IMG/VR virus record: IMGVR_UViG_3300032083_002615
Span: 1 to 64,000 of that record
DNA length: 64,000 nucleotides
Reading direction: 5' to 3' (one strand)
DNA from: a virus
In this document: positions 1 through 64,000 of the stretch, in pieces
How positions within the stretch are numbered: the first letter of the stretch is position 1
Layout of the letters: every line of letters begins with the position of its first letter
The notes under the pieces: generated by a model
Told to the model about the DNA's origin: nothing
What the model saw: only the letters and a program-made list of their open reading frames with translations
Databases searched by the model: none
Position numbers and translations under genes: made by a program

Positions 1-84
1 TGTATGAAACAATCTTGGAATCAAGAATGTCATACCAAGTATAAAAGTATTGACAGATTGTCAGACTTAATGACTCTATTATAG
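1..84 (+). CDS. possible 3' end of a gene entering from the left
   Basis: Frame 1 is open from the first base to a TAG at 82-84. It gives 27 residues with ordinary composition, including QSWNQECHTKYK and RLSDLMTLL. This could be the C-terminus of a truncated upstream gene. A shorter alternative in frame 3 stops at 40-42. Nothing identifies a function, and the piece is too short to be sure it is coding. Bases 85-150 form the AT-rich leader of the next gene and contain TATATATAG near 104-112, possibly a -10 region. Confidence 0.3.
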   Translation, partial: CMKQSWNQECHTKYKSIDRLSDLMTLL

Positions 85-150
85 TTTGGTATACTTTTTG
101 AACTATATATAGTGTAGACATTTTTAATTAAACAACTTAGGAGAATAAAT

Positions 151-492
151 ATGTTTTTAACAGATAACTTATTGGAAAATTATTTTGATGATAGTTTTGC
201 AATTAAAAGAATGAATAGAATAATAAGAAGTAATGAAGTTAGTCACGATGATGATGGTGCTACAATAAAATTAAAAGTACCAGGCTTCAATAAAAAATCA
301 ATTGACATCTCTGTTGATTCAGAACATTTAACCATTGAAGGTAAAACAGATGATGACTCATTTGTAAAAAGATATTCAATTGATAACAAGTTTGACCTTG
401 ATGAGATTGACGCTAAGGTGGTTGATGGTTTGTTAACTTTATCCATACCATACAAAGCTGAAGTTAAACCAAGAAAGATAAAAGTAAATTAA
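151..492 (+). CDS. small heat-shock protein (Hsp20 / alpha-crystallin family)
   Basis: This 113-residue protein has the layout of an alpha-crystallin domain. Residues about 30-105 show the strands GATIKLKVPGFNKKSIDISV, HLTIEG and VVDGLLTLSIPYK, followed by a short basic tail (KPRKIKVN). Family members are ATP-independent holdases that keep unfolding proteins soluble, and they are common in marine T4-like phages, where they are thought to help capsid or tail protein folding. It is shorter than most bacterial Hsp20s, with a minimal N-terminal arm. AGGAG at 139-143 lies 7 bases before the ATG and fixes the start. The stop codon overlaps the next start (TAATG). The family call is by visible pattern; the role in this phage is inferred. 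Confidence 0.85.
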   Translation: MFLTDNLLENYFDDSFAIKRMNRIIRSNEVSHDDDGATIKLKVPGFNKKSIDISVDSEHLTIEGKTDDDSFVKRYSIDNKFDLDEIDAKVVDGLLTLSIPYKAEVKPRKIKVN

Positions 493-677
493 TGATTCCA
501 GAAATGATTGACTTTCAAAATTCAAAGTGGGTGGTTGTCGGTAAGTGTTCGGGGGAGCGTGTTGATGACCACACCAAACTTAAATCACAATATGGTTGTG
601 ACTTGGTTTTGAGAAACAATCAAAATCAATTTTGGATGTTGAACAAGGTTATAGACGCAGAGTTTGAGGAACTCTAA
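492..677 (+). CDS. hypothetical protein, 61 aa
   Basis: The start overlaps the last base of the Hsp20 stop, so translation is probably coupled to that gene. The product is small and soluble-looking with a slight negative charge at the C-terminus (DAEFEEL). It has two cysteines (GKCSGE and YGCDL), which are not spaced like a zinc site. No family was recognised. A strong intrinsic terminator follows 30 bases after the stop, so Hsp20 and this gene form a short transcription unit. Confidence 0.6.
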   Translation: MIPEMIDFQNSKWVVVGKCSGERVDDHTKLKSQYGCDLVLRNNQNQFWMLNKVIDAEFEEL

Positions 678-706
678 ATAGGTTATTGTTATTATCTTCA
701 TCAATG

Positions 707-737
707 AAAAAGGTTCTGTTAATTCAGAACCTTTTTT
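707..737 (+). terminator. intrinsic terminator after the Hsp20 unit
   Basis: AAAAAGGTTCTG at 707-718 pairs perfectly with CAGAACCTTTTTT at 725-737 around a 6-base loop (TTAATT). The A-run/T-run flanks make it potentially bidirectional. It closes the unit 151-677. Confidence 0.9.
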
Positions 738-749
738 ATATTTATTAAC

Positions 750-914
750 ATGGAGATGACAAAAGAAAAAAGAGAAAATATAAAAGCTAGTGCTTGGTTA
801 AATTTATTCATTGGTGTTTATAATATGTATTTGTATCACGAAGCTGGTTGGTGGTTTAACTTCATTATAGGTTCATTATGTATTGGTGCTTGGGTGTTCT
901 TCCGAAAGGTATAA
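750..914 (+). CDS. small membrane protein, 54 aa
   Basis: A reading frame of 54 codons runs from ATG 750 to TAA 912-914. The product has a charged N-terminus (MTKEKRENIK) followed by two hydrophobic, aromatic-rich stretches (about residues 16-29 and 35-50, the latter FNFIIGSLCIGAWVFF), so it is probably a two-segment inner-membrane peptide. A second ATG at 756 is possible, but GGAG then sits only one base upstream, so 750 is preferred. No family recognised. It lies directly after the terminator T-run, with little room for a leader. Confidence 0.5.
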   Translation: MEMTKEKRENIKASAWLNLFIGVYNMYLYHEAGWWFNFIIGSLCIGAWVFFRKV

Positions 915-942
915 AAAAATAAATTCAAGAAAAAAATAAAGC

Positions 943-972
943 TTGACATATATATAGAAAAAGTCTTATATT
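943..972 (+). promoter_or_regulatory. sigma70-type promoter, GCTTGAC family
   Basis: TTGACA at 943-948 and TATATT at 967-972 are separated by 18 bp, with the extended left box AAAGCTTGAC. The same arrangement recurs at 4796, 6034, 33095 and 58065. It precedes the zinc-site protein and deformylase genes. Confidence 0.85.
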
Positions 973-986
973 AAAAGGTAAGGAAT

Positions 987-1394
987 ATGTCAAAAGAAAA
1001 TGAAATAGAAATAATGAGTTTTACAGAAAAAGGTCAACGATGGTTACAATGCAAATCTTGTTTTGAATATCAAATGGTTGAAGAGAAAACAAAGTCCATC
1101 ACTTGTGCTAGATGCACAATGATAGGAACTTTAAAAAGAAAACCAATGGATGAGTTTTTTGCAAAACAAAGAGTATCAACTGGAAGACCTGCTGGTTGGC
1201 ATTTTATGAATGAGTATGTTGACAAAGATGGTAATGTGTTTCACAAAGGAAAAGAACAACCTAAGTTAAAGGGAACTCTTCCACCAACAAAAGTGAAACC
1301 AAGAAAAAAGAAAAAGAAATTAACAGCAGACCAAAAGTTACAAAGAGATATAAATAAATGGAAGAAAAGAAAGAAAGCAAGAAAGGGTAGATAA
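987..1394 (+). CDS. zinc-site protein with Lys-rich tail, 135 aa
   Basis: Residues 22-43 contain two CxxC knuckles (C22-x2-C25 and C40-x2-C43), which suggest a rubredoxin/zinc-ribbon-like metal site. The middle section (GRPAGWHFMNEYVDKDGNVF) is unclassified. The last 45 residues are extremely lysine-rich (PRKKKKKL, KWKKRKKARKGR), consistent with nucleic-acid binding. The gene starts 14 bases after the promoter -10 box, with AAAAGG at 973-978 as ribosome site. Its last base overlaps the deformylase start (TAATG), so the two are co-translated. No established family; a DNA- or RNA-binding accessory role is inferred only from charge and metal site. Confidence 0.65.
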   Translation: MSKENEIEIMSFTEKGQRWLQCKSCFEYQMVEEKTKSITCARCTMIGTLKRKPMDEFFAKQRVSTGRPAGWHFMNEYVDKDGNVFHKGKEQPKLKGTLPPTKVKPRKKKKKLTADQKLQRDINKWKKRKKARKGR

Positions 1395-1975
1395 TGATTG
1401 TTCAAGATAGAAAAGAATTAGAAGTAAAGTGTTCACCTGTATCAGTGAAAGAAGGTGAAGAAATTGGTGTTAGGTTATTACACGAATTAAGAGAATCAGA
1501 AAATGGTATTGGTTTAGCTGCAAATCAAATCGGTATCAATAAAAGAGTTTGTGTAGTGAACGTAAAAGAGCCATTGGTTTTAATCAATCCTAAAATCGTA
1601 GAAAAGTCAAAAGAGAAATTTGTATTTCCAGAAGGTTGTTTGTCTTTTCCAGATTCCAAAGTAAAAACTATCAGACACGAAAGTATTGTAGTTGAAGCTG
1701 ATAATCATAAAGGTAGATTATCATTTAGTGCAAATAGTAAAGACATTAATGATGCATTTGAATGTGTTTGTGTTCAACACGAAATCGACCACTTGGATGG
1801 AATCACAATGTTTGAAAGAGAGTTCAAAGCTGAACCACTTGTTCGTGGTAAAAATGCTCCTGTTAAAATCGGTAGGAATGAAAAAGTAACCATCACCAAA
1901 GGAACAGAGTCCAAAGTATTGAAATACAAAAAGGCTCAACCAATGTTGGAGGATGGATGGACATTATCAATTTAA
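1394..1975 (+). CDS. def: peptide deformylase
   Basis: Peptide deformylase removes the formyl group from the initiator Met of new proteins. All three catalytic motifs are intact: GIGLAANQ at 38-45, EGCLS at 80-84 (Cys82 metal ligand) and HEIDH at 129-133 (two His ligands and catalytic Glu130). Phage deformylases are widespread in marine T4-like phages, where host photosystem or membrane protein turnover has been proposed as the reason for carriage. This one carries a C-terminal extension of about 50 residues (from about 140) with GRNEKVTITKG and LKYKKAQ, not needed for catalysis; its role is unknown. The start overlaps the upstream gene, and a small membrane protein gene begins inside its 3' end. 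Confidence 0.93.
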   Translation: MIVQDRKELEVKCSPVSVKEGEEIGVRLLHELRESENGIGLAANQIGINKRVCVVNVKEPLVLINPKIVEKSKEKFVFPEGCLSFPDSKVKTIRHESIVVEADNHKGRLSFSANSKDINDAFECVCVQHEIDHLDGITMFEREFKAEPLVRGKNAPVKIGRNEKVTITKGTESKVLKYKKAQPMLEDGWTLSI

Positions 1976-2130
1976 TAAAAGATTTAATCTTACATATGAT
2001 ATATTTTGCTTTCTTTTTCACGACAGCGACTATATTAGGTTTTGTAATTTTATTTATGGTTATATGGGATTGTTTGATATTTATAGTAAAGAGGATTGGA
2101 GAAATATTATGGCTGAAGAAAAGAAAATAA
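1957..2130 (+). CDS. small membrane protein overlapping deformylase, 57 aa
   Basis: The ATG at 1957 is preceded by a perfect GGAGG (1948-1952) and begins 19 bases inside the 3' end of the deformylase gene in another frame. The product (MDIINLIKDLILHMIYF...) has one long hydrophobic span from about residue 10 to 45 (FAFFFTTATILGFVILFMVI) and a basic tail (WLKKRK), giving an N-out/C-in or hairpin membrane peptide. Its 3' end overlaps the start of the next gene (2109). A competing ATG at 1953 in the frame of the downstream coiled-coil protein lacks suitable spacing. Function unknown; small phage inner-membrane proteins often act in lysis control or superinfection immunity, but nothing here proves either. 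Confidence 0.6.
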   Translation: MDIINLIKDLILHMIYFAFFFTTATILGFVILFMVIWDCLIFIVKRIGEILWLKKRK

Positions 2131-2465
2131 GATTAGAAAAAGTATTACAAGATATGAGCCATTCTCTAAATCACATAGAGGATATAATGGCTGATGATAG
2201 AGAGTTATTGGTTAAATTAGTCAAACAGAATAATTCCATAGTTGAATTTTTAAAACAAGTTCAAATAGATGATGTAACTGCAGAGTATGAAGATATAATG
2301 CAAGAACCTTTAACTGAGGAAGAAGAGAGAAGAATGCAAAAAGCTGAAGAACTTAGAGAAGTTCTTGAAGACTTTATGGCTAAGAAGAATGAATTAAAAG
2401 AGTTTGAAAAAGAATTAAAGAAAAATAAGGACATGCTTACACCTGGTCAAGTAGGTGAAAGTTAA
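2109..2465 (+). CDS. coiled-coil protein, 118 aa
   Basis: The frame is open upstream to 1953, but GGAG at 2098-2101 with 7-base spacing selects ATG 2109, and the upstream part then belongs to the membrane-protein gene in another frame. The product (MAEEKKIRLEKVLQ...) is almost entirely helical and highly charged, with heptad-like leucines from residue 8 to 45 and again from about 70 to 112 (EEERRMQKAEELREVLEDF, KKNELKEFEKELKKNK). The tail GQVGES is flexible. It is probably a small scaffold-like or oligomerising protein; no family recognised. Confidence 0.7.
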   Translation: MAEEKKIRLEKVLQDMSHSLNHIEDIMADDRELLVKLVKQNNSIVEFLKQVQIDDVTAEYEDIMQEPLTEEEERRMQKAEELREVLEDFMAKKNELKEFEKELKKNKDMLTPGQVGES

Positions 2466-2471
2466 AAAAAA

Positions 2472-2497
2472 ATCACTCGTTTTGAAAAAAGAGTGAT
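2472..2497 (+). terminator. inverted repeat: weak terminator or operator
   Basis: ATCACTC (2472-2478) pairs with GAGTGAT (2491-2497) across a 12-base loop, right after the coiled-coil gene. It lacks a clean T-run (ACTTATATT follows), so termination would be weak. It lies just upstream of a CTTATATTAAA -10 box and could instead be an operator. Confidence 0.4.
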
Positions 2498-2498
2498 A

Positions 2499-2509
2499 CT
2501 TATATTAAA
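2499..2509 (+). promoter_or_regulatory. -10 region of a putative promoter for the porin leader
   Basis: CTTATATTAAA here is identical to the -10 region of the promoters at 967 and 6058. The expected -35 position (about 2477-2482, TCGTTT) is poor, so the promoter may need an activator or be weak. A start near 2513 would place the structured element 2533-2634 in the transcript leader. Confidence 0.45.
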
Positions 2510-2532
2510 TGGTTATAAAAAGAATTATATGA

Positions 2533-2634
2533 AAAACACACACCTTGAAGCAATCAGTTCTTGATTGTTTAAAGAATCCCCCTGGTTAATATAGATGTTA
2601 TCAAATGAATCCTAATGGGATTGTTGTGTGCTTT
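2533..2634 (+). ncRNA. structured RNA leader upstream of the porin gene
   Basis: This stretch folds as a closed junction. P1: 2533-2544 pairs with 2623-2634 (10 of 12 positions, core CACACA/TGTGTG). P2: CAATCA 2551-2556 with TGATTG 2562-2567 around a 5-base loop. P3: AATCC 2608-2612 with GGATT 2618-2622. A competing helix, AATCCC 2575-2580 with GGGATT 2617-2622, excludes P3, giving two mutually exclusive folds, as in riboswitches or RNA-controlled leaders. The ribosome site of the porin gene (GGGAGA) lies about 35 bases downstream. No known riboswitch class is recognised. The pairing is read directly; regulation is inferred. Confidence 0.55.
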
Positions 2635-2679
2635 ATATAATAGTAAACAAGAGTAAGTTAATAGTTAGGGAGAAAACTA

Positions 2680-3537
2680 ATGAAGAAACTAAGTATGAAG
2701 ACTCTAATCACCTTATCAATTGCCTGTTTGGGATTGTTTGGTATTGTTAGAGCTGACGAAGTAGTTACAGAGACTACACAACCTGTCGTGTCTGTGACTG
2801 GTGAATTAAGCACGGACATTACTTTCGGTGACGCTACTACATTTGCTAGCCCTTATACAGGACTAACATTTAGTGGTGATGGATGGGTTGTAAGTACAAA
2901 TCTATCAGATGGTATGGTTCATATCGAAGAAGCGAAATATTCGTGGATGGTCGTAGACGGTATGACTTTAACATTTGGTAGTCAAGCAGAACCTTATGGA
3001 TTAGCGTGGGGCTTACATAGACCATCTAACAACTGGTTTGTTTCAACTCCAAGAGACCATAGTGTTACGAATGGTATCGGATTTGGATTGAACAAATTTG
3101 GTGTTGGTGCTAATATGTTTTGGGGAGGAGATTCAATGAATGAAGAGGATGAAGCAGAACTTTATTGGGCTGGTAGATTTTCTTATGGATTGAATTTGCT
3201 TGGGATAGATTCTAATGTAGGACTATCGTTAAATAGTAACGAAGCTCAACTAATAGATGTTAGTGCAGGTAATGATTTGTTCACTACATCTTTTGAGTAT
3301 GATTTGTCAGAAGAGGCAGATGGTGCGTATTGGTTGAGGGGTGTTGTTACACCACCTCAAGCTCAAGGTGCTTTCCTTCTTATCGGGTTGAACTCCGATG
3401 AAGTTGTGACATATGGAGTTGGGTACAAATGCTCGGACAATATGAAAGTTGTTTCCGAGTTCACATCAGGTATGAAAGATGCTGATGGTAATGAGGTAAC
3501 GAATGACTTTTCTATTAGAGCAAGTTATTCATTCTAA
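2680..3537 (+). CDS. outer-membrane porin-like beta-barrel protein
   Basis: The 285-residue product begins with a signal peptide (KKLSMKTLITLSIACLGLF, likely cleaved after VRA-D near residue 25). It continues as alternating amphipathic strands rich in Gly, Trp, Tyr and Asn and ends in a C-terminal Phe (RASYSF), the classic signature recognised by the BAM outer-membrane insertion machinery. The length suits a 12-16 strand barrel. AGGGAG with about 7-base spacing fixes the start at 2680. It is preceded by a long structured leader and followed closely by a small membrane protein gene. Phage porins are known in lambdoid phages (Lc/Nmp), where they alter host surface and phage adsorption. A similar role, or nutrient uptake during infection, is inferred. 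Precise family not identified. Confidence 0.72.
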   Translation: MKKLSMKTLITLSIACLGLFGIVRADEVVTETTQPVVSVTGELSTDITFGDATTFASPYTGLTFSGDGWVVSTNLSDGMVHIEEAKYSWMVVDGMTLTFGSQAEPYGLAWGLHRPSNNWFVSTPRDHSVTNGIGFGLNKFGVGANMFWGGDSMNEEDEAELYWAGRFSYGLNLLGIDSNVGLSLNSNEAQLIDVSAGNDLFTTSFEYDLSEEADGAYWLRGVVTPPQAQGAFLLIGLNSDEVVTYGVGYKCSDNMKVVSEFTSGMKDADGNEVTNDFSIRASYSF

Positions 3538-3562
3538 TTAACAAATAAATCGGAGAAAAAAT

Positions 3563-3793
3563 ATGAATATTAAATCTATTTTCGGAAACATTGGTGATGT
3601 ATTAAATGGTATCGCTGGTGTATTAACTGGCTTAGTATCAGTTTCAATTCTATCAACTGTAGTATTTGGTAATGGTTGGTTAGGTACTGATATTATTGCT
3701 AACATTGGTAGTCTTGTAGGTTCATTCTTAAATGGTGGAGTTACTGGATTATTAGTGCTACTTATCCTATTAATGTTATGGGACAATAAGTAA
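3563..3793 (+). CDS. small membrane protein with two transmembrane segments, 76 aa
   Basis: The start has GGAG about 7 bases upstream. The protein has an amphipathic N-terminus (MNIKSIFGNIGDV), a hydrophobic span at about residues 14-38, a Gly-rich turn (GNGWLGTDIIANIGS) and a second span at about 52-72 (GGVTGLLVLLILLMLW), ending DNK. Size and two-segment topology are compatible with a class II holin, but no endolysin gene is next to it and similar tiny Gly-rich proteins are widespread in marine phages without assigned role. It is probably in the same unit as the porin, closed by the strong terminator at 3812. Confidence 0.65.
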   Translation: MNIKSIFGNIGDVLNGIAGVLTGLVSVSILSTVVFGNGWLGTDIIANIGSLVGSFLNGGVTGLLVLLILLMLWDNK

Positions 3794-3811
3794 GTGATAT
3801 AAATCACAATT

Positions 3812-3845
3812 AAAAAAGGGACTTGAAATATAGTCCCTTTTTTTT
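3812..3845 (+). terminator. strong intrinsic terminator after porin unit
   Basis: AAAAAAGGGACT (3812-3823) pairs perfectly with AGTCCCTTTTTT (3832-3843) around an 8-base loop, followed by more T. A small GTGAT/ATCAC hairpin (3794-3807) precedes it. Confidence 0.92.
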
Positions 3846-3878
3846 ATATTTAATTTAATGGAAACCTTAATATATATG

Positions 3879-3893
3879 ATATTTATTATTGAG
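3879..3893 (+). promoter_or_regulatory. weak late-promoter-like site before phoH
   Basis: ATATTTATTATTGAG matches the recurrent ATATTTATATATGAA motif at about 11 of 15 positions and lies 37 bases before the PhoH start. No better promoter is visible between the terminator and the gene. Confidence 0.3.
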
Positions 3894-3929
3894 TAACAAA
3901 AAACCTATAATCCAAATAGGAGGTGTTTT

Positions 3930-4787
3930 ATGTCAAAAACAAAAAGTTCACAGAAAAAGGTTTCTCTTTCCGAATTAAATAATCACACCACGACTAATAA
4001 ACGTCAAGCATTAAAAGACTTAAATAAATTAGACTTTGATGAATTGATATATAAGAATCCAGCACAAAGAAGATTTTACAAAACCATATCTTCAAAAGAT
4101 ATAACTTTTGGTATCGGACCTGCTGGTTGTGGTAAAACATATTTATCTGTACATAGAGCTTTAAGAGAGTTAGGTGATAAAAATTCTAAGATAGATGGAA
4201 TCGTTATTGTCAAACCATTGGTTGAAGCAGCTGGTGAAAAGATAGGATATTTACCAGGTGATGTAGAGGAAAAGACAGCACCATTTATGATGTCGTTTTA
4301 CTACAATATGGAACAGATTATTGGAAAACAAAGATTACAAGTACTGAAAGAAAGTAATACAATACAAGTCATACCTCTAGCGTTTATGAGAGGTATTACA
4401 TTGGCTAACAAGTTTGTAATCTTAGATGAAGCACAGAATGCTACACCTGAACAAATTAAAATGTTTGTAACAAGAATCGGTGAAAATTCTAAATACATTA
4501 TCACAGGTGACTTGGAACAATCTGATATACAAAAACATAAAAGTGGATTAGAAGATGCAATTAAAAGATTCGCTGGTGTTCACGGAGTAGGTTTGGCATC
4601 ATTTAAAGAAAAAGATGTAGTAAGGCATTCATTGGTTAGAAGACTATTGAAAAGATATAAAGATAGTTTCCAAATTATGGATGAAATATCAGCTGAGAAA
4701 ACTATATCAATGTGGATACACGAGAATGGATTGGATAGTCCAAATGATGGTTCTATTGATGATACTTTTTATAAAATAAAAAAATAA
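3930..4787 (+). CDS. phoH: PhoH-like ATPase
   Basis: The 285-residue protein is a P-loop ATPase of the PhoH family. Walker A is GPAGCGKT (63-70), Walker B is FVILDEAQ (162-169), and the downstream motifs TRIGENSKYIITGDLEQSD (about 181-199) are typical of the family. PhoH proteins are ATPases related to the N-terminal half of SF1 helicases; cellular ones are linked to phosphate stress or RNA metabolism, and the phage role is not settled. It is among the commonest host-like genes in marine phages. The N-terminal 30 residues are basic and flexible. AGGAGG immediately upstream fixes the start. It sits alone between a terminator and the next GCTTGAC promoter. Confidence 0.92.
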   Translation: MSKTKSSQKKVSLSELNNHTTTNKRQALKDLNKLDFDELIYKNPAQRRFYKTISSKDITFGIGPAGCGKTYLSVHRALRELGDKNSKIDGIVIVKPLVEAAGEKIGYLPGDVEEKTAPFMMSFYYNMEQIIGKQRLQVLKESNTIQVIPLAFMRGITLANKFVILDEAQNATPEQIKMFVTRIGENSKYIITGDLEQSDIQKHKSGLEDAIKRFAGVHGVGLASFKEKDVVRHSLVRRLLKRYKDSFQIMDEISAEKTISMWIHENGLDSPNDGSIDDTFYKIKK

Positions 4788-4795
4788 AAAAAAGC

Positions 4796-4825
4796 TTGAC
4801 TCTTATATCAAAGAAGTTGTATATT
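4796..4825 (+). promoter_or_regulatory. sigma70-type promoter, GCTTGAC family
   Basis: AAAAGCTTGACT with TTGACT at 4796-4801, an 18-bp spacer and TATATT at 4820-4825. It overlaps the region just after the PhoH stop and drives 4853-5919. Confidence 0.85.
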
Positions 4826-4852
4826 GGTTATAGTATATAATGGAGAGAATAT

Positions 4853-5350
4853 ATGATTAAAACATCTTATGCGACATTTTTGTCTGCAATATGTATGATA
4901 TTTTTAACTTGGTCTTTTACAAAATTTACTGAAAAGACAAGAGAAGAAAACAAAATATTGAAAGAAAGAATTAGTGAATTGGAAACCCAATACACAAATA
5001 AAATAGCCTATCAGGTTACTGTAACCACTTATAATCCAACCATACATCAATGTGATGATACACCACATATAACAGCTGATGGTACACATTTCAAAACTTG
5101 GAGAGCATCTTCATATCGTTATGTTGCTTTATCAAGAGACTTGTTATCTCGTTGGGGTGGTCCATTTAATTATGGGGATTATATTGTGATTGAAGGAGCT
5201 GGTGATAGGGATGGGGTTTATCAAGTTAGAGATACGATGAATCCAAAATGGACAAATAGAGTTGATATACTTACCACTAATGATAGATTCAAATATGATA
5301 ATGTTGTTATGTATAAGTATGTTGATGAGTTAATAGTAGTTAATCAATAG
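4853..5350 (+). CDS. membrane-anchored 3D-domain (double-psi beta-barrel) protein
   Basis: An N-terminal membrane anchor (about residues 6-24) is followed by a short coiled coil (REENKILKERISELETQ) and then a 3D domain at about residues 55-145. The hallmark conserved aspartates appear in HITADGTHF, GAGDRDGVYQVRDTM and RVDILTTNDR. 3D/RlpA/MltA-type double-psi barrels bind or cleave peptidoglycan glycan strands. The anchored form in the periplasm suggests cell-wall modification during infection or lysis. GGAGAG upstream fixes the start. It is first in an operon with a small Lys-rich protein and a multi-span membrane protein. Catalysis cannot be proven from sequence. Confidence 0.75.
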   Translation: MIKTSYATFLSAICMIFLTWSFTKFTEKTREENKILKERISELETQYTNKIAYQVTVTTYNPTIHQCDDTPHITADGTHFKTWRASSYRYVALSRDLLSRWGGPFNYGDYIVIEGAGDRDGVYQVRDTMNPKWTNRVDILTTNDRFKYDNVVMYKYVDELIVVNQ

Positions 5351-5364
5351 TTATAGGAGATAGT

Positions 5365-5580
5365 ATGAAATGTATGATGAGTTCGGATGGTGCTCGTATT
5401 ATAAGAGTATCAGATGAAGAAGCCTCAAAGTTATATCACAATGAGAATTTTAAATATATAGCCAAATCAGTTTGGAAAGAAAAAATTCGTGATATAGAAC
5501 AACCACAAGAAAAACCTACAAATAAAAAAACAAACAAGATGTCAAAAGCCCAAAAACGACATCTGAGAAAATCTAAGTAA
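5365..5580 (+). CDS. hypothetical small basic protein, 71 aa
   Basis: TAGGAG lies just upstream of the ATG. The N-terminal half (MKCMMSSDGARIIRVSDEEA) looks folded. The C-terminal third is proline/lysine-rich and disordered (QPQEKPTNKKTNK, SKAQKRHLRKSK) and resembles a nucleic-acid-binding tail. I do not recognise a named family, though similar small proteins occur in marine T4-like phages. Its stop is directly followed by the ATG of the next gene with no spacer, so expression is coupled. Confidence 0.65.
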   Translation: MKCMMSSDGARIIRVSDEEASKLYHNENFKYIAKSVWKEKIRDIEQPQEKPTNKKTNKMSKAQKRHLRKSK

Positions 5581-5919
5581 ATGATAAATATATTATATAC
5601 AATAATATTATTTTTAATTTGTAATGTACTTGTCTGGTACCAACTCAATTCTCAACTTGTTTGGGATTGGGCTAAAGGTGCTAAATCAATGTGGGTTATG
5701 TCATTATTGGGAATACCAATCAGTATGATGTTTTGGTATGCTACGAAGTTTGGGTATGAAGGTCTTAGTAGTTTATGGCAAGTTAGATTGATTGGATTTT
5801 CTATAAGTATGTTTGTTTTTCCATTTATGACCTGGTTATACTTAGGGGAAGTGATTACTTTTAAAATAGGGATTTCTATATTGCTAGCTATTATTATAAT
5901 GCTATTGCAGTTGCTTTAA
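5581..5919 (+). CDS. multi-span membrane protein (half-transporter-like), 112 aa
   Basis: Four hydrophobic segments are visible (about 3-20, 35-52, 62-84, 90-111) with short polar loops and almost no soluble domain. The arrangement and size (4 spans, about 110 residues) resemble small multidrug-resistance or half-DMT-type transporters, and a conserved-looking WLYLGEVITFKIGISI lies in the last hairpin. However, the key SMR glutamate in the first span is absent (N/Q there instead), so transport is a guess. The start follows the previous stop immediately. The stop lies inside a run of 8-base GCTTTA repeats. Confidence 0.6.
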   Translation: MINILYTIILFLICNVLVWYQLNSQLVWDWAKGAKSMWVMSLLGIPISMMFWYATKFGYEGLSSLWQVRLIGFSISMFVFPFMTWLYLGEVITFKIGISILLAIIIMLLQLL

Positions 5920-5968
5920 AAGCTTTTAAGCTTTAATGCTTATTGCTTTAAAGCTTTACTGCTTTATA
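5913..5968 (+). repeat. seven tandem GCTTTA-type octamer repeats
   Basis: GCTT begins at 5913, 5922, 5930, 5938, 5945, 5953 and 5961, an 8-base period with one 9 and one 7. Units read GCTTTAAA, GCTTTTAA, GCTTTAAT, GCTTATT, GCTTTAAA, GCTTTACT and GCTTTATA. The array starts at the stop codon of the membrane-protein gene and precedes the promoter at 6034. Confidence 0.75.
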
Positions 5969-6003
5969 AGTAGTGTAGTTTTTTAGAAAACCAGAGAAAA
6001 AAA

Positions 6004-6023
6004 TTGTAACAATATTGTAACAA
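6004..6023 (+). promoter_or_regulatory. operator-like direct repeat upstream of the DruA-like gene
   Basis: TTGTAACAA occurs at 6004-6012 and again at 6015-6023, an 11-base period (one helical turn), with the central palindrome ACAATATTGT. It ends 10 bases before the -35 box at 6034, a normal place for an activator or repressor site. Confidence 0.5.
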
Positions 6024-6033
6024 AAGAAAAAGC

Positions 6034-6063
6034 TTGACTTATATATGATTTTATTCTTATATT
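6034..6063 (+). promoter_or_regulatory. sigma70-type promoter, GCTTGAC family
   Basis: AAAAAGCTTGACT with TTGACT at 6034-6039, an 18-bp spacer and TATATT at 6058-6063. The next ATG is at 6070, only 6 bases after the -10 box, so the transcript is predicted to be leaderless. Confidence 0.85.
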
Positions 6064-6069
6064 AAAACT

Positions 6070-7233
6070 ATGATAAATAATTTTTTCGACATAAAAGACG
6101 AATTTGATTTCGAAACAGAAAAACAGAATCTAATTGATAATTTAGATATGTTAAAATCTATGCCTGTACAAGAACAAACATTGTATAAGAAATGGTTAGA
6201 ATTTAATAAAGATGAATCTACTCGTCAGAAGTTTATTAAAAATTATCCTAAAGCAGAAATTCTATATAACAATATATGGAAACCAACAAACATATTAGAT
6301 AAAGAACTTACCATTAAAGAAATTGAAAACCTTGAACCAATTGTTGAATTAGCTAAAACAGCTGAAACTTGGACTTTGTTAAGAACATTAATATCCACTA
6401 TGGAGTTCTCAGCAAATCCAGGTAGAAACATTAGATTCTTCGTTAGAGATAAAGTTACAGGAAAATATCTTGGAGTTATCTCAGTTGGTTCAGATGTAAC
6501 TTCAATTAAAGTTAGAGATGATTATATTGGTTGGACTAAAGATAATAAATTTGTAGACCATAAACTTAATCATACTTGTATCGGAACATCAATAGTTCCA
6601 ACACAACCTTTAGGTTTTAACTTTCTTGGTGGTAAGTTATTATCAGCATTAGTAACCACATCTACAATAAGAGACCAATGGCAGAAAAACTATAATGAAG
6701 TTTTAGTTGGTGTTACCACAACATCTCTGTATGGAGTTCATTCTCAATACAATGGAATCCCACATTGGAAAACACTTGGTGAATCAATGGGTAAGATTTC
6801 AATTAAACCTGATGATTCTGTATATAAAGTATGGAGTAATTGGTTAAAAGAAAATCATTTCGAAGAGTTTGATAAAGCCATTAATGCTACAGGTCCTAAA
6901 CAAAATATTTTAAACAGAGTGTTTAGACATTGTGGTATTAAATTAAAAACATATGAACACGGATTTAAACGTGGTGTATTTTTTGCTAATATGTATGATA
7001 ATGGTTTAGAGTATTTGAGAAATGAAATAGAAGAATCTGAATTAGTTATGAAGAAAAAGTTTGTAGAAGATTATGATTATATCAATAGATGGTGGAAGAA
7101 AAAGGCTATTAAACGATATACAAAATTATTAGAACAAGGTCGTATAAAAGATGAGACATTATTTTACAATGATATGTTTAATATGACTTGGGAAGAGGCT
7201 AGAGAAAAATATTTAGGAGAAGTAGGAAGATGA
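6070..7233 (+). CDS. DruA-like (DUF4338) protein
   Basis: The central part (about residues 115-245) has the order of motifs I associate with DUF4338, the family of Druantia protein DruA: a FFVRDKVTGKYLGVISVGSD strand pair, RDDYIGW, then IVPTQPLG, LGGKLLSALVTTS, a Tyr-x-x-x-Leu stretch and VGVTTTSLYG with HSQYNGI. DruA is one of several proteins in the Druantia anti-phage system, and its biochemical activity is unestablished. No other Druantia component (for example the large helicase DruE) is next to it. The N-terminal 110 residues are helical, and the C-terminal 100 residues are helical and charged. It starts within 6 bases of a promoter -10 box and lacks a ribosome site. The stop overlaps the HD gene (ATGA). 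A DNA-related phage function, or an inhibitor-like decoy, is inferred. Confidence 0.6.
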   Translation: MINNFFDIKDEFDFETEKQNLIDNLDMLKSMPVQEQTLYKKWLEFNKDESTRQKFIKNYPKAEILYNNIWKPTNILDKELTIKEIENLEPIVELAKTAETWTLLRTLISTMEFSANPGRNIRFFVRDKVTGKYLGVISVGSDVTSIKVRDDYIGWTKDNKFVDHKLNHTCIGTSIVPTQPLGFNFLGGKLLSALVTTSTIRDQWQKNYNEVLVGVTTTSLYGVHSQYNGIPHWKTLGESMGKISIKPDDSVYKVWSNWLKENHFEEFDKAINATGPKQNILNRVFRHCGIKLKTYEHGFKRGVFFANMYDNGLEYLRNEIEESELVMKKKFVEDYDYINRWWKKKAIKRYTKLLEQGRIKDETLFYNDMFNMTWEEAREKYLGEVGR

Positions 7234-7955
7234 TAAATCAAGAACAAATGGATAACAATTGGAATGAGTTAATGTCAATCATTGATAAACATTTTGATGG
7301 TAAACAAAAAGAAAATATTTTGAAGTTACATAGTGACTTTGAAACAGAATATAAAACTGCACCAGCATCTGGTAGACCAAACTACCACAATTGTTTTAAA
7401 GGTGGTTATCTTGACCATGTTTTACATGTGATTAAAAATTCACTAATGATTAAGAAACAATATGAAATGAATGGTGTTAAAGTAATACATTCAGATTCTG
7501 ATGTTGTGTTAGCAGCTATGTTTCACGATTTAGGTAAACTTGGCGATGGTACACAACCTTATTACAAATATCAAACTGATGATTGGAGAAGAAAAAAACT
7601 AAAAGAGTATTATACTCATAACAAAGATTTAGATTATATGACAGTTCATGATAGAGCTTTATGGTTGTTAGCTAAATATCACGTTGATGTTAATCCACAT
7701 GTTTACAAAGCTATTTTATGTGCTGATGGTTTATTCGACCCAGCAGCTGAAACTTATTTTAAATCTTATGTAGATACAAGACATGTTCTTGGTTCAATAG
7801 TTCACTTCGGTGATTGGTTATCTACGATTTGTGAAAAACAAACTTGGTTACAAGGTGAAGAAGAACATTCAGATGAAGCTGAAACTAAATTCAAAGAAGT
7901 TCCAAAAGAACAAATTGATAATATGAAAGCTAAGTTTGACGAGCTTTTTAATTAG
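7230..7955 (+). CDS. HD-domain phosphohydrolase
   Basis: The 241-residue protein carries the HD metal site: a first His in GGYLDHVLHVI (about 65-75), the HD doublet in AAMFHDLGKLG (about 103-113), and later acidic residues in the helical core. HD enzymes hydrolyse phosphate esters of nucleotides (dNTPs, (p)ppGpp, cyclic nucleotides). The substrate here is not evident; a phage nucleotidase or alarmone hydrolase is plausible. The ATG overlaps the DruA-like stop by four bases, so the two genes are translationally coupled and may act together. The length fits single-domain HD proteins. Confidence 0.78.
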   Translation: MINQEQMDNNWNELMSIIDKHFDGKQKENILKLHSDFETEYKTAPASGRPNYHNCFKGGYLDHVLHVIKNSLMIKKQYEMNGVKVIHSDSDVVLAAMFHDLGKLGDGTQPYYKYQTDDWRRKKLKEYYTHNKDLDYMTVHDRALWLLAKYHVDVNPHVYKAILCADGLFDPAAETYFKSYVDTRHVLGSIVHFGDWLSTICEKQTWLQGEEEHSDEAETKFKEVPKEQIDNMKAKFDELFN

Positions 7956-7964
7956 GAGATTATT

Positions 7965-8243
7965 ATGTGGATATTTTTAACAATATTATTTTTTATAATT
8001 AGTATCTTTACATCTACACTGGTGTATTACTCTTTACGAAGAATAACACAATACGAAGAATTAATTTTAGAAATTCAACAAGTGATTAAATTCTCAACAG
8101 AGAAAATGAAGCTTGTTGATTCTAAAGGACATTATGAATCAGATGATGAGACTGGTTTTTTCTTTGAACAATTAAAACAAATACAATTATCTCTTGATGA
8201 GATATTTGAAGAGGAGACACAAGATGCCAAAAAAGAAAGCTAA
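7965..8243 (+). CDS. single-span membrane protein, 92 aa
   Basis: TAGGAG overlaps the previous stop region and sets the start. The first 25 residues are a membrane span (WIFLTILFFIISIFTSTLVYY), followed by an acidic helical domain with the conserved-looking VDSKGHYESDDETGFFFEQ. The last 20 bases overlap the start of the late sigma gene, so expression is coupled to gp55. No function known; similar short proteins occur next to gp55 in related phages, to my recollection. Confidence 0.65.
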   Translation: MWIFLTILFFIISIFTSTLVYYSLRRITQYEELILEIQQVIKFSTEKMKLVDSKGHYESDDETGFFFEQLKQIQLSLDEIFEEETQDAKKES

Positions 8244-8925
8244 AAGAAAAGTATATTTTGGAAAAGAAGTTCAAGACGCAATTATAGATTATAATTCTTC
8301 AACAGACCACGAAGAACGAAATGTTATTTATCAACATAGAATACATAAAGCATTTGACAAGTTAGCTGAGAATATAATTAATACTTTTAAATTTACTTAT
8401 TTTGATTATGGGTTTGAAGATATTAAACATGAAGTAGTGGCTTTTATGGTAATGAATATGCACAAATATGACCACACCAAAGGTTCAAAAGCATTTAGTT
8501 ATTTTTCAGTTGTGGCTAAAAATTATTTGATTCTTCACAATAATAACAATTACAAAAAATTAAAATCTCACGATAATATGGACGCATTGGATAGACAAAG
8601 TAAATCAACTGGTTTTAAAGAATCTGATTACACAACATTAACAGAAGAAATTGTTGAATACTTTGATAATAATATGAACACTATATTTAAAAAAGATAGA
8701 GATTTAAGAATCGGATATGCTATTATTGACTTAATGAAACAAAGAGAAGATATTGAAAACTTTAATAAAAAAGCTATTTACATTTTGATTAGAGAAATGA
8801 CTGATGTAGAAACCACACATATAACATCAGTTGTCAATACTTTAAAAAAACACTATAAAAAACTATTGGATAAATACTATACCAATGGTTCAATCCTCTT
8901 CAATTCATCAAGTTCATTCTTTTAA
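8224..8925 (+). CDS. gp55: late-transcription sigma factor (T4 gp55-like)
   Basis: The product (233 residues from this start) resembles T4 gp55, a minimal sigma factor that recruits host RNA polymerase to late promoters together with gp33 and the gp45 clamp. The central section shows sigma region-2-like features: DIKHEVVAFMVMNMHKYDHTK, then SKAFSYFSVVAKNYLI. The C-terminus ends with a hydrophobic/aromatic tail (SSSSFF), comparable to the clamp-binding tail of gp55. GAGGAG at 8211-8216 with 7-base spacing selects ATG 8224 over an in-frame ATG at 8194. A terminator follows, and the first strong late-promoter motif lies 57 bases after the stop. Confidence 0.82.
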   Translation: MPKKKAKRKVYFGKEVQDAIIDYNSSTDHEERNVIYQHRIHKAFDKLAENIINTFKFTYFDYGFEDIKHEVVAFMVMNMHKYDHTKGSKAFSYFSVVAKNYLILHNNNNYKKLKSHDNMDALDRQSKSTGFKESDYTTLTEEIVEYFDNNMNTIFKKDRDLRIGYAIIDLMKQREDIENFNKKAIYILIREMTDVETTHITSVVNTLKKHYKKLLDKYYTNGSILFNSSSSFF

Positions 8926-8931
8926 ATAATT

Positions 8932-8955
8932 AACCCACTTCATTGTGGGTTTTTT
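8932..8955 (+). terminator. intrinsic terminator after gp55
   Basis: AACCCAC (8932-8938) pairs with GTGGGTT (8945-8951) around TTCATT, followed by a T-run to 8955. Confidence 0.88.
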
Positions 8956-8981
8956 ATTTCATTCAATTTCTTACAAATTTA

Positions 8982-8998
8982 ATATTTATATATGAATA
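8982..8998 (+). promoter_or_regulatory. putative late promoter (ATATTTATATATGAATA)
   Basis: The same motif occurs at 29804, 37509, 50709 and (partly) 61079, each 15-40 bases upstream of a virion or late gene with a good ribosome site. This copy opens the baseplate operon. It is not the T4 sequence TATAAATA on this strand; TATAAATA appears on the other strand. Confidence 0.65.
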
Positions 8999-9019
8999 AG
9001 TACATTCAGAGGAGATTGT

Positions 9020-9418
9020 ATGTCAGACGGAAAAGAAATATTTGAGGGGAAAACCTTTCAAGACTTAACAAAAGATATTTACGAAAATACTTCAAAACGT
9101 AAAGTTCAAATAGATTTGTTAATATCAGAAATACACGGATTCATTACAACCATAGATGATGTGGTATTGGTTGCACCTATTATAAAAGAATATATGGATA
9201 CAGCTGTTCGTAATGACGAACACTTGGTAAAACTTGCTGGTGTATTACAAAGAATCATTTCTAAATCACAGGGTGAATCCGATGAATCAATGTTATTAAG
9301 TGATGAAGAAAAAGCGGAATTAATGGGAACACTTCAAGATACAGTAGAAGATTTACAAAGAGAAAGTGATAAACTTGAGGCTACAAAAAACAAAACAATT
9401 GATTTGGGGACTAACTAA
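9020..9418 (+). CDS. hypothetical structural/assembly protein, 132 aa
   Basis: This is the first gene of the late baseplate operon, with GAGGAG 8 bases upstream. The product is soluble, acidic and mostly helical, with a coiled-coil C-terminus (GTLQDTVEDLQRESDKLEATKNK). The middle stretch (DDVVLVAPIIKEYMDTAVRNDE) may form a helix pair. Similar proteins precede the gp5-like gene in marine T4-like phages, but I know no assigned function. The stop overlaps the next start (TAATG). Confidence 0.65.
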   Translation: MSDGKEIFEGKTFQDLTKDIYENTSKRKVQIDLLISEIHGFITTIDDVVLVAPIIKEYMDTAVRNDEHLVKLAGVLQRIISKSQGESDESMLLSDEEKAELMGTLQDTVEDLQRESDKLEATKNKTIDLGTN

Positions 9419-10698
9419 TGGGTTCAGTATTTGTAACACAACCTGATAGAACTGTAAAAGGATTTTTAAATAAAGAATATCCTGTTCCTTTTTATTTACA
9501 ATTTGTAGCTGGTTATTGTGTTGAAGTAGTGCATTCAGAAGAAAGTTTAAGATACAATGGACCAGAATCTATAAATTCAATCATAGCTTTACCACATTAT
9601 ACTGATAAAGTTTATAAGACAAGAGCTAGTGCTGGTGAGGAATATAGATACTATCCTTTGTTAAGAACAATAAATGATGTTCCCTCAAAGGGAGACCCCG
9701 TATTGTTGTGTACGATTGGTAAAATAAAATATTATCTTGGACCATTGAATACAAATGCCAATAGTCCAACTTGGAATGATGACCCATCATTTAGACGTGA
9801 ATTAGTTTTAACAAATAAAAATATTGGCCAAGTTAGTCCAAGAGGTTTAAAAGGTGAGAGTCCTAATTTTAATAAAGAATTATCTTACAGTAGATTAACT
9901 AAAAAAAGAGAAATTGGTTTGGATTATGGTAACGCTATTAATGAAACCACTGGTGATACAATAATTGAAGGTAGACATGGTAATAGTTTAAGAATAGGAA
10001 GTCGTAGTAACAATCCATATGTATTCATATCAAACAAAAGATTTCCAGATAATAACTTAGAGAGTATCGGTGATGGTAGTTTAATCAGTGTAACATCAAA
10101 TGGTTCTTTAAGACAACATTTTAAAAATTTATTTGATGAAGATGGTAATCCAATCACATTTCAATTATCATCTGATAGTGTTGAAGGTAACACATATCCA
10201 ATTGGTGATATTCAATCTGATTTAAATAATGGTGCTGACTCTGATGAAACAATTTACCAATATGGCTCAGTAGACACTGGTGAACTTGATGAAAATGGTG
10301 AGAGAATTTTTGAAGGAACTAATGCAAATCAAATTTTATTCCATTCGGATAGAATAACTTTAAATTCTAAACTTGATGATATTTTTGTATCATCAATAAA
10401 AGATATACACATTGGTGCTGGAAGGCATATATCAATTGGGTCTGCTGATACTTTGAATCTTTTATCATCAAATGTAAATATTGGTAATAGAGAACGAGCT
10501 TTTGAAATGCAACCAATGGTGTTGGGTGATACATTGAAAGAGGTATTGACTAAAATTATAAATTTAATACCAACAATAACAATTCCTACAAGTCTTGGAC
10601 CTCAAGTTCCAACACCAGATATACAAACTAAAGTAACGGAAATTACAACACTTATTGATAGTATTACAAGTGCTTATCATAACATTGAAGGAAACTAA
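9418..10698 (+). CDS. baseplate hub/spike protein, gp5-like without visible lysozyme
   Basis: Residues about 80-115 (PSKGDPVLLCTIGKIKYYLGPLN) look like the OB-fold that begins gp5/VgrG-type spikes. The later part carries repeated short beta motifs (FHSDRITLNSKLDDIFVSS, HIGAGRHISIGSADTLNL, NVNIGN), typical of the triple-stranded beta-helix spike. No T4-lysozyme-like catalytic domain is seen, so it may pierce the outer membrane mechanically. The C-terminal 70 residues are helical. It lies upstream of gp25 and gp6 as in other T4-like baseplate clusters. The assignment rests on position and fold pattern. Confidence 0.62.
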   Translation: MGSVFVTQPDRTVKGFLNKEYPVPFYLQFVAGYCVEVVHSEESLRYNGPESINSIIALPHYTDKVYKTRASAGEEYRYYPLLRTINDVPSKGDPVLLCTIGKIKYYLGPLNTNANSPTWNDDPSFRRELVLTNKNIGQVSPRGLKGESPNFNKELSYSRLTKKREIGLDYGNAINETTGDTIIEGRHGNSLRIGSRSNNPYVFISNKRFPDNNLESIGDGSLISVTSNGSLRQHFKNLFDEDGNPITFQLSSDSVEGNTYPIGDIQSDLNNGADSDETIYQYGSVDTGELDENGERIFEGTNANQILFHSDRITLNSKLDDIFVSSIKDIHIGAGRHISIGSADTLNLLSSNVNIGNRERAFEMQPMVLGDTLKEVLTKIINLIPTITIPTSLGPQVPTPDIQTKVTEITTLIDSITSAYHNIEGN

Positions 10699-10708
10699 AG
10701 AGGTAATT

Positions 10709-11107
10709 ATGAAAAAGAAAAAACCAAATATAAAAACTATAATCAGACAAATCGTTAGAGAAGAAGTTGCGATGGCTATTAAAGAGGTAATAACCGAATT
10801 AAATAAACCAACTGAATCTCAACCAAAACCACAAAAGAAAATAGTTGAGAAAAAATCATTTACATCTAATTCAGTATTGAATGATGTATTGAATGAAACA
10901 GCTCAAGATGATGAATGGAAAACAATGGGTGGTGGACAATATACTTCAGATAGAATGAATGAAGTTATTGGGAAGAACTATGGTGATATGATGAATGGAA
11001 CACAACCAGTTCCATCAAGTGACCCAATGAGTCAGTTCTTAAATAAAGATTATAGTCAGGTATTAGAAAAGTCAATAGAAAAATCTAAAAACAAACTTGG
11101 AAGATAA
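10709..11107 (+). CDS. hypothetical baseplate-region protein, 132 aa
   Basis: An in-frame ATG lies further upstream at 10655, but AGAGG 6 bases before ATG 10709 gives the better start. The N-terminus is a basic helix (KKKKPNIKTIIRQIVREEV), then a proline/lysine linker, then a glycine-rich segment (WKTMGGGQYTSDRMNEVIG) and a C-terminal helix. The N-terminal helix pattern recurs in marine phage virion proteins, but I cannot assign a function. It is followed after two bases by a GTG-started gene. Confidence 0.6.
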   Translation: MKKKKPNIKTIIRQIVREEVAMAIKEVITELNKPTESQPKPQKKIVEKKSFTSNSVLNDVLNETAQDDEWKTMGGGQYTSDRMNEVIGKNYGDMMNGTQPVPSSDPMSQFLNKDYSQVLEKSIEKSKNKLGR

Positions 11108-11109
11108 CA

Positions 11110-11655
11110 GTGGGATTAAGACAAAAATTAATTGATGCTAAGGTAGATGCTTTACAAGAATCAGCACAAGAATCTATTGAAGTAGATACAGGCCCTAATT
11201 CTTATATTTATTTAGAGGCCGATAAAACAGCTAGAGCTATTCTTGAAACATTAAGTGAAGCTAACTTAACCATAACTCAATTAAAAGCTCCTGTTGTGGT
11301 TGAGAGTTTGAAAACACCTGACCAACCTGTAAACATAGAATTAGAAACTTTGTTAGGTGAATATCAACCTGTGTTAAAGGCATTGAGAAAAATAGGTGAC
11401 CCACTTGGACTTGGTGGTATAATAGATAAGTTAGAGGGTGAAATTGAAAAAGCTATAACACCATTATTGGAGGGTGGTGCTAAATTAGCTGGATTGGATT
11501 TGGGAAAAGATGCTGGTGGTTTAGAATCAATTGGTTATGTTTACATAGGTGAAGACCCTGATTCTGTTGAAGATTTTGATGTAGAGGATGAAGATGGTCA
11601 AAGAGAAAACACAACTGTTCATTTATCAGTTGAAGATATTGAGGACTTAATTTAA
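11110..11655 (+). CDS. hypothetical structural protein, 181 aa (GTG start)
   Basis: The gene starts with GTG two bases after the previous stop. The product is acidic, with alternating helices, a Gly-rich central segment (DPLGLGGIID, EGGAKLAGLDLGKDAGG) and an acidic C-terminus (DSVEDFDVEDEDG). No family is recognised. Location between spike and gp25 suggests a baseplate component or assembly factor. The stop overlaps the gp25 start (TAATG). Confidence 0.6.
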   Translation: MGLRQKLIDAKVDALQESAQESIEVDTGPNSYIYLEADKTARAILETLSEANLTITQLKAPVVVESLKTPDQPVNIELETLLGEYQPVLKALRKIGDPLGLGGIIDKLEGEIEKAITPLLEGGAKLAGLDLGKDAGGLESIGYVYIGEDPDSVEDFDVEDEDGQRENTTVHLSVEDIEDLI

Positions 11656-12146
11656 TGGCTATAAAAGATACATCAAGAAAACCATATATTCAAGATAATG
11701 ATACTCGTGTAAAAGTTGGTATTGATTTACCGATTCGTAGGGGTGATGGATTGGATGGATTTTTTGCAACCACTTCAACAACCATTGAAGCTGTAAAAAA
11801 CAATATAAGAAATTTATTACAAACAGAAGAAGGTGAGAGATTTTTCCAACCAAATTTAGGAATAGGATTAAGGCGATTATTATTTGAACACATTACAAAT
11901 GAAAATTTAATCGGTGTACAAGATGCCATATTGGATAAGATGGAATTTTGGTTACCTTTTGTAGAAGTAAGAAACATACAAGTTTTAAGTAGAGACGACT
12001 CTACGGACATAGGAGTAAATGAAATCAGAGTAAAAATAGATTTTAACATTAAACAAGACCCAAACACTTTGGATTCAATAACATTAGATTTTTCATCTGA
12101 TATATCAGAACCTGAATCCTCAATAACTAGTGGTGGTGGATATTAA
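11655..12146 (+). CDS. gp25: baseplate wedge protein gp25-like
   Basis: The 163-residue protein shows the GPW/gp25 fold hallmark: a helix-loop with NNIRNLLQTEEGERFFQPN followed by LGIGLRRLLFE, then the beta strands EVRNIQVLSR and IRVKIDFNI. gp25 is a conserved inner-baseplate wedge component related to the lysozyme-like fold of type VI secretion TssE, and it nucleates sheath attachment. The gene order spike, small proteins, gp25, gp6 matches T4-like baseplates. The C-terminus has an extra Ser/Gly-rich tail of about 15 residues. Confidence 0.9.
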   Translation: MAIKDTSRKPYIQDNDTRVKVGIDLPIRRGDGLDGFFATTSTTIEAVKNNIRNLLQTEEGERFFQPNLGIGLRRLLFEHITNENLIGVQDAILDKMEFWLPFVEVRNIQVLSRDDSTDIGVNEIRVKIDFNIKQDPNTLDSITLDFSSDISEPESSITSGGGY

Positions 12147-12159
12147 TTGGAGATAAAAA

Positions 12160-14412
12160 ATGCCAACATATGGTAATGAAAATTTTAAAGAATCAAATGT
12201 AAATTATTTAAATAAAGATTTTTCAGCATTAAAACAATCATTGATGAATTATGCTAAATCTTATTTTCCAGATACTTATCGTGATTTTAATGAAACATCA
12301 CCTGGTATGATGTTATTGGAAATGAACGCTTATGTGGGTGATGTATTGTCATTTTATATTGACCAACAATATCGTGAATTATTATTACCATTAGCTGAAG
12401 AAAGAAGAAACATAATCACAATGGCTAAAATGTTTGGTTATAAAGTTAAACCAATTGTTCCAGCTTATGTTGATTTAACCTTTACATCAAATGTTGATGT
12501 TGATAGTGGTGATACATCAAAAGTAGATTATGATAATGCTGGTGTGTTTGACCCAGGTATTGAAATAGTTTCATCAACTAATTCAAACACAACCTTTGTA
12601 ACATTAGAACCAATTGATTTTAAAATAGAGCAAGAGAATGATACTAATACAATTGGAACAACTGCTGATACTGGTTTAGCTTCAACCTATACATTATCAA
12701 GAACCGTAAGAGCCGTAAGTGCAACTGAAAAAACAATTACATTCCAAGTTGGAATACCTGAAAAATTTAAAACACTTACCATACCAGATACTAATGTGAT
12801 TGATATTATTTCTTGTGTGGATTCGAATAATAACAATTGGTATGAAGTTGATTTCTTAGCACAAGACAAAGTTCCAATTTCAACTCATTATACTGATGAT
12901 GTGGATAGAGAATCTGCATACATTGATTTTCAAGGTAATACATCAGTAGAAGCCGTACCTTATTCATTGACTTACATCACATCACCGAAAAGATTTACTC
13001 GTGAAACAAATCAAGACAATACGACTTCACTTGTGTTTGGTAATGGAGTTCTAAAAGATGGGGAAACTATTGATGATGGGTTTATTGATATGGAACAAGT
13101 TGGAATCATAATACCTGGACAAACAAATGATTTAAATCAATCTATCGACCCATTGTTAGGTGATGAGTATTCAACATTAGGTGAAACACCAAACAATACA
13201 ACTTTAACAATTACTTATCGTGTTGGTGGTGGAATTAATTCAAATGTCCCAAGTGGTGATTTAACCACTTTACCAACTGTATCAGCTGTATTAGGAACAT
13301 CTACTTTAACAAGTGTAACTAATGATACACCAGCTCGTGGTGGTAAAGATGAAGAGGATACGATTGAAATAAAAGAAAAGGCCAAAGCTTTTTTCTCAAC
13401 ACAAAACAGATGTGTGACTAAAGAAGATTATGAAGCGAGAGTATTAAACATTCCAGCTAAGTTTGGAAACATAGCAAAAGCATATGTGACAAGAGAAGCT
13501 CCTGAAATTGCTGGTGATTCTAATTTAACACAATTACAAAACTATTTTAATGATATAGATAGTGGTGTTACTTTTTTCCGAAACTACATTAATTCACCAC
13601 AATTTACATTAAATTTAAACAACTTAATCGATGGGACAGGCAATATCGAAACAGTGATAAATGGATTGGATGCCATTCTAGCATCAGAGATTGACAATAT
13701 TGAACAACCTGATATAAGTAATTTAGCTAGAGAATTGGAATTAGGAACAATAAACATTTATGTATTGGGATATAATAATAAAAAACAATTAGTTGGTAAT
13801 CCACACTCGAATATATTAGGAACTGATGATAATTTACCAACAACTTTAACATCAAATCTAAAAAATTATTTAAATAACTTTAAAATATTGACTGATGTTG
13901 TAACAATCAATGATGGGTACATTGTAAACTTTGGGGTGTTTTTTGATGTCATAGCTGAAAAATATGCTGATAAACAAAAAGTAAAATTAGATTGTATACA
14001 AAAAATAAAAGATTATTTTAGAATTGAAAAAATGCAATTCAATCAACCAATTTATAAAAGTAATTTAGAATTTGAATTAATGGGTGTTGAAGGTGTTCGT
14101 TCAATTGGACATGTAACCATTACACAAGAGAATGATTATTTTATTCCTGATGGTGGAGGTGAAAATTTAGATTCACCAACATATACTTATTCATTTGATA
14201 ATAGTGTACTTGAAGTTGATATAGATGGTGAACCTGGAGAAGATGGAACTTTTGTAATAGCTGATGGTGGTACAGATGGTTATGGTTATAAATATGATTT
14301 TGCAAGAGCACTATCGGAAGATGGTACAATTATAGTTCCACCAAATGTGGCAACACCAACGGTTTTTGAATTAAAGAATCCAAACCAAAACATACAAGGG
14401 AGAGTTAGATAA
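12160..14412 (+). CDS. gp6: baseplate wedge protein gp6-like (baseplate J family)
   Basis: The N-terminus (NYLNKDFSALKQSLMNYAKSY, then ETSPGMMLLEMNAYVGDVLSFY) matches the gp6/baseplate J N-terminal dimer domain. Later sections show the typical KAKAFFSTQNRCVTKEDYEARVLN motif around residue 405-430. gp6 forms the iris-like inner ring of the baseplate that triggers sheath contraction. The length (750 residues) is somewhat greater than T4 gp6. GGAGAT precedes the ATG. The C-terminal 60 residues are Gly/Asp-rich and may contact the next protein. The stop overlaps the following gene's start. Confidence 0.9.
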   Translation: MPTYGNENFKESNVNYLNKDFSALKQSLMNYAKSYFPDTYRDFNETSPGMMLLEMNAYVGDVLSFYIDQQYRELLLPLAEERRNIITMAKMFGYKVKPIVPAYVDLTFTSNVDVDSGDTSKVDYDNAGVFDPGIEIVSSTNSNTTFVTLEPIDFKIEQENDTNTIGTTADTGLASTYTLSRTVRAVSATEKTITFQVGIPEKFKTLTIPDTNVIDIISCVDSNNNNWYEVDFLAQDKVPISTHYTDDVDRESAYIDFQGNTSVEAVPYSLTYITSPKRFTRETNQDNTTSLVFGNGVLKDGETIDDGFIDMEQVGIIIPGQTNDLNQSIDPLLGDEYSTLGETPNNTTLTITYRVGGGINSNVPSGDLTTLPTVSAVLGTSTLTSVTNDTPARGGKDEEDTIEIKEKAKAFFSTQNRCVTKEDYEARVLNIPAKFGNIAKAYVTREAPEIAGDSNLTQLQNYFNDIDSGVTFFRNYINSPQFTLNLNNLIDGTGNIETVINGLDAILASEIDNIEQPDISNLARELELGTINIYVLGYNNKKQLVGNPHSNILGTDDNLPTTLTSNLKNYLNNFKILTDVVTINDGYIVNFGVFFDVIAEKYADKQKVKLDCIQKIKDYFRIEKMQFNQPIYKSNLEFELMGVEGVRSIGHVTITQENDYFIPDGGGENLDSPTYTYSFDNSVLEVDIDGEPGEDGTFVIADGGTDGYGYKYDFARALSEDGTIIVPPNVATPTVFELKNPNQNIQGRVR

Positions 14413-15533
14413 TGCATCATTTTATTTTTCCAAATCAAGACACTTGGATTTCAAGTGGTTCAAATAAAATAACAGGTGAAACTTTTACAGACCAAAACTT
14501 TGGACGAGACCAAATACTTGAAGTCAAGAAAGAATTTGATAATTTTTCATTTGATTTTCCAACAAGAGCATTGGTTCAATTTAGTGGAACGGAATTTACA
14601 GAATTGTCTAAATCAGTAGCGGATGGAACAATAGCTTCTGATGCAAAATACTATTTAAGACTTTATGAAGCTGAAGGTAATGCAGAAATGACAGAAGAAT
14701 ATACTTTAGCTATTCAACCAATATCACAATCTTGGGATGAAGGTACAGGTAAATTTGGTGACAATCCAAAAAATACTAATGGTTGTAGTTTTGATAATCG
14801 TAGTAATCCAATTGGTGGAACTGCAACTGCTTGGGCTGATGTGGGTGGTACAGTCTTGAGTGTTAGTCAATCAACACAAGCTTTTTCAAATCAGTCACCT
14901 GATGTAAATGTAGAAGTAACCGATATGGTAAATATGTGGTTAGAGGGTAAAGAAGAAAACTATGGAATGTTAATTCGTTTTAGTGGAAGTCAAGAAACAG
15001 ATTCAACAACATTGGGTAATTTAAAATTCTTTTCAAGAAACACACATACGATTTTCTCACCAAGATTAGAAGTTCGTTGGGATGACCATATTGCTTGCAG
15101 TGGTTCAAACACAGGTTCATTAACTCAAATAACATCAAGTGGATTAGCTGATAACTTTTTATATATGAAAGGATTACGAGAAAGTTATAAAGTAGGTGAG
15201 CGAGTTAAGTTTAGAGTTGGTGCTAGAAAAAGATATATTCAAAAAACTTTTTCTACATCAGTTCAAACCGTAACTGGTTCATTCATACCTGAAAACAGTG
15301 GTTCATATGCTATTAAAGATGTGGCTACTGATGAGTTCATTGTTCCATTTGAAGATAATCAAGATACAAGTTATACAAAACTTAGTTGTGATAGTGATTC
15401 AAATTATTTCATTCAATACTTGGATGGTTTCTATCCTGATAGAGTTTATAAAATTTTATTAAAATTAAAATTAGATGATGGGCAGGAACAAGTATTTGAT
15501 GATGATTTTGAATTTGTAGTGAAAAGGAAATAG
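14412..15533 (+). CDS. baseplate-associated protein with DNRLRE/CBM96-like domain
   Basis: Residues about 1-235 follow the pattern of the DNRLRE/CBM96 beta-sandwich: an opening QDTWISSG, the strand RALVQFSG, the AKYYLRLYEAEG strand, TDMVNMWLEGKEENYGMLIRFSG and the closing SPRLEVRWDD. This domain family binds polysaccharide or decorates extracellular proteins. The C-terminal third is another beta domain (GERVKFRVGARKRY, KILLKLKLDDGQ). It overlaps the gp6 stop and probably decorates the wedge or acts in place of T4 gp7/gp8/gp10. The fold call is by pattern; the carbohydrate role is inferred. Confidence 0.6.
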   Translation: MHHFIFPNQDTWISSGSNKITGETFTDQNFGRDQILEVKKEFDNFSFDFPTRALVQFSGTEFTELSKSVADGTIASDAKYYLRLYEAEGNAEMTEEYTLAIQPISQSWDEGTGKFGDNPKNTNGCSFDNRSNPIGGTATAWADVGGTVLSVSQSTQAFSNQSPDVNVEVTDMVNMWLEGKEENYGMLIRFSGSQETDSTTLGNLKFFSRNTHTIFSPRLEVRWDDHIACSGSNTGSLTQITSSGLADNFLYMKGLRESYKVGERVKFRVGARKRYIQKTFSTSVQTVTGSFIPENSGSYAIKDVATDEFIVPFEDNQDTSYTKLSCDSDSNYFIQYLDGFYPDRVYKILLKLKLDDGQEQVFDDDFEFVVKRK

Positions 15534-15535
15534 TT

Positions 15536-17170
15536 ATGACACCAGAACAAAGACTAGAATTATTATTAGATAGAATAGCTGAAGCATTAATAGAAAGTCA
15601 ATATGTTGATTCGAATGATGTTGCAGATGCACAAAAATTTATTCTTAATGGTCAACTTCAACAAGGTGGTGGTGTTGGAGTTTTAACACTTTTCCAAAAA
15701 GATATTAAGGCTAATGAAAATGATTTACAAATAACAACGACTGACCAAAATGGTGAACCAATACCTACAATACAAAACATAGCCAATAATATAGATTTTG
15801 ATACTTTAGAAATTATAATTGGAAATGGCCCTACAATTAACATTAGTGATGGGGGAACATATGTTGGAGGTTTACCAATTACAGAATATTTATTTGGTGA
15901 AAACAATCCTTTAAACGTAAGTCAATTCATCACATTAGAACAATCATCATCAATTGTAGATGTTGAACGTGCTAATGAATACTTAGATACAAATATATTT
16001 GAACTACTTCCAACTGGTGATACAAGACAAGCTAGAATCATTAGATTCTTTCAAGAGTTAAATGCATTATTACCACCAACAATTGAAACAGAACAATGGG
16101 ATACAGATAACGATGGAAATGTTGATAGACTTATTGATGGAACTTGGAGTGGTGCTGAACAATATAGTCAAGACAATAGTATTTCATATGCACAAGATAA
16201 TCCTGATGAATCCAATATCGGTGAAGAAGATGCGTTTATTCATAGGTTAAAAGATACAGCGAATGATACCAATTCATCAAGAACCATTGAAGATATTTAC
16301 AATACAGTTAGACCTTATTTAAGAGATATATTGGAAGATACACCGGGATTGGAAGGATTACCAGAATATGAAAATCAATCAAGTGGTTATTTAAAATTTA
16401 GAAATTTAAATCAAGGTATTATTGTTCGTAATACAAATCAAGAATTTGTTCAAGGATTAGACCCAAGTAATCCAACTTACCTTGATACAGGTTTTACTAT
16501 TACAATGTGGGTTAGATTTTTAGACAAGGTTTCAACTGGTACTTTGTTTAACTTTGGAAATCCAACACGAAATCAAAATCCATTTGGATTTAAATTAGAA
16601 ACCTATATATTGAATAAAAATGATGATTATGCATCTGAAAGCCAAACACGGACTTGGGGTGAAGTCATAGAAGAAGGAACATTTCAAGTAGGACCTGGTT
16701 ACGATGAAAGAATATTCAAAGATTCAGACACTGCTAGATTCGTTAGATTACAAGTTAGAGAGTCCGGTGATACAACACCAACAGATGATGATGTGGGATT
16801 AAGAGATTCCCATGTTGGGTTGGGTGGTGATTTAACATTTGATGGTAATGTAATTGGAAATGCTAGGAAGTCATACAATGTAGGTGATTTCGATGACTAT
16901 GGAACTGATGAATTAAGACTTTTACAATCAACCTACATACCTGAAGATTTTAATGAATGGTATTTCATATGTGCTAGTTATGACCCAACGATACTTGAAG
17001 ATGAATCAATTTCGTTAGGTGACCCTTATAAATATACTCCTGATTTTTGGTTAAATCATATTGACCCAACCACAGATAATTATGTAGCTAATTCAGGATA
17101 TGGAAATAAATGTAAAGTAGAAATAATTTCACGAAGTGATTTATTAAGAGCTCGTGGTTTTAACACATAG
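15536..17170 (+). CDS. tail/baseplate protein with LamG-like lectin domain
   Basis: The N-terminal helix pair (TPEQRLELLLDRIAEAL, SNDVADAQKFILNG) probably anchors it to a partner. The middle contains repeated acidic turns. Residues about 280-480 look like a concanavalin/LamG jelly roll (YLKFRNLNQGIIV, GFTITMWVRFLD, GTLFNFGNP, and EWYFICASYDP near the end). Such modules bind sugars on receptor polysaccharide. It follows the DNRLRE protein after two bases with AAGGAAA as ribosome site, so the two are co-translated. No T4 counterpart is recognised. Confidence 0.6.
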   Translation: MTPEQRLELLLDRIAEALIESQYVDSNDVADAQKFILNGQLQQGGGVGVLTLFQKDIKANENDLQITTTDQNGEPIPTIQNIANNIDFDTLEIIIGNGPTINISDGGTYVGGLPITEYLFGENNPLNVSQFITLEQSSSIVDVERANEYLDTNIFELLPTGDTRQARIIRFFQELNALLPPTIETEQWDTDNDGNVDRLIDGTWSGAEQYSQDNSISYAQDNPDESNIGEEDAFIHRLKDTANDTNSSRTIEDIYNTVRPYLRDILEDTPGLEGLPEYENQSSGYLKFRNLNQGIIVRNTNQEFVQGLDPSNPTYLDTGFTITMWVRFLDKVSTGTLFNFGNPTRNQNPFGFKLETYILNKNDDYASESQTRTWGEVIEEGTFQVGPGYDERIFKDSDTARFVRLQVRESGDTTPTDDDVGLRDSHVGLGGDLTFDGNVIGNARKSYNVGDFDDYGTDELRLLQSTYIPEDFNEWYFICASYDPTILEDESISLGDPYKYTPDFWLNHIDPTTDNYVANSGYGNKCKVEIISRSDLLRARGFNT

Positions 17171-17181
17171 GGGTTTTCATA

Positions 17182-20100
17182 ATGGCAAATGAAAATAAAC
17201 AAGGGCTCCTTATAACAACAAATACTAATAGAAGAACTGGCTTCGGACAAGTAAATCCAGATGTTGATGATGATTTAACACCTGCACCAATGCCAAGACC
17301 AAGACACCACAATTCTGATGGACACCATCATCATGAACATAGTCATGATGACGATGTATTATCAGGAGAAGAACAAGATACTGTTGATGATGGTCCAGGT
17401 CCAGGTGATTTAATAGAGCTCTATAACTTCCAATCAGAAAATTTTATTACAAATACAATATTTGTAACGGACACAGATTCAGACGCAGGTTCTCCTCAAA
17501 TATTATCATTAAAAGATTTAGGAGTTGATGATGATAGTAGTTATGAAACCGCTACATCTATTGCTTCACTTTTAAACACCTATCCAACTGAAGGTGATAA
17601 TTCAATTTTACGATTAGCCATAGAACCAATATTTGATGGTGAAGAACTTCTTGTAGGACCTTATACACTTCCACGAGTATTAGAGTTAAGGCCTGAACTT
17701 ATACCAAGTGATAATACAAATGCTGACCATTTAATGAGTTTACCATTTCCACAATTCGTTGAAGAATTTGATATTAATGAAGATGGTAGTGTGAGTAATA
17801 CCGATGGTATTAGTTGGCATGCTGTTGGAAGACCTGACATAAATGTATTTGTTACAGCTTATGTACTTGGTGGTACACAAGCTATTATCACATTACAAAA
17901 CTATGAAAATAATACAGGTTACACTTTTACAACAGAACAATACACTCAAGTGGAAACACAAACCATACCATCAGTAAATGGTAACGATGATTTATTAAAT
18001 CCATTTTCTTATTATTACAACGTCAGTAGTGGAAGATACTTTTTTGAAATCCAAATACAAAATATAGGATTTGAAATTGGTGTAAACACAGACTCTAGTT
18101 TTCCAAATACAAGATTTAAACTTATTGGTCCTCAAGTAGAATATCAAGATATTCAATTTGACCCTATTGAAGAAGATGAAGATATAATTGAAGAAGATGA
18201 AGATATAATAGAAGAAGACATTACATTAATTGATAATTCATCTGAAGATGAGGAAATATCTGATGAATTTGGATTAGGTGATGATTATGATAATGTTATT
18301 GAACAAACCTTGTATCGTTCATTTGACCCATTCAGTGCATTAGATGTAAACAGTGCTTTGTTTCAAAATGATGAGTTTACAGACACAAGATTGTCACAGA
18401 TAAATACAGATAAAAGAATTTCATTAGGAATGTTTTCATTTGATGATGAAAATACATTACAAGATAATTTTCCAGATGTAATAAGAAATACTAAGTTTAG
18501 ACAAGTTATTAAACAAAATTTAGTTCCAAATCCAAGAGGACAAAGTTTTAAAAGTGTTTATAAAAATAAATCAAGTGATACACAATCATTATCATTAGGT
18601 AATGACCAAAGAGAAAGATTTTTCATACCCGAAGGTGGTTGGGGATATTGTACTTATGATGCAGTAGGACCTGATTTTAGAAAAAGAAACATTGACTTAT
18701 ATGAGGGAGGAACAGACCAATTTTATGATTATATTGAAAACGAACCAAATGGACAAGCACTCATAGATTCATTTGAACAATCTGAAAATGGAGGACTTAA
18801 TGATTCAGGTGAAACAACAATAGACCCTCAAAATGTAATTGGTTATGCAGGTTATTATCCATATTTTTTTGATTATAAAACAGGTAGAAATCAATCAAAT
18901 TCACTTATAAGATTACAATCTAATTTAATATCAGGTTCTTTTTTCGCAGAAGGTGAAGTAGATGGTGAGTATAATTTATGTAATAAACTTTTTATGTTAA
19001 ATCAAATTGATAGTTTCGGAATAGCAAATGAGTATGGTGCACCAAGTGACTCAGTATCAACTCATGAATCGAGATTAACATGTTATAAATGTAGAGCGAT
19101 TGGGAGACAAGAACCATCTGATTATGACGTTGAACAAAGTATCCCAGACATTTATTTTCCTAACTTTGCTAGATGGGTAATAACAGATGAAGCTTATTCA
19201 TTCAATAGATGTTTAGAGTTTTTAGCAACTAATTATGTTAATGGTATGTGTGACTTCAATGATAATGGTACTCGTGATACAGAAATTGAAGCGGATTTCT
19301 CTTGGATGAGTGATTATAACATGAATACTAATAATGGTGGACAATTAAACAATCAATACAGGTCATTAAATCAAGTTATTAAAATTTACAATCCATATCA
19401 AGATACAGTGATAAATCCATTCACTGTAATGGAAGTTAAATTTAAAATGAAAACATTAGATTTTTTCTATGATGCAAACAATCCACCAATGGTTGAAATA
19501 GCTATTGTAGATTCTGATGGTTATGTAGGAGCTCCTGACAGAATTGAAGACACAGTTAATGGTGATAATGAAGACGCATATTCAAGAAGACATGGGTATT
19601 GGCCACATGGTGATTTTAATTCCACAAGATATAGTGATGACTTGAATACTGAAAATACACTTGATACAAAATATTCTAACTTTGGTTCAATGGGTAGATT
19701 TAAAAATACAGAAGTGAATGTATGGGAAACATTTAGTTATAAATTCACACTGGCTCATGTTTTTCGTTATGGTAGTGGAATCATTAGACCATTGTATTTA
19801 ATCGTTCAAGCTGGTAATGATTTTATTGGTAGAGTTTTATTAGATGAATTTGAAGTTTATGATTCAGGTGATTTCATTCCTGAGGTTGATGTAAGAAAAA
19901 AAATATCTGTTGGTAATTATGGAACGGCAGATTTAACAAAATACTATGATAAAGAATTACAACCAGAGGAATATAAAGATTCACAAGGTCCATTGGAAGC
20001 ACAATTTTATTTCTATCCAATGTATCCAACTGATGAAATATTTGATGTAAAAAGAACACCTGTGTATCAAGACTTTAAAAAAGGATTGTTTTACATTTAT

Positions 20101-21621
20101 GATGTGGATTGGGGTGATGGTTCAAAAAATGAATTTACAAGAGAACCTGTTCAAATAGATGAAGAAACTGCATTGTATCACACTTATGAATCCAGTGGTG
20201 TGTTTGAAATCACAGGTACTATGTTGAGAATCAAGTTAGACAATCGTGGTAGAGAGGTTGGGGTTCTAAAAAATAAAAAGTTTAAATTAAGAATAAATAT
20301 AAATGAGGGAACAGCTGAAGACTTTAAATATTTTGGTAGTGATGGTTTTTCATTCATACCTTTTAAAAACACTTTACCAATCATAGGTGGAATTTCAAAA
20401 CAATCAATTTATTATAAATCATTAAAAAGATTTAACGGATTTATAGATGATGAACAAACAAATATTGGATTTAAAAGTAAAGGTGATAAATTAAAAACTC
20501 AAATAGCATTTGATAGAATGGATTCAAGTTTTAGTTCAAACTTTAATTTATTGAATGAATATAAAAAACCAAGATTTGATTTAGTTTATGACGAAAACAA
20601 TAATCCGATTGATTCAATTGACATATATAATGGTATACAAACAAATTCAGAAGAATTAGGAAAAAGTATTGGTGATTGTGATTTAACCAATGTAAAGTAT
20701 TACAATGAACCAAAATCAATTTGGGAATTGTTTGGATTTGAAGAAGACGATTTGGAACAGATTGGAACACCTAATAATCCAAGATATTGGAAAAATATTA
20801 TTCCTGAAGATTATTCTATTTATAAAAGACAAGGTATTAATTTTTCTCCTCCAACACAATTAAAAGAATTTTATGAATTAGATGAAGTTTTATCACCAGA
20901 ATATTTTTCAGGCCTGACAATGGGTTGGTTAGTTTGTGCACAAGATGATGAAAATTGTCAAAACAAATATGTAAATGGTGCTGAAGCATATGCTTTTCAG
21001 GAGCTCCAGTACGATACTCCTGAATGGGAGTGTTCTGGTGATACTGGACCACCACATTATGATTGTGATAACATAAATAAAATATATCCTAATATAAATT
21101 ACAATCTTATGACATTTGTATCAGGTACAGTTGAGTTTTGTCACCCATTACTTGGATGTACAGGATTTAATAAAGGTGAGGGAATTATGTTAGAAGGACC
21201 AATGAATTATGACCAATTTGATTTCAACGTAATTTATACCGGACCATTTATGAGTTTTAATCTTTCCACTTTAGTTGTGAATACTTACTCTGAACAAGAG
21301 TGGTTAAATGGTTCATATTATCCTGTGTTACCAAGATATGGTCAAGATGGTAATTTTATTGAAGGTGATTTTCCTAATGATAATATACCATTTCCAATAC
21401 AAGGACAAATCACAGATGAGAATGAAACTAATCAAAATTTAATAATTAACATTACACGAGAACAAATTGAACCAAATACATTTAGTGACAATAGTGGAAA
21501 TCAAAATTTAGGATTTGGTATAGTGGATTACAAACCTGAATTTGATAATGAAACTTTACAACCTAAGAAAAAAAGAAGTATAGATTTAATAAAAAGTTCA
21601 ACCAATAATGGAGCGTTTTAA
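17182..21621 (+). CDS. giant baseplate/tail structural protein, His-rich N-terminus
   Basis: This 1479-residue protein opens with a disordered head containing eight histidines within residues 42-55 (RHHNSDGHHHHEHSHDDD), a likely metal-binding patch. An acidic tandem repeat lies at about 329-346. Around residues 970-1040 a PKD-like strand set appears (YIYDVDWGDGSKNEF, YHTYESSGVFEITGT). The C-terminal third has an IGGISKQSIYYKS segment and an ELGKSIGDCDLTNVKYYNEP segment, both with counterparts in the next gene, and the ends are alike (NNGAF versus NNGAL). It is probably a peripheral baseplate or decoration protein; T4 gp7/gp10-type roles are possible. The ribosome site is weak (GGGG). The stop overlaps the next start. 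Confidence 0.6.
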   Translation: MANENKQGLLITTNTNRRTGFGQVNPDVDDDLTPAPMPRPRHHNSDGHHHHEHSHDDDVLSGEEQDTVDDGPGPGDLIELYNFQSENFITNTIFVTDTDSDAGSPQILSLKDLGVDDDSSYETATSIASLLNTYPTEGDNSILRLAIEPIFDGEELLVGPYTLPRVLELRPELIPSDNTNADHLMSLPFPQFVEEFDINEDGSVSNTDGISWHAVGRPDINVFVTAYVLGGTQAIITLQNYENNTGYTFTTEQYTQVETQTIPSVNGNDDLLNPFSYYYNVSSGRYFFEIQIQNIGFEIGVNTDSSFPNTRFKLIGPQVEYQDIQFDPIEEDEDIIEEDEDIIEEDITLIDNSSEDEEISDEFGLGDDYDNVIEQTLYRSFDPFSALDVNSALFQNDEFTDTRLSQINTDKRISLGMFSFDDENTLQDNFPDVIRNTKFRQVIKQNLVPNPRGQSFKSVYKNKSSDTQSLSLGNDQRERFFIPEGGWGYCTYDAVGPDFRKRNIDLYEGGTDQFYDYIENEPNGQALIDSFEQSENGGLNDSGETTIDPQNVIGYAGYYPYFFDYKTGRNQSNSLIRLQSNLISGSFFAEGEVDGEYNLCNKLFMLNQIDSFGIANEYGAPSDSVSTHESRLTCYKCRAIGRQEPSDYDVEQSIPDIYFPNFARWVITDEAYSFNRCLEFLATNYVNGMCDFNDNGTRDTEIEADFSWMSDYNMNTNNGGQLNNQYRSLNQVIKIYNPYQDTVINPFTVMEVKFKMKTLDFFYDANNPPMVEIAIVDSDGYVGAPDRIEDTVNGDNEDAYSRRHGYWPHGDFNSTRYSDDLNTENTLDTKYSNFGSMGRFKNTEVNVWETFSYKFTLAHVFRYGSGIIRPLYLIVQAGNDFIGRVLLDEFEVYDSGDFIPEVDVRKKISVGNYGTADLTKYYDKELQPEEYKDSQGPLEAQFYFYPMYPTDEIFDVKRTPVYQDFKKGLFYIYDVDWGDGSKNEFTREPVQIDEETALYHTYESSGVFEITGTMLRIKLDNRGREVGVLKNKKFKLRININEGTAEDFKYFGSDGFSFIPFKNTLPIIGGISKQSIYYKSLKRFNGFIDDEQTNIGFKSKGDKLKTQIAFDRMDSSFSSNFNLLNEYKKPRFDLVYDENNNPIDSIDIYNGIQTNSEELGKSIGDCDLTNVKYYNEPKSIWELFGFEEDDLEQIGTPNNPRYWKNIIPEDYSIYKRQGINFSPPTQLKEFYELDEVLSPEYFSGLTMGWLVCAQDDENCQNKYVNGAEAYAFQELQYDTPEWECSGDTGPPHYDCDNINKIYPNINYNLMTFVSGTVEFCHPLLGCTGFNKGEGIMLEGPMNYDQFDFNVIYTGPFMSFNLSTLVVNTYSEQEWLNGSYYPVLPRYGQDGNFIEGDFPNDNIPFPIQGQITDENETNQNLIINITREQIEPNTFSDNSGNQNLGFGIVDYKPEFDNETLQPKKKRSIDLIKSSTNNGAF
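18166..18219 (+). repeat. 21-bp in-frame tandem repeat (IEEDEDI)
   Basis: ATT GAA GAA GAT GAA GAT ATA occurs at 18166-18186 and 18187-18207 and continues partially to about 18219. It encodes an acidic IEEDEDI repeat inside the giant structural protein. Confidence 0.8.
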
Positions 21622-24600
21622 TGGCTGTTAAAAAACTAATACAAGGCCAACCAAAGCTAAATGATTTAAGTCAGTATAATTTTGAGAATCAAGATGATAA
21701 CTATAAAGAATCACTTGGTTTACCTAAAAACAATGATAAGTTTCAAAACAAAGACTTGTATACAAAAGCTGTGGGGAGTGAATTAAATAATGCTATCATT
21801 GAAAGAAATTTAAAAGTCGAGGGTGAAAGTTTTATTAAAATTAATAGATTATTTATTGGAAACGATAATGTTGTTGGTGCAACAGCCAACAACAGAGTAA
21901 GATGTTATATGCTTTCACAAAATTATGAAAATTTAGATAATAAATCATATTCACAAATTAAAAATGTGCTTTCAAGAGAAATATTTGATGCTGATGATAA
22001 TCAAATATCTGATGTGGCAGACAGATTTTTTAATGATAATCCAGGTGATAGAGGGGAAGGAAGTGATATTGGAAATGTTCTTAATAATCAAATAATTATA
22101 CAAAGTTTAAAAAGTGATAGTATTGAGATTGAAGAATTTGAAAACAATACACCAGAATATAATGCAAATGTAATGTTGCCATTAAGAGAAACTGATGCTG
22201 GAATAATAGATAATTTAAACACATCAATAATAGATGAAAACATATATAATCCAATTTACATTGTGGTTTATATGGAGGGTAATAAACGATTAGACAATAT
22301 GTCTGATGCTCAAAGAAAAAAAAGATTCACTGTTTTTAAAATAAATAATTTGGATTTATTTAATCGTGGTAATGATGGTATAGCGACTGGACCAAAATTA
22401 ACAACATTTACAAAAGATGATTTATCACATTACAGTCGTACAGGTGATGGTGATGGTGGTTCAACTGATGCAGCTGCTTGGAGGGTTGAAGAGTTTTCAA
22501 TAACAATCAGTACTAGACTTGGTGGAGTGAATAATTGGGATGGTACTATGGATGAATTATCATCTGATGAAAAATTATATGCAACATATTTTCCAGACGT
22601 TCAACCATCAATTAACGTCATTCCAGTTGATTTAAATAAATTTGGTTTATTGAATTTATCACAAAATATGCAATTAAATAATAATGGTAATCCAGGAGAA
22701 AATTATACTGATTTATTTCCAGATTATTTTCCACAAACAACAATAAAGGTTTTGAATGAAAATAATGAAATGCAAGATGAAGACTTACAGAGTTATTATG
22801 ATGATAATGAAACTCTATCCATTAAAGCATCAGCTCCTGCAACAATTGCTGTAGATTTAAATCCAATTGATTTAGTAAATGAAGAATCTATTGGAATCAA
22901 CTACTTTTATTTTGTAATTGATTGGGATGATGCAACTGATGAAATAAAAACTTTAGATGATTGGAATGAAATCAGACCAACTGATGAATTTGAATTATTG
23001 GAATTACAAAATCAAAATTTATATAAATTAAAAACTAATGTTGAATCTGTTGATGATTATACGATTCAATATCAAATAATTTTTCCAATAGAAAAAATAA
23101 TACCTCAACCACAAACTGATAGTTTTATTGATAATGATGGTGATTATTATACTGCTGTTCAGCACTCAAACACAGGAGAAAACAGATTACCATATGTAGG
23201 TTTTCCAATCGATATATCAGGTACGTTAGATAATAACGGACAGTATAATTTGGCTAATCCACCATATACAACATCACCACCACCAAATCCACAAAATGTA
23301 CTTTTGAAGGGAACATTAAATGCCCAAGAAGAGCCTGGTGGAATAGCGACATCACTACGCGAACAAACTTTTAATTCAAATGTTACTTTTGATAACACAA
23401 TTCCAATGAATACCTATACTACACCAGGAATTAAAACCATTAAAATGGTTATGTTTAGTTATGATGGGGAAACTAATCAAGTGGGAAGATGGAAACTCAT
23501 TACTTCAAGATTTTATTTAGATATACCGATTAATCAATATCCTGATTTTGCAGAAGTGGGTGGAAGTGATTATACCACAATTCCTTGGCCTTATACAACA
23601 CCTGTGATTGGTGGTGTGGATAATAATTCAAAATACAAAAAAAGTGTTCAAGAAGCATTAAGTAGTGGTAATATTGGTGATGCGGATATTATTGATGAAA
23701 AGTTTTTAATCAATGATTTGGAAAATGATGAATTGGGTAAATCAATAAATGAAATGGATTTAGAACAATGTAGGTATTTTGATGCACCATATGATATGAA
23801 TACATTGTTGTTAATACCTACAAGTGGTGTATCGGGTTGGGATGATTATGAATTGGCTAAAGAAACTGATTTATTTGTTATCAATCAAATTGAAGGTACA
23901 TCTACACAATATTATGGTATTAATTCATATAATTTAGAAGACATTAAAGGCCGTTGGACTGAGGCTGATTATCAACTTATATTTGATGGAATTAATGAAT
24001 ACACAATGTATAATGGATATGGTTTTGGTGATGGAGCTTTAAGTGATTCAAATACATTCATGGATAGATTGTTGAAAAACGAAGTTATATTTGATGGTAA
24101 TGTTGCAACTCCACACATTTTACCATATAAAACATATGGACCGAGTTTAGATATGGAGGCTTATACCTCTGAAGAGATGGTGTTAGAATTTTTTAAAAAC
24201 GAAAACTTCACACCAACTTTAGATGAATTAGAACCAGGAAATGATACCACCGTATTGTTTATGAAATCAAGAACTAATGGAACAGCTGGTTATTATCAAG
24301 GTTTTGGGTATTTTGGTCAAGTGGCTGAAGTTTTAATGTCAACTTTTCAATCTGGTCCTGAAGTCTATGAAGAAGCAGCACCAATGATTAATAATAGCAC
24401 TGTTGAATGGATACAATTACGAAATAACAGTAATCAAGATATTCAATTCTCACATCCTAATTTTCCTCTATTGTTTTATTATTACATAGATGAAGAATTA
24501 TTTGAACAAAATGGTGAATATAGATTGGATGAATTACAAATGGGAGAAAGTATCCCATGTCCAGTTGGAAAATGGGTATTCATAGTTGTGCCTGACAAAC

Positions 24601-25013
24601 TTTATACAATTGATTTAATTAATGAAATACAATTTTTAAATGAAAGTATTTCAGTTCAAGAGTTTTTCCAACTCCCATTACCATTGGAAGAAACAATTCC
24701 ACATCCTTATACGGAAAAAGATTTTTGGGTTGCAAATCCTGAATTGCCAGGAACATTTTTTCCAAAGGAAAGTTCAGTCGGACAGATATTTATAAGTGAC
24801 AATCAGGACTTGGATTTAAAACAAAGTTGTAAATTAGAATTAAATACAGGTGAATTAACTGGTAAATCCATTTATGATTCAAGTGGTAATTCCAACAAAG
24901 GATTGTTAATTGGTGATTATAAAGTTAAAAAAGTTAGAAAAGGTGAACCGATGAGAAGAGATTCATTTATAAAAATACCAAAAAAGGCAAACAACAATAA
25001 TGGAGCACTGTAA
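21621..25013 (+). CDS. large structural protein, paralogue of the upstream giant
   Basis: The 1130-residue protein shares several landmarks with the C-terminal half of the preceding gene: VIGGVDNNSKYKKS (versus IIGGISKQSIYYKS), ELGKSINEMDLEQCRYFDAP (versus ELGKSIGDCDLTNVKYYNEP), SSGNSNKGLLIGDYK (versus NSGNQNLGFGIVDYK) and the ending ANNNNGAL. Tandem duplication followed by divergence is the simplest explanation. The N-terminal half is beta-rich with many Asp/Asn turns and no recognised domain. It is translationally coupled at both ends (TAATG overlaps). A peripheral baseplate or adhesin role is inferred from position. Confidence 0.6.
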   Translation: MAVKKLIQGQPKLNDLSQYNFENQDDNYKESLGLPKNNDKFQNKDLYTKAVGSELNNAIIERNLKVEGESFIKINRLFIGNDNVVGATANNRVRCYMLSQNYENLDNKSYSQIKNVLSREIFDADDNQISDVADRFFNDNPGDRGEGSDIGNVLNNQIIIQSLKSDSIEIEEFENNTPEYNANVMLPLRETDAGIIDNLNTSIIDENIYNPIYIVVYMEGNKRLDNMSDAQRKKRFTVFKINNLDLFNRGNDGIATGPKLTTFTKDDLSHYSRTGDGDGGSTDAAAWRVEEFSITISTRLGGVNNWDGTMDELSSDEKLYATYFPDVQPSINVIPVDLNKFGLLNLSQNMQLNNNGNPGENYTDLFPDYFPQTTIKVLNENNEMQDEDLQSYYDDNETLSIKASAPATIAVDLNPIDLVNEESIGINYFYFVIDWDDATDEIKTLDDWNEIRPTDEFELLELQNQNLYKLKTNVESVDDYTIQYQIIFPIEKIIPQPQTDSFIDNDGDYYTAVQHSNTGENRLPYVGFPIDISGTLDNNGQYNLANPPYTTSPPPNPQNVLLKGTLNAQEEPGGIATSLREQTFNSNVTFDNTIPMNTYTTPGIKTIKMVMFSYDGETNQVGRWKLITSRFYLDIPINQYPDFAEVGGSDYTTIPWPYTTPVIGGVDNNSKYKKSVQEALSSGNIGDADIIDEKFLINDLENDELGKSINEMDLEQCRYFDAPYDMNTLLLIPTSGVSGWDDYELAKETDLFVINQIEGTSTQYYGINSYNLEDIKGRWTEADYQLIFDGINEYTMYNGYGFGDGALSDSNTFMDRLLKNEVIFDGNVATPHILPYKTYGPSLDMEAYTSEEMVLEFFKNENFTPTLDELEPGNDTTVLFMKSRTNGTAGYYQGFGYFGQVAEVLMSTFQSGPEVYEEAAPMINNSTVEWIQLRNNSNQDIQFSHPNFPLLFYYYIDEELFEQNGEYRLDELQMGESIPCPVGKWVFIVVPDKLYTIDLINEIQFLNESISVQEFFQLPLPLEETIPHPYTEKDFWVANPELPGTFFPKESSVGQIFISDNQDLDLKQSCKLELNTGELTGKSIYDSSGNSNKGLLIGDYKVKKVRKGEPMRRDSFIKIPKKANNNNGAL

Positions 25014-28000
25014 TGCCAGAATTTGAATTTGAATTTAATCAACAGGATAGAGAATTAGTTGTTAGTCAAGATGCTGGGACATTTGATGGAACGGATTATA
25101 TTCGTTTAATTGTTTATCCAACCGAAGCTATTAACAACATTGTTGATTTACCAGATGATACAAAAGGTATTGATGGTAAAGCTATATTCTTTTCTACCTT
25201 AGCTACAGTACATGAGATAAATATATCACCATTCACAGATTCTACTGGTGCAATAGAACTTAAACAAATTGGTACTGCTTTAGAAAATGATTTTAAAATA
25301 TATAAAAATGATACCACAAATAATTACTACATAAAACCAAATGAAATATTTAACGAATTTGAACTACCTCAAGGTGATTATAGAATCCAAATTGATTTTT
25401 TAAATCAAATACAAGTAAGTAACGCATTTGTAATTAAACAAGTTTCAACTTCAAGAAAAGAAGTTAGACTTAAAATATTAGATAAATATCTTACAAATGA
25501 TAATATTTTCCCTTTTCAAAATTTACTTTCTCCTGATGGTGTCTATCAATTTAAACATTTCCTAAACATTGGAACTGGTGACCACATTCCAATAATGAAT
25601 TATGCATTTGATAAATTTACAGATGGTCAAGATAATCAATCCATTATATTAAAGCTTTATGATGCATTACCAACAAATATTGGTAATTTAAAAATGGTTA
25701 CAATTGAAGAAGAAGTTTTAACAACACAAATTCAAGACATATTTTATTTTTCCGATGTACCTGATGTTTTCTTTGGTGATGGATTAATTCCACAACCACA
25801 AGAAGATTGGATAAATCCTGATGGTAATGATGTGGAGTTTCAAAACTATGATGAATTAAGTGGTTCATTGGATGACATTGTGTTGGATAGTTTAATTTCA
25901 GAATCTCAATACAATTATCCAAATCTTAATACGGATTTTAGTGAATTTGAAAATCATACATTCTTTGGTTCTGCTAAAAAGAAATTAGAAAATTTTAAAA
26001 CAAAAGTAGAAACCATTCAAGGATATTATTCCGAAATATCAAGTTCATTAAAAATATCATCTTCAATTGAAGGTGATTCATCATATATTGTTCAAACAAG
26101 AAAAAATTTATTTAAAAAAATAAATGATGAAATAAAAACATTTACACCTTATGAAAGATTTTTATACTATGATGGACAAAGTGAAACAACTGCTTCTGCT
26201 CCTGGATTGGGTAAAAATTATGCTAGTTCAATTCCTGTAAATCAAAGAGATGATGATAATTTTGAACAATTAAATGGACATGATGGTTTTAATGTTGTTT
26301 ATAAACATTCAGACAATAGTTCTGATAAAAACTTTTTATTTAAAAAAAATTATTTAGTACACAATAAACCATTTTTTAATTACAGTGGTTCAATTTATTT
26401 ATCATTTATATTAAAAGGTACTGATGATGTTGTAATAAACACTCAAAACGTACAAAAGTTTTCTAATCCAAATGATGGTGGTTCTAATGGATTTGGGTAT
26501 CCTTTACCCCATGATACAAAATATATAAACAATATTTCCAAACCTGCAATGTCAGGTAGTGAATATCAAAGGTATGTTTTACAAACATCACATTCTTACT
26601 TTGTACCAAATACCACAAATAATGATATGGTGGATTTAAGTTTTGATGATGGTGATTTTAATGTTGGTTCATCAAAAATTACAATTTTAAATGAAACACC
26701 AAAAACAGGTTCATCTCAAATAGCTGACTCGACTGGTAATTATCCAATGACAGTCATAACAGAATCTGGTGTTTTCTTTAAAGGTTCAGTAATGCCCGCA
26801 GGTGAATTATTTAGAGTAAATTATTCCGTAACAGATTCAGAAGTAACTCAATCATTTATTACAGATGTTAAAGTAACATTGAATGACCCAAGTGATGTAT
26901 TACCATTTGATAATATTTATCACACAAGTTCAACAGAGTGGACTAATTGGTACAATGGAATGATTGACTCAGCTTCAACTTTTGATACTGATAACATTCA
27001 TTCATTTGAAAACAATCTACCTCTTTATATTCAAGACAGTTCTGAATACAATGATATGAAAGACTTTTTGAATCTACAAGGTGAACAATATGATTTAATT
27101 AGAAACCATATTGATTCAATGGGAACAATTCATAAAAGAGGATATAAGAAAACCGATTCACCACCAACCAACACATTACCAATGTTATTATCCAATATGG
27201 GTTGGCAAGCTATTAATCCATTTACAGGTAGTTTAACTGATACATTAGGTAGTTATTTAAGTAGTGTGACTACAATTGATGATATTAAAAACAACACTTG
27301 GAGAAAAACTCTAAACAATTTATTATATATTTATAAATCAAAAGGAACAAAAAATTCAGTAAGAGCATTATTAAATACATATGGTTATCCACCTGATGTA
27401 TTGGAGTTTCAAGAGTTTGGTGGTTCAACTGAAGAATCAAACCCAAGAGTTTTCTTAAATACAGCACCAAGTGGTAGTGGTGTTGATTTATCTTTAAGTA
27501 GACAAAGTGGAAGTTTTTCATTTACAACGAAAAAAGAAAGACTTTACAGATATATTTTTAATGGAAAACAAGACAGAGTTTTAAATCTTGATTGGTATAT
27601 GGATAGTGCTGATATTAATTCACTTGAATTTATTTACAAACATGTCAACACAACACAAACACAAACTATTTTAGAATCAAGTGGAAGTGGTAATGAAACA
27701 CTTTGGGATTTAAGATTAGTTCCAAGCACTGATGGAATTAGCTCATCCTTTGAATTTAGATTAAGTACAGCTAATAGTGGTTCTAATATAGGAAATGATT
27801 TAGGAAAAAGTTCAATTTCAATGTCCACATCTTATGAAAAAATTACTAATGGACAACTTTGGAATGTTATGTTACAAAGAATGACATCAAGTGTTAGTGG
27901 TAGTGGAACTAATGAATACAGATTACACGCTGCATTACAAGATGGTAATACAATTGAAACATATAATTATGTAACAATGTCTGTAAGTGGTGGATTAACC

Positions 28001-29773
28001 AACACTTATGTAACTGGTGGTGATGTGATGACAAGTTCAGTTCATGGATTAGCTTATTTTGCTAATCAAAACTTTGTGGGAAGTGGTTCAAGACACCATT
28101 TATCATCATCTAATTTATTTGTTGGAGAGGTGTTTAGTGGTTCATTAGCACAAATAAAAGGTTGGTCTACTGCACTAAGTACATCTAAATTTAGACAACA
28201 TGTATTGAATAAATTTTCTACTGTTGGTAATACAATTGAATCGTATAAAGATGAATTAGTTTATAGTTTTAAATTAAATGAAAATTATTCCTCTGCGTCT
28301 GTTTCTGCATCTGGACAAAATTTAACAATTGTAGATTCAGCACCAACGACCACTTATTCAGATTATTCAATTGAGAAAGCTGGTACGTTTTTTACAGGTT
28401 CATTTATTTATGGATTTGATTTAATACAAGTTGTTAAATTACCTTTACAAGATAATTTTAGTAAACCAAATAACAACACTGTTTTAATAAATCCAAGAAG
28501 AAACATAGTTGGTGATTTAAGTCCAATTCAATCGGCAGTAATACCTTTAAGTGTAGAAAATAGTAAACCATTGTTTAAAACTTCACCGAAGTTGGAATTA
28601 TATCGTTCACCACAAACATTTGTTGATAATTTTATATTAGATAATTTAAGTGGATTTAATTTAGAAACATTGTATGGTAATCCACTTAACTACTATTCAC
28701 AATCATACAATGAGTTTGATACATTTAGAAATGATTTCTTTGATGCACATCCAATAGAAGTTGATGTGAATAAATTCATCAGAGCTCACGAAAGTATGTT
28801 TAATCATTCAATTATCGAAGGTGTGAAATCAATAGTTCCAGCTCGTTCAACATTTAGTGATAGAAATTCTAACTTTGGTGTAGAGATAAGACCAACTATG
28901 TTAGAAAAACAAAAATATGAAAATGAAGAACATAGTATTGAAGTTAATCCAAATACAGCCACTGGTAGTATAAATCCAGTAGTATCATCACCAACCTCTG
29001 AACGTATATTACCAAAATCAGGTTCTATAAGTGTAAACGCTAATGAAAGTGGTAGTTATGAATTACCACATACGGCTTCTTTATCACCATCACCTGAAAC
29101 AATTTCTAATTTAATTTTACCAAAATCAGGTTCAATTAGTACTCAACCAACTTACAATGGTTCAACTGTGGTAACATCATCTGATGGAACAATTGATTAC
29201 GCTTCAATAGCAAATGAATCTTTTATAGACATTCATAAAAATTGGGGTACTGACGCAGATGATACATATTTTATAAATTACTTTGATAGTGGTTCGGATG
29301 GTAAAAATAATACATATCACATCGATACAAGAACTATTTTCCACACCATAGGTGACCACGAATATTACTCTGCTTCGAAAGGTAACTCTTCTACATTTAC
29401 TGATTCTTCAAGATTTTATAGTAGATTAATTATAAATGATGATTTTCACGCAAATGCAATTTATGATGGTAAAAGTTACGGAACAGGTTCAGGAATTGTA
29501 AATGGAAGAATGATGGGTAAAACAAGATATTTTACAACAGATTCAGATGGTGAAATTATTTTACCATCAAATCACATTACTAAATTTAGTTATCCACTAA
29601 AAGAAAGAATGATTAAAGGAACACAAAATACAAATCCAGGTATTTTAAATGTACGATATGAAGACTATTCAAGTGCTTCATTTTACAGAGTTAAAGTAAC
29701 AGGTGGTGAAAATCAAATTAGAGTTCAAACAGGTACTCCAAGTATAGATTCTAATAATAAAATAATATACTAA
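25013..29773 (+). CDS. giant baseplate/tail protein with LamG-like domain
   Basis: This 1586-residue protein is the largest of the baseplate operon. The N-terminal 150 residues form beta strands. The middle (about 760-800) has the helical motif TWRKTLNNLLYIYKSKGTKN followed by SVRALLNTYGYPPDVLEFQ, a pattern I associate with wedge proteins of marine T4-like phages. Residues about 840-1080 look like a LamG sandwich with Ser/Gly-rich strands. The C-terminus repeats PKSGSIS twice (around 1340 and 1370). It ends the operon 8982-29773; a weak terminator and a new late promoter follow. T4 gp7 equivalence is possible but unproven. Confidence 0.6.
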   Translation: MPEFEFEFNQQDRELVVSQDAGTFDGTDYIRLIVYPTEAINNIVDLPDDTKGIDGKAIFFSTLATVHEINISPFTDSTGAIELKQIGTALENDFKIYKNDTTNNYYIKPNEIFNEFELPQGDYRIQIDFLNQIQVSNAFVIKQVSTSRKEVRLKILDKYLTNDNIFPFQNLLSPDGVYQFKHFLNIGTGDHIPIMNYAFDKFTDGQDNQSIILKLYDALPTNIGNLKMVTIEEEVLTTQIQDIFYFSDVPDVFFGDGLIPQPQEDWINPDGNDVEFQNYDELSGSLDDIVLDSLISESQYNYPNLNTDFSEFENHTFFGSAKKKLENFKTKVETIQGYYSEISSSLKISSSIEGDSSYIVQTRKNLFKKINDEIKTFTPYERFLYYDGQSETTASAPGLGKNYASSIPVNQRDDDNFEQLNGHDGFNVVYKHSDNSSDKNFLFKKNYLVHNKPFFNYSGSIYLSFILKGTDDVVINTQNVQKFSNPNDGGSNGFGYPLPHDTKYINNISKPAMSGSEYQRYVLQTSHSYFVPNTTNNDMVDLSFDDGDFNVGSSKITILNETPKTGSSQIADSTGNYPMTVITESGVFFKGSVMPAGELFRVNYSVTDSEVTQSFITDVKVTLNDPSDVLPFDNIYHTSSTEWTNWYNGMIDSASTFDTDNIHSFENNLPLYIQDSSEYNDMKDFLNLQGEQYDLIRNHIDSMGTIHKRGYKKTDSPPTNTLPMLLSNMGWQAINPFTGSLTDTLGSYLSSVTTIDDIKNNTWRKTLNNLLYIYKSKGTKNSVRALLNTYGYPPDVLEFQEFGGSTEESNPRVFLNTAPSGSGVDLSLSRQSGSFSFTTKKERLYRYIFNGKQDRVLNLDWYMDSADINSLEFIYKHVNTTQTQTILESSGSGNETLWDLRLVPSTDGISSSFEFRLSTANSGSNIGNDLGKSSISMSTSYEKITNGQLWNVMLQRMTSSVSGSGTNEYRLHAALQDGNTIETYNYVTMSVSGGLTNTYVTGGDVMTSSVHGLAYFANQNFVGSGSRHHLSSSNLFVGEVFSGSLAQIKGWSTALSTSKFRQHVLNKFSTVGNTIESYKDELVYSFKLNENYSSASVSASGQNLTIVDSAPTTTYSDYSIEKAGTFFTGSFIYGFDLIQVVKLPLQDNFSKPNNNTVLINPRRNIVGDLSPIQSAVIPLSVENSKPLFKTSPKLELYRSPQTFVDNFILDNLSGFNLETLYGNPLNYYSQSYNEFDTFRNDFFDAHPIEVDVNKFIRAHESMFNHSIIEGVKSIVPARSTFSDRNSNFGVEIRPTMLEKQKYENEEHSIEVNPNTATGSINPVVSSPTSERILPKSGSISVNANESGSYELPHTASLSPSPETISNLILPKSGSISTQPTYNGSTVVTSSDGTIDYASIANESFIDIHKNWGTDADDTYFINYFDSGSDGKNNTYHIDTRTIFHTIGDHEYYSASKGNSSTFTDSSRFYSRLIINDDFHANAIYDGKSYGTGSGIVNGRMMGKTRYFTTDSDGEIILPSNHITKFSYPLKERMIKGTQNTNPGILNVRYEDYSSASFYRVKVTGGENQIRVQTGTPSIDSNNKIIY

Positions 29774-29793
29774 TTTAAAATTGAGTATTTTTT
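29767..29793 (+). terminator. weak intrinsic terminator at end of baseplate operon
   Basis: ATACT (29767-29771) pairs with AGTAT (29784-29788), with further partial pairing inside, followed by T to 29793. The stem is short and AT-rich. Confidence 0.4.
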
Positions 29794-29803
29794 CATTTTA
29801 TTT

Positions 29804-29819
29804 ATATTTATATATGAAT
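29804..29819 (+). promoter_or_regulatory. putative late promoter (ATATTTATATATGAAT)
   Basis: Identical to the motif at 8982 and 50709. It lies 28 bases before the start of a structural gene that has its own AGGAG. Confidence 0.65.
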
Positions 29820-29847
29820 TAAAGTATTTCTAAATTAGGAGAAAATA

Positions 29848-30546
29848 ATGGGATATTTAGATAATTCATCAATTACAGTTGATGCAGTCTTAACAAAAAA
29901 AGGTAGAGAGATTTTAAAAAATGGTGGTAATTTAAACATTACTTCATTTACAATGTCAGATACAGGAGTGGATTATACACTTTGGAATCCAGACCACCCA
30001 AGTGGTTCAGCTTTTTATGGTGAAGCTATTGAGGATTTACCAATGTTAGAAGCTAGTGTTCACGCTGAGTACAATCTAAGAAATAGATTAATATCATTAA
30101 ATCAAAACACAGTTGCAGTTCCTGCAATTCAATTAAATAATTTAGATACATCTGATGGAAGTTTGTTAACACTTGAAGATGGTAACTCTAGTGTTAGAGT
30201 TGGTGTTGATTTAGTTGGTTATACATCAACTGGTGGAGCAACATTAAATGGATTTGAATACTATTTTGTAATTCAAGACCCATCAATTGTTTCAACAAAT
30301 GCTTCATTGATGCAAAATTTAAGTGGAACAAGTCAACAATTTTTACAAGAACAAGACATCCCATTTGCTCAACAATATGGATTTAATGGTAACGCATTTG
30401 ATATGAATGCAATTCAACAAGACACCACAGGTAAAGAAACAAATGTTTATGTAGTTCACGTTGAAACTGGTGCATATAATTCATTTAGAGTAGTAAACAA
30501 TGTTACTAAAAATCTAAGAGCAATAAGAACACAAGTAATAAGTTAG
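29848..30546 (+). CDS. virion structural protein, 232 aa
   Basis: The gene begins a second late unit directly behind a late-promoter motif, with AGGAGA upstream. The N-terminal section (MGYLDNSSITVDAVLTKKGRE) is a pattern I recognise from marine phage structural proteins of unknown position. The rest is beta-rich with an acidic Gly content. Three consecutive genes here (29848-32581) probably form one structural module, possibly the layer between baseplate and fibres. No T4 homologue can be named from the sequence alone. Confidence 0.65.
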   Translation: MGYLDNSSITVDAVLTKKGREILKNGGNLNITSFTMSDTGVDYTLWNPDHPSGSAFYGEAIEDLPMLEASVHAEYNLRNRLISLNQNTVAVPAIQLNNLDTSDGSLLTLEDGNSSVRVGVDLVGYTSTGGATLNGFEYYFVIQDPSIVSTNASLMQNLSGTSQQFLQEQDIPFAQQYGFNGNAFDMNAIQQDTTGKETNVYVVHVETGAYNSFRVVNNVTKNLRAIRTQVIS

Positions 30547-30557
30547 GAGATTTATAA

Positions 30558-31682
30558 ATGGCAATCGCAGGTGGAAATATAATATTAGATTCAACAGAGG
30601 GAATGGATAAAATATCACAAACTGAAAAAGTAACCTCACCTTATCATTCAGATGGAAGTTCAATATTATTAGCAACTAATATAGTTACATCATCTAATTT
30701 AACATCAACAAATGAATCATACTTTTTTGGAATAGCTAATTCTTCAACTGCTGCAACAGAGGAGTGGAACATAGCGTTTGGTGACACGGAAGGACACGGT
30801 GCATTAGTTGAAGCAGACACAAAATCTGAAACAGAGGCCATTTATAAACAATATGCTGGATTACTTTTAGCTCCTACGGAAGTAACTGGTGGATTCTTTA
30901 TTTCTTCTCCTGCTAGTAATGGTGCTTTATCAAGTGGAAAAGATAAAGAAATATTTGTTCTAAGTGCAAGACGTTCTAATATGAAAGATAGATTGAATAA
31001 AGGAACTTGGACAGTTGTTTTATCAGGTAGTGATGCAAACGGAAAAGCTGGTTCAGGTCCTTTATCTTTAACTGATGATAGTGCAAATGATTCACCAACT
31101 GCAACTCCTGTTGGAGATAGATACAATATCGTTAGTGGAGCAGCTGGAACAATAGTTAGTGAATCAACTGCTAGAAACTTTGGTTTCTTCTACCCTGATA
31201 TGGGAATATTAGTATTCAGTGCAGCTGAGTTATCAGCTTCAATACCTTCTCATACAGCTGCTTTAAATAAAGACAAACCAGTTCAGTTTGGACCGGCAAC
31301 AGACGCTACTGCGGTGTCACAAAGTGGTTTTACAACTTCTGTAAGTCAATCAGCTAACCAAAATACAGCTTTAAGATTTTTAAATTGTTTAAAACCAAAT
31401 GGTGCTAAACTTGATTTTAGAGATGAAGAAGACCAAGTAAGTGCTCAATATTTTTGTAGAGTTAGAAGTGGACAAATGAACTTTTCAAATAATCCAACAT
31501 TTGTTTCAGGTTCTTTAAATGAGTTAAGACAAAAAACAATGAGAAGTAACCCAACAACATTCATTACATCGGTTCAGTTATATAATAACGCTGGTGAAAT
31601 GGTAGCTGTTGGTAATCTTTCAACACCATTGAAGAAAAACTTCCAATCAGAAGCTACGATTAAAGTTAAACTTACTTATTAA
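30558..31682 (+). CDS. virion structural protein, 374 aa
   Basis: A Ser/Thr/Ala-rich beta protein of the kind found as abundant virion components. The last 75 residues include FCRVRSGQMNFSNNPTF, LRQKTMRSNPTTFITSV and the ending LSTPLKKNFQSEATIKVKLTY. This C-terminal block has a counterpart in the next gene (LPRPVRKSDKINTRFKIKLDL), so the two share a domain that may attach to the same baseplate site. TAGGAG precedes the ATG at 11-base distance from the previous stop. Function within the tail is inferred from context. Confidence 0.65.
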   Translation: MAIAGGNIILDSTEGMDKISQTEKVTSPYHSDGSSILLATNIVTSSNLTSTNESYFFGIANSSTAATEEWNIAFGDTEGHGALVEADTKSETEAIYKQYAGLLLAPTEVTGGFFISSPASNGALSSGKDKEIFVLSARRSNMKDRLNKGTWTVVLSGSDANGKAGSGPLSLTDDSANDSPTATPVGDRYNIVSGAAGTIVSESTARNFGFFYPDMGILVFSAAELSASIPSHTAALNKDKPVQFGPATDATAVSQSGFTTSVSQSANQNTALRFLNCLKPNGAKLDFRDEEDQVSAQYFCRVRSGQMNFSNNPTFVSGSLNELRQKTMRSNPTTFITSVQLYNNAGEMVAVGNLSTPLKKNFQSEATIKVKLTY

Positions 31683-31693
31683 GATGGGTTGTT

Positions 31694-32581
31694 ATGTCCA
31701 ATGTATTCGGAGAAATTGATAAATCATCAACACTAATTGAGAGTAATGTTACTAACTACACTCACAACCTTACAACGGCTTCTAGTGGTGTTCAATCAAT
31801 AAAAATAGTTTCAGGTTCAATAAATAGTAATTATTGGGAATCCTTAAATGTTTTGTTTTATACAAGTGGTTCACCACAATATGGTGATGAACATAAATTT
31901 GGTGCACCTTCAAGTAACTTATCAATTCAACCAACTCGTGGTGAACAATTTTTAACTAAATATCACAATTATCCAAGTAGTTCAATTATACAAATACCAT
32001 CTCAATACTATGGTGAAAAAATAAAAGAAGGTTCTTTTACATTTACAGACTTAAATAATCCTGACAATAGTGGTAACAATCCAATAATTAGAGATGATGG
32101 TAGAGGTAATTTATATTCTACAAATGCTCACCACTCACAAAGTACAACAGCTGTTTCATCGTCTGATAATTATGTTGGTAATATATTTTATGATAAAGGT
32201 TTAGCAGTAATTACAGAAACAGGTTCTTGGAGTGGAAGTGTAGATTATTCAGATTTAGCCACAAACTATACATTAAAATTTGATTCACATCACACAATTA
32301 CAACACACGAGTATAATGTTACTTTATTACCACAAGATTATAATTTAACAATGAATTATTCAATAAGAAATGTTTTGAGTGGAAGTTCTGAACCAGTGAC
32401 TTTAGGAACACAATATGTAGCATCAACTTTTTCAAGTAGTGCTTGGCAACCATACATTACAACAATAAATTTATATCAAGATGGTGATTATGATACACCT
32501 GTGATTCAAGCCACTTTACCAAGACCAGTTAGAAAAAGTGATAAGATAAATACAAGATTTAAAATAAAATTAGATTTATAG
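31694..32581 (+). CDS. virion structural protein sharing a C-terminal domain with its neighbour
   Basis: The 295-residue protein is beta-rich and Ser/Thr/Asn-rich. Its C-terminal 40 residues (ITTINLYQDGDYDTPVIQAT followed by PRPVRKSDKINTRFKIKLDL) align by pattern with the end of the preceding protein (VQLYNNAGEMVAVGNLSTP...). A typical marine-phage motif is a neck-like strand pair around YLTKYHNYPSSSIIQIPSQYY. The ribosome site is poor (GGGTTG), so coupling to upstream translation is likely. The stop is followed by TAGGAGAC, the ribosome site of the resolvase gene. Confidence 0.62.
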   Translation: MSNVFGEIDKSSTLIESNVTNYTHNLTTASSGVQSIKIVSGSINSNYWESLNVLFYTSGSPQYGDEHKFGAPSSNLSIQPTRGEQFLTKYHNYPSSSIIQIPSQYYGEKIKEGSFTFTDLNNPDNSGNNPIIRDDGRGNLYSTNAHHSQSTTAVSSSDNYVGNIFYDKGLAVITETGSWSGSVDYSDLATNYTLKFDSHHTITTHEYNVTLLPQDYNLTMNYSIRNVLSGSSEPVTLGTQYVASTFSSSAWQPYITTINLYQDGDYDTPVIQATLPRPVRKSDKINTRFKIKLDL

Positions 32582-32588
32582 GAGACAA

Positions 32589-33098
32589 ATGGTTTCATTA
32601 GGATTAGATGCATCGACAACTTGTGTCGGATATGCATTCACAGAAGATAAGAAGATTCTCGATATGGGATTCATCGACATCAAAAAAGAAAAAACACCCA
32701 AAGATAAAGTTGAAAAAGTTCTTGGATTTTTACACGAAAGTCCTTATATTGATACTGTTACTGATATTAACATTGAGGATAATTTATCAGGTTTTGCTGG
32801 TGGAAGAACTTCACAACAAGTTATTATCAAGTTAGCTAAATTTAATGCAATACTTTGTTTTATGTTAGAAAACTTTGATTATAAGGTTCATAGTATAAAT
32901 CCAATGACTGCTAGAAAAAATGTATTTGGAGTAGCTAGAGTCAAAGGTATAAAAGCAAAAGATTTAGTGAAATCAAAAATAGAAGAAATGTATAATACTT
33001 CTAAATGGTGTAAAGAAACAAAAACAGGTTTATGGGATAAAAGAAATATTGATATGTATGATGGATTGGTTATGTCACTTTTTGAAAAAAAAGCTTGA
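32589..33098 (+). CDS. RuvC-like Holliday-junction resolvase
   Basis: The 169-residue protein has the RNase H-fold resolvase signature: LGLDASTTCVGYA with Asp7, the second acidic residue in NIEDNLSGFAGG (Glu63), and the C-terminal acidic pair in NIDMYDGLVMSL (Asp155, Asp158). RuvC-type resolvases cleave four-way junctions during recombination and before packaging; in T4 this is done by the unrelated gp49. The gene sits directly before primase and the gp47/46 fusion, an obvious recombination-replication cluster. The -35 box of the next promoter overlaps its TGA stop. Confidence 0.82.
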   Translation: MVSLGLDASTTCVGYAFTEDKKILDMGFIDIKKEKTPKDKVEKVLGFLHESPYIDTVTDINIEDNLSGFAGGRTSQQVIIKLAKFNAILCFMLENFDYKVHSINPMTARKNVFGVARVKGIKAKDLVKSKIEEMYNTSKWCKETKTGLWDKRNIDMYDGLVMSLFEKKA

Positions 33099-33123
33099 TT
33101 ATTTCCTAAATTCTTCGTATATT
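33095..33123 (+). promoter_or_regulatory. sigma70-type promoter, GCTTGAC family
   Basis: AAAAAAGCTTGATT with TTGATT at 33095-33100 (overlapping the resolvase stop), a 17-bp spacer and TATATT at 33118-33123. The primase ATG is at 33131, 7 bases after the -10 box, again predicting a leaderless transcript. Confidence 0.75.
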
Positions 33124-33130
33124 GTCTTAA

Positions 33131-34051
33131 ATGTATAAATACGAATTAGTTAAATTATTAGAAAAAGTTTTATATCCAAGTTATGAGATGAAAGGTGGGG
33201 AACACGCTTTCCATTGTCCTTTCTGTAATCATCACAAGAAAAAACTACAAGTAAACTTTGAAACACAAAAGTGGCATTGTTGGGTTTGTAATGCTGGTGG
33301 ACATAAGATTGGTATATTGCTTAGAAAGATAAACGCACCTAAACAAATCATATCAGAGGTATTGAAAATACTTGGTGATTATAAAGGTGTCAAACACGAA
33401 AAAGATGAAAAGACAGAATATAATGTTTCATTACCACAATGTTATCAACCACTTTGGAAACCATCAAAAGACCCATTGTATACAAATGCAATCAGTTATT
33501 TGAAAAGACGAGGTATTGGTGGTATAGATATATTAAGATATTCTATGGGTTATTGTTCGTCTAATGGTTATGCTAATCGTATCATTATACCAAGTTATGA
33601 TTGTGATGGTAAATTGAATTATTTTATAGCAAGGGATATGTTTCCTAATTCAAAGTTAAAATACAAAAACCCACCGATGTCAAAAGATACAGTGTGTTTT
33701 GAAATGTTTATAAATTGGAATGAACCTATTGTTTTAGTAGAAGGTGTGTTTGATGCTATTACAATTAGAAGAAATGCTATACCTTTATTAGGTAAGTTTC
33801 CAAGTAAAACATTGGTTATGAGATTAGTGGAAAAGAATGTAAAACAAATATATGTAGCATTGGATGAAGACGCAAGACAAGATGCAATTAAGTTATCCAA
33901 GTTTTTAATGGATTATGGGATTTCTACATACTTATTAAATATGAAAGACAAAGACCCATCGGAATTAGGTTTCACAAAATTTTGGGAGTTACTCAACTCA
34001 ACACAACAATCAACATTTTCAGATATTATAAAAGGCAGATTATATGGTTAA
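33131..34051 (+). CDS. DNA primase (DnaG/gp61-type)
   Basis: The N-terminus has a zinc ribbon with C29-x2-C32 and C50-x2-C53 (CPFC and CWVCNAGGH). Residues about 100-200 match the primase polymerase core (YLKRRGIGGIDILRYSMGYC, IIPSYDCDGKLNYFIARDMF), followed by the Toprim motif VLVEGVFDAITI and the metal-binding acidic stretch VALDEDARQDA. It makes RNA primers for lagging-strand synthesis. The length (306 residues) is typical of phage primases lacking a fused helicase. No ribosome site is visible and the start lies just behind a promoter. It overlaps the next gene by 8 bases. Confidence 0.85.
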   Translation: MYKYELVKLLEKVLYPSYEMKGGEHAFHCPFCNHHKKKLQVNFETQKWHCWVCNAGGHKIGILLRKINAPKQIISEVLKILGDYKGVKHEKDEKTEYNVSLPQCYQPLWKPSKDPLYTNAISYLKRRGIGGIDILRYSMGYCSSNGYANRIIIPSYDCDGKLNYFIARDMFPNSKLKYKNPPMSKDTVCFEMFINWNEPIVLVEGVFDAITIRRNAIPLLGKFPSKTLVMRLVEKNVKQIYVALDEDARQDAIKLSKFLMDYGISTYLLNMKDKDPSELGFTKFWELLNSTQQSTFSDIIKGRLYG

Positions 34052-37000
34052 AACAATTGCTCACTTAGCAGATATTCATATTCGTAAATTACATAGGTTT
34101 GTGGAATACAGACAAGTATTTAAAAAACTTTACAAACAATTAAAAGACTTAAAACCAGATGTGATTTACATTGGTGGTGATGTGGTTCATGGAAAACTTG
34201 ATACATCACCTGAAGAAGTCAGAATGGTTGCAAACTTCTTTTTAGAATTATGTAAAATAGCTCCTACGATTATCATACCAGGTAATCACGATTGTAATCT
34301 AAACAATAAATCAAGAGAAGATACACTTTCACCTATTGTGGATTTGGTACAGAAAATAACACCTAATTTACATTATTGGAAAAAAACAGGTGTTTATACA
34401 ATGGATAATGTGGACTTCGCTACATTGTCTATTTTTGATATTGATAAAGAGGGTAAACAAAGAACGGATACAATGCCTTCACCTGATAATCATAGAGAAC
34501 AAACCAAGATTGCTTTGTTTCACGGTGGAGTAGATAAACACTTTTATGATAATGGATTTCAAGTTCAAGATGATAGGGTGACAAATGACACATTTGCTGG
34601 ATATGATATGGTATTGTTGGGTGATATACACAAAAGACAATTCTTGAATGAAGAAGAAACTATTGCATATCCAGGTTCATTGATTCAACAGAATTATTCA
34701 GAAGAACCAAGTCATGGATTTCTATTATGGGATGTAGAGAAAAGAAAAGCTACATATCATCAAGTAGAGAATGATTATGGGTATAAAATATTAAATGTGG
34801 TGGATGGTGAAATACAAAACTCAACAACTGGTAAACCATTTGAATTAACATTTATGCCACCTAAAGGTAGAGTTAAAATTAAATTTACAAACACTACATT
34901 GGAACAAATTAAAGATATTCAAATCGGTTTAAGAAAACAATATCCAAAGTTAAAAGAAATAGTAACTGAAAGACAAGATAATATATCCATTGGTGATGAT
35001 AGAGAGAATAAATTAGACATTGGTGATGTAAGAGATGTTAATTATCAGAATGAATTAATTGAAGATTTCTTGAAAAGAAATGTTGATGGTATTGATGAAG
35101 CTACGATTAAAAGAGTTCAAGATATAAATGATATGACGAATAATTCACCAGAAATCTACGATGGTGATATTACAAGGAATGTGGATTGGAAAATAAAATC
35201 ATTTGAATTTGATAATATGTTTTGTTATGGTAAAGGGAATAAGATTGACTTTACAAAATTAGATGGAACGATTGGTGTGGTTGCTCCAAATCATAGTGGT
35301 AAGTCGGCTATAATGGACGCTATTGCATATACAATCTATGATGTTTGTTCAAGAACCAATAGAGCGTTGGATGTAATGAATAAAAAGAAAACCACTTTCA
35401 GAGCTAAGTTGAATTTAGAAATCAATGGTATGGATTATTGGATTGAAAGAGATGCTAAATACAAAAGAGTGAATCATAAGAATGGTAAAGTATCTCATCA
35501 ATGTCCAGTAAAGGTTAAGTTCTATATGATAGATGATTCAGGTGAAGAAGTGGATTTAAGTGGAGCAGCCAGATTCAACTCCACATATGGTACAGGTACA
35601 AACGAGGAAATCAAGAAAGTGTTAGGAACATTTGACGACTTCATTTTAACCTCGTTATCACTACAAACCAATGGAATGAACTTCCTTGACAAGAAACAAG
35701 CCGAGAGAAAAAAAATTCTTTCCACTTTTATGGACATTGAGGTGTTTGAACAATTGGAAACCATCGCTAAATCTGATTCCAATGAAGAAAGAATTATGTT
35801 ACGACAATTTCAAAAGAAAGATTCCTATAAAGAGATTGGTGTAATTAATCAAAGAATAGGTGAATTGGAAAAAGATGAACAAGAGTTTAAAACTAAAGAC
35901 GAAACCATTGGTAATACATTATTTGAATTAGAAGATAAAAAAATAGAGCTGGTTAGAAAACTTTATAAAATAGATGAAACTTATGATATAGAAGAATTAC
36001 AATTAAATAAAAGTAATTTAAATACCGAAAAGTCTAATATTGAAACACAATTAAAAGATGATTTGGAATATAAAGAACAATTACGTCCAATGTATATGGA
36101 TTATCATAAAAAGTTATCTGAAATCGATGAAGAGAAAATACAAGAAGATTATGAGAATTGGAAAGAATCAAAACAATATTTAACAGAATTAGAAAACAAA
36201 ATAAAATTAAATGAATCTAAAACCAAGTCTTTAAATCATCACAATCAAGATTTAATGAAATTTACATATGATGAGAATTGTGAGTTTTGTATAAAAAATG
36301 GTAAAGAACAAATACACGAACAAGAAGAAATACAAAATAAAATAAAAGAATTATTTGATGAACATTCTAATCTAACAGCACTTTATAAAAAGACAGAATA
36401 TTCATTACAGAAGTTAGGAAATGCTGATGAACGAAATCGTGAGTTTAAAATATTCTCTGAAGAATTGAATCAAATACAACACGATGCTGTAAAGATTGGT
36501 GGAAAGATTTCCACACAAGAAAGTAGATTAAAACATATTGAATCAGATTTAAAAACAATAGAATCCAATATAACAAGATACTATGAATTGGAAGAAAAAA
36601 TTGAAAACAATAATAGACTAAATGATGAAATATCTACTTTAACTACTCAAATATCTAATCTACAATTGGAAGCTATAGATATTGATAAACAATATAAAAA
36701 AGTTCTTTCCACATTATCAGTAGCTAAAAACCAAAAACAACAAATAGAAGATGATATACAGAAACTTGTTGATATAGAACAAAAGATATTGGATTATGAT
36801 TTATACTTAATGGCTTTATCCAAAGATGGTGTTCCATATGAATTAATATCAAAAGCTATTCCATCGATTGAAAGAGAAATCAACAATGTATTGGAAAATA
36901 TGAATGCAGGTTTTCATATTGAATTAGAGATGAAAGATAAAATGATTGATGCCTTTATATGTTATGGTGAGGATAAATGGAATCTTGAATTATCATCGGG

Positions 37001-37268
37001 TATGGAAAGGTTTGTTTCATCATTAGCAATTAGAATAGGATTAATCAATGTATCAACATTACCTCGTCCTAACTTCATTATTGTAGATGAGGGATTTGGT
37101 GCTTTGGATTCAGACAATATTGCTAATATGCAAGGAGCGTTTCAATACTTGAGAACTCAATTTGATTTCACTATGATTATTACTCACTTGGATACGATTA
37201 AAGATTATATGGATACATTGATTCCAATTAATGTAAATAATGGATTGAGTAAAGTGGTGATGAATTAG
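34044..37268 (+). CDS. gp47-gp46: fused recombination nuclease-ATPase (gp47-gp46 / SbcD-SbcC)
   Basis: The first ~375 residues are a Mre11/SbcD/gp47 nuclease: ADIH (9-12), GGDVVHG, IPGNHD, FHGGVD and GDIHKRQ carry the metal ligands. From about residue 385 a Rad50/SbcC/gp46 ATPase follows without a stop. Walker A is APNHSGKS (Lys420), a long coiled coil spans about 560-930 with a zinc hook C746-E-F-C749, and the C-terminal lobe has LSSGMERF and the Walker B FIIVDEGFGALD (Asp1015-Glu1016). Together they process DNA ends for recombination-dependent replication. In T4 these are two proteins, gp47 and gp46; here they form one 1074-residue chain. The 8-base overlap with primase supports coupled expression. 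The stop overlaps the minus-strand gene tail-to-tail. Confidence 0.92.
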   Translation: MVKTIAHLADIHIRKLHRFVEYRQVFKKLYKQLKDLKPDVIYIGGDVVHGKLDTSPEEVRMVANFFLELCKIAPTIIIPGNHDCNLNNKSREDTLSPIVDLVQKITPNLHYWKKTGVYTMDNVDFATLSIFDIDKEGKQRTDTMPSPDNHREQTKIALFHGGVDKHFYDNGFQVQDDRVTNDTFAGYDMVLLGDIHKRQFLNEEETIAYPGSLIQQNYSEEPSHGFLLWDVEKRKATYHQVENDYGYKILNVVDGEIQNSTTGKPFELTFMPPKGRVKIKFTNTTLEQIKDIQIGLRKQYPKLKEIVTERQDNISIGDDRENKLDIGDVRDVNYQNELIEDFLKRNVDGIDEATIKRVQDINDMTNNSPEIYDGDITRNVDWKIKSFEFDNMFCYGKGNKIDFTKLDGTIGVVAPNHSGKSAIMDAIAYTIYDVCSRTNRALDVMNKKKTTFRAKLNLEINGMDYWIERDAKYKRVNHKNGKVSHQCPVKVKFYMIDDSGEEVDLSGAARFNSTYGTGTNEEIKKVLGTFDDFILTSLSLQTNGMNFLDKKQAERKKILSTFMDIEVFEQLETIAKSDSNEERIMLRQFQKKDSYKEIGVINQRIGELEKDEQEFKTKDETIGNTLFELEDKKIELVRKLYKIDETYDIEELQLNKSNLNTEKSNIETQLKDDLEYKEQLRPMYMDYHKKLSEIDEEKIQEDYENWKESKQYLTELENKIKLNESKTKSLNHHNQDLMKFTYDENCEFCIKNGKEQIHEQEEIQNKIKELFDEHSNLTALYKKTEYSLQKLGNADERNREFKIFSEELNQIQHDAVKIGGKISTQESRLKHIESDLKTIESNITRYYELEEKIENNNRLNDEISTLTTQISNLQLEAIDIDKQYKKVLSTLSVAKNQKQQIEDDIQKLVDIEQKILDYDLYLMALSKDGVPYELISKAIPSIEREINNVLENMNAGFHIELEMKDKMIDAFICYGEDKWNLELSSGMERFVSSLAIRIGLINVSTLPRPNFIIVDEGFGALDSDNIANMQGAFQYLRTQFDFTMIITHLDTIKDYMDTLIPINVNNGLSKVVMN

Positions 37269-37429
37269 AGTTTTAAAATTCTATCTGTATCTTTTGGTTG
37301 GTTTTTAAAGTAGTCAAATAATATTCTTGATATGTTGGCTGATATGGTTAATCCTCTTGACTTACTATCAACAATTAGTTTCTCATCTATTCCATATGAG
37401 ATTGATATTGACCTTATTTTCTTTTCCAT
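37265..37429 (-). CDS. ribbon-helix-helix transcription regulator, 54 aa
   Basis: This is the only minus-strand gene found. ATG is at 37429-37427 and the stop at 37267-37265, with AGAGGA at 37442-37437 (7-base spacing). The product begins with a basic, alternating strand (KKIRSISISYG), then helix A (IDEKLIVDSKSRG), a turn and helix B (SANISRILFDYFKN). This is the ribbon-helix-helix (Arc/MetJ/CopG) layout, in which two monomers pair their N-terminal strands to bind the DNA major groove. The length matches Arc-type repressors. Its end overlaps the gp47-46 stop by 3 bases, and AT-rich repeats lie just upstream. Function as regulator is inferred from fold. Confidence 0.7.
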   Translation of the reverse strand: MEKKIRSISISYGIDEKLIVDSKSRGLTISANISRILFDYFKNQPKDTDRILKL

Positions 37430-37444
37430 AATAAATTCCTCTAT

Positions 37445-37471
37445 TTAATAATAATTATTAAGAATTATTAA
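37445..37471. promoter_or_regulatory. operator-like AT-rich repeats between RHH gene and late promoter
   Basis: AATTATTAA occurs at 37453-37461 and 37463-37471 (10-base period), and TTAATAAT at 37445-37452 is the inverted copy of ATTATTAA. The three half-sites lie between the start of the RHH gene (37429) and the late promoter at 37509. RHH proteins usually bind such adjacent half-sites, so autoregulation or control of the fibre promoter is plausible. Confidence 0.4.
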
Positions 37472-37508
37472 AAATCAAAAATATAAATTAATATTATTTT
37501 CTTCTTTG

Positions 37509-37524
37509 ATATTTATATATGAAA
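37509..37524 (+). promoter_or_regulatory. putative late promoter (ATATTTATATATGAAA)
   Basis: Copy of the recurrent motif, 18 bases before the fibre-gene ATG at 37543. On the opposite strand the same bases read TATAAATA, the T4 late consensus, and would point toward the RHH gene. Confidence 0.65.
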
Positions 37525-37542
37525 TATTATATGGAGAAATCA

Positions 37543-38199
37543 ATGGCTTTTCCACCAGAGTTCAGTAGTACTGCGACATATGCAAATCGATATGATTTAG
37601 ATGAAGCGAGTGTTTTTCTTGAAGGTAATGCAAATAATCCAATGTTTTTTTCAATAGATGGATTACCTGACCAATTATCATTTGGAAAACACTACTTTAA
37701 TTTATCTATTTTAGATTCAACAAATCAAGATTATGATTTAACACCAAATAGTCGTATATTGTTTGAATTTAAATCAATAAATAATGTCGTGTTGAAATCA
37801 GATGTTAGTAATTTAAAACAAAGAAATGGTGTAGCGACTTGTTTTGTTGAAGTATTAAAAGACCCATTAAGAACATTTAAAGAGGTTGAAGATGGTGAAG
37901 GTACTTTAACCATTGTTGCAAGTTTACAAAATAAAAGAGGTCGTGGACAAATAATACCTACTGAGTTTAGAAATGCTATAAATTATAGATGTATTTTTCC
38001 AATTCAAATAAGAAAAAATTTAATCAATGCTGACTCACCAAGAGTGTTACAATCTAAACACGAATTAAAAACATCATTAGGTAATTTTTCATTTTCAAAA
38101 AATAGTGTGACAACTCGTAAAAATTCAATTACTGGAACACTTTATGATGTTAAAGGTATAGCTACTAACATACCAAAAAAAGGTAAGGCGAAGTCATAA
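37543..38199 (+). CDS. fibre-associated protein, 218 aa
   Basis: An upstream in-frame ATG (37519) lies inside the late-promoter motif, so ATG 37543, preceded by GGAG at 37533-37536, is preferred. The N-terminal half is beta-rich (FFSIDGLPDQLSFGKHYFN, ILFEFKSINNVVLK, ATCFVEVLKD), and the C-terminal part is basic with an extended tail (KNSVTTRKNSITG, IPKKGKAKS). It resembles upper-baseplate or fibre-attachment domains that precede giant fibre genes in marine phages. The last base overlaps the giant fibre start. The role as adaptor is inferred from order and size. Confidence 0.6.
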   Translation: MAFPPEFSSTATYANRYDLDEASVFLEGNANNPMFFSIDGLPDQLSFGKHYFNLSILDSTNQDYDLTPNSRILFEFKSINNVVLKSDVSNLKQRNGVATCFVEVLKDPLRTFKEVEDGEGTLTIVASLQNKRGRGQIIPTEFRNAINYRCIFPIQIRKNLINADSPRVLQSKHELKTSLGNFSFSKNSVTTRKNSITGTLYDVKGIATNIPKKGKAKS

Positions 38200-41100
38200 T
38201 GCCAAGTTACGATTTTAGAATATTATTAGAAACCGTTGAAGGTAATAAATCATCTTATTACAGTAGTTCATTTGTTAATACATCTGTTGATAATTTTAGA
38301 TTAACCTCTACACAAGTTTATCATAGAATTACAGGTTCAGTTTCTGCTTCTTATCAGAATGAAACGATTTTTAGTGGTAGTGACATTAATACAAGTTTCA
38401 CATTTAAAGATAATAATTTATTAAGTGCTTCATTAAGTGGAAGTGAAGACACTGGTTCAATTGTGTTTACAGCATTGGATTCAGATTATGATAGATTATT
38501 AAGATATAAATTCATAGGTGAAAAAGTAACTAATGTTTTAGGATTACCAAGTGACCAGTGGATTTATGTTGACCAAGTTAGATTACCAGTAGATGATGAA
38601 GCAAATGTATTTCAAGGTAATGCTAATTTAGGTAATGTAGTTATTACTGATAATTTAACATTTGCAGGTGGTTCTAATGTTAATTCTGATGTTCCAATCC
38701 TAATAGATACAGCTTCGGATAGATATATAAAATTCGTAGATGAAAGAGGTATTTCAGAAGTAGCATTACGAATGGGTTATGATGTAGATACAGATATTTA
38801 TGAAATAACTGGCTCTCCTGATTTTACTTTTAACATTGGTGGGATTAATAACGCAGATATAACAAATATAAGTGGAAACATAACCGCTAGTGGATTTATA
38901 TTTTCTAAAGATACCGATGGTGGTGATTCTGTAATAACAATAGAAAATACAAATACAGATACTGGAAGTGTAATTGATGGAAACAATAAAGGCGCTGGAG
39001 TTGAATTTAAACATTATGATTCTGCGGGAAATAGTAAAAATGCTGGTAAAATTATTGCAAGTAAAGATAATACTTATGCAGCTGGTGGTGTTCCCGGTTC
39101 AACAGAGGATTCAAATCTAAAATTCTTTACAGCACTTAATGGAACTGATACTGAGAGATTAAGAATAGATTCCAATGGATTAGCAATATTTACAGGTGAT
39201 ATAAGTGCAAGTGGTAATTTAATCATAGAAGGTAGTATACAGGCTACTCAAATTACTTCATCAATTGTATCATCCTCTATAATATTTTCAAGTGGTTCAA
39301 ATATATTTGGTGATGCTGATGATGATACTCACACGTTTAATGGCCACATAACCGCAAGTGGAAACATAAGTGCGAGTGGTGATGTAAAAGCTGGAACATT
39401 TACGGCTGTTGGTAATATTAACGCAAACGGAAACATTGTTGGAGATGATGGAACGAATATAACAAATATTGCTAACATATCACTAGATACAATAACAGCT
39501 GATGCTAATGGAAATACACAAATTGGTGTTGGTAATACTTCAATAGGTTTTGATGTAGATGGTGAAACAAGACTAACACTTGGTACTACTAAAATTACAG
39601 TGGGTGACACTGTTACAGAAGGTTTGTTTGTTGATTCACACATAACCGCAAGTGGAAACATAAGTTCAAGTGGAATAATTACTGGTGAGGGATTAGTTAT
39701 AAGTGATGACGCTGAAATTGCAGATGATTTGACTGTTAAAGGAACATTACATATAACAAGTTCTACTGACCCTAATTTAATTTTAGAAGACCCAAATGGT
39801 TCTAATGTATTAAGATTTAGAAGAACCGACCAAAATAAAAACTTTGACATATCAATGCAAGGAAATGATTTAAGAATTATTTCTACTGATGATGATGGTT
39901 CACAAAATGTATTAATAGGTGTTAACGCTGGTGGAACTCCAAGAGACAATAGGTTGGGTTTAGGTGTACCAAATCCTACTGAGAGATTATCTGTATTTGG
40001 TAATGTTTCAATAAGTGGTTCAGGAATGGGCCACATAACCGCAAGTGGAAATATAAGTGCAAGTGGAACAATCATAGCAGAACAACTAACAACTTCAGAT
40101 GACTTAACCGTTGGTGATGATATATTTCTCTCTGATAGTATAGTACATAGTGGTGATACTGATACCAACATAGCATTTTCAACTGACCAAATAACTTTTA
40201 AAGCTGGTGATGTTGAAATGATTAGACTTGTAGAGGGTTCTAATGATTCTGTTGTTATTAATGATTTAAGTGCTGATGTGGATTTTAGAGTTGAATCCAA
40301 TAATAATGTGAATATGTTAAAGGTAGATGGTGGAACTGATAAAGTTGGTATTGGAACTGGAGTACCAAATTCAGAATTAACTATACACGGTAGTTTAGAT
40401 ACAAGTGGTTCAGCTGGTCACATAACCGCAAGTGGAAACATAAGTTCAAGTCTAACTGGTTCATTTGGAAGAGTTGGTATAGGTACTGCAAGTCCTGAAG
40501 AAGCACTTGATATTACAGACACTTCTAACAACCATCAATTACAATTAACTGCTGCTACAAATATGAACTCAGGAATTAAATTTTCAGATGGTACAGATGC
40601 AGATGCAGGTAGTATATACTATTATCACACTGATAAAAGAATGAGATTTTGGACAGACAATACTGAACAAATGAATATATTGGCTAATGGTAATGTTGGT
40701 ATTGGAACAACAAGTCCAATAGCACCACTGCATGTTTCCACAACAAATACAGATACGGATAATAATTTAGGTGATTTAACCAATCCAAGAGCAGGTATAC
40801 TTATTAATAATTTAAGTACAGATGCAAATACATATGCAGCTATAGATTTTAGAGCAGGTACACACGATGCTAGAATAGCTGTTACAAATGGTGGAACTAA
40901 TGTTGGTAATATGAACTTTATAGTTGATAATGGTAATTCTCCGATTGTAGGAATGGCTTTAACTTCATTAGGTAAAGTAGGTATAGGTACTACAAGTCCA
41001 AGTGCTCCATTAGAAGTATCGGGTAGTGGTATCACAATTCATAATGGAGGTACAGACGGAGTTTTAAAAATACAAAGATTTAGTGGTGATATTGGACAAT

Positions 41101-44100
41101 TGTCTGCTGCAAACACAAGACTTACATTAAGAGCTTTAAGTAATAAAAATATATCAATTGAAGATGATGCAGGTAATGTTGGTGTTTTTGTAAAAGATGG
41201 TGGAAAAGTTGGTATTGGTGCAGATACAACTCCAACAGTAGCATTACAAGTAACAGGTGATATAAGTGCAAGTGGTGTAATAGAAGCACAAAGTCACATA
41301 AGTACAAGTGGTGATTTAAGATTAATAGGTGGTGCTAATGATATTATATTTGGAGAACCAGGTGATACGACAAGTCAAAACTATGGTATTAAAACAGATG
41401 GTAATTTATTCCTTGATATAGATAAAGATAATGATAACACAGGTAATTTTTTCCAATTTAGAAGTAATCAAGCCAGTACAAATATAATGAGAATGAAAGA
41501 TACTGGTGAGGTTGGTATCGGAACAACTGCTCCAACAAAAGAATTAGAAGTAGCTGGTGACATAAGTGCAAGTGGTGATATATATGGAGATGAATTATTT
41601 TCAAAAGGATATGGTAGTGGTTATCAAATACACATAGATGGTAACGATGGTAGTGGTCCACAAATATTATTTGGAACATATAATGACTCCGACAACTTTA
41701 TGAGGTTTGGTGCTTTTGGTGGAAAAAATCAAATAGATACAAAAACAAGAGACTTCCATTTATTTGGTTCAAATACAACCACTGGATTTTTCTTTGATGA
41801 GAGTTTAGGTAACTTTGGTATTAAAACATTAGTACCATCAGCTAGTTTAGATGTAAATGGTAATCTTCAAGTTCAATCACACATAACCGCAAGTGGAAAC
41901 ATAAGTGCTAGTGGTAATATATTTGGACACTCAGCTTCATTTGATTCAAGAGTTGGTATTGGAGTAAAAGACCCTGATGCTAAACTTGAAATTGTATCAG
42001 ATGGTGATAGTAGTGCTACAAAAGCATTAGAAATAAAAGATAGTGGAGGAGAAAATTTATTTTATGTAAGAGATGATGGTGTTACAAGTGTAACTCACGG
42101 ATATTTATTTGTCCAAGCTTCTGCTGGTGCATTCATTACAGGTAAAACAAATGCAAGGGGTGGTGTTACAGATGACCAGGGTGCTTTAGGATTAGGTTCA
42201 AGTGGTGATGTGGATGATATGGTAATATCAAGTAGTAATGTTGGTATTGGAACAACAACTCCAGATGAAAAATTAGAAGTTGTTGGAAACATAAGTGCAA
42301 GTGGAACTGGTTCATTTGGAATGGTTGGTATCAATACAGCAAGTCCAGCAGCTGATTTACACATCAATGATAGTGGGGGTGAGGCAACATTATTATTAAC
42401 AGGTCCAGGCAGTAATCCAGCAAATGCAGCTAGTCTTAGATTTTCAGAACAATCAGATGGTAACAACTATGTAGAACTTAAATACGATGGTAGTGCTAAT
42501 ATTTTATCATTTGATAGTAATAATCAAAATGATATGTTGAGTATTGATAGAAGTAATAATAGAGTATTTACAGGCACTTCGACAAAATTAGGTGTGGGAA
42601 CATCAAGTCCAACATTAGGAAGATTACATATATCAGGTTCAGGAGATGCTAATAATAGATACGCTGCTTTATTCCAAACCACAGGTTCAATAAGTTATTT
42701 AAAGTTTGCGGATAGTACAACTGGAGTTGCAGCTGGTGACGGATTTGATATAGGTGCTAATAGTTCAACTGCCTATTTAATAAATAGAGAAAACGCTGCT
42801 ATGATATTCTCTACCAACAATACTGAAAGAGTAAGAATTTTAGCAGGTGGAAATGTTGGTATTGGAACAACAAGTCCAACAAAACCATTAACCGTTGAAG
42901 GTGACATAAGTGCAAGTGGTAATTTAAACATACAAGGTTCAATAACCGCTACATCGATAACATCTTCTTTTGTAACTTCCTCTGTGGTTTTAACAGAAGG
43001 TTCAACTCAATTTGGAGATGCTTCAACGGATACTCATACATTTATCGGTAACATAACCGCAAGTGGAAACATAAGTTGTAGTGGTATTATAAGAGTAAAT
43101 GAAATTAGAGATAATTTTAATTCAAGTCATTTAACTATTAGACCTGATGGTAATTTAAATTTAGGAACAGCGGCTTCAGATGAAATTAACATTGGAAGAC
43201 AAAGTGGAACTTGTGATATAAATATCTATGCAAATACTTCAACGGTAGCTGCGAGATTTGTAACAAGTACAATAACTTTTAATCATCCAATAACTGCAAG
43301 TGGAAACATAAGTGCAAGTGGAGAAATAGCAGGCCTAAGTTTAGATATAAATGGAACATCAAATTTTGCTGATGATATTACAATAGCTGGAGGTAAAAAA
43401 ATAAAAGTAACTCCTGGAAGTGATGCTACTGGTTCAATACTTTCATTGGCTAATGACCAAGATGTTTTATTCTCATCACAAAACGATAGTGCTGGTGGTG
43501 ACCCACAACAATTTGTTTTAAAACATAATTTAGGTGATACTGAATTAATTAATAGAAGAGGTGATTTAATTTTATCAGCTTCAACTGATAGAGTTGGTGT
43601 AGGAACAAATGCTCCAACATACGCATTGCATGTATCAGGTTCAGAATTAAGATTACAAAAAGCTGGAAATGATGCTATCATAACATCAAGAACTGATGGA
43701 GCAGGAGCTTACTTTATAGCTGACTCACAAAATGCAAATTATGCTGGATTCCAAATCAATCATGGTGGAAGTGGTGCGTGGTTTCTTGGTGGATATAATT
43801 CAGCTGATTTTAATATTGTTGATGGTAATCGTAATGGTGGTTTCAAACAATTCGTTGTAGAAAACTCAACTGGTAATGTATCAATACAAACAGGTAGTTT
43901 AAATTTGGTAGGACAAGCTGGTGGTCACATAACTGCAAGTGGTAATTATAGTGGTTCTGCAGCTTCAACTTTTAGAATTGGTGGAAAACTAATTGCAGGT
44001 TCTAAATCATTTGTAATTCCGAGACCAGATGGTGGTATGTTAGAATATGGTGTTTTAGAAGGACAACAAAATGATGTATTTTTCAGAGGTGAATTAAAAG

Positions 44101-44333
44101 GTGATAATGTTATTCACTTACCGAAAGAATGGGAATGGTTAGTTGATGAAAATACAATTACAGTTCAATTAACAAGTATTGGAAAACACCAAGAATTGTT
44201 TGTTAAAGAAATTAAAGATAATAAAATATTTATAGATATAAATGGTATGTTTAAAACAAAACAAGATATACATTGTTATCATATCATACACGGAACAAGA
44301 AAAGATATAGAATTAATAAGGAATTATCAATGA
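38199..44333 (+). CDS. giant tail fibre with SASG and GIGTTSP repeats
   Basis: The 2044-residue fibre is built of repeated blocks. HITASGNISASG (or SSSG) recurs about ten times, and about a dozen copies of a VGIGTTSP-type turn precede short beta segments (ELTVEGDISASG). This is the beta-helical shaft design of marine phage fibres. The N-terminal 250 residues differ and probably attach to the previous protein. The C-terminal 110 residues (GSKSFVIPRPDG, LEYGVLEG, DVFFRGELKG, VDENTITVQLTSIGKHQELF, CYHIIHGTRKDIELI) form a conserved tip domain. Its repeats are nearly identical at the DNA level and shared with the second fibre at 47125. It binds the receptor or carries a tip adhesin. Confidence 0.82.
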   Translation: MPSYDFRILLETVEGNKSSYYSSSFVNTSVDNFRLTSTQVYHRITGSVSASYQNETIFSGSDINTSFTFKDNNLLSASLSGSEDTGSIVFTALDSDYDRLLRYKFIGEKVTNVLGLPSDQWIYVDQVRLPVDDEANVFQGNANLGNVVITDNLTFAGGSNVNSDVPILIDTASDRYIKFVDERGISEVALRMGYDVDTDIYEITGSPDFTFNIGGINNADITNISGNITASGFIFSKDTDGGDSVITIENTNTDTGSVIDGNNKGAGVEFKHYDSAGNSKNAGKIIASKDNTYAAGGVPGSTEDSNLKFFTALNGTDTERLRIDSNGLAIFTGDISASGNLIIEGSIQATQITSSIVSSSIIFSSGSNIFGDADDDTHTFNGHITASGNISASGDVKAGTFTAVGNINANGNIVGDDGTNITNIANISLDTITADANGNTQIGVGNTSIGFDVDGETRLTLGTTKITVGDTVTEGLFVDSHITASGNISSSGIITGEGLVISDDAEIADDLTVKGTLHITSSTDPNLILEDPNGSNVLRFRRTDQNKNFDISMQGNDLRIISTDDDGSQNVLIGVNAGGTPRDNRLGLGVPNPTERLSVFGNVSISGSGMGHITASGNISASGTIIAEQLTTSDDLTVGDDIFLSDSIVHSGDTDTNIAFSTDQITFKAGDVEMIRLVEGSNDSVVINDLSADVDFRVESNNNVNMLKVDGGTDKVGIGTGVPNSELTIHGSLDTSGSAGHITASGNISSSLTGSFGRVGIGTASPEEALDITDTSNNHQLQLTAATNMNSGIKFSDGTDADAGSIYYYHTDKRMRFWTDNTEQMNILANGNVGIGTTSPIAPLHVSTTNTDTDNNLGDLTNPRAGILINNLSTDANTYAAIDFRAGTHDARIAVTNGGTNVGNMNFIVDNGNSPIVGMALTSLGKVGIGTTSPSAPLEVSGSGITIHNGGTDGVLKIQRFSGDIGQLSAANTRLTLRALSNKNISIEDDAGNVGVFVKDGGKVGIGADTTPTVALQVTGDISASGVIEAQSHISTSGDLRLIGGANDIIFGEPGDTTSQNYGIKTDGNLFLDIDKDNDNTGNFFQFRSNQASTNIMRMKDTGEVGIGTTAPTKELEVAGDISASGDIYGDELFSKGYGSGYQIHIDGNDGSGPQILFGTYNDSDNFMRFGAFGGKNQIDTKTRDFHLFGSNTTTGFFFDESLGNFGIKTLVPSASLDVNGNLQVQSHITASGNISASGNIFGHSASFDSRVGIGVKDPDAKLEIVSDGDSSATKALEIKDSGGENLFYVRDDGVTSVTHGYLFVQASAGAFITGKTNARGGVTDDQGALGLGSSGDVDDMVISSSNVGIGTTTPDEKLEVVGNISASGTGSFGMVGINTASPAADLHINDSGGEATLLLTGPGSNPANAASLRFSEQSDGNNYVELKYDGSANILSFDSNNQNDMLSIDRSNNRVFTGTSTKLGVGTSSPTLGRLHISGSGDANNRYAALFQTTGSISYLKFADSTTGVAAGDGFDIGANSSTAYLINRENAAMIFSTNNTERVRILAGGNVGIGTTSPTKPLTVEGDISASGNLNIQGSITATSITSSFVTSSVVLTEGSTQFGDASTDTHTFIGNITASGNISCSGIIRVNEIRDNFNSSHLTIRPDGNLNLGTAASDEINIGRQSGTCDINIYANTSTVAARFVTSTITFNHPITASGNISASGEIAGLSLDINGTSNFADDITIAGGKKIKVTPGSDATGSILSLANDQDVLFSSQNDSAGGDPQQFVLKHNLGDTELINRRGDLILSASTDRVGVGTNAPTYALHVSGSELRLQKAGNDAIITSRTDGAGAYFIADSQNANYAGFQINHGGSGAWFLGGYNSADFNIVDGNRNGGFKQFVVENSTGNVSIQTGSLNLVGQAGGHITASGNYSGSAASTFRIGGKLIAGSKSFVIPRPDGGMLEYGVLEGQQNDVFFRGELKGDNVIHLPKEWEWLVDENTITVQLTSIGKHQELFVKEIKDNKIFIDINGMFKTKQDIHCYHIIHGTRKDIELIRNYQ
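39345..39370 (+). repeat. CACATAACCGCAAGTGGAAA-type dispersed fibre repeat
   Basis: The 26-base sequence CACATAACC-GCAAGTGG-AAACATAAG encodes HITASGNIS. It starts at 39345, 39639, 40419 and 41880 in the first fibre and at 49207 and 49555 in the second, with near copies at 40032, 43051, 43285, 43926, 47887 and 48366. Third-codon positions are conserved as well as amino acids, unlike the flanking sequence. Confidence 0.85.
42597..42884 (+). repeat. fibre module duplicated at 49837-50121 (copy 1)
   Basis: Two blocks are identical between the fibres: 42597-42643 equals 49837-49883 (47 bases) and 42820-42884 equals 50057-50121 (65 bases). The stretch between them is diverged, with one codon difference in length. 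The module encodes GTSSPTLGRLHISGSG through VRILAGGNVGIGTTSPTK. Confidence 0.88.
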
Positions 44334-44521
44334 TAATAAAAATAAATTATAATAAATCAACAAAACAAATAGTGGTTTCAAATGATAATAAACAAATATT
44401 ATTATCAGTAACGGATTCTACAATTATTGATACTGATGATGAGTTATCATTTGAAATAGCAGGTGATTTATCATCATTTCAAGATATGTTAACACCAAAC
44501 CCAATGGATGAGATGGAATAA
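44330..44521 (+). CDS. small acidic fibre-associated protein, 63 aa
   Basis: The ATG overlaps the giant fibre stop (ATGA). The product (MIIKINYNKSTKQIVVSNDN...) is a short beta protein with an acidic C-terminus (SFQDMLTPNPMDEME). It lies between two receptor-interacting proteins and overlaps the next start (TAATG), so all are co-translated. It could be a fibre chaperone or tip accessory, as in T4 (gp57/gp38-like position), but no sequence family is evident. Confidence 0.62.
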   Translation: MIIKINYNKSTKQIVVSNDNKQILLSVTDSTIIDTDDELSFEIAGDLSSFQDMLTPNPMDEME

Positions 44522-47124
44522 TGGCAGCTTTAACATCAGCACAATCAGGTAATTTTACAGCGTCAGCGACTTGGGGTGGTTCAACACCTGCAGATGGTGA
44601 TACTTTCACTATTGCAGCTGGACATAGTGTTACTTCAAGTACAGTAGATATGCCAACAAATGGATATGGTGATATAACTATTAATGGTTGTTGGTCTTTA
44701 CAAAGTGGAAGTCAATTTAAACTTAATGGTAGGGCTACGGTTTTTGGTGGTGAATCAAATTATTTTACAGAAGGTGAATCCGATTCAGCTGGTAAGTTTG
44801 AAATGAAAGCAGATACTGAGTTAGTTTTAAAAGGAACAAATTCAGAACAACATGCTATATGGTGTGAAACACAAACACGAACTCAAGTTATTTGTGAAGG
44901 TACGGATAAAGCTTTAACTACAGTTATAAGTTGTTCAAATTATATTGATTATAATCAAGATTTTTTACCTGTAGCTACAGCTTCTAATTTTGTAGAGGGT
45001 GATTGGATTTCTGTGTATTCAAGATTTACAGGATATAAACATAGTGACGATGAGAGTTTTATAGTTCATGATACTGATACAACAACAGGTGCAAACAAAA
45101 TTTATTATAGACAATTCGTATCTCCAACTGCTACAATTCAAGGATTCAAAGGTTTAAGAACAATAGTGGTGGATAACGCTAAGGTATTTAGAGCTGGATA
45201 TAAAATAATATTCGGAACAGGTGATAATAGAAATGTAGTATCAATAGTTGGAATTAATTTTAATTTAAATGAAATTGTAGTTGACGCTAATGTAACATCA
45301 GCAACAGCTTTAGTAAATTTAATAGGTTTGACAATTTACCAAACAGGAAATGAAAGAAGACATTTAAACGGACACGGAAAAGATTTACTTACGGATACTT
45401 CACCAGCGACAAACCAACTTTTTGCTGCAAGTGGTTCACAAGTTAGAAGAAATGCAACAACTTTAACAACTGCTATAACATCAGCGGATTCAACAAATCA
45501 AATTGTAATTGGGAACGCTTCAGATTTATCAGTTGGTGATGAGATTTTAATTGATGTAAATAATGACACAGATACGAATTGGGACTATGATACTAAATAT
45601 ACAATCACTGCTATTTCTGGAACTACATTAACATTAGATGACCAAGTTAGATATACTCATAAAGTAGGAAGTTTAATTACAATTCTCACAAGAGATTGTG
45701 TTATTCGTTCTGAAGATGCAGATGATAGGGTTTTTGTTTATATTGAGAATTGGACTACGAGCACTAATGCAGCCTTTACGCGGCGTATTAGGTTTAAGGA
45801 TGTGCAATTCAAAGGATTGGGTGGTAATACGGGTAACAACTTTTACAGAGCTGGATTCTGTGTAGCTGGATACAATGGTGGATTAGACCCTGACAATACA
45901 GGTAATGGATTAAACTATGGGTTTCAAACAGAAGTAACAAATTGTACTTGGGATGGTAGTGAATGTAATGCTACATCAAGAACTTATATGGGTATGATGT
46001 TTAGAAGTACTTGGGGTTTTGAAGCAAGGAATCTTGTTTCTTATGATGGTTATTATAATCTTTACAGTTGGGGTTATGGAGCACATGCAAAATATAATGG
46101 TTGTTATGCAACTCGTTCTGAACACACAGGATTTTTACAAGATAACCTTACTGAAGTGTATTGTGAATCTAATTATCATTACATAACAAGAACTGATGAT
46201 TATGGAGCATTGTTTTATCATTCAAGAGAAAATGTAAATCGTAGAATGTGGATTCTTTTAAACAATGAAAGTAGACCATTTCAAGATTTTTATGGTAATC
46301 CAAATCAACTTCTTGATAGATGGTTTATGGATGGATTTAGATATTGGCCTTATATTTCAGATTCTAGCCCTCCTGTTCAATTCTTGGATTCACATGCAAA
46401 AAACAGATGGGATGCAACAGCACCTGATGGAACTGGACAAGTTTATTCTAATTATGTTTCAATGAACTCACATCCAAGAGGTGAGTGGGATAGAACAACT
46501 GGAATTATGACAAAAGCTATTTGGCAAGAATTTAACCACGAAATAGATGGATTGGCTATGCAAATAGGACAATGTTTAGCGGAGTGGATTAACGATGGTG
46601 GTTATTGGAAAGTAAGATTTGGAAACGATAGTGCGGCCGGTTTTATGGATAGTGTATATGTTCCACCAAGAACAACTGTTAGAATATCTGCAGAAGTTCA
46701 ATCCGTAGGAACAGATGGTAGTTTTAATTATCCAAGATTAACTGCTAGAATGAGTGGTGATTATAAAAGAGGTAGATATAATCTTGGTGAATATGATTCA
46801 ACAAGTTATACAAGTACCAATCGTCCAAATCCAAACAAAAGTGTAGGATTTTTAGAAGATATAGGATATGATAATGGTAGTATTGGAAGTTTTCAAGAAA
46901 AACAAATAACTATACAACCACAAGATTGTGGATTTTATTTAGTCTATGGTGTAAGAGGTAGTAATACAAATATGAGAGAAGAACACTTTTTTATCAAAGA
47001 CCCAATTGTTAGATTTGATAAAGGTCCTTTGGGAGCTGTTAGGGAAGATAGAAACACCGATAGACGAGTTTCTGTGAGAAGTAATTTTACACAAGTTAGA
47101 AAAAGAATTAGTGGGAGAATATAA
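44521..47124 (+). CDS. adhesin with G8-like domain and beta-helix
   Basis: The 867-residue protein starts with a G8-like pattern: SGNFTASATWGG, TPADGDTFTIAAGHSV and DITINGCWSLQSGSQFKLNG (residues about 8-70). G8 domains occur in extracellular proteins and are thought to bind or precede glycan-processing beta-helices. The central 400 residues contain repeating short strands typical of a right-handed parallel beta-helix (RIRFKDVQFKGLGG, TEVTNCTWDGSECN, YNGCYATRSEHTGFLQDN). The C-terminal 170 residues may form a carbohydrate-binding beta sandwich (WIND-GGYWKVRFGNDS, SFQEKQITIQPQDCGFYL). No catalytic pair is proven. It is probably a receptor-binding or polysaccharide-degrading tail spike. Confidence 0.6.
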   Translation: MAALTSAQSGNFTASATWGGSTPADGDTFTIAAGHSVTSSTVDMPTNGYGDITINGCWSLQSGSQFKLNGRATVFGGESNYFTEGESDSAGKFEMKADTELVLKGTNSEQHAIWCETQTRTQVICEGTDKALTTVISCSNYIDYNQDFLPVATASNFVEGDWISVYSRFTGYKHSDDESFIVHDTDTTTGANKIYYRQFVSPTATIQGFKGLRTIVVDNAKVFRAGYKIIFGTGDNRNVVSIVGINFNLNEIVVDANVTSATALVNLIGLTIYQTGNERRHLNGHGKDLLTDTSPATNQLFAASGSQVRRNATTLTTAITSADSTNQIVIGNASDLSVGDEILIDVNNDTDTNWDYDTKYTITAISGTTLTLDDQVRYTHKVGSLITILTRDCVIRSEDADDRVFVYIENWTTSTNAAFTRRIRFKDVQFKGLGGNTGNNFYRAGFCVAGYNGGLDPDNTGNGLNYGFQTEVTNCTWDGSECNATSRTYMGMMFRSTWGFEARNLVSYDGYYNLYSWGYGAHAKYNGCYATRSEHTGFLQDNLTEVYCESNYHYITRTDDYGALFYHSRENVNRRMWILLNNESRPFQDFYGNPNQLLDRWFMDGFRYWPYISDSSPPVQFLDSHAKNRWDATAPDGTGQVYSNYVSMNSHPRGEWDRTTGIMTKAIWQEFNHEIDGLAMQIGQCLAEWINDGGYWKVRFGNDSAAGFMDSVYVPPRTTVRISAEVQSVGTDGSFNYPRLTARMSGDYKRGRYNLGEYDSTSYTSTNRPNPNKSVGFLEDIGYDNGSIGSFQEKQITIQPQDCGFYLVYGVRGSNTNMREEHFFIKDPIVRFDKGPLGAVREDRNTDRRVSVRSNFTQVRKRISGRI

Positions 47125-50100
47125 ATGGCTAAAGATGTATTGATAACACCGTTAGATGGAATAATACAATTTTCAAGTTCAGCAGGGACAGGAACAGGAC
47201 AAGTAAAAGTTGATGGTGATGATTTAGTTATTAGTAATGCGATTGGTGATGTATTGTTGGGTGATGGTGCTTCTGATGTTTTTATTGGTAATGGAACTGA
47301 TAATGTAGATATTGTATTTGAACAAAATGGTGAAATTAGAGATGATGGAAGTGGTAAAACAATTACTATTGGTAGTAAAACCACAACATTAATATTATCA
47401 AGTTCTTCAGATATAACGATGCAAGGTGGTGGTGGAAATGTTGGTATCGGAACAACAAGTCCAAAAGCTGAATTACATGTAGAGGGTACAATAAGTGCAA
47501 GTCTCACTGGTTCATTTGGAAAAGCGACCATTGGAACACCCACACCTTCTAATTCTCAAACACAACTTACGGTTAAAGGTGGTGAGGGTGGTGTTGCAAT
47601 GGCTCATTTTGAAAGAACTATTGGTGGAACTGGTATTATTAAGATAAATTCAAATGCATCAGAACCACAAATTCAATTCAAAGCAGATAATGATAATGAA
47701 AGAATGAACATTGGTGTTGAAAGAGCTGGTGGTGCATTTGTTATAGCTAGTGGTAGTAGTATAGCAGACAAAGAAATAGTTGTTGTTACTCAAGATAATA
47801 AAGTAGGTATTAATACAACTGCTCCAACAAAAGAATTAACCGTAGAAGGTGACATAAGTTCAAGTGGATTCATTTCAACTCTATCACACATAACCGCAAG
47901 TGGAGATATAAGTGCAAGTAGACTATTTTTAAATTCAGGTACATCAGATACGGTAGCGACTTTCAAAAGTTCAGATAGTACAGCAAGAATACAAATTACA
48001 GATGATAATACCACTAATTATATAGTATCAAATACTAACTCGGATAGTACACTTTTATCGTTGGGGGCAAACAATTCCACACACGCTGGAAATTTAAACA
48101 TTTCATCAAGTGGAGCTGTCGGTATCGGAACAACAACTCCAGGATATGCATTAGAAGTAGTAGGTAGTATAAGTTCAAGTGCTACTTTAATATCAAAAAA
48201 TATAAATGTTGCTGAAAAAATAGTCCATTTAGCAGATGCAAATACAGAAATACATTTTGAACCTGATAAAGTAACCCACACAGTTGGTGGTGTAGATTTT
48301 ATTACTATGACAGAAACCACCAATGATACTCTTGCATTTGGTGATGTTGAAACAAGTTTTGCTGGAAACATAACCGCAAGTGGTAACATAAGTGCTAGTG
48401 GAACGATAACTGCAAATGCAATAAATGTTAATGGTACTGATGTATTAACTTCTGTAAGTGGTAACACATTCGCAACAGATTTAAAAATCGGTAGGGATGC
48501 TGACAATCTAATTGATTTCACAACAGACAATCAAATACAATTGAGAGTTGGTGCTAGTAATGAATTAAAATTAAATACATCAACTTTATTTGCAGGTGCT
48601 AATGATGGTTTATCATTAGGTGCAGCTGCTATTGGATTTTCTGACTTATTCCTTGCTGATGGAGCTGTTATTGGTTTTAATAATGGTGAAATACATTTAA
48701 CACAAACTAATGCAGCATTGGTAATGAGTGGTTCGGGTGCTACAACATTAGAAGTATTGGGTAATGTAAGTGGTTCATCAACATCAACTGGTTCGTTTGG
48801 ACATTTAGAAGCAACCAAAGCAATGATAGGAAAACATAGTATTTATGAAACAGATTTCCCATCAGCTGATTCAACCTTACACATACACGAAATCGTTAAT
48901 GATGCAGGTGGTGTAGATTTAGGAAACGAAGCACACATAGTAATTAGCACTGGAACAACTCAAACTGGAGCTCAAGGTTATCAAGGTTCTTTATGGTTTG
49001 GAACTTCTGACCACCCAGCCGCTGGTGGAACTGCAAATGTAGGAACACAATTTGTTTGGAGAAATGCAGGGATTGCATCACAGACAAGTGGAGATACTGG
49101 TGTTGCAACTGGAAAAGGTAATTTAGAATTTTACACTAATAATGGTTCAGGAACAGCAACTAAAAGATTAGAAATTACAGAGGGCGGAGCAATCAATGCT
49201 TTATCACACATAACCGCAAGTGGAAACATAAGTGCAAGTGGAAAACTATTTGCATATGGTGCTGATTTTGGTGACCAAAGCATTACAAATGTTAATCAAA
49301 TAGACCTTGATGGATTTAGAGCTGATGCAGCTACTAATGTTCAAGTTACTTTAGGTGCATCTGGTGTTGATGTAGTGATGGAGGATGGAGATTCTTTCAC
49401 AATTAATTCAGGTGAAGTAAATGCAGATTTTACATATTTTGATAGTGGTGAAGCTTCACTTATACACGGAGATGCTGCTTTATCAAGAGTTGGTATTTCG
49501 GATACATCACCTGTATCTAAATTAGATGTTGGTGGAGATTTAAATGTTCAATCACACATAACCGCAAGTGGAAACATAAGTTCAAGTGGGGCAATTATTA
49601 CTGAGCAAATTTATGTTGGTAGTAATATATTTCACAATGGTGATACAAATACAAATATAACCTTTGGAACAGATACCATAACTTTTAAAGCTGGTAATGA
49701 AACATTTATAACTATTATTGAAGATGGTTCACAAGACAATATAGTGATTGGTGATGGTGGAGATATTGATTTCCACGTTAAAGCTGGTGGTGATAATACA
49801 TTGTTTGCTCAAGGTAGTTCTCAAAACATTGGAATTGGAACATCAAGTCCAACATTAGGAAGATTACATATATCAGGTTCAGGTACAAGTGCTAATTATT
49901 CTATTTTAGCTCAAACCACTAGTTCTGTAAACTATATGAAATTTGCAAATTCTTCTACTGGTGATGCATCTGGTGATGGATTTGATATAGGAGCAAATGG
50001 AACAACAGCTTATTTATTAAATAGAGAAAATGCTAATATGATATTCTCTACCGACGATACTGAAAGAGTAAGAATTTTAGCAGGTGGAAATGTTGGTATT

Positions 50101-50679
50101 GGAACAACAAGTCCAACAAAAGAATTAACTGTAGCTGGTGAAATAAGTGCTAGTTCAACCATAACAAGTAAAACAGGTTTTGTTGGTGAAATACAAACAA
50201 CAGGTAGTTATGATTTTCCAGGTGCGATTGTGGGATACACCAACGTAGGTTCAAATTCAGGTCATGCATCTTATACCATAACAACATCTTACGCTGTTCC
50301 TGATTCTGAAATGAATGTGGTATTCGTTGTACCAAAAAGTGGTAAAGTTGAAATAATGGTTCAAGTCCAAGTTAATGATACTAGCACTAGTTCTAATACC
50401 ATCAGTTGTGCATTATCTGATGCTGCTTCATATAATACACTTGGTGCTCAACACGAAGTATCGGCATTTTCACAAGATGAAACTGGTACTGATGTAAAAA
50501 CCATTAGATGGAGTATTGAAGGATTAACAGCTGGAACAACACTTCAATATTGGTTTGCCGTAAAAGCTAATGTGGGTTCAACAGGACAATCTCTTCAATG
50601 GGGTGGAAGTGGAACAGGAAGATTTCCAGACTTTATTATGAAAGCAACAGCTTTACCATCTAATTCAGTTTTCTTATAA
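47125..50679 (+). CDS. second tail fibre with shared repeats and distinct tip
   Basis: The 1184-residue fibre shares the HITASGNISASG and VGIGTTSPTKELTVEGDISSSG repeat design with the giant fibre. The region around residues 905-1000 is nearly identical at DNA level to a segment of the first fibre. Its C-terminal 170 residues are different: a jelly-roll-like set of strands (HASYTITTSYAVPDSEMNVV, GKVEIMVQVQVNDTS, TLQYWFAVKANVG) that may form a TNF-like trimeric tip. The N-terminus lacks the attachment domain of the first fibre, so it may bind elsewhere. GGGAGA precedes the ATG. A terminator-like hairpin follows. Confidence 0.78.
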   Translation: MAKDVLITPLDGIIQFSSSAGTGTGQVKVDGDDLVISNAIGDVLLGDGASDVFIGNGTDNVDIVFEQNGEIRDDGSGKTITIGSKTTTLILSSSSDITMQGGGGNVGIGTTSPKAELHVEGTISASLTGSFGKATIGTPTPSNSQTQLTVKGGEGGVAMAHFERTIGGTGIIKINSNASEPQIQFKADNDNERMNIGVERAGGAFVIASGSSIADKEIVVVTQDNKVGINTTAPTKELTVEGDISSSGFISTLSHITASGDISASRLFLNSGTSDTVATFKSSDSTARIQITDDNTTNYIVSNTNSDSTLLSLGANNSTHAGNLNISSSGAVGIGTTTPGYALEVVGSISSSATLISKNINVAEKIVHLADANTEIHFEPDKVTHTVGGVDFITMTETTNDTLAFGDVETSFAGNITASGNISASGTITANAINVNGTDVLTSVSGNTFATDLKIGRDADNLIDFTTDNQIQLRVGASNELKLNTSTLFAGANDGLSLGAAAIGFSDLFLADGAVIGFNNGEIHLTQTNAALVMSGSGATTLEVLGNVSGSSTSTGSFGHLEATKAMIGKHSIYETDFPSADSTLHIHEIVNDAGGVDLGNEAHIVISTGTTQTGAQGYQGSLWFGTSDHPAAGGTANVGTQFVWRNAGIASQTSGDTGVATGKGNLEFYTNNGSGTATKRLEITEGGAINALSHITASGNISASGKLFAYGADFGDQSITNVNQIDLDGFRADAATNVQVTLGASGVDVVMEDGDSFTINSGEVNADFTYFDSGEASLIHGDAALSRVGISDTSPVSKLDVGGDLNVQSHITASGNISSSGAIITEQIYVGSNIFHNGDTNTNITFGTDTITFKAGNETFITIIEDGSQDNIVIGDGGDIDFHVKAGGDNTLFAQGSSQNIGIGTSSPTLGRLHISGSGTSANYSILAQTTSSVNYMKFANSSTGDASGDGFDIGANGTTAYLLNRENANMIFSTDDTERVRILAGGNVGIGTTSPTKELTVAGEISASSTITSKTGFVGEIQTTGSYDFPGAIVGYTNVGSNSGHASYTITTSYAVPDSEMNVVFVVPKSGKVEIMVQVQVNDTSTSSNTISCALSDAASYNTLGAQHEVSAFSQDETGTDVKTIRWSIEGLTAGTTLQYWFAVKANVGSTGQSLQWGGSGTGRFPDFIMKATALPSNSVFL
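49837..50121 (+). repeat. fibre module duplicated from 42597-42884 (copy 2)
   Basis: See the entry at 42597: identical runs of 47 and 65 bases at the two ends with diverged middle. The copy is in the same frame and orientation. Confidence 0.88.
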
Positions 50680-50682
50680 TAA

Positions 50683-50705
50683 AAAAGTTGTCTTTCTTAA
50701 CTTTT
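50683..50705 (+). terminator. weak intrinsic terminator after fibre 2
   Basis: AAAAGTT (50683-50689) pairs with AACTTTT (50699-50705) around a 9-base loop, just before the next late promoter. Confidence 0.4.
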
Positions 50706-50708
50706 ATG

Positions 50709-50724
50709 ATATTTATATATGAAT
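50709..50724 (+). promoter_or_regulatory. putative late promoter (ATATTTATATATGAAT)
   Basis: Exact copy of the motif at 29804 and 8982, lying 25 bases before the GTG start of the kinase gene (GGAG at 50739). Confidence 0.65.
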
Positions 50725-50749
50725 AAATTTATACAATTGGAGAACCAAC

Positions 50750-51514
50750 GTGGTTAAATTAAAACAATTATTAGAAGAAGGTGTGTTTGATAAAGGTATC
50801 TTGAAAGCCGTTTTTATGGCTGGAGGACCTGGTTCTGGTAAATCCTATGTAGCTGGTGAATTATTCGGTATTCCTAAAAAAATCAATGTATCGGTTAGTG
50901 GATTGAAAACCATTAATTCAGATACAGAGTTTGAATTTTTATTAAAGAAATATGGATTTGCAACTTATGGAACAGGTAAATTAGATATTGATAAATGGCC
51001 TGATGAAGTGTTTGATGCTATCGCTGGTGGTGATGAAGATTCAGAAACAATGACAGTTAGAAAGAAAGCCAAGTTAATGACTGCTGATAGAAAAAAACAA
51101 TACATGACAGGTAGACTTGGAATGATTATTGATGGAACTGGTCATAATTATGCAAAACTAAGAAAAGAAAAAGAAAAATTAGAAAAGATGGGATATGATT
51201 GTTATATGGTTTTTGTCAATACATCATTAGAGGTTGCGAAACAAAGAAATCAAGAAAGAGAAAGAAGATTACCAGAAGACATATTGGTAAAATCTTGGAA
51301 AGATGTACAGAATAATCTTGGTAAATTTCAATCTTTGTTTGGTAGTAATTTTGTAATTGTAGATAATTCAAAGTTTTTAAAACCAAAAGAAGCTCAAGCT
51401 AAATTTGGAAGATTGACTAAAAAATATATAGATAAATTTATAAAGAGACCTATTAGAAATGTAATTGGAAAAAAATGGGTTCAACATAATTTGATTTTAA
51501 AAGGTAAGAAATAG
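50750..51514 (+). CDS. P-loop kinase (zeta-toxin/polynucleotide-kinase-like) with head-leader-like N-terminus
   Basis: GTG start; GGAGA lies upstream. The first 10 residues (MVKLKQLLEE) form a basic helix ending in L-E-E, matching the (I/L)xE cleavage rule of the T4 prohead protease. The following GVFDKGILKAVFMAGGPGSGKS contains the Walker A (25-32). Later motifs fit the zeta-toxin/PNK kinase fold: a Walker B-like IIDGTGHNY (about 126-134), an Arg-rich lid AKQRNQERERRLP (about 164-176), and FVIVDNS near the end. Family members phosphorylate nucleotides, UDP-GlcNAc or polynucleotide 5' ends; the substrate is not shown here. If packaged, it would enter the host with DNA. Confidence 0.72.
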   Translation: MVKLKQLLEEGVFDKGILKAVFMAGGPGSGKSYVAGELFGIPKKINVSVSGLKTINSDTEFEFLLKKYGFATYGTGKLDIDKWPDEVFDAIAGGDEDSETMTVRKKAKLMTADRKKQYMTGRLGMIIDGTGHNYAKLRKEKEKLEKMGYDCYMVFVNTSLEVAKQRNQERERRLPEDILVKSWKDVQNNLGKFQSLFGSNFVIVDNSKFLKPKEAQAKFGRLTKKYIDKFIKRPIRNVIGKKWVQHNLILKGKK

Positions 51515-51518
51515 ATTT

Positions 51519-51547
51519 TTGATATAAAAGGTTACACTAACGATATA
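51519..51547 (+). promoter_or_regulatory. possible sigma70-like promoter for the envelope cassette
   Basis: TTGATA at 51519-51524 and GATATA at 51542-51547 are 17 bp apart. A GGTTA/TAACC hairpin (51530-51550) overlaps the region. Readthrough from the late promoter at 50709 is an alternative. Confidence 0.28.
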
Positions 51548-51561
51548 ACCAGGAGACTGAT

Positions 51562-51978
51562 ATGGAAAACGAAATCCAAAATCAGGTTTCATTAATTCTC
51601 GGTGAATACGGGTGGTTATTTATAGTTGGTATTTTAACATTACTCTTCCGTTCTACAATTGAAAAACTTGTAGCTGGATTGATGATTTTTATGGGTAATG
51701 ATTACAATGAAGACGATGTTGTAGAGGTAGATGGAAAACCAGGACGAATTGTTCGTTGTGGTGTGTGGAGTACAACATTCTTTACTTATGATGTAGTGGA
51801 TGGTATTATCGTAGGCGGAAGTAAATTAGTAATTCAGAATGACAAACTGAAAGACATTAAAATAGAAAAACCTTTACCACTTTTGGATTTGTCAAAATAT
51901 AAAGTGGATACTTCTTGTGTTGATTTATTAACAGAGTTAACAAGAGTTGTTAAGAAACACGAGAACAACATACAATAG
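51562..51978 (+). CDS. minimal MscS-like membrane protein
   Basis: One membrane span (about 14-30, EYGWLFIVGILTLLF) is followed by a pore-helix-like stretch (EKLVAGLMIFMGNDYNEDD) and then a small beta domain with VVEVDGKPGRIVRCGVWSTT and VIQNDKLKDI. The combination of last-span plus beta domain is the MscS core, in which the domain has the pattern GDxVxVxGxxGxV...NxxL. Canonical MscS channels have three spans and an extra C-terminal domain; this 138-residue protein keeps only the core. It is the first of six consecutive envelope proteins. It may open a path for ions or alter membrane tension during infection. Channel function is inferred. Confidence 0.6.
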   Translation: MENEIQNQVSLILGEYGWLFIVGILTLLFRSTIEKLVAGLMIFMGNDYNEDDVVEVDGKPGRIVRCGVWSTTFFTYDVVDGIIVGGSKLVIQNDKLKDIKIEKPLPLLDLSKYKVDTSCVDLLTELTRVVKKHENNIQ

Positions 51979-51988
51979 GAGAAAGTAA

Positions 51989-53077
51989 ATGAAAAAATTA
52001 CTATCTATATTATTAACAACAGCTATCTTATTTGCTAATGAAGGTAGTAATTACTTTGTAGATAACTTTTTAAAGTATTCTACATTCTATACAAGTGTAA
52101 GTTTAAATTCACCATTTGAACCAAAACAAAAATTTGACTTCAATCAAGACTTGGGAACATTTGTTGAAACAACAGAAGAAGTTGAGGGTTCATACAATGT
52201 TTCATTTGGTATAAGAAAACTTGCAAGGTTTAAATATCAAGCCAAAGGTAAGAACTTTTACGATGGTTCAGAAAAGAACTTATCAGATGTGGCTACAATT
52301 GGTAATGTGAGTGGTTGGGAATACTTGGTTAAGTACTCAGCTATTCGTTCTTTTGGTGAAGAGTTTGTAGATACAGAATCTTGGGTTAGATACTTAGGTG
52401 ATAACTTTGTAATTAAAGGAACTTATGCTAACTTTGGATTAGAAGATTTAGAGTTTGGACAATTAGATGTTAGGTATAGAAAACCACTTGGAACAAGTTG
52501 GAACTTCACTGCAGGTGGTAACTTTAGAGGACACCCAGCATATGGATTGTTTCCATTTAATGATTGGTTACAAGGTTCACAAGGACAATGGTGGACATTA
52601 GCTTATGAGTATGGATATGATGATGAGTATTGGTTTGATGATTTAAACGACAATGGTGTTCAAGACCCTGGTGAGTTTGGTAGTTATGAATGGTATAATG
52701 AAGATGGTGAATTAATTGCAGAAACCGATGATGAGTTTTATGAATACTATTATGGTGATATAATAAATCTTTACAATGAAGAAGAAGTTGATAAACTTGG
52801 TTGGCAATATGAGGCTTCATTTGTTATTGGTGTTGATTATTATTTATACAATAAACAATATTGGGTTCATGGTTGGGCTTCAATACTACCAATAAGTAAA
52901 GGACTTACGGATTATTCTTTCGTTTATGAAAGTGGTGATATAGATTTTGATATAGGTGTAGTGGCTGGATACAAATTTGATAAAAGTTTTGGTGTATTTG
53001 GTGAAGGAAGATATTTAAGATATTGGAGTATTGATTCCTATGAATTAAAAGTAGGATTGAATTACACAGTATTTTAG
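51989..53077 (+). CDS. outer-membrane beta-barrel protein with EF-hand-like loop
   Basis: A signal peptide (KKLLSILLTTAILFA) is followed by alternating strands (VSFGIRKLARFKYQ, FVIKGTYANFGLEDL) and a final strand ending in Phe (LKVGLNYTVF), the outer-membrane insertion signature. Residues 218-229 are D-L-N-D-N-G-V-Q-D-P-G-E, an EF-hand/dockerin-type calcium loop inside an acidic, Tyr-rich extracellular insertion (about 210-265). Such loops are common in secreted and outer-membrane proteins of marine Bacteroidota and Marinimicrobia. AGGAGA overlaps the previous stop. Probably displayed on the cell surface late in infection; precise family unknown. Confidence 0.72.
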   Translation: MKKLLSILLTTAILFANEGSNYFVDNFLKYSTFYTSVSLNSPFEPKQKFDFNQDLGTFVETTEEVEGSYNVSFGIRKLARFKYQAKGKNFYDGSEKNLSDVATIGNVSGWEYLVKYSAIRSFGEEFVDTESWVRYLGDNFVIKGTYANFGLEDLEFGQLDVRYRKPLGTSWNFTAGGNFRGHPAYGLFPFNDWLQGSQGQWWTLAYEYGYDDEYWFDDLNDNGVQDPGEFGSYEWYNEDGELIAETDDEFYEYYYGDIINLYNEEEVDKLGWQYEASFVIGVDYYLYNKQYWVHGWASILPISKGLTDYSFVYESGDIDFDIGVVAGYKFDKSFGVFGEGRYLRYWSIDSYELKVGLNYTVF

Positions 53078-53086
53078 GAGTTATAG

Positions 53087-53758
53087 ATGAAAATAGGTGA
53101 AATATTAGTTCAAAAAGGATATGTAACACAACAACAATTAGATGGTGTGTTGGCTGTTAAAGGTGATGACGCACAAGTAGGACAAGTTTTAATCCAATGG
53201 GGATTATTAACACAAGAGCAGTTGATGGAAGCGTTGGACATACAAGCTCCCCCACCTCCACCGCCTCCTCCACCTCCACCACCAGTTCAACCACAACAAC
53301 CAATGTATCAACAACCACCTGTTGCTCCACCTCCAAGTGCACCAGATTTGACAATGGACAACTTACAAACATCAAAGTTTAACATTGATTTGAAAACTAT
53401 GATTTACATTGGTTCAATATTGTTTTCAGCTGTAACGATGTATTTTACATTTATGGGTGAGTTAGATGCTAGATTTGGAGCATTAGAGGATGGTGACAAT
53501 ACAATGATGGTTGATATGGACAAAAGATTAACAGCATTGGAAACAAACATTGATAAAAGGGTAACAGAATTAGAAAACAAATTCACACCAATTGGTGATG
53601 GGGTTTATGCTGTAGACCCTAATTCATCTTGGCCACCATCTCGTGGTGAGTATAAGATGAAAGATGAAATGTCAAGAAATAAAATTATGGCTTTAGAAAA
53701 TGAAATAGATAGATTAGAAAAAACTATCGAAAAGTTAGAAGATAAGTTAGATAAGTAG
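53087..53758 (+). CDS. MshEN-like domain, poly-proline, single-span and coiled-coil protein
   Basis: Residues 2-25 and 30-51 are two copies of the MshEN/GspE-N half-motif (KIGEILVQKGYVTQQQL and QVGQVLIQWGLLTQEQL). In MshE the pair binds cyclic di-GMP; in type II/IV ATPases it binds partners. A run of 12 prolines (55-66) and a Pro/Gln-rich linker follow, then a membrane span (about 103-123) and a C-terminal coiled coil (about 145-223). The topology suggests a cytoplasmic sensor linked to a periplasmic rod. No ATPase domain is present. Whether c-di-GMP is bound depends on residues I cannot confirm. It stands inside the envelope operon. Confidence 0.62.
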   Translation: MKIGEILVQKGYVTQQQLDGVLAVKGDDAQVGQVLIQWGLLTQEQLMEALDIQAPPPPPPPPPPPPVQPQQPMYQQPPVAPPPSAPDLTMDNLQTSKFNIDLKTMIYIGSILFSAVTMYFTFMGELDARFGALEDGDNTMMVDMDKRLTALETNIDKRVTELENKFTPIGDGVYAVDPNSSWPPSRGEYKMKDEMSRNKIMALENEIDRLEKTIEKLEDKLDK

Positions 53759-53767
53759 GAGAGGGTT

Positions 53768-54142
53768 ATGTTTAAAAAATTATTTATATTTGGTTTAATG
53801 ATTACATCACTCTTTGGTGTAAGAGAATTAACAGATGAGAATTTCAAGAAAGCAACCAATAGAGGTTTAGTGGCCGTTGAGTTTTGGGCTACTTGGAATG
53901 AAGTGAATAAAGTTACAGCAATTGATGAATGGGATTCATTTGATGCGAAAGTATATAGATTGAACATTGATAATTTTCCAAAAATTCAAGCTGACAATAA
54001 TGTAGTAATACTTCCCACTATAATCTTTTTTGATGAAGGTGAAGAAGTACAACGACTTCAAGGTGATATGACTTTTACCTTAAAGACAACAACAGATGAA
54101 CTTGACGAAGTAGTTGAGGAAATACTCGGAAATAAGTTTTAG
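53768..54142 (+). CDS. exported thioredoxin-fold protein lacking CxxC
   Basis: The N-terminus is a signal peptide or anchor (FKKLFIFGLMITSLFG). The remainder has the thioredoxin layout: VAVEFWATWNEVNK (34-48), NIDNFPKIQADNNVVI, LPTIIFFDEGEEVQRLQGD. The active-site WCxxC is replaced by W43-N-E-V-N47, so both redox cysteines are gone while the cis-proline (LPT) remains. It cannot be an oxidoreductase and may serve as a chaperone or a structural adaptor in the periplasm. AGGAG overlaps the previous stop. The fold call is confident; the role is inferred. Confidence 0.7.
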   Translation: MFKKLFIFGLMITSLFGVRELTDENFKKATNRGLVAVEFWATWNEVNKVTAIDEWDSFDAKVYRLNIDNFPKIQADNNVVILPTIIFFDEGEEVQRLQGDMTFTLKTTTDELDEVVEEILGNKF

Positions 54143-54153
54143 GAGGAAATGAA

Positions 54154-55092
54154 ATGAATAAATTATTAATGTATTTAATGAGTTTTATGTTATTATTCAC
54201 AATCAGTTGTGATGGTTCAAGTCCAACATCACCTGATGATGGTGGTAATGATGACGAACCTGTATTACTTGGTTGTGAAGCAGCTAATCTATATGATTGG
54301 AATAGTGTAGAGTTTGAATCATCACTTGATGCAGGAGCAACAACTTGGTTAGCTTTTGATTTAAGTGAAACAACATTGTTCTCAATTAATTTAAATCAAC
54401 CTGGTTTTCATTGTGCAATATTTGAAGCCTGTGATGGTGAGGTAGGAGCTCCACCACCATTGTATTCATTTATGTCAAATGGAAATGGACAAGAGGTTGG
54501 TATTGTAACAGAAGGAATTTATTATTTAGAAATAAAAAACACAAGACCTGGTAGATTAGATTTTGAATTTAGTATTCAATTGGATGATATAGTTTATGGT
54601 TGTATGAATGATGATGCTTTGAATTATGATGATACGGCTAATGTTGATGATGGTAGTTGTACATTTAACGATTGTAATACACAATATTATTTAGATAACT
54701 ATGGTGAGATGGTATTGGATTGTGATGGTAATTGTGCACCAATTAGTTGGATAGCAGATGGATTCTGTGATGATGGAGCTTATGGTATTTATGATGAAGA
54801 AGGAAATGTAGTTCCTATTAATCTATGGTGTGAAGAGTTTAACTTTGACGAAGGTGATTGTGAAGTCATACCTGGTGAGTGTTCACCTGGATTGATTGAA
54901 GATTGTAATGGTATATGTGCACCTGAACAATGGTTGGGTGATGGTTTCTGTGATGATGGTTCATATTCTTATAATGGAAATCCAATATTCTTTAATTGTG
55001 AAGAATTTAACAATGATGAAGGAGATTGTGATGTTATGGGGAGGACAGAAACAAGACCATATCCAAACAACAAAATTAAAATTAACGAATAG
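54154..55092 (+). CDS. lipoprotein with Cys-rich and Notch-like (LNR) repeats
   Basis: A lipobox (FTIS-C19) follows a 15-residue hydrophobic stretch, so the protein is probably lipid-anchored. A beta domain (about 40-148) resembles sugar-binding or pre-peptidase-type domains. Then GCMNDDALNYDDTANVDDGSC and two repeats of Asp-rich, Cys-rich LNR type follow (DGFCDDGAYG through NFDEGDC, and DGFCDDGSYSY through NNDEGDC). Both features are characteristic of surface proteins from marine Bacteroidota/Marinimicrobia and are very unusual for phages. This suggests acquisition from such a host. A ligand-binding or surface-shielding role is inferred. Confidence 0.7.
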   Translation: MNKLLMYLMSFMLLFTISCDGSSPTSPDDGGNDDEPVLLGCEAANLYDWNSVEFESSLDAGATTWLAFDLSETTLFSINLNQPGFHCAIFEACDGEVGAPPPLYSFMSNGNGQEVGIVTEGIYYLEIKNTRPGRLDFEFSIQLDDIVYGCMNDDALNYDDTANVDDGSCTFNDCNTQYYLDNYGEMVLDCDGNCAPISWIADGFCDDGAYGIYDEEGNVVPINLWCEEFNFDEGDCEVIPGECSPGLIEDCNGICAPEQWLGDGFCDDGSYSYNGNPIFFNCEEFNNDEGDCDVMGRTETRPYPNNKIKINE

Positions 55093-55102
55093 TAGGAGAT
55101 AA

Positions 55103-55663
55103 ATGTTAAAAGAGTTATTGCTAGCAACAATTGTATCAACATCACTAAGTGTAAGAACACCAAATGATGTAGAAAAAGAATTAGATTATGAGTTTTCTGT
55201 TAAAATTGAGAACACAAATAAAAATTTTCAATATTTATTAAAAAGAGATTGGGAAAGAGAATTAGGTGAAAAATACATAGATGATGTGTTTAAATTTTCA
55301 CACACGATTAATGATTTTATTTATTATGGTGTGGATTATGTGAACAAAGAATCAAAAGATATTTTTTACACAACTTATAACATTGGTATTGATGATAACG
55401 GATGGAAGTTTGGTTTATCAATAAAAGATAATGATAAGTTGGCTAGTTTAGGATACAATAAAAAATTAAAAAAAGATGATTTGGAATACAATGTAGGATT
55501 GTCTTTTAAATCTGATTTGGGTGAGAACAATATCATCAATCTAAAATCAGAAGTAAAGAAATGGCTAACAGAAAAGATTAATATATTTGGTTTATATAAA
55601 CATGAGTATTACAATAAACAAGAAGACTTTCAATTTAAAGTCGGTTTAGGAGTTAAACTATGA
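55103..55663 (+). CDS. small exported beta-barrel-like protein
   Basis: A short N-terminal hydrophobic segment (LKELLLATIVSTSLSV) suggests export. The remainder is alternating charged/hydrophobic strands (FSVKIENTNKNFQYLLKRD, FYTTYNIGIDDNGWKFGLSI, YNVGLSFKSDLG, FQFKVGLGVKL), typical of an outer-membrane barrel of about 8 strands, ending in Leu instead of Phe. AGGAGA sits inside the spacer. The last bases overlap the next start (ATGA). It closes the six-gene envelope cassette. Confidence 0.58.
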   Translation: MLKELLLATIVSTSLSVRTPNDVEKELDYEFSVKIENTNKNFQYLLKRDWERELGEKYIDDVFKFSHTINDFIYYGVDYVNKESKDIFYTTYNIGIDDNGWKFGLSIKDNDKLASLGYNKKLKKDDLEYNVGLSFKSDLGENNIINLKSEVKKWLTEKINIFGLYKHEYYNKQEDFQFKVGLGVKL

Positions 55664-55767
55664 AACTAACAAAAGAAACATTGAGAGAAATCATCAAAGA
55701 AGTGATTGCTGAAAATGATGGACATCCTCAGATTTTAAGAAAAAACAAAGAAGTTGCCCACAACTGA
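55660..55767 (+). CDS. 35-aa leader-like protein, in frame with the following gene across a TGA
   Basis: ATG 55660 overlaps the previous stop (ATGA). The N-terminus MKLTKETLREIIKEVIAE matches the head-leader pattern and ends in I-A-E. The gene ends at TGA 55765-55767 (KEVAHN-stop). The next gene starts 9 bases later in the same frame with no good ribosome site. The pair may represent one interrupted 112-codon gene or a readthrough arrangement. Confidence 0.55.
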   Translation: MKLTKETLREIIKEVIAENDGHPQILRKNKEVAHN

Positions 55768-55776
55768 GCGACTCAC

Positions 55777-55998
55777 ATGGAGTGGAAGTCTTCCACTGAT
55801 AAAGAAAAGTATGGTGATATGATTGGTGAAGTTATACACCACACATTATTTGAAGATGGAACTATTACAAAATACGATGTAAAGTTCGGAAATAAAACAA
55901 TAAAAAACATCCCAACAGAAATGTTAGAGGTGGTGGAAATGAAAGAACATTCTCATAACCCAACTGAAGAGGATGAAGAGGAGAAAGACGATGAGTAA
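55777..55998 (+). CDS. acidic protein downstream of an in-frame TGA, 73 aa
   Basis: The frame is the same as that of 55660-55767, separated only by TGA and three codons (ATH). The product (MEWKSSTDKEKYGDMIG...) has a beta section (TKYDVKFGNKTIKNIPTEMLEV) and an acidic tail (TEEDEEEKDDE). No ribosome site precedes ATG 55777, so it is either made by reinitiation or TGA readthrough, or is a pseudogene remnant. It overlaps the start of the Cys-rich mini-gene by 8 bases. Confidence 0.5.
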   Translation: MEWKSSTDKEKYGDMIGEVIHHTLFEDGTITKYDVKFGNKTIKNIPTEMLEVVEMKEHSHNPTEEDEEEKDDE

Positions 55999-56053
55999 AT
56001 GCACATGTTGTGAAAATTGCAAATGTGAATGTAATTGTTGTGGAGATGAGTAG
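55991..56053 (+). CDS. 20-residue metallothionein-like cysteine peptide
   Basis: ATG 55991 has a perfect GAGGAG at 55978-55983 (7-base spacing), and TAG 56051-56053 overlaps the next start. The peptide MSKCTCCENCKCECNCCGDE has 8 cysteines in 20 residues in the pattern CxCCxxCxCxCxCC, with Lys/Glu/Asn between. This is the composition of metallothioneins and plant/fungal metal-chelating peptides, and it could bind several Zn or Cu ions. It is shorter than known bacterial metallothioneins. It is too small for routine gene callers. Metal binding is inferred from composition. Confidence 0.6.
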   Translation: MSKCTCCENCKCECNCCGDE

Positions 56054-56769
56054 TGATTAAATTAACATCATTATTAGTTGAACAAGAACAAGAAAACAAA
56101 TATCCAGAGGATGCACCTAAACATTTTGGTGGTGGTGAGAACATTGATATATTTGGTTATCAAACCAAACACTTTGATATTTGTAGGTCGGCTGTAACTT
56201 TGTATGAAAAGTTAAAAGAAAATGAAGAAGCAAAAGATTTAATCATTCAAACAGCTAAAGATATGGACCATTTGTTTGAAATGGAAAAACAAGTTGTGGC
56301 TCAAGAACCAATGAACCACGACCCAATTGACCACGCCGTTAAATTGTGTAATACGATTTCTTTTCAATTAGGTAGAATTGCAGAAATAACTGGACATGGT
56401 GAAGAAGAGGAAGATACACACTTCATTCAACTACATGTTAATGTAATCATTGATAGAGCTCAAAAACAAGAAATGACTAATGAAGATTTAAGAAAGTGGT
56501 TTAAAAAAGGTGGAACAGGTGGAACTACTGCTGGTGGTTGGGATAGATATAGTTCAACAGGTGAAAAACTTGGTAAATGTGGTGGTGGAAAAGAAGGTGA
56601 AGCATACGCTGCGTGTTTATCTGCAGCAAAAGCAGCAAAACTTGGAAAGAAAGGTATAGCGGCTTTTGTTAATAGAAAAAGAAGAGCACAGAAAAAAGGT
56701 GGTGACCCTAAAAAAGGTGGTGAGAGAAGAAAGGGACAAAAAACCATTAAGGTGAAAACAGGTGCGTAA
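56053..56769 (+). CDS. basic Cys-module protein with head-leader-like N-terminus
   Basis: The GTG start overlaps the previous stop, with GGAG 7 bases upstream. The leader MIKLTSLLVE ends in L-V-E. The middle (30-145) is a helical domain (HFDICRSAVTLYEKLKE, DHAVKLCNTISFQLGRIAE). The C-terminal 85 residues are a basic Gly/Lys module with two cysteines (GGWDRYSSTGEKLGKCGGG, YAACLSAAKAAKLGKKG, GGDPKKGGERRKGQK), a type common in marine viruses and presumed to contact packaged DNA. The stop overlaps the following gene by 8 bases. A virion-internal role is inferred. Confidence 0.6.
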   Translation: MIKLTSLLVEQEQENKYPEDAPKHFGGGENIDIFGYQTKHFDICRSAVTLYEKLKENEEAKDLIIQTAKDMDHLFEMEKQVVAQEPMNHDPIDHAVKLCNTISFQLGRIAEITGHGEEEEDTHFIQLHVNVIIDRAQKQEMTNEDLRKWFKKGGTGGTTAGGWDRYSSTGEKLGKCGGGKEGEAYAACLSAAKAAKLGKKGIAAFVNRKRRAQKKGGDPKKGGERRKGQKTIKVKTGA

Positions 56770-57475
56770 AGCTTGTAATCCAAGAAGAAGAAAACCAGGT
56801 GAGAGTGAAGCTCAATATAGACAAAGATGTGGGCCAAGGCCATTAGGACAAATTAAAATGGGTGAAAAAAAGAATCCAAGAATCCCAAGAAAAAAGGGAC
56901 AACCAGCAGGTTCAAAGAAACATTCTGATTTATACACAGATGAAAACCCAAAAGGAACTATAAAAGGATTAAAGTTTGCAACTGTAAAAGATGCTAAGGC
57001 ATCAGTCAGTAAAATTAAAGGTAGTGGTAAATCACATGCTCATAAGATTCAGGCTGCTGTTGCTATGGAACAAAGAGCAAGAGAGATGGGTAAAACATCT
57101 CAAGCAGCTGTTTATAGAGCATTCATCAATAAGATGAAAAAGATTACTAAACAAAAAAATGAGGGTTGGAGTGAAAAATATAAAAAATCAATTGATTGTA
57201 ACAACCCAAAAGGATTCAGTCAAAAAGCACATTGTACAGGAAAAAAGAAAAAATCGGAGAATGTAATGAAACTTACAAAGTCTAAATTAAGAGAAATGAT
57301 TGAAGAAGAATACTTTAATTATCTTGTAGAAAAAAACGTACCAACAAATCCATCTAAGTGGAGTTATTATAAATCACAAGCTAAAAAGAAGTTTGATGTA
57401 TATCCATCGGCTTATGCAAATGCTTGGGCTGCTAAGATGTATAAAAAAGCTGGTGGTGGTTGGAAAAAGGGATAA
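56762..57475 (+). CDS. modular basic Cys protein, with internal gene 57266-57475
   Basis: GTG start inside the previous gene. The first ~165 residues carry basic modules with cysteines (ACNPRRRKPGESEAQYRQRC, SIDCNNPKGFSQKAHC) and an Ala/Lys helical repeat (HKIQAAVAMEQRAREMGKTS). From residue 169 a new unit begins with MKLTKSKLREMIEEE and continues with PTNPSKWSYYKSQAKKKFDV and SAYANAWAAKMYKKAGGGW. The second unit has its own ribosome site, so the gene probably yields both a long and a short product. The mixed modules recur in marine phage and giant-virus virion proteins. A DNA-condensing, head-located function is inferred. Confidence 0.6.
   Translation: MRKACNPRRRKPGESEAQYRQRCGPRPLGQIKMGEKKNPRIPRKKGQPAGSKKHSDLYTDENPKGTIKGLKFATVKDAKASVSKIKGSGKSHAHKIQAAVAMEQRAREMGKTSQAAVYRAFINKMKKITKQKNEGWSEKYKKSIDCNNPKGFSQKAHCTGKKKKSENVMKLTKSKLREMIEEEYFNYLVEKNVPTNPSKWSYYKSQAKKKFDVYPSAYANAWAAKMYKKAGGGWKKG
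57266..57475 (+). CDS. internal in-frame gene: leader-bearing basic protein, 69 aa
   Basis: GGAG at 57256-57259 lies 6 bases before ATG 57266, in frame with the longer gene. The product begins with the leader pattern MKLTKSKLREMIEEEYFNY and ends it with L-V-E at residue 22, matching the (I/L)xE rule. The mature part (about 47 residues) is basic and aromatic. Starting here fits the pattern of the other leader proteins much better than residue 169 of a longer protein. Confidence 0.55.
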   Translation: MKLTKSKLREMIEEEYFNYLVEKNVPTNPSKWSYYKSQAKKKFDVYPSAYANAWAAKMYKKAGGGWKKG

Positions 57476-57477
57476 TT

Positions 57478-57900
57478 ATGAAAATCACAGAAAAAAGAGG
57501 AACTTGTTGGGTGGGATACAAACAAGTTGGTATGAAAGAAAAAGGTGGTAAAATGGTGCCTAATTGTGTTAAAGAAATTTACTATGAGGAAAATGGTAAA
57601 GGGTATGGGTACACGTTTGAATTTTATGGTGAGAATCTACAAGAGGCTGAATACAAAGGTAGAAAAGTTAAACTTAATAAAATCATGCAAGGTGATAGAA
57701 AAAAGTTTAAGGTTTATGTAAAGAATGATAAAGGTAATGTTGTGGTGGTTCATTTTGGACAAGGTGGTGATGCTAAGGGTGGAACGATGAGAATCAGAAA
57801 ATCAAATCCAAAAGCTAGAAAATCATTTAGAGCACGACACAATTGTGATAATCCAGGTCCTAAATACAAAGCTAGATATTGGGCGTGTAGAACATGGTAA
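57478..57900 (+). CDS. basic Cys-module protein, 140 aa
   Basis: ATG 57478 (AAAGG upstream) is chosen over an in-frame TTG at 57460. The N-terminal unit TCWVGYKQVGMKEKGGKMVP-NC is a module recognised from marine phages. The middle is a beta domain (RKVKLNKIMQGDRKKFKVYV, GNVVVVHFGQGG). The C-terminus (NPKARKSFRARHNCDNPGP and KYKARYWACRTW) is another basic Cys module common next to prohead genes. It contains at least two potential zinc sites. No catalytic motif. It is probably part of the head-internal or head-assembly protein set. Confidence 0.6.
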   Translation: MKITEKRGTCWVGYKQVGMKEKGGKMVPNCVKEIYYEENGKGYGYTFEFYGENLQEAEYKGRKVKLNKIMQGDRKKFKVYVKNDKGNVVVVHFGQGGDAKGGTMRIRKSNPKARKSFRARHNCDNPGPKYKARYWACRTW

Positions 57901-58058
57901 AATTAAAAAAATTATTAAACATTCAAGAGGGAAAGGCAGATAGAGCTTTTACCAAAATCATTGGTTTATTAAGAAAAGAATCAAGAAAATTAAATGATGA
58001 TGATTCATATGAGTTAAGCACTAAATTAAAGGCTTGGTTTAATAAAAATGTTATGTAA
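57894..58058 (+). CDS. small basic leader-type protein, 54 aa
   Basis: The ATG overlaps the previous stop. The product begins MVKLKKLLNIQEG, a helical leader ending in I-Q-E, and continues as two basic helices (KADRAFTKIIGLLRKESRK, YELSTKLKAWFNKN). No annotated family. Size, charge and leader match the other suspected head-internal proteins. The stop lies just before the promoter at 58065. Confidence 0.52.
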   Translation: MVKLKKLLNIQEGKADRAFTKIIGLLRKESRKLNDDDSYELSTKLKAWFNKNVM

Positions 58059-58064
58059 AAAAGC

Positions 58065-58093
58065 TTGTTTTTTTAATAAATAATTCGTAAATT
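58065..58093 (+). promoter_or_regulatory. GCTTGAC-family promoter (degenerate)
   Basis: AAAAAAGCTTGTTT with TTGTTT at 58065-58070, a 17-bp spacer and TAAATT at 58088-58093. The left part AAAAAGCTTG is conserved with the other four sites; the hexamers are weaker. Confidence 0.5.
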
Positions 58094-58108
58094 ACATAGA
58101 GGTATATT

Positions 58109-61078
58109 TTGAACAAACTTGTAGAAGAAATAATTAAACCAATTTTAGAAGCCAATGGTATAAAAAAAGTCATTGGTATTTATGGTGGTAGATTTCAACC
58201 ATTCGGGCCTCATCATTTAAAAACATATAAATGGTTACAATCCAAAGTTGATGAAGCATACATCACAACATCCAATATAAAGAAACCCCCAAGACACCCA
58301 ATGAACTTCAAAGAAAAAGTTAGACATATGTCAAAGATGGGTGTTCCTGCAAATCGTATCATTGAAGAAAAATCACCTTATGTTGCAAAAAATTTAGAGA
58401 AAAAATATGATAAAAATACTACAGCATTTGTTTATGTATTTGGAGCAAAAGATGCTGGTAGATTAGGTGGTGGTGGAAAATACTTTCAAGATTATTTAAA
58501 AAACAAAAAGAATTTAAAGGGGTATGGTGAGAATGGATATTATTTAGTTGCACCACATGTTTCCATATCAGTTGGTGGTAAGGAAGTTAGTGGAACAACA
58601 ATGAGAGAATTACTTGGTTCAGACAAATATGATGATAAACAAAGAGTGAAGTTGTTTAAAAAGATGTTTGGTTATTATGACAAGGGTGTTTTCAATATGA
58701 TGACTAACAAATTTAGTAAAATGTTTGAGGATACTATTCATACGACTTGGGATAATACAAAACCAAAACCAAAAAATCCAAAACACTTTGATAAAAAAGA
58801 CAAAGATTTATTATTTGATTTAGACTTACCAATTAAAGTTGGTGATACGATTATGATGGGTAGATTTAAAAACAAAAAAGTAGTAATAAAAACCATTGAC
58901 TTCAATGATAAAGGTGATTTGATGATTAACGGAAGACCAGCTTTAAAATTTAGAATTATTAAATCAAAAGAAATAGATGAGTTTTTAATCCATAATGATG
59001 TTAAAAAAATATTAGAGGTTTCAAATACTGGAACTGATGGTGTTCAAGGGGTGGATTCAGGTCCAAGTTTAATGTTTAAAAACTCAAATGATTATAAAGG
59101 TAGAGGTAATCAAGAAGCAGAAAAACTTGGTTGGACTGTAATTAATTATATTTTACAAGGTGATATAGATAACTTACCACCAGATGAAAGTGAAATGTTA
59201 GATGGATGGCCATTAGGTCCTCACAATTCTGTTACATACTTACCAGCCGGTATAGGAACAGGAGTTACACCAAATAACCAAGAAAATCTAACTGGTAAAA
59301 AAGGATATAATAAATGGTTAAGGGCTATGAGGACAAAAGCTGAAGAAGTTGGTATGCAATTAATGAAGTTTACCAAACAAGAAAGAGATATTAAAAAACA
59401 AATCGCTAAAGATACTGTGGATACAATTAAACAACAAAAAGAAGAAGAGAAAGAAAAAAAAGTAGATATTAAAGTTGAAGAAAATGTATTTACAAAAGAT
59501 TGGTGGGATGATGTTTTAGTTGAAGTATCTGCAAAAACAAAAAAATTCAAACAAAAGTTAATGAGAAGAGGTATCAAGATAAGATACGATAAAGCAAAAG
59601 CTCAACAAGACTTACAACAAAAATATGGTGGACAAGGTGAAGTTGTTGGAAAGAAATTTGGTTTGAGAAAAGCTTATTATGCAGTTCCTAAAAAAGGATT
59701 TAAGAAAGATACAAAACCAACACTTAAAATTACAAAAAAAGAAATAGATAAATTACAAAAAGATAAAGTGTTGGATAAAGGTAATTTAAAAGTAGTATTT
59801 TCTGAATCTTGGTGGAAAGAAAAATTATTACTCAAAGAAGGTGGAGCATACGGACATATGGCTCATCCATTTGACGACAAAGAATTAACATTCGGTGACT
59901 TGAAAAAAATTATTGAATTAGGATTAGGTGGACAATTGAATCGTGAAGATAATGTTACAGAGAAACTTGATGGACAGAACATTATGGTTAGTTTCAAAGA
60001 TGGAAAACTTATTGCAGCTAGAAACAAAGGACATATTAAAAATGGTGGTAAAACAGCATTGGATAAAAAAGGGATAGCGAGTAAGTTCAAAGGTAGAGGT
60101 GCTATAAGAAATGCTTTCGTTTATGCGATGAATGATTTAGAAAAAGCCATCAAGTCTTTATCAGATAAACAAAGAGATAAGATATTCAACAATGGATATA
60201 ATTTTATGAATTTAGAAGTTATGTATCCATCATCTGCAAATGTAATTGATTATGACATTACACAATTGATATTTCACGGAGCACTGAAATATGATGATAA
60301 GGGAAATGTTAAAGGCGAGGTATCAGGTAGTGGTAGAATACTTGCAGGTATGATTCAACAAAGAAATCAAAACATACAAAAGAAATATTCAATTGGAAAA
60401 CCTGTGTTTTTAGATGTTCCAAAACATCAAGACTTTGGTAAAATGAAAGATAAGTTTTTAGGAAGATTAAGTAAATTAAAAGCTGAATATGGTTTAAAAG
60501 ATAATGATACATTAGGATTGTATCACCAAATGTGGTGGGAACATAAAATATATCAAACATTTGGAAGTAGAAATTTAAGTGGGAAACTCACTCAAGGATT
60601 AGTTAAAAGATGGGCTTTCTTTGATAAATCATATTCAATATCTGATATAAAAAAAGATATGGAAAGATTCAGGTCAGCGAATCCAAAAAGAGAAGATGTT
60701 TTACAAGCAATATTAGATTTTGATAAAACGAATCATAAACAACAAGTGAAAAAAAATATGAAACCATTTGAAGAATTGTTCTTTGAAGTAGGAGCTGAGA
60801 TATTGAAAAATGTAAAAGGATTCATATCAGCTAATCCAAAGAAATCAGTTCAAGGTATTGTAAAAAGATTAGATAAAGCTATATCAGTTGTAAAAAGTGG
60901 TGGTGATGTAAAAAAATTAAAAGTATTGAAACAACAATTAGATAAATTAAATGCGATTGGTGGGACAAAAGCCATTGTTCCAAGTGAAGGTTTGGTGTTT
61001 AAATATAAAGGAAAGACTTATAAATTCACAGGTGCATTTGCACCAATAAACCAAATCACAGGTTTAATTTATTTTTAG
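58109..61078 (+). CDS. NMN-adenylyltransferase-like and RNA/DNA-ligase-like fusion with cleavage-type linkers
   Basis: TTG start with AGAGG at 58098-58102. The leader MNKLVEEIIKPILE ends in I-L-E (12-14). Residues about 18-185 form a nucleotidyltransferase of the NMNAT/cytidylyltransferase type: IYGGRFQPFGPHH (24-36), the HxGH-like site, and SGTTMRELL (about 165-173), the ISxTxxR-type motif. Residues about 578-989 form a ligase-type nucleotidyltransferase: motif I EKLDGQN (Lys619), NFMNLEVMYP (motif III-like) and GLVFKYKGKTYKFTG (motif V). Linkers at 465-475 (WWDDVLVE) and 570-577 (WWKEKLLLKE) repeat a WW...L-x-E pattern. NMNAT makes NAD+; the ligase seals nucleic acid. The fused layout is unlike standard T4 genes. 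Confidence 0.72.
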   Translation: MNKLVEEIIKPILEANGIKKVIGIYGGRFQPFGPHHLKTYKWLQSKVDEAYITTSNIKKPPRHPMNFKEKVRHMSKMGVPANRIIEEKSPYVAKNLEKKYDKNTTAFVYVFGAKDAGRLGGGGKYFQDYLKNKKNLKGYGENGYYLVAPHVSISVGGKEVSGTTMRELLGSDKYDDKQRVKLFKKMFGYYDKGVFNMMTNKFSKMFEDTIHTTWDNTKPKPKNPKHFDKKDKDLLFDLDLPIKVGDTIMMGRFKNKKVVIKTIDFNDKGDLMINGRPALKFRIIKSKEIDEFLIHNDVKKILEVSNTGTDGVQGVDSGPSLMFKNSNDYKGRGNQEAEKLGWTVINYILQGDIDNLPPDESEMLDGWPLGPHNSVTYLPAGIGTGVTPNNQENLTGKKGYNKWLRAMRTKAEEVGMQLMKFTKQERDIKKQIAKDTVDTIKQQKEEEKEKKVDIKVEENVFTKDWWDDVLVEVSAKTKKFKQKLMRRGIKIRYDKAKAQQDLQQKYGGQGEVVGKKFGLRKAYYAVPKKGFKKDTKPTLKITKKEIDKLQKDKVLDKGNLKVVFSESWWKEKLLLKEGGAYGHMAHPFDDKELTFGDLKKIIELGLGGQLNREDNVTEKLDGQNIMVSFKDGKLIAARNKGHIKNGGKTALDKKGIASKFKGRGAIRNAFVYAMNDLEKAIKSLSDKQRDKIFNNGYNFMNLEVMYPSSANVIDYDITQLIFHGALKYDDKGNVKGEVSGSGRILAGMIQQRNQNIQKKYSIGKPVFLDVPKHQDFGKMKDKFLGRLSKLKAEYGLKDNDTLGLYHQMWWEHKIYQTFGSRNLSGKLTQGLVKRWAFFDKSYSISDIKKDMERFRSANPKREDVLQAILDFDKTNHKQQVKKNMKPFEELFFEVGAEILKNVKGFISANPKKSVQGIVKRLDKAISVVKSGGDVKKLKVLKQQLDKLNAIGGTKAIVPSEGLVFKYKGKTYKFTGAFAPINQITGLIYF

Positions 61079-61092
61079 ATATTTATATATAC
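61079..61092 (+). promoter_or_regulatory. partial late-promoter motif
   Basis: ATATTTATATATAC matches the late motif except its 3' end (TACA instead of TGAA) and lies 17 bases before the next ATG. Confidence 0.45.
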
Positions 61093-61108
61093 AAGATTAA
61101 GAGGTATT

Positions 61109-61639
61109 ATGGCAAAAGAAAGTAAAAATTTACAAAAAGTCCAAGATATGTTGGATGGAACTTATGGTGGAAAAACACAAGTTGGATACTCAGAGGTTGA
61201 ACAGGTTAGAAAAGTTGGTGATAAATGGACAGATAGTGATGGGTATGAATGGGAACAGAAAGATGGGTATAAACTAAAAAGTGGTGGTAGTATGCCTGCA
61301 ATGGGTATGTTTAATCACCAATGTAAAGATTGTGGAAAAAATTGTAGTCCAAAAATGGCAAAGCCGTGGGATAGAGATTGTTGGAAAGCTGATGGTAGGT
61401 GTTATTATTGTCAATTAGATTATGAGGTAGATTTAAAAGTTAAACCAATAAGGTGGTTTGCTTATAGAAGATTAAAAGATTTACAAAATATGGAATCCAT
61501 TGAAAAAGATATGGAACAATGGGTAGAAGAATTTACAAAAATGAAAAAAGAAAATCCATTTGATGAAACAATTGCTAACGCTCTTGCAAATGGAGAGGTT
61601 GATATGCAATTGAACAAAGTAACTAATAAACTCGTATAG
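61109..61639 (+). CDS. zinc-site protein, 176 aa
   Basis: The N-terminal part (TYGGKTQVGY, DKWTDSDGYEWEQKDGYKLK) is a beta unit seen in marine phages. The centre has a likely zinc site formed by CKDC, C-S-P, DCWKADGRC and YYC (residues about 72-101). The C-terminal half is helical and charged. GAGG with suitable spacing precedes the ATG. It lies among small genes leading to the terminase and could be an assembly or nucleic-acid-handling factor. No named family. Confidence 0.6.
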   Translation: MAKESKNLQKVQDMLDGTYGGKTQVGYSEVEQVRKVGDKWTDSDGYEWEQKDGYKLKSGGSMPAMGMFNHQCKDCGKNCSPKMAKPWDRDCWKADGRCYYCQLDYEVDLKVKPIRWFAYRRLKDLQNMESIEKDMEQWVEEFTKMKKENPFDETIANALANGEVDMQLNKVTNKLV

Positions 61640-61649
61640 GAGAAATAAA

Positions 61650-61802
61650 ATGACAGAATGGCTATTAGCAAATTGGGAATGGGTAATGTTAGGATTTTAT
61701 ACATTAGAAAAAATCGTAAAATTATCACCAAGTAAAAAAGACGACATTATATTCGATGCAGTGATTAAACCTGTATGGGATAAATTACCCTTTGGTAAAT
61801 AA
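61650..61802 (+). CDS. small amphipathic protein, 50 aa
   Basis: TAGGAGA from the previous stop serves as ribosome site for ATG 61650. The product MTEWLLANWEWVMLGFYTLE... has an N-terminal hydrophobic/aromatic stretch (about 3-20) that may bind membrane, and a C-terminal tail SPSKKDDIIFDAVIKPVWDK. The stop lies two bases before the next gene. Tiny proteins with this tail are common in marine phages; function unknown. Confidence 0.58.
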   Translation: MTEWLLANWEWVMLGFYTLEKIVKLSPSKKDDIIFDAVIKPVWDKLPFGK

Positions 61803-61804
61803 AA

Positions 61805-62110
61805 ATGTTTAGTAAAATAAAAAAATATGTTATAGGATTTTTTGTTTTGTGTGGTGGAATCCTTTTTGCATTTCTATCTGGTAAAAGCGCAGGTAGAAAA
61901 GATGAGAAAGTTAAAGGATTGAAAAAACAGTCTAAAAAAGTTTCTGATATATTAAAGGATAAAGAGAAGTCACAGAAAGCAATTAAAAAGAGTTTAAAAA
62001 GTAAGAAAAAGGCTCTTGAAGACATCAAAAAGAAAAAATATAAAAAAAAGAAAGTCGCTAAAAAAGAAGCAGAGGACTTTTTAAAAAACTTTAGCAAGGA
62101 GAAAAAATAA
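61805..62110 (+). CDS. single-span protein with Lys-rich coiled coil
   Basis: An N-terminal membrane span (about 8-24, VIGFFVLCGGILFAFL) follows MFSKIKKY. The remaining 75 residues are an extremely lysine-rich helix (KGLKKQSKKVSDILKDKEK, KKSLKSKKKALEDIKKKKYK). Inner-membrane anchor plus periplasmic or cytoplasmic coiled coil fits an i-spanin-like lysis protein, but the high lysine content also fits membrane-DNA tethering. The stop overlaps the next start (TAATG). Confidence 0.55.
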   Translation: MFSKIKKYVIGFFVLCGGILFAFLSGKSAGRKDEKVKGLKKQSKKVSDILKDKEKSQKAIKKSLKSKKKALEDIKKKKYKKKKVAKKEAEDFLKNFSKEKK

Positions 62111-62568
62111 TGCCACACGAACCAGGACATAATGGAAATACAACTCAAGCTTCTTATAGAATAGTTGGTACTGATAGAACTTATAGTGGATTGGTGGTTA
62201 TGGTAGGTGGACATCCATATACAACAGATGGAGGGACATTACAAGGAAATTCACAACAACTTGAATTAGTAGGAAATAATAACACATCACAAACTCAAAC
62301 ACAAAATGATAATCCTGTCACAAGAACTTTTATTTCAAGAGTTCTTTATTATAGACAAGATGGGACAACTGTTCCAGTAGGAACTGAAATGCACGAACAC
62401 GCCAATGGAACAATTATGTTAGGGCACGACCCTGAAAATATGGGTGAGATTGTTACAAGAACTTCAACTCAAAGAACTCAAACTCAAAGAACTCAAACTC
62501 AAAGAACTAGAACATCGACTGGTAGAATGGGTGGAGGAAGAACAGGTGGAGGTAGAAGTGGTTACTAA
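62110..62568 (+). CDS. hypothetical protein with Thr/Gln/Arg repeats
   Basis: The N-terminal part (PHEPGHNG, SYRIVGTDRTYSGLVVMVGG) is a beta unit seen in related phages. The centre (RTFISRVLYYRQDGTTVPVG, EMHEHANGTIMLGH) is beta-rich. The C-terminus is a repeat region TQRTQTQRTQTQRT followed by Gly/Arg (GRMGGGRTGGGRSGY). A basic Gly/Arg tail suggests nucleic-acid or partner binding. It overlaps the next gene by 11 bases. Confidence 0.6.
   Translation: MPHEPGHNGNTTQASYRIVGTDRTYSGLVVMVGGHPYTTDGGTLQGNSQQLELVGNNNTSQTQTQNDNPVTRTFISRVLYYRQDGTTVPVGTEMHEHANGTIMLGHDPENMGEIVTRTSTQRTQTQRTQTQRTRTSTGRMGGGRTGGGRSGY
62466..62509 (+). repeat. 15-bp tandem repeat encoding TQRTQ
   Basis: AACTCAAAGAACTCA is repeated at 62466-62480 and 62481-62495 and partly to 62509. 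It encodes the Thr/Gln/Arg repeat. Confidence 0.85.
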
Positions 62569-62914
62569 ATTACTATTGATATTATTACTATCTTTTTCAT
62601 TCACACAAGACATTTGTGAAGGAACTTGTTTTTCAGAAGAGGAAGTACAGAATATGTATAATAACATAAAAGCTCTTGAATTTAAAAGAGAAACTTGTGA
62701 AAGTGCTTATTTGAATTTTGAAAGTCAATTGGAAGAATGTGATGAATATATAGATGAATGTGATGAACAAGCACAACTGTATAAAGAACAAATTAAAATT
62801 AAAGATGAAATGATAAAAACAATAAAACCAAAATGGTATGAAAACAAATACCTTTGGTTCTTTGGTGGAGTTATATTTACAAGTGGTTCAGTATTTTTAG
62901 CAGGACAATTGTAA
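62558..62914 (+). CDS. exported or membrane protein with coiled coil, 118 aa
   Basis: GTG 62558 has GGAGG at 62548-62552. Translation gives a signal-like hydrophobic N-terminus (TKLLLILLLSFSFTQ), a Cys-containing helical body (CFSEEEVQNMYNNIKALEF, CDEYIDECDEQAQLYKEQ) and a C-terminal span (KYLWFFGGVIFTSGSVFLAG). The frame is open further upstream but those residues only read through the repeat of the previous gene, so 62558 is chosen. Two-ended membrane attachment with a coiled coil resembles a spanin-like lysis protein; unproven. The stop overlaps the terminase start (TAATG). Confidence 0.55.
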   Translation: MVTKLLLILLLSFSFTQDICEGTCFSEEEVQNMYNNIKALEFKRETCESAYLNFESQLEECDEYIDECDEQAQLYKEQIKIKDEMIKTIKPKWYENKYLWFFGGVIFTSGSVFLAGQL

Positions 62915-64000
62915 TGAGTGATTTAAAACAAGCGATACAAAGGGAGTATTTGAAGTGTGCATCTGACCCTGTACATTTTATGAGAAAGTATTGCACTATT
63001 CAACATCCTACGAAAGGTAAGGTTAAGTTTGATTTATACCCATTTCAAGAAAGATGTTTGACAGAGTTTAAAGACAATCGTTATAATATAATTTTAAAAG
63101 CTAGACAATTAGGTATATCTACTTTATCAGCTGGATATGCATTGTGGTTGATGTTGTTTCACAATGATAAAAATATTCTTGTTATTGCAACTGGTAAAGA
63201 CACTGCAAAAAACCTTGTTACAAAAGTAAGAGTAATGTATGACGGTTTACCTCAATGGTTAAAAACTGGAACAGAAGAAATAAATAAATTATCATTAAGA
63301 TTTAAAAACGGTTCACAGATAAAAGCAATTGCATCTAATGAATCAGCAGGTCGTTCAGAAGCATTATCATTATTGATAATTGATGAGGCGGCGTTTATTG
63401 ACAAGATTGATACAATATGGACTGCGGCACAACAAACACTTGCGACTGGTGGTGGTTGTATTGCTTTATCAACACCTAATGGTGTGGGTAATTGGTTTCA
63501 TAAACAATGGATGGGTGCTGAAGAAGGCACGAATGAATTTCATACCATTAGATTACATTGGACAGACCATCCTGATAGAACAGAAGAGTGGAGAAAAGAA
63601 CAAGATAAGATTTTAGGACCTTCACAAGCAGCTCAAGAGTGTGATACAGACTTTCTATCAAGTGGACAATCAGTGGTTGACCCACAGATTCTACAATGGT
63701 ATAAAGATGAATTAACAGAAGCACCTGTTGAGGAGTTGGGAGTAGATAGAGGTTTATGGATATTTAGACAACCTGATTATACAAAAGAATACATAGTGGT
63801 TGCTGATGTGGCTCGTGGTGATGGAACGGATTTCTCAGCTTGTCAAGTGTTTGAAGTTGAAGATATGGAACAATGTGCAGAATATAAAGGACAATTAAGT
63901 ACAACGGATTATGGAAACTTCTTAATTGAAGTTGCAACGAAATATAATGATGCGTTATTAGTAGTTGAAAACAACAATATAGGTTGGGCTACAATACAAA
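62914..64000 (+). CDS. gp17: terminase large subunit gp17 (truncated by window end)
   Basis: Translation from ATG 62914 stays open to the last base (362 codons seen), so the 3' end lies outside the window. The ATPase domain begins after HFMRKYCTIQHP; the Walker A-like loop is KARQLGISTLSAG, and Walker B is LLIIDEAAFI. The coupling region includes CIALSTPNGVGNWFHKQW. The nuclease domain begins with VVADVARGDGTDFSA and LLVVENNNIGW. It packages DNA into the prohead and cuts concatemers, as T4 gp17. The start overlaps the upstream stop, so the small membrane genes and terminase form one operon. Confidence 0.9.
   Translation, partial: MSDLKQAIQREYLKCASDPVHFMRKYCTIQHPTKGKVKFDLYPFQERCLTEFKDNRYNIILKARQLGISTLSAGYALWLMLFHNDKNILVIATGKDTAKNLVTKVRVMYDGLPQWLKTGTEEINKLSLRFKNGSQIKAIASNESAGRSEALSLLIIDEAAFIDKIDTIWTAAQQTLATGGGCIALSTPNGVGNWFHKQWMGAEEGTNEFHTIRLHWTDHPDRTEEWRKEQDKILGPSQAAQECDTDFLSSGQSVVDPQILQWYKDELTEAPVEELGVDRGLWIFRQPDYTKEYIVVADVARGDGTDFSACQVFEVEDMEQCAEYKGQLSTTDYGNFLIEVATKYNDALLVVENNNIGWATIQ

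Follow-up and report, generated by a model that had tools for sequence, protein, structure and literature searches.

T4-type leaders on many unrelated proteins, and candidate cargo polyproteins, in uncultured marine relatives of phage T4

The capsid-targeting tag (CTS) of phage T4 has been mapped by mutation to 10 residues, of which positions 4 and 7 serve targeting and positions 8 and 10 serve processing, with cleavage after L/I-x-E (P3 at 8 and P1 at 10 in IPIII) (PMC9026906). A leader of similar form, MKKFSAFLNE^ (the caret follows the Glu that closes a leader or site), begins the GC190 cytidylyltransferase of cyanophage S-SM1, a protein detected in purified virions by mass spectrometry (PMC3037559).

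Here we analyse a window of 64,000 nucleotides, positions 1 to 64,000 of the IMG/VR virus record IMGVR_UViG_3300032083_002615, together with related contigs. An initial annotation had proposed that leaders in this window mark head-targeted, protease-matured cargo. We read them as T4-type capsid-targeting propeptides, cleaved by gp21 and serving a modular cargo system, a reading to which we assign a probability of roughly 0.83. The sequence patterns give good support to predicted capsid targeting and cleavage; by analogy with T4, the leader would bind the prohead core, and its protein would thereby be taken in during head formation. The phage's own gp21 (S77) would cut after [IL]-x-E, freeing a mature cargo that is probably packaged and retained in the head, and we conjecture that this cargo is injected, most likely entering the host together with the DNA. 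Within the clade the device is modular, one leader type serving many unrelated cargos and leaders being exchanged, and cargo modules joined head to tail by the same cutting sites would form polyproteins, which the head protease would mature in trans.

All six leaders first noticed in the window are present in the DNA-derived N-termini, on the + strand, and each closes with [IL]-x-E. They are MVKLKQLLEE^G (50750..50779; 10 aa, GTG start), MKLTKETLREIIKEVIAE^ (18 aa, in the ORF 55660..55767), MIKLTSLLVE^ (56053..56082; 10 aa, GTG start), MKLTKSKLREMIEEEYFNYLVE^ (57266..57331; 22 aa), MVKLKKLLNIQE^ (12 aa, on 57894..58058) and MNKLVEEIIKPILE^ (58109..58150; 14 aa, TTG start). Two of these need qualification: the leader at 55660 stands as described, but its ORF ends after only 35 aa, and the sequence at 57266, although correct, is not an ORF start and lies in frame within a longer ORF, 56762-57475 (237 aa). 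Since it has this position, with GGAG upstream of its ATG, the 57266 ATG could be an internal start or the leader an internal tag. An additional site, MKITE^K, opens the product at 57478.

A gp21-like protease gene, which the proposal called for, is present in the same record beside the portal and terminase genes. It encodes a Peptidase_S77 prohead protease at record positions 68475-69095, 4.5 kb past the window end (Pfam S77 2.7e-29; PF03420 at 97 bits, where the cut-off is 27; PHROG head maturation protease at 5e-54), in a gp20-gp22-gp23 gene-order context; S77 is encoded in 15 of 17 large relatives, and the major capsid protein carries QLI[NTDKS]E where T4 gp23 has its site. The cultured phage whose gp21 came out closest is Microcystis phage Mel-JY01 (64%); its cytidylyltransferase has a candidate leader (MGKLINILLSE^ or LRLHIFSE^), and the gene behind its gp21 a candidate site (...REVIAE^). 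The leader genes form a cassette between gp21 and gp22: across related contigs, 94 of 305 genes after gp21 bear leaders, vs 2 of 386 genes in the remainder of the loci (p = 6e-35), and a 169-kb relative has nine strict leader matches, all within three cassettes. Of the 22 contigs in which the class II pattern is matched exactly, 13 are without S77, most of these 13 being shorter than 20 kb; in the longest (71 kb) gp23 was also not found in the search, as expected of a fragment, and the same holds for two kinase contigs without S77. One S77-positive contig likewise gave no gp23 match.

Leaders recur on many other genes of relatives and are kept in homologues, as the initial annotation had anticipated. 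In related contigs, 57 mutually unrelated cargo clusters carry them, with no detectable similarity beyond residue 26; information per column is 2-4 bits in the leader and ~0.5 bit immediately past the Glu. Regular expressions derived from sequences of relatives gave 118 matches on the + strand, one on the - strand and one in dinucleotide shuffles (663 kb). Class I leaders are conserved at L4 (3.2 bits) and L/I7 (2.7 bits), and when Glu was omitted from the search pattern it still stood where expected in 36 of the 45 unrelated class I cargo clusters (6.6% in the background; binomial p = 1.6e-34), being absent in the other nine. Leaders of classes II-IV are longer (14-23 aa); among long leaders, [IL]xE ends at residue 17-23 in 24 of 30, compared with 4-14% in other residue intervals, and none of 2000 residue shuffles gave more than 15 of 30. 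In predicted structures the leaders are unstructured beside folded domains. Different cargos carry the same leader type and the same cargo carries different leaders. A regex and strict-pattern scan found no class I or II leaders in the HTVC008M or Melnitz stretches, so that the leader dialect seems clade-specific; a tblastn search of cultured phages with a 22-aa leader gave no match, the query being too short. A literature search confined to papers outside subscription found no further description of such leaders from marine phages.

The cargo at 50750..51514 (+ strand, 254 aa, GTG start) was annotated as a kinase, and this assignment is borne out: Pfam reports AAA_33 (4e-10) and Zeta_toxin (2e-10), the product has the P-loop GGPGSGKS and a PNK-like fold, and the best PDB folds for its AlphaFold model are bacterial and T4 polynucleotide kinases, in line with a P-loop kinase of polynucleotide-kinase-like (or zeta-toxin-like) kind. 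Residues 1-11 have pLDDT below 50 and the fold begins directly after them; across 15 homologues E10-G11 is invariant, while residues 1-9 vary. Homologues occur in HTVC008M, Melnitz and Atu_ph07, and a search of cellular genomes led to six contigs, all from metagenome-assembled genomes; on two of these, another CTS-like kinase gene lies next to the first.

The next genes of the series all lie on the + strand. In the ORF at 55660..55767 the 18-aa leader precedes a 17-aa peptide, NDGHPQILRKNKEVAHN, which in the relative G003 stands behind another leader, MKKQPLKEMLKKIGGGHLLSE^, in the same short ORF. The 238-aa product at 56053..56769 (GTG start) has no Pfam or PHROG match, and its leader is kept in four homologues (L180, L181, L182, L184). 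The basic multi-module ORF at 56762..57475, which holds the internal leader, is followed by a 140-aa two-module protein at 57478..57900 (MKITE^KRGTCWVGY... and ENLQE^AEYKGRK...); its second module matches phrog_7595, and CWVGY-type modules of relatives lie within longer proteins, after SIEE^, SLDE^ or QTE^. The 54-aa cargo at 57894..58058, beginning GKADRAF behind its leader, has a counterpart preceded by KITE^ in L180 and by NITE^ in L101. Most cargos are without a recognisable domain, the recognisable enzymes being the kinase, a nucleotidylyltransferase and NUDIX; defence-system profiles matched one of 56 cargos, an uninformative outcome. Roles in nucleotide or NAD metabolism, nucleic-acid end repair and counter-defence are our conjecture.

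The last gene of the series (58109..61078, + strand, TTG start) encodes a 989-aa candidate cargo polyprotein, an arrangement that the initial annotation overlooked. Behind its leader lie a nucleotidylyltransferase domain (residues 15-207), linker modules and a C-terminal KLDG domain (578-989). Of the 'NMNAT-ligase' originally named here, the nucleotidylyltransferase half is upheld by Pfam (CTP_transf_like, 2e-4) and by best, if weak, PDB fold matches to NaMN/PPAT adenylyltransferases; the ligase half is putative, on the strength of the KxDG/KLDG motif. PDB sequence searches gave no match for the kinase, the nucleotidylyltransferase or the KLDG domain. Homologues of the 989-aa protein in relatives also bear leaders, and its leader type (MSLKKLVEEITKPILQE) is found on the kinase in L121, L132 and L171.

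Four candidate cutting sites divide this chain. MFE^ at aa 207 (58721..58729) marks the C-terminal edge of the nucleotidylyltransferase domain; of the 19 homologues, 17 have [LMI][FY]E here and one has LSE, Mel-JY01 having no site; past it the homologues are unrelated in sequence, and pLDDT falls at 208. ILE^ at aa 303 (59009..59017) lies in a low-pLDDT linker, and nearly all homologues have a Glu directly before [VAS][ST]xx (ILE, IFE, MIKE, IIQE, LLKE, GLFE and others). LVE^ at aa 472 (59516..59524), two residues ahead of the next folded segment, is LVE, LTE or LNE in homologues possessing that linker. LKE^GGAYGHMAHP at aa 577 (59831..59839) directly precedes the KLDG domain, in a low-pLDDT segment (564-587), and is [IL]xE in 11 of 19 homologues and LLM in eight. 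No peptidase was found by Pfam in the 989-aa protein or in 56 cargo representatives.

Modules that stand behind a leader in one phage are internal parts of longer proteins in others. A whole-set scan of alignment edges for [IL]xE (36% vs 18%, leader-linked families) proved too noisy, because edges that fall within long homologous proteins do not mark module boundaries, and was replaced by a directed junction test. There, [ILVMF]xE occurred exactly at the junction with a mean of 0.78 per family over 17 families (131 distinct junctions), against a null mean of 0.016 and a maximum of 0.14 in 1000 permutations. Since the junctions carry [ILVMF]-x-E, several products, including the 989-aa protein, look like polyproteins cut in trans by gp21. 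It is reasonably probable that a single chain, brought into the prohead by one leader, holds several head-packaged effectors, which the head maturation protease separates inside the capsid at [IL]-x-E junctions, their modules being reshuffled among leaders, separate genes and polyproteins.

Could the tagged proteins instead be parts of the prohead core, scaffold components like T4 gp67, gp68 and gp22 that are enclosed, cut by gp21 and mostly discarded? It is true that the cassette lies between gp21 and gp22 and includes tiny products (35 aa), that few cargos have a recognisable domain, and that gp21 fragments the T4 core proteins, most of which then leave the head (PMC9026906). We nevertheless consider this unlikely, given that the cargos include several folded enzymes (kinase, nucleotidylyltransferase, NUDIX), that GC190 is retained in S-SM1 virions, and that the variety of cargos resembles that of the T-even internal proteins, which are reported to be diverse defence proteins with the CTS as their sole common part (PMC3012670). 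That the leader is an uncleaved core-docking tag, its Glu belonging to a docking helix, seems very improbable: [IL]xE recurs in the major capsid protein and at internal junctions without an upstream leader, and P2 is free, as in the protease motif, even though targeting is separable from processing in T4, where a tag with Asp at position 10 keeps its targeting function (PMC9026906). Shared descent from one paralogous family, or weakly structured AT-rich gene starts, can hardly account for the leaders. The genomes are 31% GC, and K, I, L and E are frequent residues, but control phages of equal AT-richness gave no strict matches, and the leader pattern is nearly absent from the opposite strand and from shuffles; in six leader genes of one contig, cargo DNA is 33% identical (near chance) and the leader 85%, with ~29% of the codons for identical residues differing.

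The polyprotein reading has its own competitor, in which junction [IL]xE is a linker feature or gene-fusion remnant that stays uncut and the long products work as intact multidomain proteins. The LLM found at one junction in eight of 19 homologues would fit this, as would the multidomain 'polyvalent' phage proteins, which can enter whole (PMC5512222). We think it doubtful, in view of the precise placement of [ILVMF]xE (78% per family on average vs a null of 2%) and of HTVC008M, where a KxDG domain protein is a separate gene with its own leader (MYNDLLVE^). Capsid targeting with release by the head protease remains the preferred account of both leaders and junctions.

If so, the leader is a readable label, by which probable virion cargo among the unnamed small genes of uncultured T4-like phages can be listed from sequence, and cargo repertoire and evolution (leader exchange, module shuffling, polyproteins) become directly testable. 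A four-position pattern matches five ORFs in the whole of T4, namely gp24, IPII, IPIII and Alt, which are known gp21 substrates, and gp61.1; only Alt and gp61.1 are new matches, the pattern having been composed after viewing IPII, IPIII, gp24 and GC190. An earlier class I regex, composed before the T4 sequences were viewed, already fits gp24, and in phages without S77 the four-position pattern matches one of 384 ORFs. For a laboratory phage this yields the prediction that T4 gp61.1 (MKTFKEFIKE^) should be head cargo.

Among the closest known systems is the T4 CTS, in the propeptides of IPII, IPIII, Alt and gp24: class I leaders are likewise ~10 residues long, with hydrophobic positions 4, 7 and 8, Glu at 10 and L/I-x-E, and in both systems the S77 protease gene lies beside gp20, gp22 and gp23. 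The clade differs in its consensus sequences (MIKLKxLLxE, MKLTKxxLKEIIREExxxLNE and others), in its many more unrelated cargos, in the gp21-gp22 cassette and in the sites between modules of long proteins. The cyanophage T4-GC190 cytidylyltransferases (S-SM1, P-SSM2) are also nucleotidylyltransferases with a 10-residue leader, ending LNE or LTE, but are separate genes without fusion, and BLASTP could not align T4-GC190 with the nucleotidylyltransferase of the window. Polyvalent proteins (Iyer et al. 2017, PMC5512222) similarly deliver several unlike domains per polypeptide, some freed by proteolysis, but they have embedded peptidase domains, whereas release here is predicted to occur in trans. 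In the case of the SPN3US and phiKZ ejection proteins, the head protease (gp245/gp175) strips propeptides from delivered proteins with several cuts per propeptide; those propeptides are mostly long (20-254 residues), and the parts of that account consulted report no cargo polyproteins (PMC10052503). The tag was thus already known on a handful of T4 proteins; what seem new are its scale, dozens of unrelated proteins, and its strung-together form, in uncultured marine relatives of T4.

All six leaders proposed in the initial annotation are present in the window, at the positions it gave, and each terminates in [IL]-x-E as read from the sequence. The leader at 57266, however, does not start a separate ORF but lies in frame within ORF 56762-57475, and the 55660 product is encoded by an ORF of only 35 aa. 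The gp21-like protease gene that was to be sought near the terminase is also present: the record is 69,451 bases long, the window being its first 64,000, and directly past the window lie the remainder of the terminase, then the portal, then a Peptidase_S77 prohead protease (gp21; record 68475-69095). The proposal of head-targeted, protease-cleaved leaders is supported so far as sequence reaches, and we assign a probability of roughly 0.83 to these leaders targeting the head and being cleaved by the protease; delivery of the predicted cargos into the host is likely.

The window's leader genes are interspersed with leaderless genes for secreted or membrane proteins (51562-55663). Those at 51989-55663 carry signal peptides or lipoprotein signals, encoding an outer-membrane-like protein, a thioredoxin-like protein and a lipoprotein with CMNDDALNYDDTANVDDGSC repeats, in a repeat style reminiscent of Marinimicrobia or Bacteroidetes that might hint at the host. 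The regions 38199-44333 and 47125-50679 encode fibre-like proteins of great length, in which GNVGIGTTSPxxxLxVxG and HITASGNISASG repeats are numerous.

Eighty related contigs were retrieved via gp21. Leader patterns gave 118 matches on the coding strand, a single match on the opposite strand and another single one in dinucleotide shuffles. The 175 leader genes from all loci collected to that stage (near-duplicates removed) form 57 clusters, between which no similarity is detectable past residue 26. In the class I consensus, MIKLKxLLxE, positions 1-5, 7 and 8 hold 2.3-5 bits, position 9 holds 0.6 bit, Glu dominates position 10, and each position from 11 onward holds ∼0.5 bit. Because Glu had been part of the search pattern, the class I test was rerun with a Glu-free pattern, which recovered Glu at the expected place in 36 of 45 clusters (p = 1.6e-34; adjacent columns 2-11%) and found it missing in nine. 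For class II leaders (MKLTKxxLKEIIREExxxLNE), 24 of 30 clusters show [IL]xE at residue 17-23, compared with at most 15 in residue shuffles. In the clade's major capsid protein, QLI[NTDKS]E is located close to residue 60, corresponding in position to the cut site of T4 gp23, which is cleaved after FLTE65 (PMC9026906); the identity of P3, P2 and P1 in leaders and capsid protein argues for a single enzyme.

Leaders are exchanged between cargos. Homologues of the 50750 kinase occur in HTVC008M, Melnitz and Atu_ph07; across 15 aligned sequences residues 1-9 vary while E10-G11 is invariant, with leaders including MVKLKQLLEE, MIPFILKE, MKTFAELQE and MITYEQFIKE. Further P-loop kinase-like genes, situated near the kinase homologue, have T4-type leaders (L252:2412, MKTFLTFLEE^; L253:1239, MKGFRDFIFE^; ^, predicted cut). 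The leader of the 989-aa protein (58109-61078), MNKLVEEIIKPILE, has a counterpart, MSLKKLVEEITKPILQE, preceding the kinase in other phages, and two leaders unrelated to each other precede one and the same peptide, NDGHPQI. Six class II leader genes of one contig share 85% DNA identity in leaders and 33% in cargos; the leaders differ at synonymous sites, indicating that the peptide, not the DNA, is conserved.

Mature N-termini following leaders were compared with every protein in the set; an occurrence was counted as internal if it began 30 or more residues into the protein and had no leader of its own there. Seventeen families of leader-borne modules recur internally, at 131 distinct junctions, and an average of 78% of the cases in a family have [ILVMF]-x-E immediately before the module, against 1.6% at shifted positions (highest of 1000 permutations, 14%). 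P3 is mainly L or I, P2 frequently N and P1' mainly G or A; one phage, for example, has the kinase after KTLRVELVE^GVDDPG, another after MIKLKEILTE^GVYDPG. In the window's 989-aa protein, a candidate cargo polyprotein, candidate sites at aa 207, 303, 472 and 577 coincide with domain borders in homologues. They also fall within or border low-confidence AlphaFold linkers, only a supporting observation, from a model of modest confidence (mean pLDDT 59; 35% of residues low-confidence). At aa 577 (59831-59839), LLM replaces LxE before the KLDG domain in 8 of 19 aligned homologues; its Met could be an internal start, or the site could have been lost. In the Agrobacterium phage Atu_ph07 (L085:758-4590), adjacent proteins begin MRWEQLNE^ and MKWNDLNE^; the latter, with an N-terminal region ADP-ribosyltransferase-like by eye, then VTE^G, then the kinase, is possibly a further cargo polyprotein, in a jumbo phage.

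Leader-bearing genes make up 94 of 305 between gp21 and gp22, and 2 of 386 elsewhere in gp21 loci. In the 168.8-kb relative G003, all nine strict matches lie within three cassettes, at ∼39 kb (other strand), 108-115 kb and 128-133 kb (between gp21 and gp22), and its early and metabolic genes contain no strict match. The first, a three-gene cassette carrying the PRKPRKKGQHRGSSSHSDLYTDE module (37.2-39.6 kb, minus strand; L232:17219-19631), is separate and distant from the head genes.

Most cargos received no assignment, but in a set of 56 cargo representatives Pfam recognised NUDIX, kinase and nucleotidylyltransferase domains. The modelled kinase is similar to the polynucleotide kinases of bacteria and T4. 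Conjecturally, these domains, together with the KLDG (ligase-motif) domain, would be consistent with a role in early nucleic-acid repair, or in NAD/nucleotide protection against host defences.

The ten N-terminal residues of T4 IPIII are enough to direct a protein to the capsid; targeting depends on residues 4 and 7, processing on 8 and 10, and gp21 cleaves after L/I-x-E (PMC9026906). A corresponding four-position pattern (hydrophobic 4, 7 and 8; Glu 10) matches 5 of 289 T4 ORFs (gp24, IPII, IPIII, Alt and the uncharacterised gp61.1), 1 of 384 in S77-less phages and 4 of 235 in S-SM1, including the cytidylyltransferase GC190; since it was composed with IPII, IPIII, gp24 and GC190 known, only Alt and gp61.1 are new matches. 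The class I regex, which predates retrieval of any T4 sequence, also matches gp24. The N-terminus of gp61.1 (L273:67-231; NC_000866 18966-19130), MKTFKEFIKE^DMVAGDSGG, resembles a T4-type capsid targeting sequence (CTS), and gp61.1 may be an unrecognised head cargo of T4 itself. GC190 begins MKKFSAFLNE^AERS and was detected by mass spectrometry of purified S-SM1 virions (PMC3037559), the sole experimental link between leader and virion found outside T4.

A literature search, with most subscription journals outside its reach, returned no prior report of such a cargo range, leader exchange or polyproteins. T-even internal proteins are described as varied defence proteins with the CTS alone in common (PMC3012670). 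The clade goes beyond T4 in the number and variety of its predicted cargos, in leader exchange, and in putative polyproteins cut in trans by the head protease, in contrast to polyvalent proteins, which have embedded peptidases (PMC5512222).

Follow-up and report, generated by a model that had tools for sequence, protein, structure and literature searches.

The window, the 64-kb stretch of DNA analysed here, is part of a virus record of 69,451 bases. Six open reading frames, A to F, form one tight run on its plus strand (Table 1), with successive intergenic gaps of 10, 9, 9, 11 and 10 bases and a GGAG upstream of every start codon. A sequence-only reading of this DNA had described a late envelope cassette of six consecutive genes, separated by 9-11 bases and each with its own GGAG, and this layout was borne out by the reading-frame positions and the upstream sequence. 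The label 'late' fared less well: an exact T4-type TATAAATA (the T4 late promoter) was sought just upstream of A and was not found. As the window contains a baseplate gene, and as the terminase of a 168-kb relative (G002) is nearest to that of Flavobacterium phage immuto (52%), the window phage was taken to be a T4-type myovirus. In family searches none of A to F resembled a virion structural protein; proof that several of them were such proteins had been named as a result that would speak against the cassette. The combination of genes had also been thought to be undescribed, and the sources searched, among them the open-access literature on phage-encoded MscS, porins and prepilins and on the lysis modules of marine crAss-like phages, contained no characterised phage system with it.

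Table 1. Genes A to F and two further features of the window.
Feature	Description	Position	Strand	Remarks
A	Mini-MscS	51562..51978	+	Pfam PF00924 above cut-off; 15/15 relatives match
B	Predicted outer-membrane beta-barrel	51989..53077	+	Signal peptide, 12 predicted strands; core gene
C	MshEN-type domain, membrane span and coiled coil	53087..53758	+	Core gene
D	Secreted thioredoxin fold without CxxC	53768..54142	+	Pfam Thioredoxin; core gene
E	Cys-rich lipoprotein	54154..55092	+	Two segments read as LNR-like and one GCMNDDALNYDDTANVDDGSC repeat; clade-specific
F	Small barrel-like secreted protein	55103..55663	+	Clade-specific
Second barrel-like gene	Unrelated to B	2680-3537		
Rz-like candidate	Weak match	61805-62107		E 7e-4

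Gene A encodes 138 amino acids, with one predicted span that resembles a pore helix and an MscS beta domain. Its description as MscS-like was upheld by a match to the beta-domain model, Pfam MS_channel_2nd (6e-5 in the window), that recurs in every aligned relative. A aligns with the pore-helix end and the beta domain of MscS channels, but it lacks TM1-TM2 and the C-terminal vestibule: the three spans and C-terminal domain of such a channel were not found, and A is above cut-off for the beta-domain model only. The alignment with the NCBIfam MscS model is weak (108-169), a PDB profile search with A as query gave no MscS match, and A has no relatives in INPHARED. It is the most conserved protein of the set, with 63-70% identity between clades, where B reaches about 40% and C 27%. 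In some phages A adjoins B; in many it stands alone or on the opposite strand. A is conserved but separately mobile, and it was rejected as a member of a six-gene unit because it scatters independently among phages. The idea that A replaces the holin, the two being mutually exclusive, was dropped because two relatives (G011 and G017) carry both.

Gene B is predicted to encode a 12-strand outer-membrane barrel. The barrel label that it had been given is supported by a predicted model of moderate confidence (pLDDT 58.8) with 12 long strands. Foldseek returned generic barrels only, and no specific barrel family is claimed for B. When Foldseek's own matches were given a second look with VIA, the model aligned with EstA, KdgM, NanC, Tsx and OmpLA at Z 12-17 (EstA 17.1, KdgM 16.5), many barrels being tied. 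B therefore resembles the 12-strand outer-membrane barrels (KdgM, NanC, the EstA translocator, Tsx and OmpLA) in its predicted strand number and overall barrel, and differs from them in its low identity (about 10%), its lack of a family match and the moderate confidence of its model. Searches of Pfam, PHROGs, NCBIfam and PADLOC gave no match to B, and INPHARED contained no relative; a single viral protein in BFVD, which has no name, is related to B at 30% identity. Residues E111, R134, R162, R180, H182, H294, D321 and E339 are nearly invariant among 88 lineages, and by our reading of strand parity in the predicted strands most of them would face the lumen. A conserved charged lumen of this kind looks more like that of a channel or an enzyme than like a passive anchor, a point against the lysis explanation put forward below.

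These features bear on an alternative in which the genes serve auxiliary metabolism: B would be a substrate-specific porin through which the infected cell is fed, D and C would assist it in the periplasm and at the inner membrane, respectively, and A would be a safety valve against osmotic stress. Among the best folds of B are two oligosaccharide porins, KdgM and NanC, and a nucleoside channel, Tsx; invariant Arg, Lys, Glu and His residues occupy lumen-facing strand positions, and the second barrel-like gene in the window would be in keeping with such a function. However, function does not follow from a fold match, and the barrels of autotransporters and lipases gave similar scores. No transporter, binding protein or enzyme accompanies B, C and D, and the linkage of these genes to holin and endolysin genes (below) would be left unexplained. 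We regard nutrient uptake as an improbable function for B.

The product of gene C in the window is predicted to comprise, in order, a cytoplasmic MshEN-type domain, a poly-proline linker, one membrane span (about 105-123), a periplasmic WPPSxxEY segment and a coiled coil. The NCBIfam model for an MshE-related c-di-GMP motif (NF053729) matched C at 7.1e-12, with 44.9 bits against a cut-off of 38, and the profile of the C family matched PilF (7.6e-16) and MshE (1.4e-7) in the PDB; Pfam MshEN itself gave no match, and INPHARED contained no relative of C. The N terminus of C thus shares a two-repeat helical domain with pilus and secretion ATPases (PilF, PilB, MshE), but there is no ATPase in C, and the domain is fused to a span and a coiled coil. 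Common to all C proteins are the membrane span, a PPxRxEF/WPxSxxEY-like segment and the coiled coil. The short C proteins of crAss-like phages, of 90-116 amino acids, have the span near residues 17-36 and then the coiled coil. MshEN is an N-terminal addition that these short proteins do not have, in phages where B and D remain. The architecture suggests an N-in-type protein with a periplasmic coiled coil, comparable to an i-spanin.

The c-di-GMP receptors of the MshEN type have a conserved Arg and Gln in both of their 24-residue motifs (PMC5013675). The corresponding motifs in window C read K...K and Q...Q, and among 70 long C proteins the first motif position is mostly T, S or K. The earlier description of C as an 'MshEN sensor' is therefore kept in part: the MshE-related domain is supported by the NCBIfam and profile matches, whereas sensing is made less plausible by the short C proteins and by the poor retention of the ligand residues. 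c-di-GMP sensing as the core function was rejected, the domain being missing from crAss-like C and its ligand residues being incomplete.

A related proposal is that the genes target the type IV pilus or the c-di-GMP signalling of the host, with the MshEN domain of C mimicking the pilus motor and nearby phage prepilins remodelling or blocking the pilus. It draws on the matches of the C profile to pilus ATPases (PilF, above) and of C to the NCBIfam c-di-GMP motif, and on N_methyl prepilins, which are present in 14 of the 26 phage records that have A and often lie a short way downstream of D. The proposal does not account for the crAss-like phages, whose C lacks MshEN entirely while B and D are kept, nor for the replacement of most of the key Arg and Gln residues of the ligand motif. 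A pilin search of the window's clade, the 168-kb relative included, found none, and prepilins were rejected as part of the window's system for that reason. Interference with pili or c-di-GMP is, in our judgement, very unlikely to be what these genes do.

The earlier identification of D as a thioredoxin without its CxxC was sound. The protein matches Pfam Thioredoxin (9e-9) and has WATWNEVNK where WCxxC is expected. Among 100 distinct D proteins none has a Cys at either active-site position and all retain the cis-proline; NxxN stands in place of CxxC in 36/36 crAss-like D proteins and in 6 from phages with long C. D thus shares its fold and cis-proline with thioredoxin and differs in being secreted and in lacking CxxC (NxxN or another sequence being found there). 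Ordinary thioredoxins were the only INPHARED matches to D. Since the cysteines have been lost and the cis-proline kept, the pattern fits a binding scaffold rather than a redox enzyme.

Genes E and F were found only in the window's clade, except for one E-like match in a crAss-like locus (L200), and both were for this reason rejected as parts of a six-gene unit. E is a lipoprotein of 312 amino acids with 18 Cys. It had been called a Notch-repeat lipoprotein; the lipobox was found, and the repeats, for which 'LNR-like' is a description made by reading the sequence, gave no Pfam match up to E 1 and no NCBIfam match when curated LNR models were searched. F has a weak signal peptide, and the small barrel that had been proposed is a likeness seen by eye; searches that included Pfam and NCBIfam gave no meaningful family match.

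The conservation of the block among relatives was assessed by scanning IMG/VR, which gave 61 loci for A, 72 for C, 8 for E and at least 212 relatives for B, of which 80 were kept. When B lineages were clustered at 90% identity, both C and D were present in 79 of the 80 testable lineages, with 0-58 bases between C and D. Loci that were found through B alone, and that are free of selection through C, gave the same picture (C and D in 35/36 lineages at 90% and in 10/10 at 70%). The order B-C-D was observed in 130 of 137 loci. The protein distances of B, C and D are correlated, both across all lineages (Mantel r 0.87-0.90, P 0.001) and within groups (0.47-0.89, P 0.001 each), and identities fall as low as 28% for B and 15% for D. 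B-C-D is a conserved core unit, whatever its function. An envelope-spanning module of several genes, inherited as a unit, thus holds for B, C and D and not for all six genes, A occurring alone in many phages and E and F being clade-specific.

At least two phage groups that are unrelated to each other have the unit: the T4-type myoviruses and the marine crAss-like phages. The phages with short C have terminases closest to those of crAss-like phages, and their portal and terminase match PHROGs 6547 and 6681. A small contig (L107), the nearest relative outside the window's clade, has B-C-D with other capsid genes. As crAss-like phages infect Bacteroidota (PMC10136315), and as the T4-type terminase points the same way, the hosts are likely to be Bacteroidota or related bacteria. 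The sole match in a cellular genome (L101) is a phage contig within a MAG labelled Pelagibacter, and Pelagibacter was not used as a host assignment. A Popeye/cyclic-nucleotide protein, without relatives in INPHARED, and a protein with a TonB C-terminal domain flank B-C-D in many T4-type relatives and are missing from this position in the window's clade.

The make-up of the loci could also be read as an alteration of the infected cell surface, in which B-C-D, with A, E and F, brings about superinfection exclusion or receptor masking and E is a lipoprotein exposed at the surface. These loci bring together outer-membrane, lipoprotein and periplasmic components, and the additional surface partner differs by group: E in the window's clade, another lipoprotein in the other phages with long C, and a Cys-rich secreted protein in the crAss-like phages. 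Known exclusion proteins, however, are mostly single and small, invariant residues occur on the inside of B, and linkage to lysis genes is not something that exclusion predicts. PADLOC models gave no match for A to F at E 0.01, and exclusion by a known defence system was rejected on that ground. Surface alteration is accordingly considered an unlikely purpose of the unit.

The genes around B-C-D point elsewhere. In crAss-like phages, 22 lineages had enough flanking sequence for a search from 6 kb before D to 4 kb after it. A holin (phrog_3427, 4.9e-27) was found within this range in 14 of them, accompanied in 8 of the 22 by an M15 endolysin (phrog_894, 4.5e-33); 19 have at least one such lysis gene if a two-span holin-like gene, for which no family match was obtained, is included. 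The typical order is B, C, D, a secreted gene, the M15 endolysin and a three-span holin. Eight contigs of 55-88 kb each have a single copy of phrog_3427, 1.0-6.7 kb from D, the position of D being taken from the ranges of the IMG/VR scan with B. Outside the crAss-like phages the association is sparser: among 29 lineages with long C, 5 have the phrog_3427 holin after D, and L107 has an M15 endolysin that begins 50 bases past D. In most relatives with long C it is prepilin, Popeye or tail genes, not lysis genes, that adjoin B-C-D. No lysis gene adjoins the block in the window's clade; the phrog_3427 holin is absent from the window's record and from G002, and the endolysin of G002 lies about 40 kb from the block. 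The window also has, away from the block, the weak Rz-like candidate at 61805-62107, which counts against a lysis role for B-C-D. Because the late genes of crAss-like phages are clustered in any case, proximity to lysis genes carries little weight on its own; in T4-like phages, spanins need not be linked to holin and endolysin genes. Convincing lipoproteins of o-spanin size were found near B-C-D in only 2 of 28 crAss-like lineages, by a search with a sensitivity of about 78% in controls, and window E, at its length, is not o-spanin-like.

Taken together, the holin and endolysin neighbours, the i-spanin-like form of C, the scarcity of o-spanin lipoproteins and the suggestion, made in a review of spanins, that the part of an o-spanin could be played by a protein of the outer membrane (PMC6139136) lead to the explanation that we tentatively prefer, and that has somewhat less than an even chance of being correct: B-C-D may be an envelope-spanning arm of lysis that disrupts the outer membrane or controls its disruption. 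Gene content, gene order, co-inheritance, the loss of cysteines from D, the barrel-like model of B and the lysis genes found nearby in crAss-like phages and in some further relatives are the observations from which it is built. Exclusion, control of lysis timing, surface remodelling and signalling had been listed as possible roles in the sequence-only reading. Lysis is the one for which positive evidence, in the form of the holin and endolysin neighbours, was obtained; a role in defence drew no PADLOC match and signalling lost ground with the sensor reading of C.

Under the proposed lysis mechanism, C would be fixed in the inner membrane and extend its coiled coil into the periplasm, in the manner of an i-spanin, and B would occupy the outer membrane in place of the usual o-spanin lipoprotein. 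D would act between them as a periplasmic binding adaptor without redox activity, presumably through contacts with B and C. The unit would act on the outer membrane, or control it, after the holin and the endolysin have acted: once the peptidoglycan is cut, the complex would be released, and B and C could then draw the two membranes towards each other or breach the outer one. A, as a minimal pore of the tension type, may be an accessory part added in the window's clade, as may E and F.

The same neighbourhood would be expected if B-C-D set the timing of lysis, as a sensor for lysis inhibition or superinfection at the envelope, and did not break the outer membrane. D does resemble a pure binding module and C may carry a cytoplasmic ligand domain, but none of the sequences was seen to be related to known antiholins or to proteins of the RI type. 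A timing device appears distinctly unlikely to us.

Compared with the two-component spanins (lambda Rz/Rz1 and T4 PseT.3/PseT.2), the proposed lysis arm has a similar predicted inner-membrane component, with an N-terminal span and a periplasmic coiled coil in crAss-like C and the same core following the extra domain in window C; a predicted outer-membrane partner; and, in many crAss-like relatives, a holin, often with an endolysin, nearby. It differs in that the partner, B, is a barrel and not a small lipoprotein, in that a third gene, encoding the pseudo-thioredoxin D, is nearly always present, in that C often has a cytoplasmic MshEN domain, and in that no sequence match to spanin PHROGs was found. 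A more specific form of the proposal is that B-C-D is a new kind of outer-membrane disruption machine, spanin-like, with a 12-strand barrel as its outer-membrane partner and a cysteine-free thioredoxin as a bridge, which is common to unrelated phages of Bacteroidota-type hosts and accounts for part of the spanin-less phages. We think it rather doubtful that all of this is correct.

Many phages of bacteria with an outer membrane have no recognisable spanin, phages of Bacteroides and Croceibacter being named among them, and the replacement of the o-spanin by an outer-membrane protein has been left open (PMC6139136). Conserved across about 80 marine lineages that belong to two or more unrelated phage groups, and in many cases located beside lysis genes, B-C-D is a concrete candidate for such a replacement. 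If the lysis explanation is true, it would represent a new variant of outer-membrane disruption. Even if it is wrong, a strictly conserved trio that spans the envelope, with a B protein that matched no curated family, represents an unstudied way in which marine phages handle the envelope of their hosts.

The genes flanking homologues of cassette genes A (mini-MscS), B (predicted outer-membrane barrel), C (inner-membrane coiled-coil protein) and D (thioredoxin fold lacking CxxC) in relatives include phage-encoded type IV prepilins, present as one to four genes with N_methyl matches above the cut-off (loci L041, L056, L057 and L063 from IMG/VR; table below). The mini-MscS itself (window 51562-51978; L008-L063) is unusually highly conserved among phages that are otherwise diverged, and is often adjoined by a 73-aa two-span protein whose family is unknown.

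In the window, the cassette is surrounded by genes whose products begin with M(V/I)KLxxLLxE-like peptides (several such starts, at 50750, 55660, 56053 and 57894). These peptides resemble the T4 capsid-targeting sequences that are cleaved by the gp21 protease.

Other envelope-related candidates were found elsewhere in the window. The product of the barrel-like gene reads as a second phage-encoded outer-membrane barrel besides B; it has a counterpart in the 168-kb relative at 83% identity, and a family search with it gave no match. The small gene and the neighboring coiled-coil gene are possible conventional spanin candidates. The phrog_21574 domain reads like a 3D-type peptidoglycan domain, and the gene that carries it is possibly a lysis or cell-wall gene.

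Features of the window and of the relatives' loci
Feature	Location	Strand	Evidence
Barrel-like gene	window 2680-3537	+	signal peptide, aromatic beta-signal at end
Membrane-anchored protein gene	window 4853-5350	+	phrog_21574 domain (1.6e-12; PHROG of unknown function)
Small gene	window 61805-62107	+	Rz-like spanin PHROG matches, weak (E 7e-4)
Coiled-coil protein gene	window 62444-62914	+	signal peptide, coiled coil, C-terminal span; near 61805-62107
Prepilin region	L041 11519-13586		N_methyl over cut-off
Prepilin region	L056 8547-9683		N_methyl over cut-off
Prepilin region	L057 8543-9681		N_methyl over cut-off
Prepilin region	L063 5366-7413		N_methyl over cut-off
Phage Popeye protein gene	L041 10672-11319		membrane spans, cyclic-nucleotide-binding domain
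Small secreted protein gene	L056 10894-11214		TonB C-terminal domain (1.1e-11)

The relatives' loci also encode a phage Popeye protein, which occurs in L056 (7252), L116 and L131 as well as in L041; the TonB C-terminal protein of L056 belongs to the same phage neighborhood. The cyclic-nucleotide-binding domain of the Popeye protein was matched with E-values of 8e-15 and 2.5e-15, and the protein gave a further match, at 2e-12, to the Pycsar effector ligand domain. The phage Popeye protein could sequester a defence nucleotide.

What the first reader, a model, noticed from the sequence alone, without database searches (positions are those of the whole stretch)
58109..61078. NMNAT-like and ligase-like enzymes in one chain, separated by repeated WW...L-x-E linkers
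Seen: an HxGH-like site (GRFQPFGPHH) and SGTTMR motif in the first 185 residues, and ligase motif I EKLDGQN (Lys619) with GLVFKYKGKTYKF near the end. Between them lie WWDDVLVE (ending Glu472) and WWKEKLLLKE (ending Glu577), both followed by plausible domain starts and both obeying the (I/L)-x-E rule like the N-terminal leader. Inference: a polyprotein giving an NAD-making enzyme, a middle fragment and a ligase after cleavage, possibly for RNA or DNA repair or NAD manipulation immediately after injection.
Basis: partly seen in the sequence, partly recalled or inferred. Interest (0 to 1): 0.78.

Follow-up and report, generated by a model that had tools for sequence, protein, structure and literature searches.

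The report
Phage head-cargo polyprotein with NMNAT-like and ligase
One long phage protein strings several enzymes together, including an NAD-synthase-like enzyme and an RNA-ligase-like enzyme, separated by cut sites for the phage's own head-maturation protease, so it is probably a packaged cargo that is cut into separate tools and injected with the viral DNA.

Summary
ORF 58109-61078 (+, TTG, 989 aa) joins an NMNAT-like domain (aa 20-207) to an Rnl1-like ligase (578-989). Over 100 relatives form a module-shuffling family (about 640-1600 aa): kinase, CCA-adding enzyme, HD, ParB-like and other modules come and go around NMNAT and ligase. An [LIV]-x-E site sits at a fixed distance before each module, whatever lies upstream: kinase 14/14 distinct contexts, VSAK 8/8, ligase 52/53, NMNAT 37/41 (background 1.3% per position). 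The genome carries a T4 gp21-type (S77) prohead protease; gp21 cuts T4 Alt after ITE and LTE. Standalone versions of the same modules begin with T4-style leaders ending at the same residue, one of them in this window (50750). In 56 of 124 relatives the ligase site is replaced, at the same codon, by an in-frame ATG behind a Shine-Dalgarno (AAGGAG in 52); the two modes switched at least 10 times on the ligase tree. Best reading: a capsid-targeted cargo polyprotein cut by the prohead protease into about five products, probably for early RNA repair and counter-defence. The polyprotein reading is well supported; the NAD-making role is not shown. There is no protein-level proof.

The parts
58109..61078 (+). 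whole cargo polyprotein gene, 989 aa, TTG start
58109..58150 (+). N-terminal leader MNKLVEEIIKPILE, ending at Glu14; presumed capsid-targeting leader
   Evidence: similar leaders head relatives whose first module is a different one, e.g. MSLKKLVEEITKPILQE before a kinase in L025
58151..58729 (+). NMNAT-like nucleotidyltransferase module, aa 15-207, ending MFE207
   Evidence: PF01467 above its cut-off; NMNAT fold Z 12.4 over 19-213; profile match to archaeal NMNAT E 4e-6
58730..59017 (+). small module with VGDTIMMGRF (label 'SH3', by eye), aa 208-303, ending ILE303; begins with a disordered stretch
   Evidence: mobile among relatives and found in HTVC008M gp128; pLDDT under 50 at 209-238; E303 invariant in A4
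59018..59524 (+). module with DSGP (label 'DDGP'), aa 304-472, function unknown, ending LVE472 after WW
   Evidence: [LI]xE 8-13 residues upstream of D[DS]GP in 51 of 53 contexts; fold not predicted with confidence
59525..59839 (+). alpha/beta module (label 'VSAK'), aa 473-577, ending LKE577 after WW; absent in L013, L019 and L038
   Evidence: 8/8 distinct contexts with [LIV]xE at offset 0; pLDDT about 84 at its core
59840..61078 (+). Rnl1-like ligase module, aa 578-989
   Evidence: invariant EKxDG, R61, K63, E126, EGxV, K395; aligns with the T4 Rnl1 group from motif I to III; standalone in LR756500
50750..51514 (+). standalone zeta/AAA_33 P-loop kinase with leader MVKLKQLLEE|G; the same module is fused into the polyprotein of other phages
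   Evidence: PF06414 E 2e-10
62914..64000 (+). large terminase (continues beyond the window); portal and S77 prohead protease follow at record positions 64538-66331 and 68475-69095

Best explanation
This is a head-cargo polyprotein of a T4-related phage. Its leader takes the chain into the prohead core (inferred). The phage's gp21-type S77 protease then cuts after (L/I/V)-x-E at each junction, releasing inside the capsid an NMNAT-like nucleotidyltransferase, three small modules and an Rnl1-like ligase, which enter the host with the DNA (inferred). Shown here: modular architecture, placement of the sites, the protease gene, exchange of a module between standalone gene and fused chain, and the alternative internal start before the ligase. 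Likely role, at about even odds: an early RNA/tRNA repair and nucleotide-cofactor kit against host defences that cut tRNA or drain NAD. Relatives with the internal start probably also make free cytosolic ligase.
For: Site placement before five module types and at alignment ends without chosen anchors, 32% against 8% at random. Exact loss of aa 473-577 in L013, L019 and L038. Standalone ligase with leader MKFLKSYEEFLNENLILE|GGSYGH and standalone kinases with leaders ending at the same residue. Kinase alone in 7 records, fused in 6, both in none of 18. S77 protease in this genome (E 1e-27) and in 13 of 14 records with the family; T4 gp21 cuts Alt after ITE-6 and LTE-619 (PMC5694885). ATG plus Shine-Dalgarno in place of the Glu codon in 56 of 124 relatives, at least 10 switches on the tree. 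Co-carried CCA-adding enzyme, HD and PNK-like kinase modules.
Against: No protein data: packaging, cutting and injection are inferred. [LIV]xE also occurs inside modules. MFE207 has Met at P3. The contexts counted share ancestry, so the binomial p values are too small, and the anchors were chosen after looking. The HxGH motif is incomplete in this protein. The ligase match to Rnl1 is weak (E 5.5e-4, probability 30%).
Confidence: 0.8

Rival explanations
1. An ordinary multidomain enzyme with flexible linkers: the LxE motifs are incidental or part of each module's N-terminus, and the chain works uncut in the infected cell.
For: The chain is a single open frame and no cleavage has been observed. 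Linkers rich in Glu are common.
Against: At the exact offset almost only Glu is found before unrelated upstream modules. Orthologous standalone genes begin with a short leader ending there. When the Glu is lost before the ligase it is replaced by a start codon with a ribosome site.
Confidence: 0.1
2. A polyprotein as above, but the main purpose is NAD+ restoration by the NMNAT-like module, with the ligase as a DNA nick sealer for the injected genome.
For: NMNAT fold with NadM as best match. KxDG and EGxV motifs occur in DNA as well as RNA ligases. Phages are known to rebuild NAD+ (PMC9503650).
Against: NadV, which accompanies NadM in phages (PMC9503650), was not found in Mel-JY01, LR756508, G001 or the other records with NMNAT. 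The first HxGH His is Gly here. Structure and profile matches favour RNA ligases, and the co-modules are RNA-repair-like.
Confidence: 0.15
3. The internal ATG before the ligase is the main source of ligase in those relatives, and fusion to the upstream modules is a translational by-product rather than cargo design.
For: The Shine-Dalgarno is nearly invariant in DNA.
Against: About half of the relatives, including this one, have no such start and keep (L/I)xE instead. Most members with the start keep an LxE about 18 residues upstream.
Confidence: 0.1

Closest known systems
T4 internal head proteins and Alt (targeting leader, gp21 processing)
   Same: Short N-terminal leader ending in (I/L)xE, S77 protease, T4-type head genes, presumed injection; Alt is also cut near its C-terminus at LTE-619 (PMC5694885)
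   Different: T4 proteins are single enzymes that lose end pieces; here five modules are strung together with sites between them and are shuffled among phages
Polyvalent proteins (Iyer et al. 2017, PMC5512222)
   Same: Large multidomain phage proteins near virion genes, predicted to be delivered with the DNA, with kinase, peptidase and other effector modules
   Different: That study proposes processing by embedded metallopeptidases or C-terminal assemblin-like peptidases; here the sites match a separately encoded prohead protease, and the window's chain has no recognised peptidase module
SPN3US/phiKZ head proteins cut by S80 protease
   Same: Several cuts per protein by a prohead protease after a three-residue motif ending in Glu (PMC10052503)
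   Different: There the cuts remove propeptides; no release of several enzymes from one chain is described in the passages read
NadM-type NMN adenylyltransferase
   Same: Fold, GRFQP start, SGTxxR motif
   Different: First HxGH His missing in this clade; no Nudix domain in this chain; NadV not found alongside
T4 RNA ligase 1 (Rnl1)
   Same: Colinear motifs I, Ia and III; EGxV and Lys motifs at the C-terminus
   Different: About 230 mostly helical residues between motif III and motif IV; not reached by sequence search of the PDB; Mel-JY01 carries a separate canonical Rnl1 as well

Membership tests
T4-type gp21-processed internal head protein | N-terminal leader ending in (I/L)xE | tested here: met
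   MNKLVEEIIKPILE|A; leaders shared by relatives with other first modules
T4-type gp21-processed internal head protein | S77 prohead protease in the same genome | tested here: met
   PF03420 E 1e-27 at record 68475-69095; 13 of 14 related records
T4-type gp21-processed internal head protein | Packaged in the head, cut and injected | not testable with these tools
   needs virion proteomics
Polyvalent proteins | Several unrelated effector modules in one chain, encoded near virion genes | tested here: met
Polyvalent proteins | Embedded peptidase module for processing | tested here: not met
   no peptidase family in the window's chain; HEIDH sites seen by eye in L015, L018 and L039 only. The authors report such modules in about a third of members, so this is a frequent, not universal, feature
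NMN adenylyltransferase | Nucleotidyltransferase fold of the NMNAT type | tested here: met
   Z 12.4, rmsd 3.1 over 162 residues to NadM 2r5w; CoaD and NadD score nearly as high, so substrate is not told
NMN adenylyltransferase | HxGH motif | tested here: not met
   FGPHH in the window's protein: second His kept and invariant, first is Gly; HSGH or HRGH in other clades
NMN adenylyltransferase | SxTxxR motif | tested here: met
   SGTTMR; S, G, T and R invariant in 21 rows
T4 Rnl1-type RNA ligase | Motif I KxDG and motif IV EGxV | tested here: met
   invariant in 37 rows
T4 Rnl1-type RNA ligase | Family score and fold | tested here: inconclusive
   PF09414 17.8 bits under the cut-off of 27; hhalign to three Rnl1 proteins E 5.5e-4, probability 30%; VIA Z 5.0 to Rnl2 and 4.2 to Rnl1 on a model of pLDDT 68

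The most novel reading that the evidence does not exclude
T4-related phages carry a swappable multi-enzyme repair kit as one polyprotein that is loaded into the capsid and cut there by the prohead protease; the last enzyme, the ligase, is released either by a protease site or by an internal translation start at the same codon, giving virion-delivered enzyme and, in some lineages, cytosolic enzyme too.
Probability: 0.45. Interest if true: 0.85.

Novelty: new variant of a known kind. Interest (0 to 1): 0.76.

Why it matters
Head proteins injected with the DNA are known from T4 (Alt, IPI), but as single proteins that lose end pieces. A shuffled polyprotein with protease junctions would make the LxE rule a guide for finding injected cargo, with its exact mature ends, in phages known only from metagenomes. 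It makes virion-delivered RNA repair directly testable. The exchange of Glu for a start codon at one position is a rare natural experiment on how a protein is released.

Tried and rejected
Chance LxE in linkers: rejected. Kinship of the ligase with DUF6267 (KWDG protein beside the cargo genes of HTVC008M): no profile support, E 0.13. Sequence search of the PDB for the ligase: no ligase found. First hhalign run against Rnl1 used a wrong option and is void; one search replaces it. Fold of aa 208-472: low confidence and hardly covered by the fold search; left open. WW elements as N-terminal leaders of other genes: no convincing case in the loci held. IMG/VR scan with the LR756508 chain: no relative. 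Literature: four papers hold 'polyprotein', 'prohead protease' and 'bacteriophage'; of these I read only passages of the polyvalent-protein study and judged the other three by title and the start of the abstract. A second search with other terms found nothing. This is not proof that nobody has described it.

Full report
Observation. ORF 58109-61078 on the + strand is a single open frame of 989 codons with a TTG start behind AGAGG. The window is part of a virus record of 69,451 bases. Just downstream lie a T4-type terminase, a T4-type portal (PF07230, E 7e-73) and an S77 prohead protease (PF03420, E 1e-27). By terminase the nearest named phages are Microcystis phage Mel-JY01 and Flavobacterium phage immuto, at 54% identity.

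A family of shuffled chains. Hundreds of IMG/VR stretches match. I compared 116 non-duplicate chains of 500 aa or more, some of them cut off by contig ends. In nearly all of them the ligase is last, which is partly a result of searching with it. Other modules stand before NMNAT, between NMNAT and ligase, or are missing: P-loop zeta/AAA_33 kinase, CCA-adding enzyme (L067, phrog_2244 E 2e-65), HD, ParB-like (L002, below the Pfam cut-off), a C45 hydrolase-like module (L049, E 5e-8, below the NCBIfam cut-off), an HEIDH zinc site seen by eye, and small modules labelled here SH3, DDGP, VSAK and AVRG. The four small-module names are labels, not assignments.

Junctions. Each module type is preceded at a fixed distance by [LIV]-x-E, whatever stands upstream. 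Distinct upstream contexts with Glu at that place: ligase 52/53 (ATG forms set aside), kinase 14/14, VSAK 8/8, AVRG 7/8, and NMNAT 37/41 within six residues. Background is 1.3% per position and 7.7% for any of six positions. The binomial p values overstate independence, because contexts share ancestry, and the anchors were chosen after seeing the sequences. A test without chosen anchors, at the ends of BLAST alignments, finds [LI]xE within 5 residues at 32% of start junctions against 8% at random, highest of 200 draws 11.5%. L013, L019 and L038 lack aa 473-577 between two such sites. Reading the window's chain by these rules gives a leader and five modules: 1-14, 15-207, 208-303, 304-472, 473-577, 578-989. 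The site at 207 is MFE, a loose fit.

Why a head protease. T4 gp21 cuts Alt after ITE-6 and LTE-619, and T4 internal proteins carry a short targeting leader removed by gp21 (PMC5694885; PMC9958956). The standalone ligase of LR756500 reads MKFLKSYEEFLNENLILE|GGSYGH. Standalone kinases read MVKLKQLLEE|G (this window, 50750), MVNLKQLLTE|G, MIKLQNIIE|G, MVHLKQILLE|G, HTVC008M MIPFILKE|G and Melnitz MKTFAELQE|G; the bar falls at the residue where the junction falls in fused chains. Of 18 records searched, 7 hold the kinase alone, 6 hold it fused, none holds both; most records are fragments. S77 is found in 13 of 14 records with the family. The fused ART-like and kinase protein gp053 of Agrobacterium phage Atu_ph07 has VTE at the same offset, and its gene lies in the CDS 31-76 cluster, in which 29 proteins were found in virions by mass spectrometry (PMC6102473); whether gp053 itself is among them I could not read.

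A second way to free the ligase. At the ligase junction 67 of 124 relatives have (L/I)xE, 56 have ATG in the same codon, one has Cys. In 52 of the 56 the DNA reads AAGGAG, nine bases, ATG; the other four are close variants. AAG is 23% of Lys codons and GAG 20% of Glu codons in these genes. Such an in-frame signal was seen only twice elsewhere in all chains. On a tree of the ligase the state changes about 15 times, at least 10 forced by well-supported branches (quick search, a few long branches). Recombination at the junction may account for part of this. Most distinct contexts with the ATG keep an LxE upstream, typically 18 residues before, so both a packaged and a cytosolic ligase are plausible; this is inference.

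Domains. aa 19-213 take the NMNAT fold, Z 12.4 to NadM, with CoaD and NadD close behind; archaeal NMNAT is also the best profile match. The first His of HxGH is Gly in the window's clade. NadV was not found in Mel-JY01, LR756508 or G001, though most other records searched are fragments. aa 578-989 keep the ligase motifs invariant. The profile aligns motif I to III with three Rnl1 proteins including T4's, E 5.5e-4 but probability 30%. The best-ranked PDB rows of Foldseek are mainly RNA ligases, all at E above 0.1; the viral library gives family members and then RNA ligases at E 0.0025 and weaker; VIA Z is 5.0 at best. The ligase model is of low confidence (pLDDT 68). So 'Rnl1-like ligase' is likely, not settled.

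Function. A ligase together with CCA-adding, HD and PNK-like kinase modules in relatives points to RNA or tRNA repair early in infection; such phage repair systems are described in general (PMC7824862; PMC9503650). The window's own chain carries only the ligase and NMNAT-like modules, with the kinase as a separate gene. The role is inference, at about even odds.

Limits. I found no protein data for these phages. Cleavage, packaging and injection rest on analogy with T4 and on the sequence pattern. The count of relatives is a lower bound, since each scan keeps the best 80.

Noticed in passing
window 56053-57475: Neighbouring ORFs also look like head cargo: 56053 starts VIKLTSLLVE|Q, and 56858-57475 has an internal leader-like MKLTKSKLREMIEEEYFNYLVE|K, perhaps a second small polyprotein.
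   Followed up: partly
L089:8254-10590 (Atu_ph07 gp053): ART-like (YRGM) region fused to the same kinase with VTE|GVND at the same offset; several neighbouring paralogues start MRWEQLNE or MRWEQLTE.
   Followed up: partly
L177:7132-9855 (Flavobacterium phage immuto gp088): A 907-aa protein upstream of the terminase, annotated NadR, seems by eye to join a pol-beta-like region, a HIGH-type nucleotidyltransferase and two HExxH sites; Pfam gives only a sub-threshold M91 match.
   Followed up: partly
L087:7245-8477 (HTVC008M gp127): DUF6267 protein with leader MYNDLLVE|D and ligase-like KWDGAP and PEGYVA motifs; possibly a further packaged ligase-like family.
   Followed up: partly
L086: A relative lies on a contig of a genome assembled as a Euryarchaeota archaeon; possibly a viral contig placed in the wrong bin.
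   Followed up: no
junctions at Glu472 and Glu577 and relatives: A recurring F(T/S)K-x-WW-x(2-4)-L-x-E element marks many internal junctions; it was not found as an N-terminal leader, and why it holds two Trp is unexplained.
   Followed up: partly
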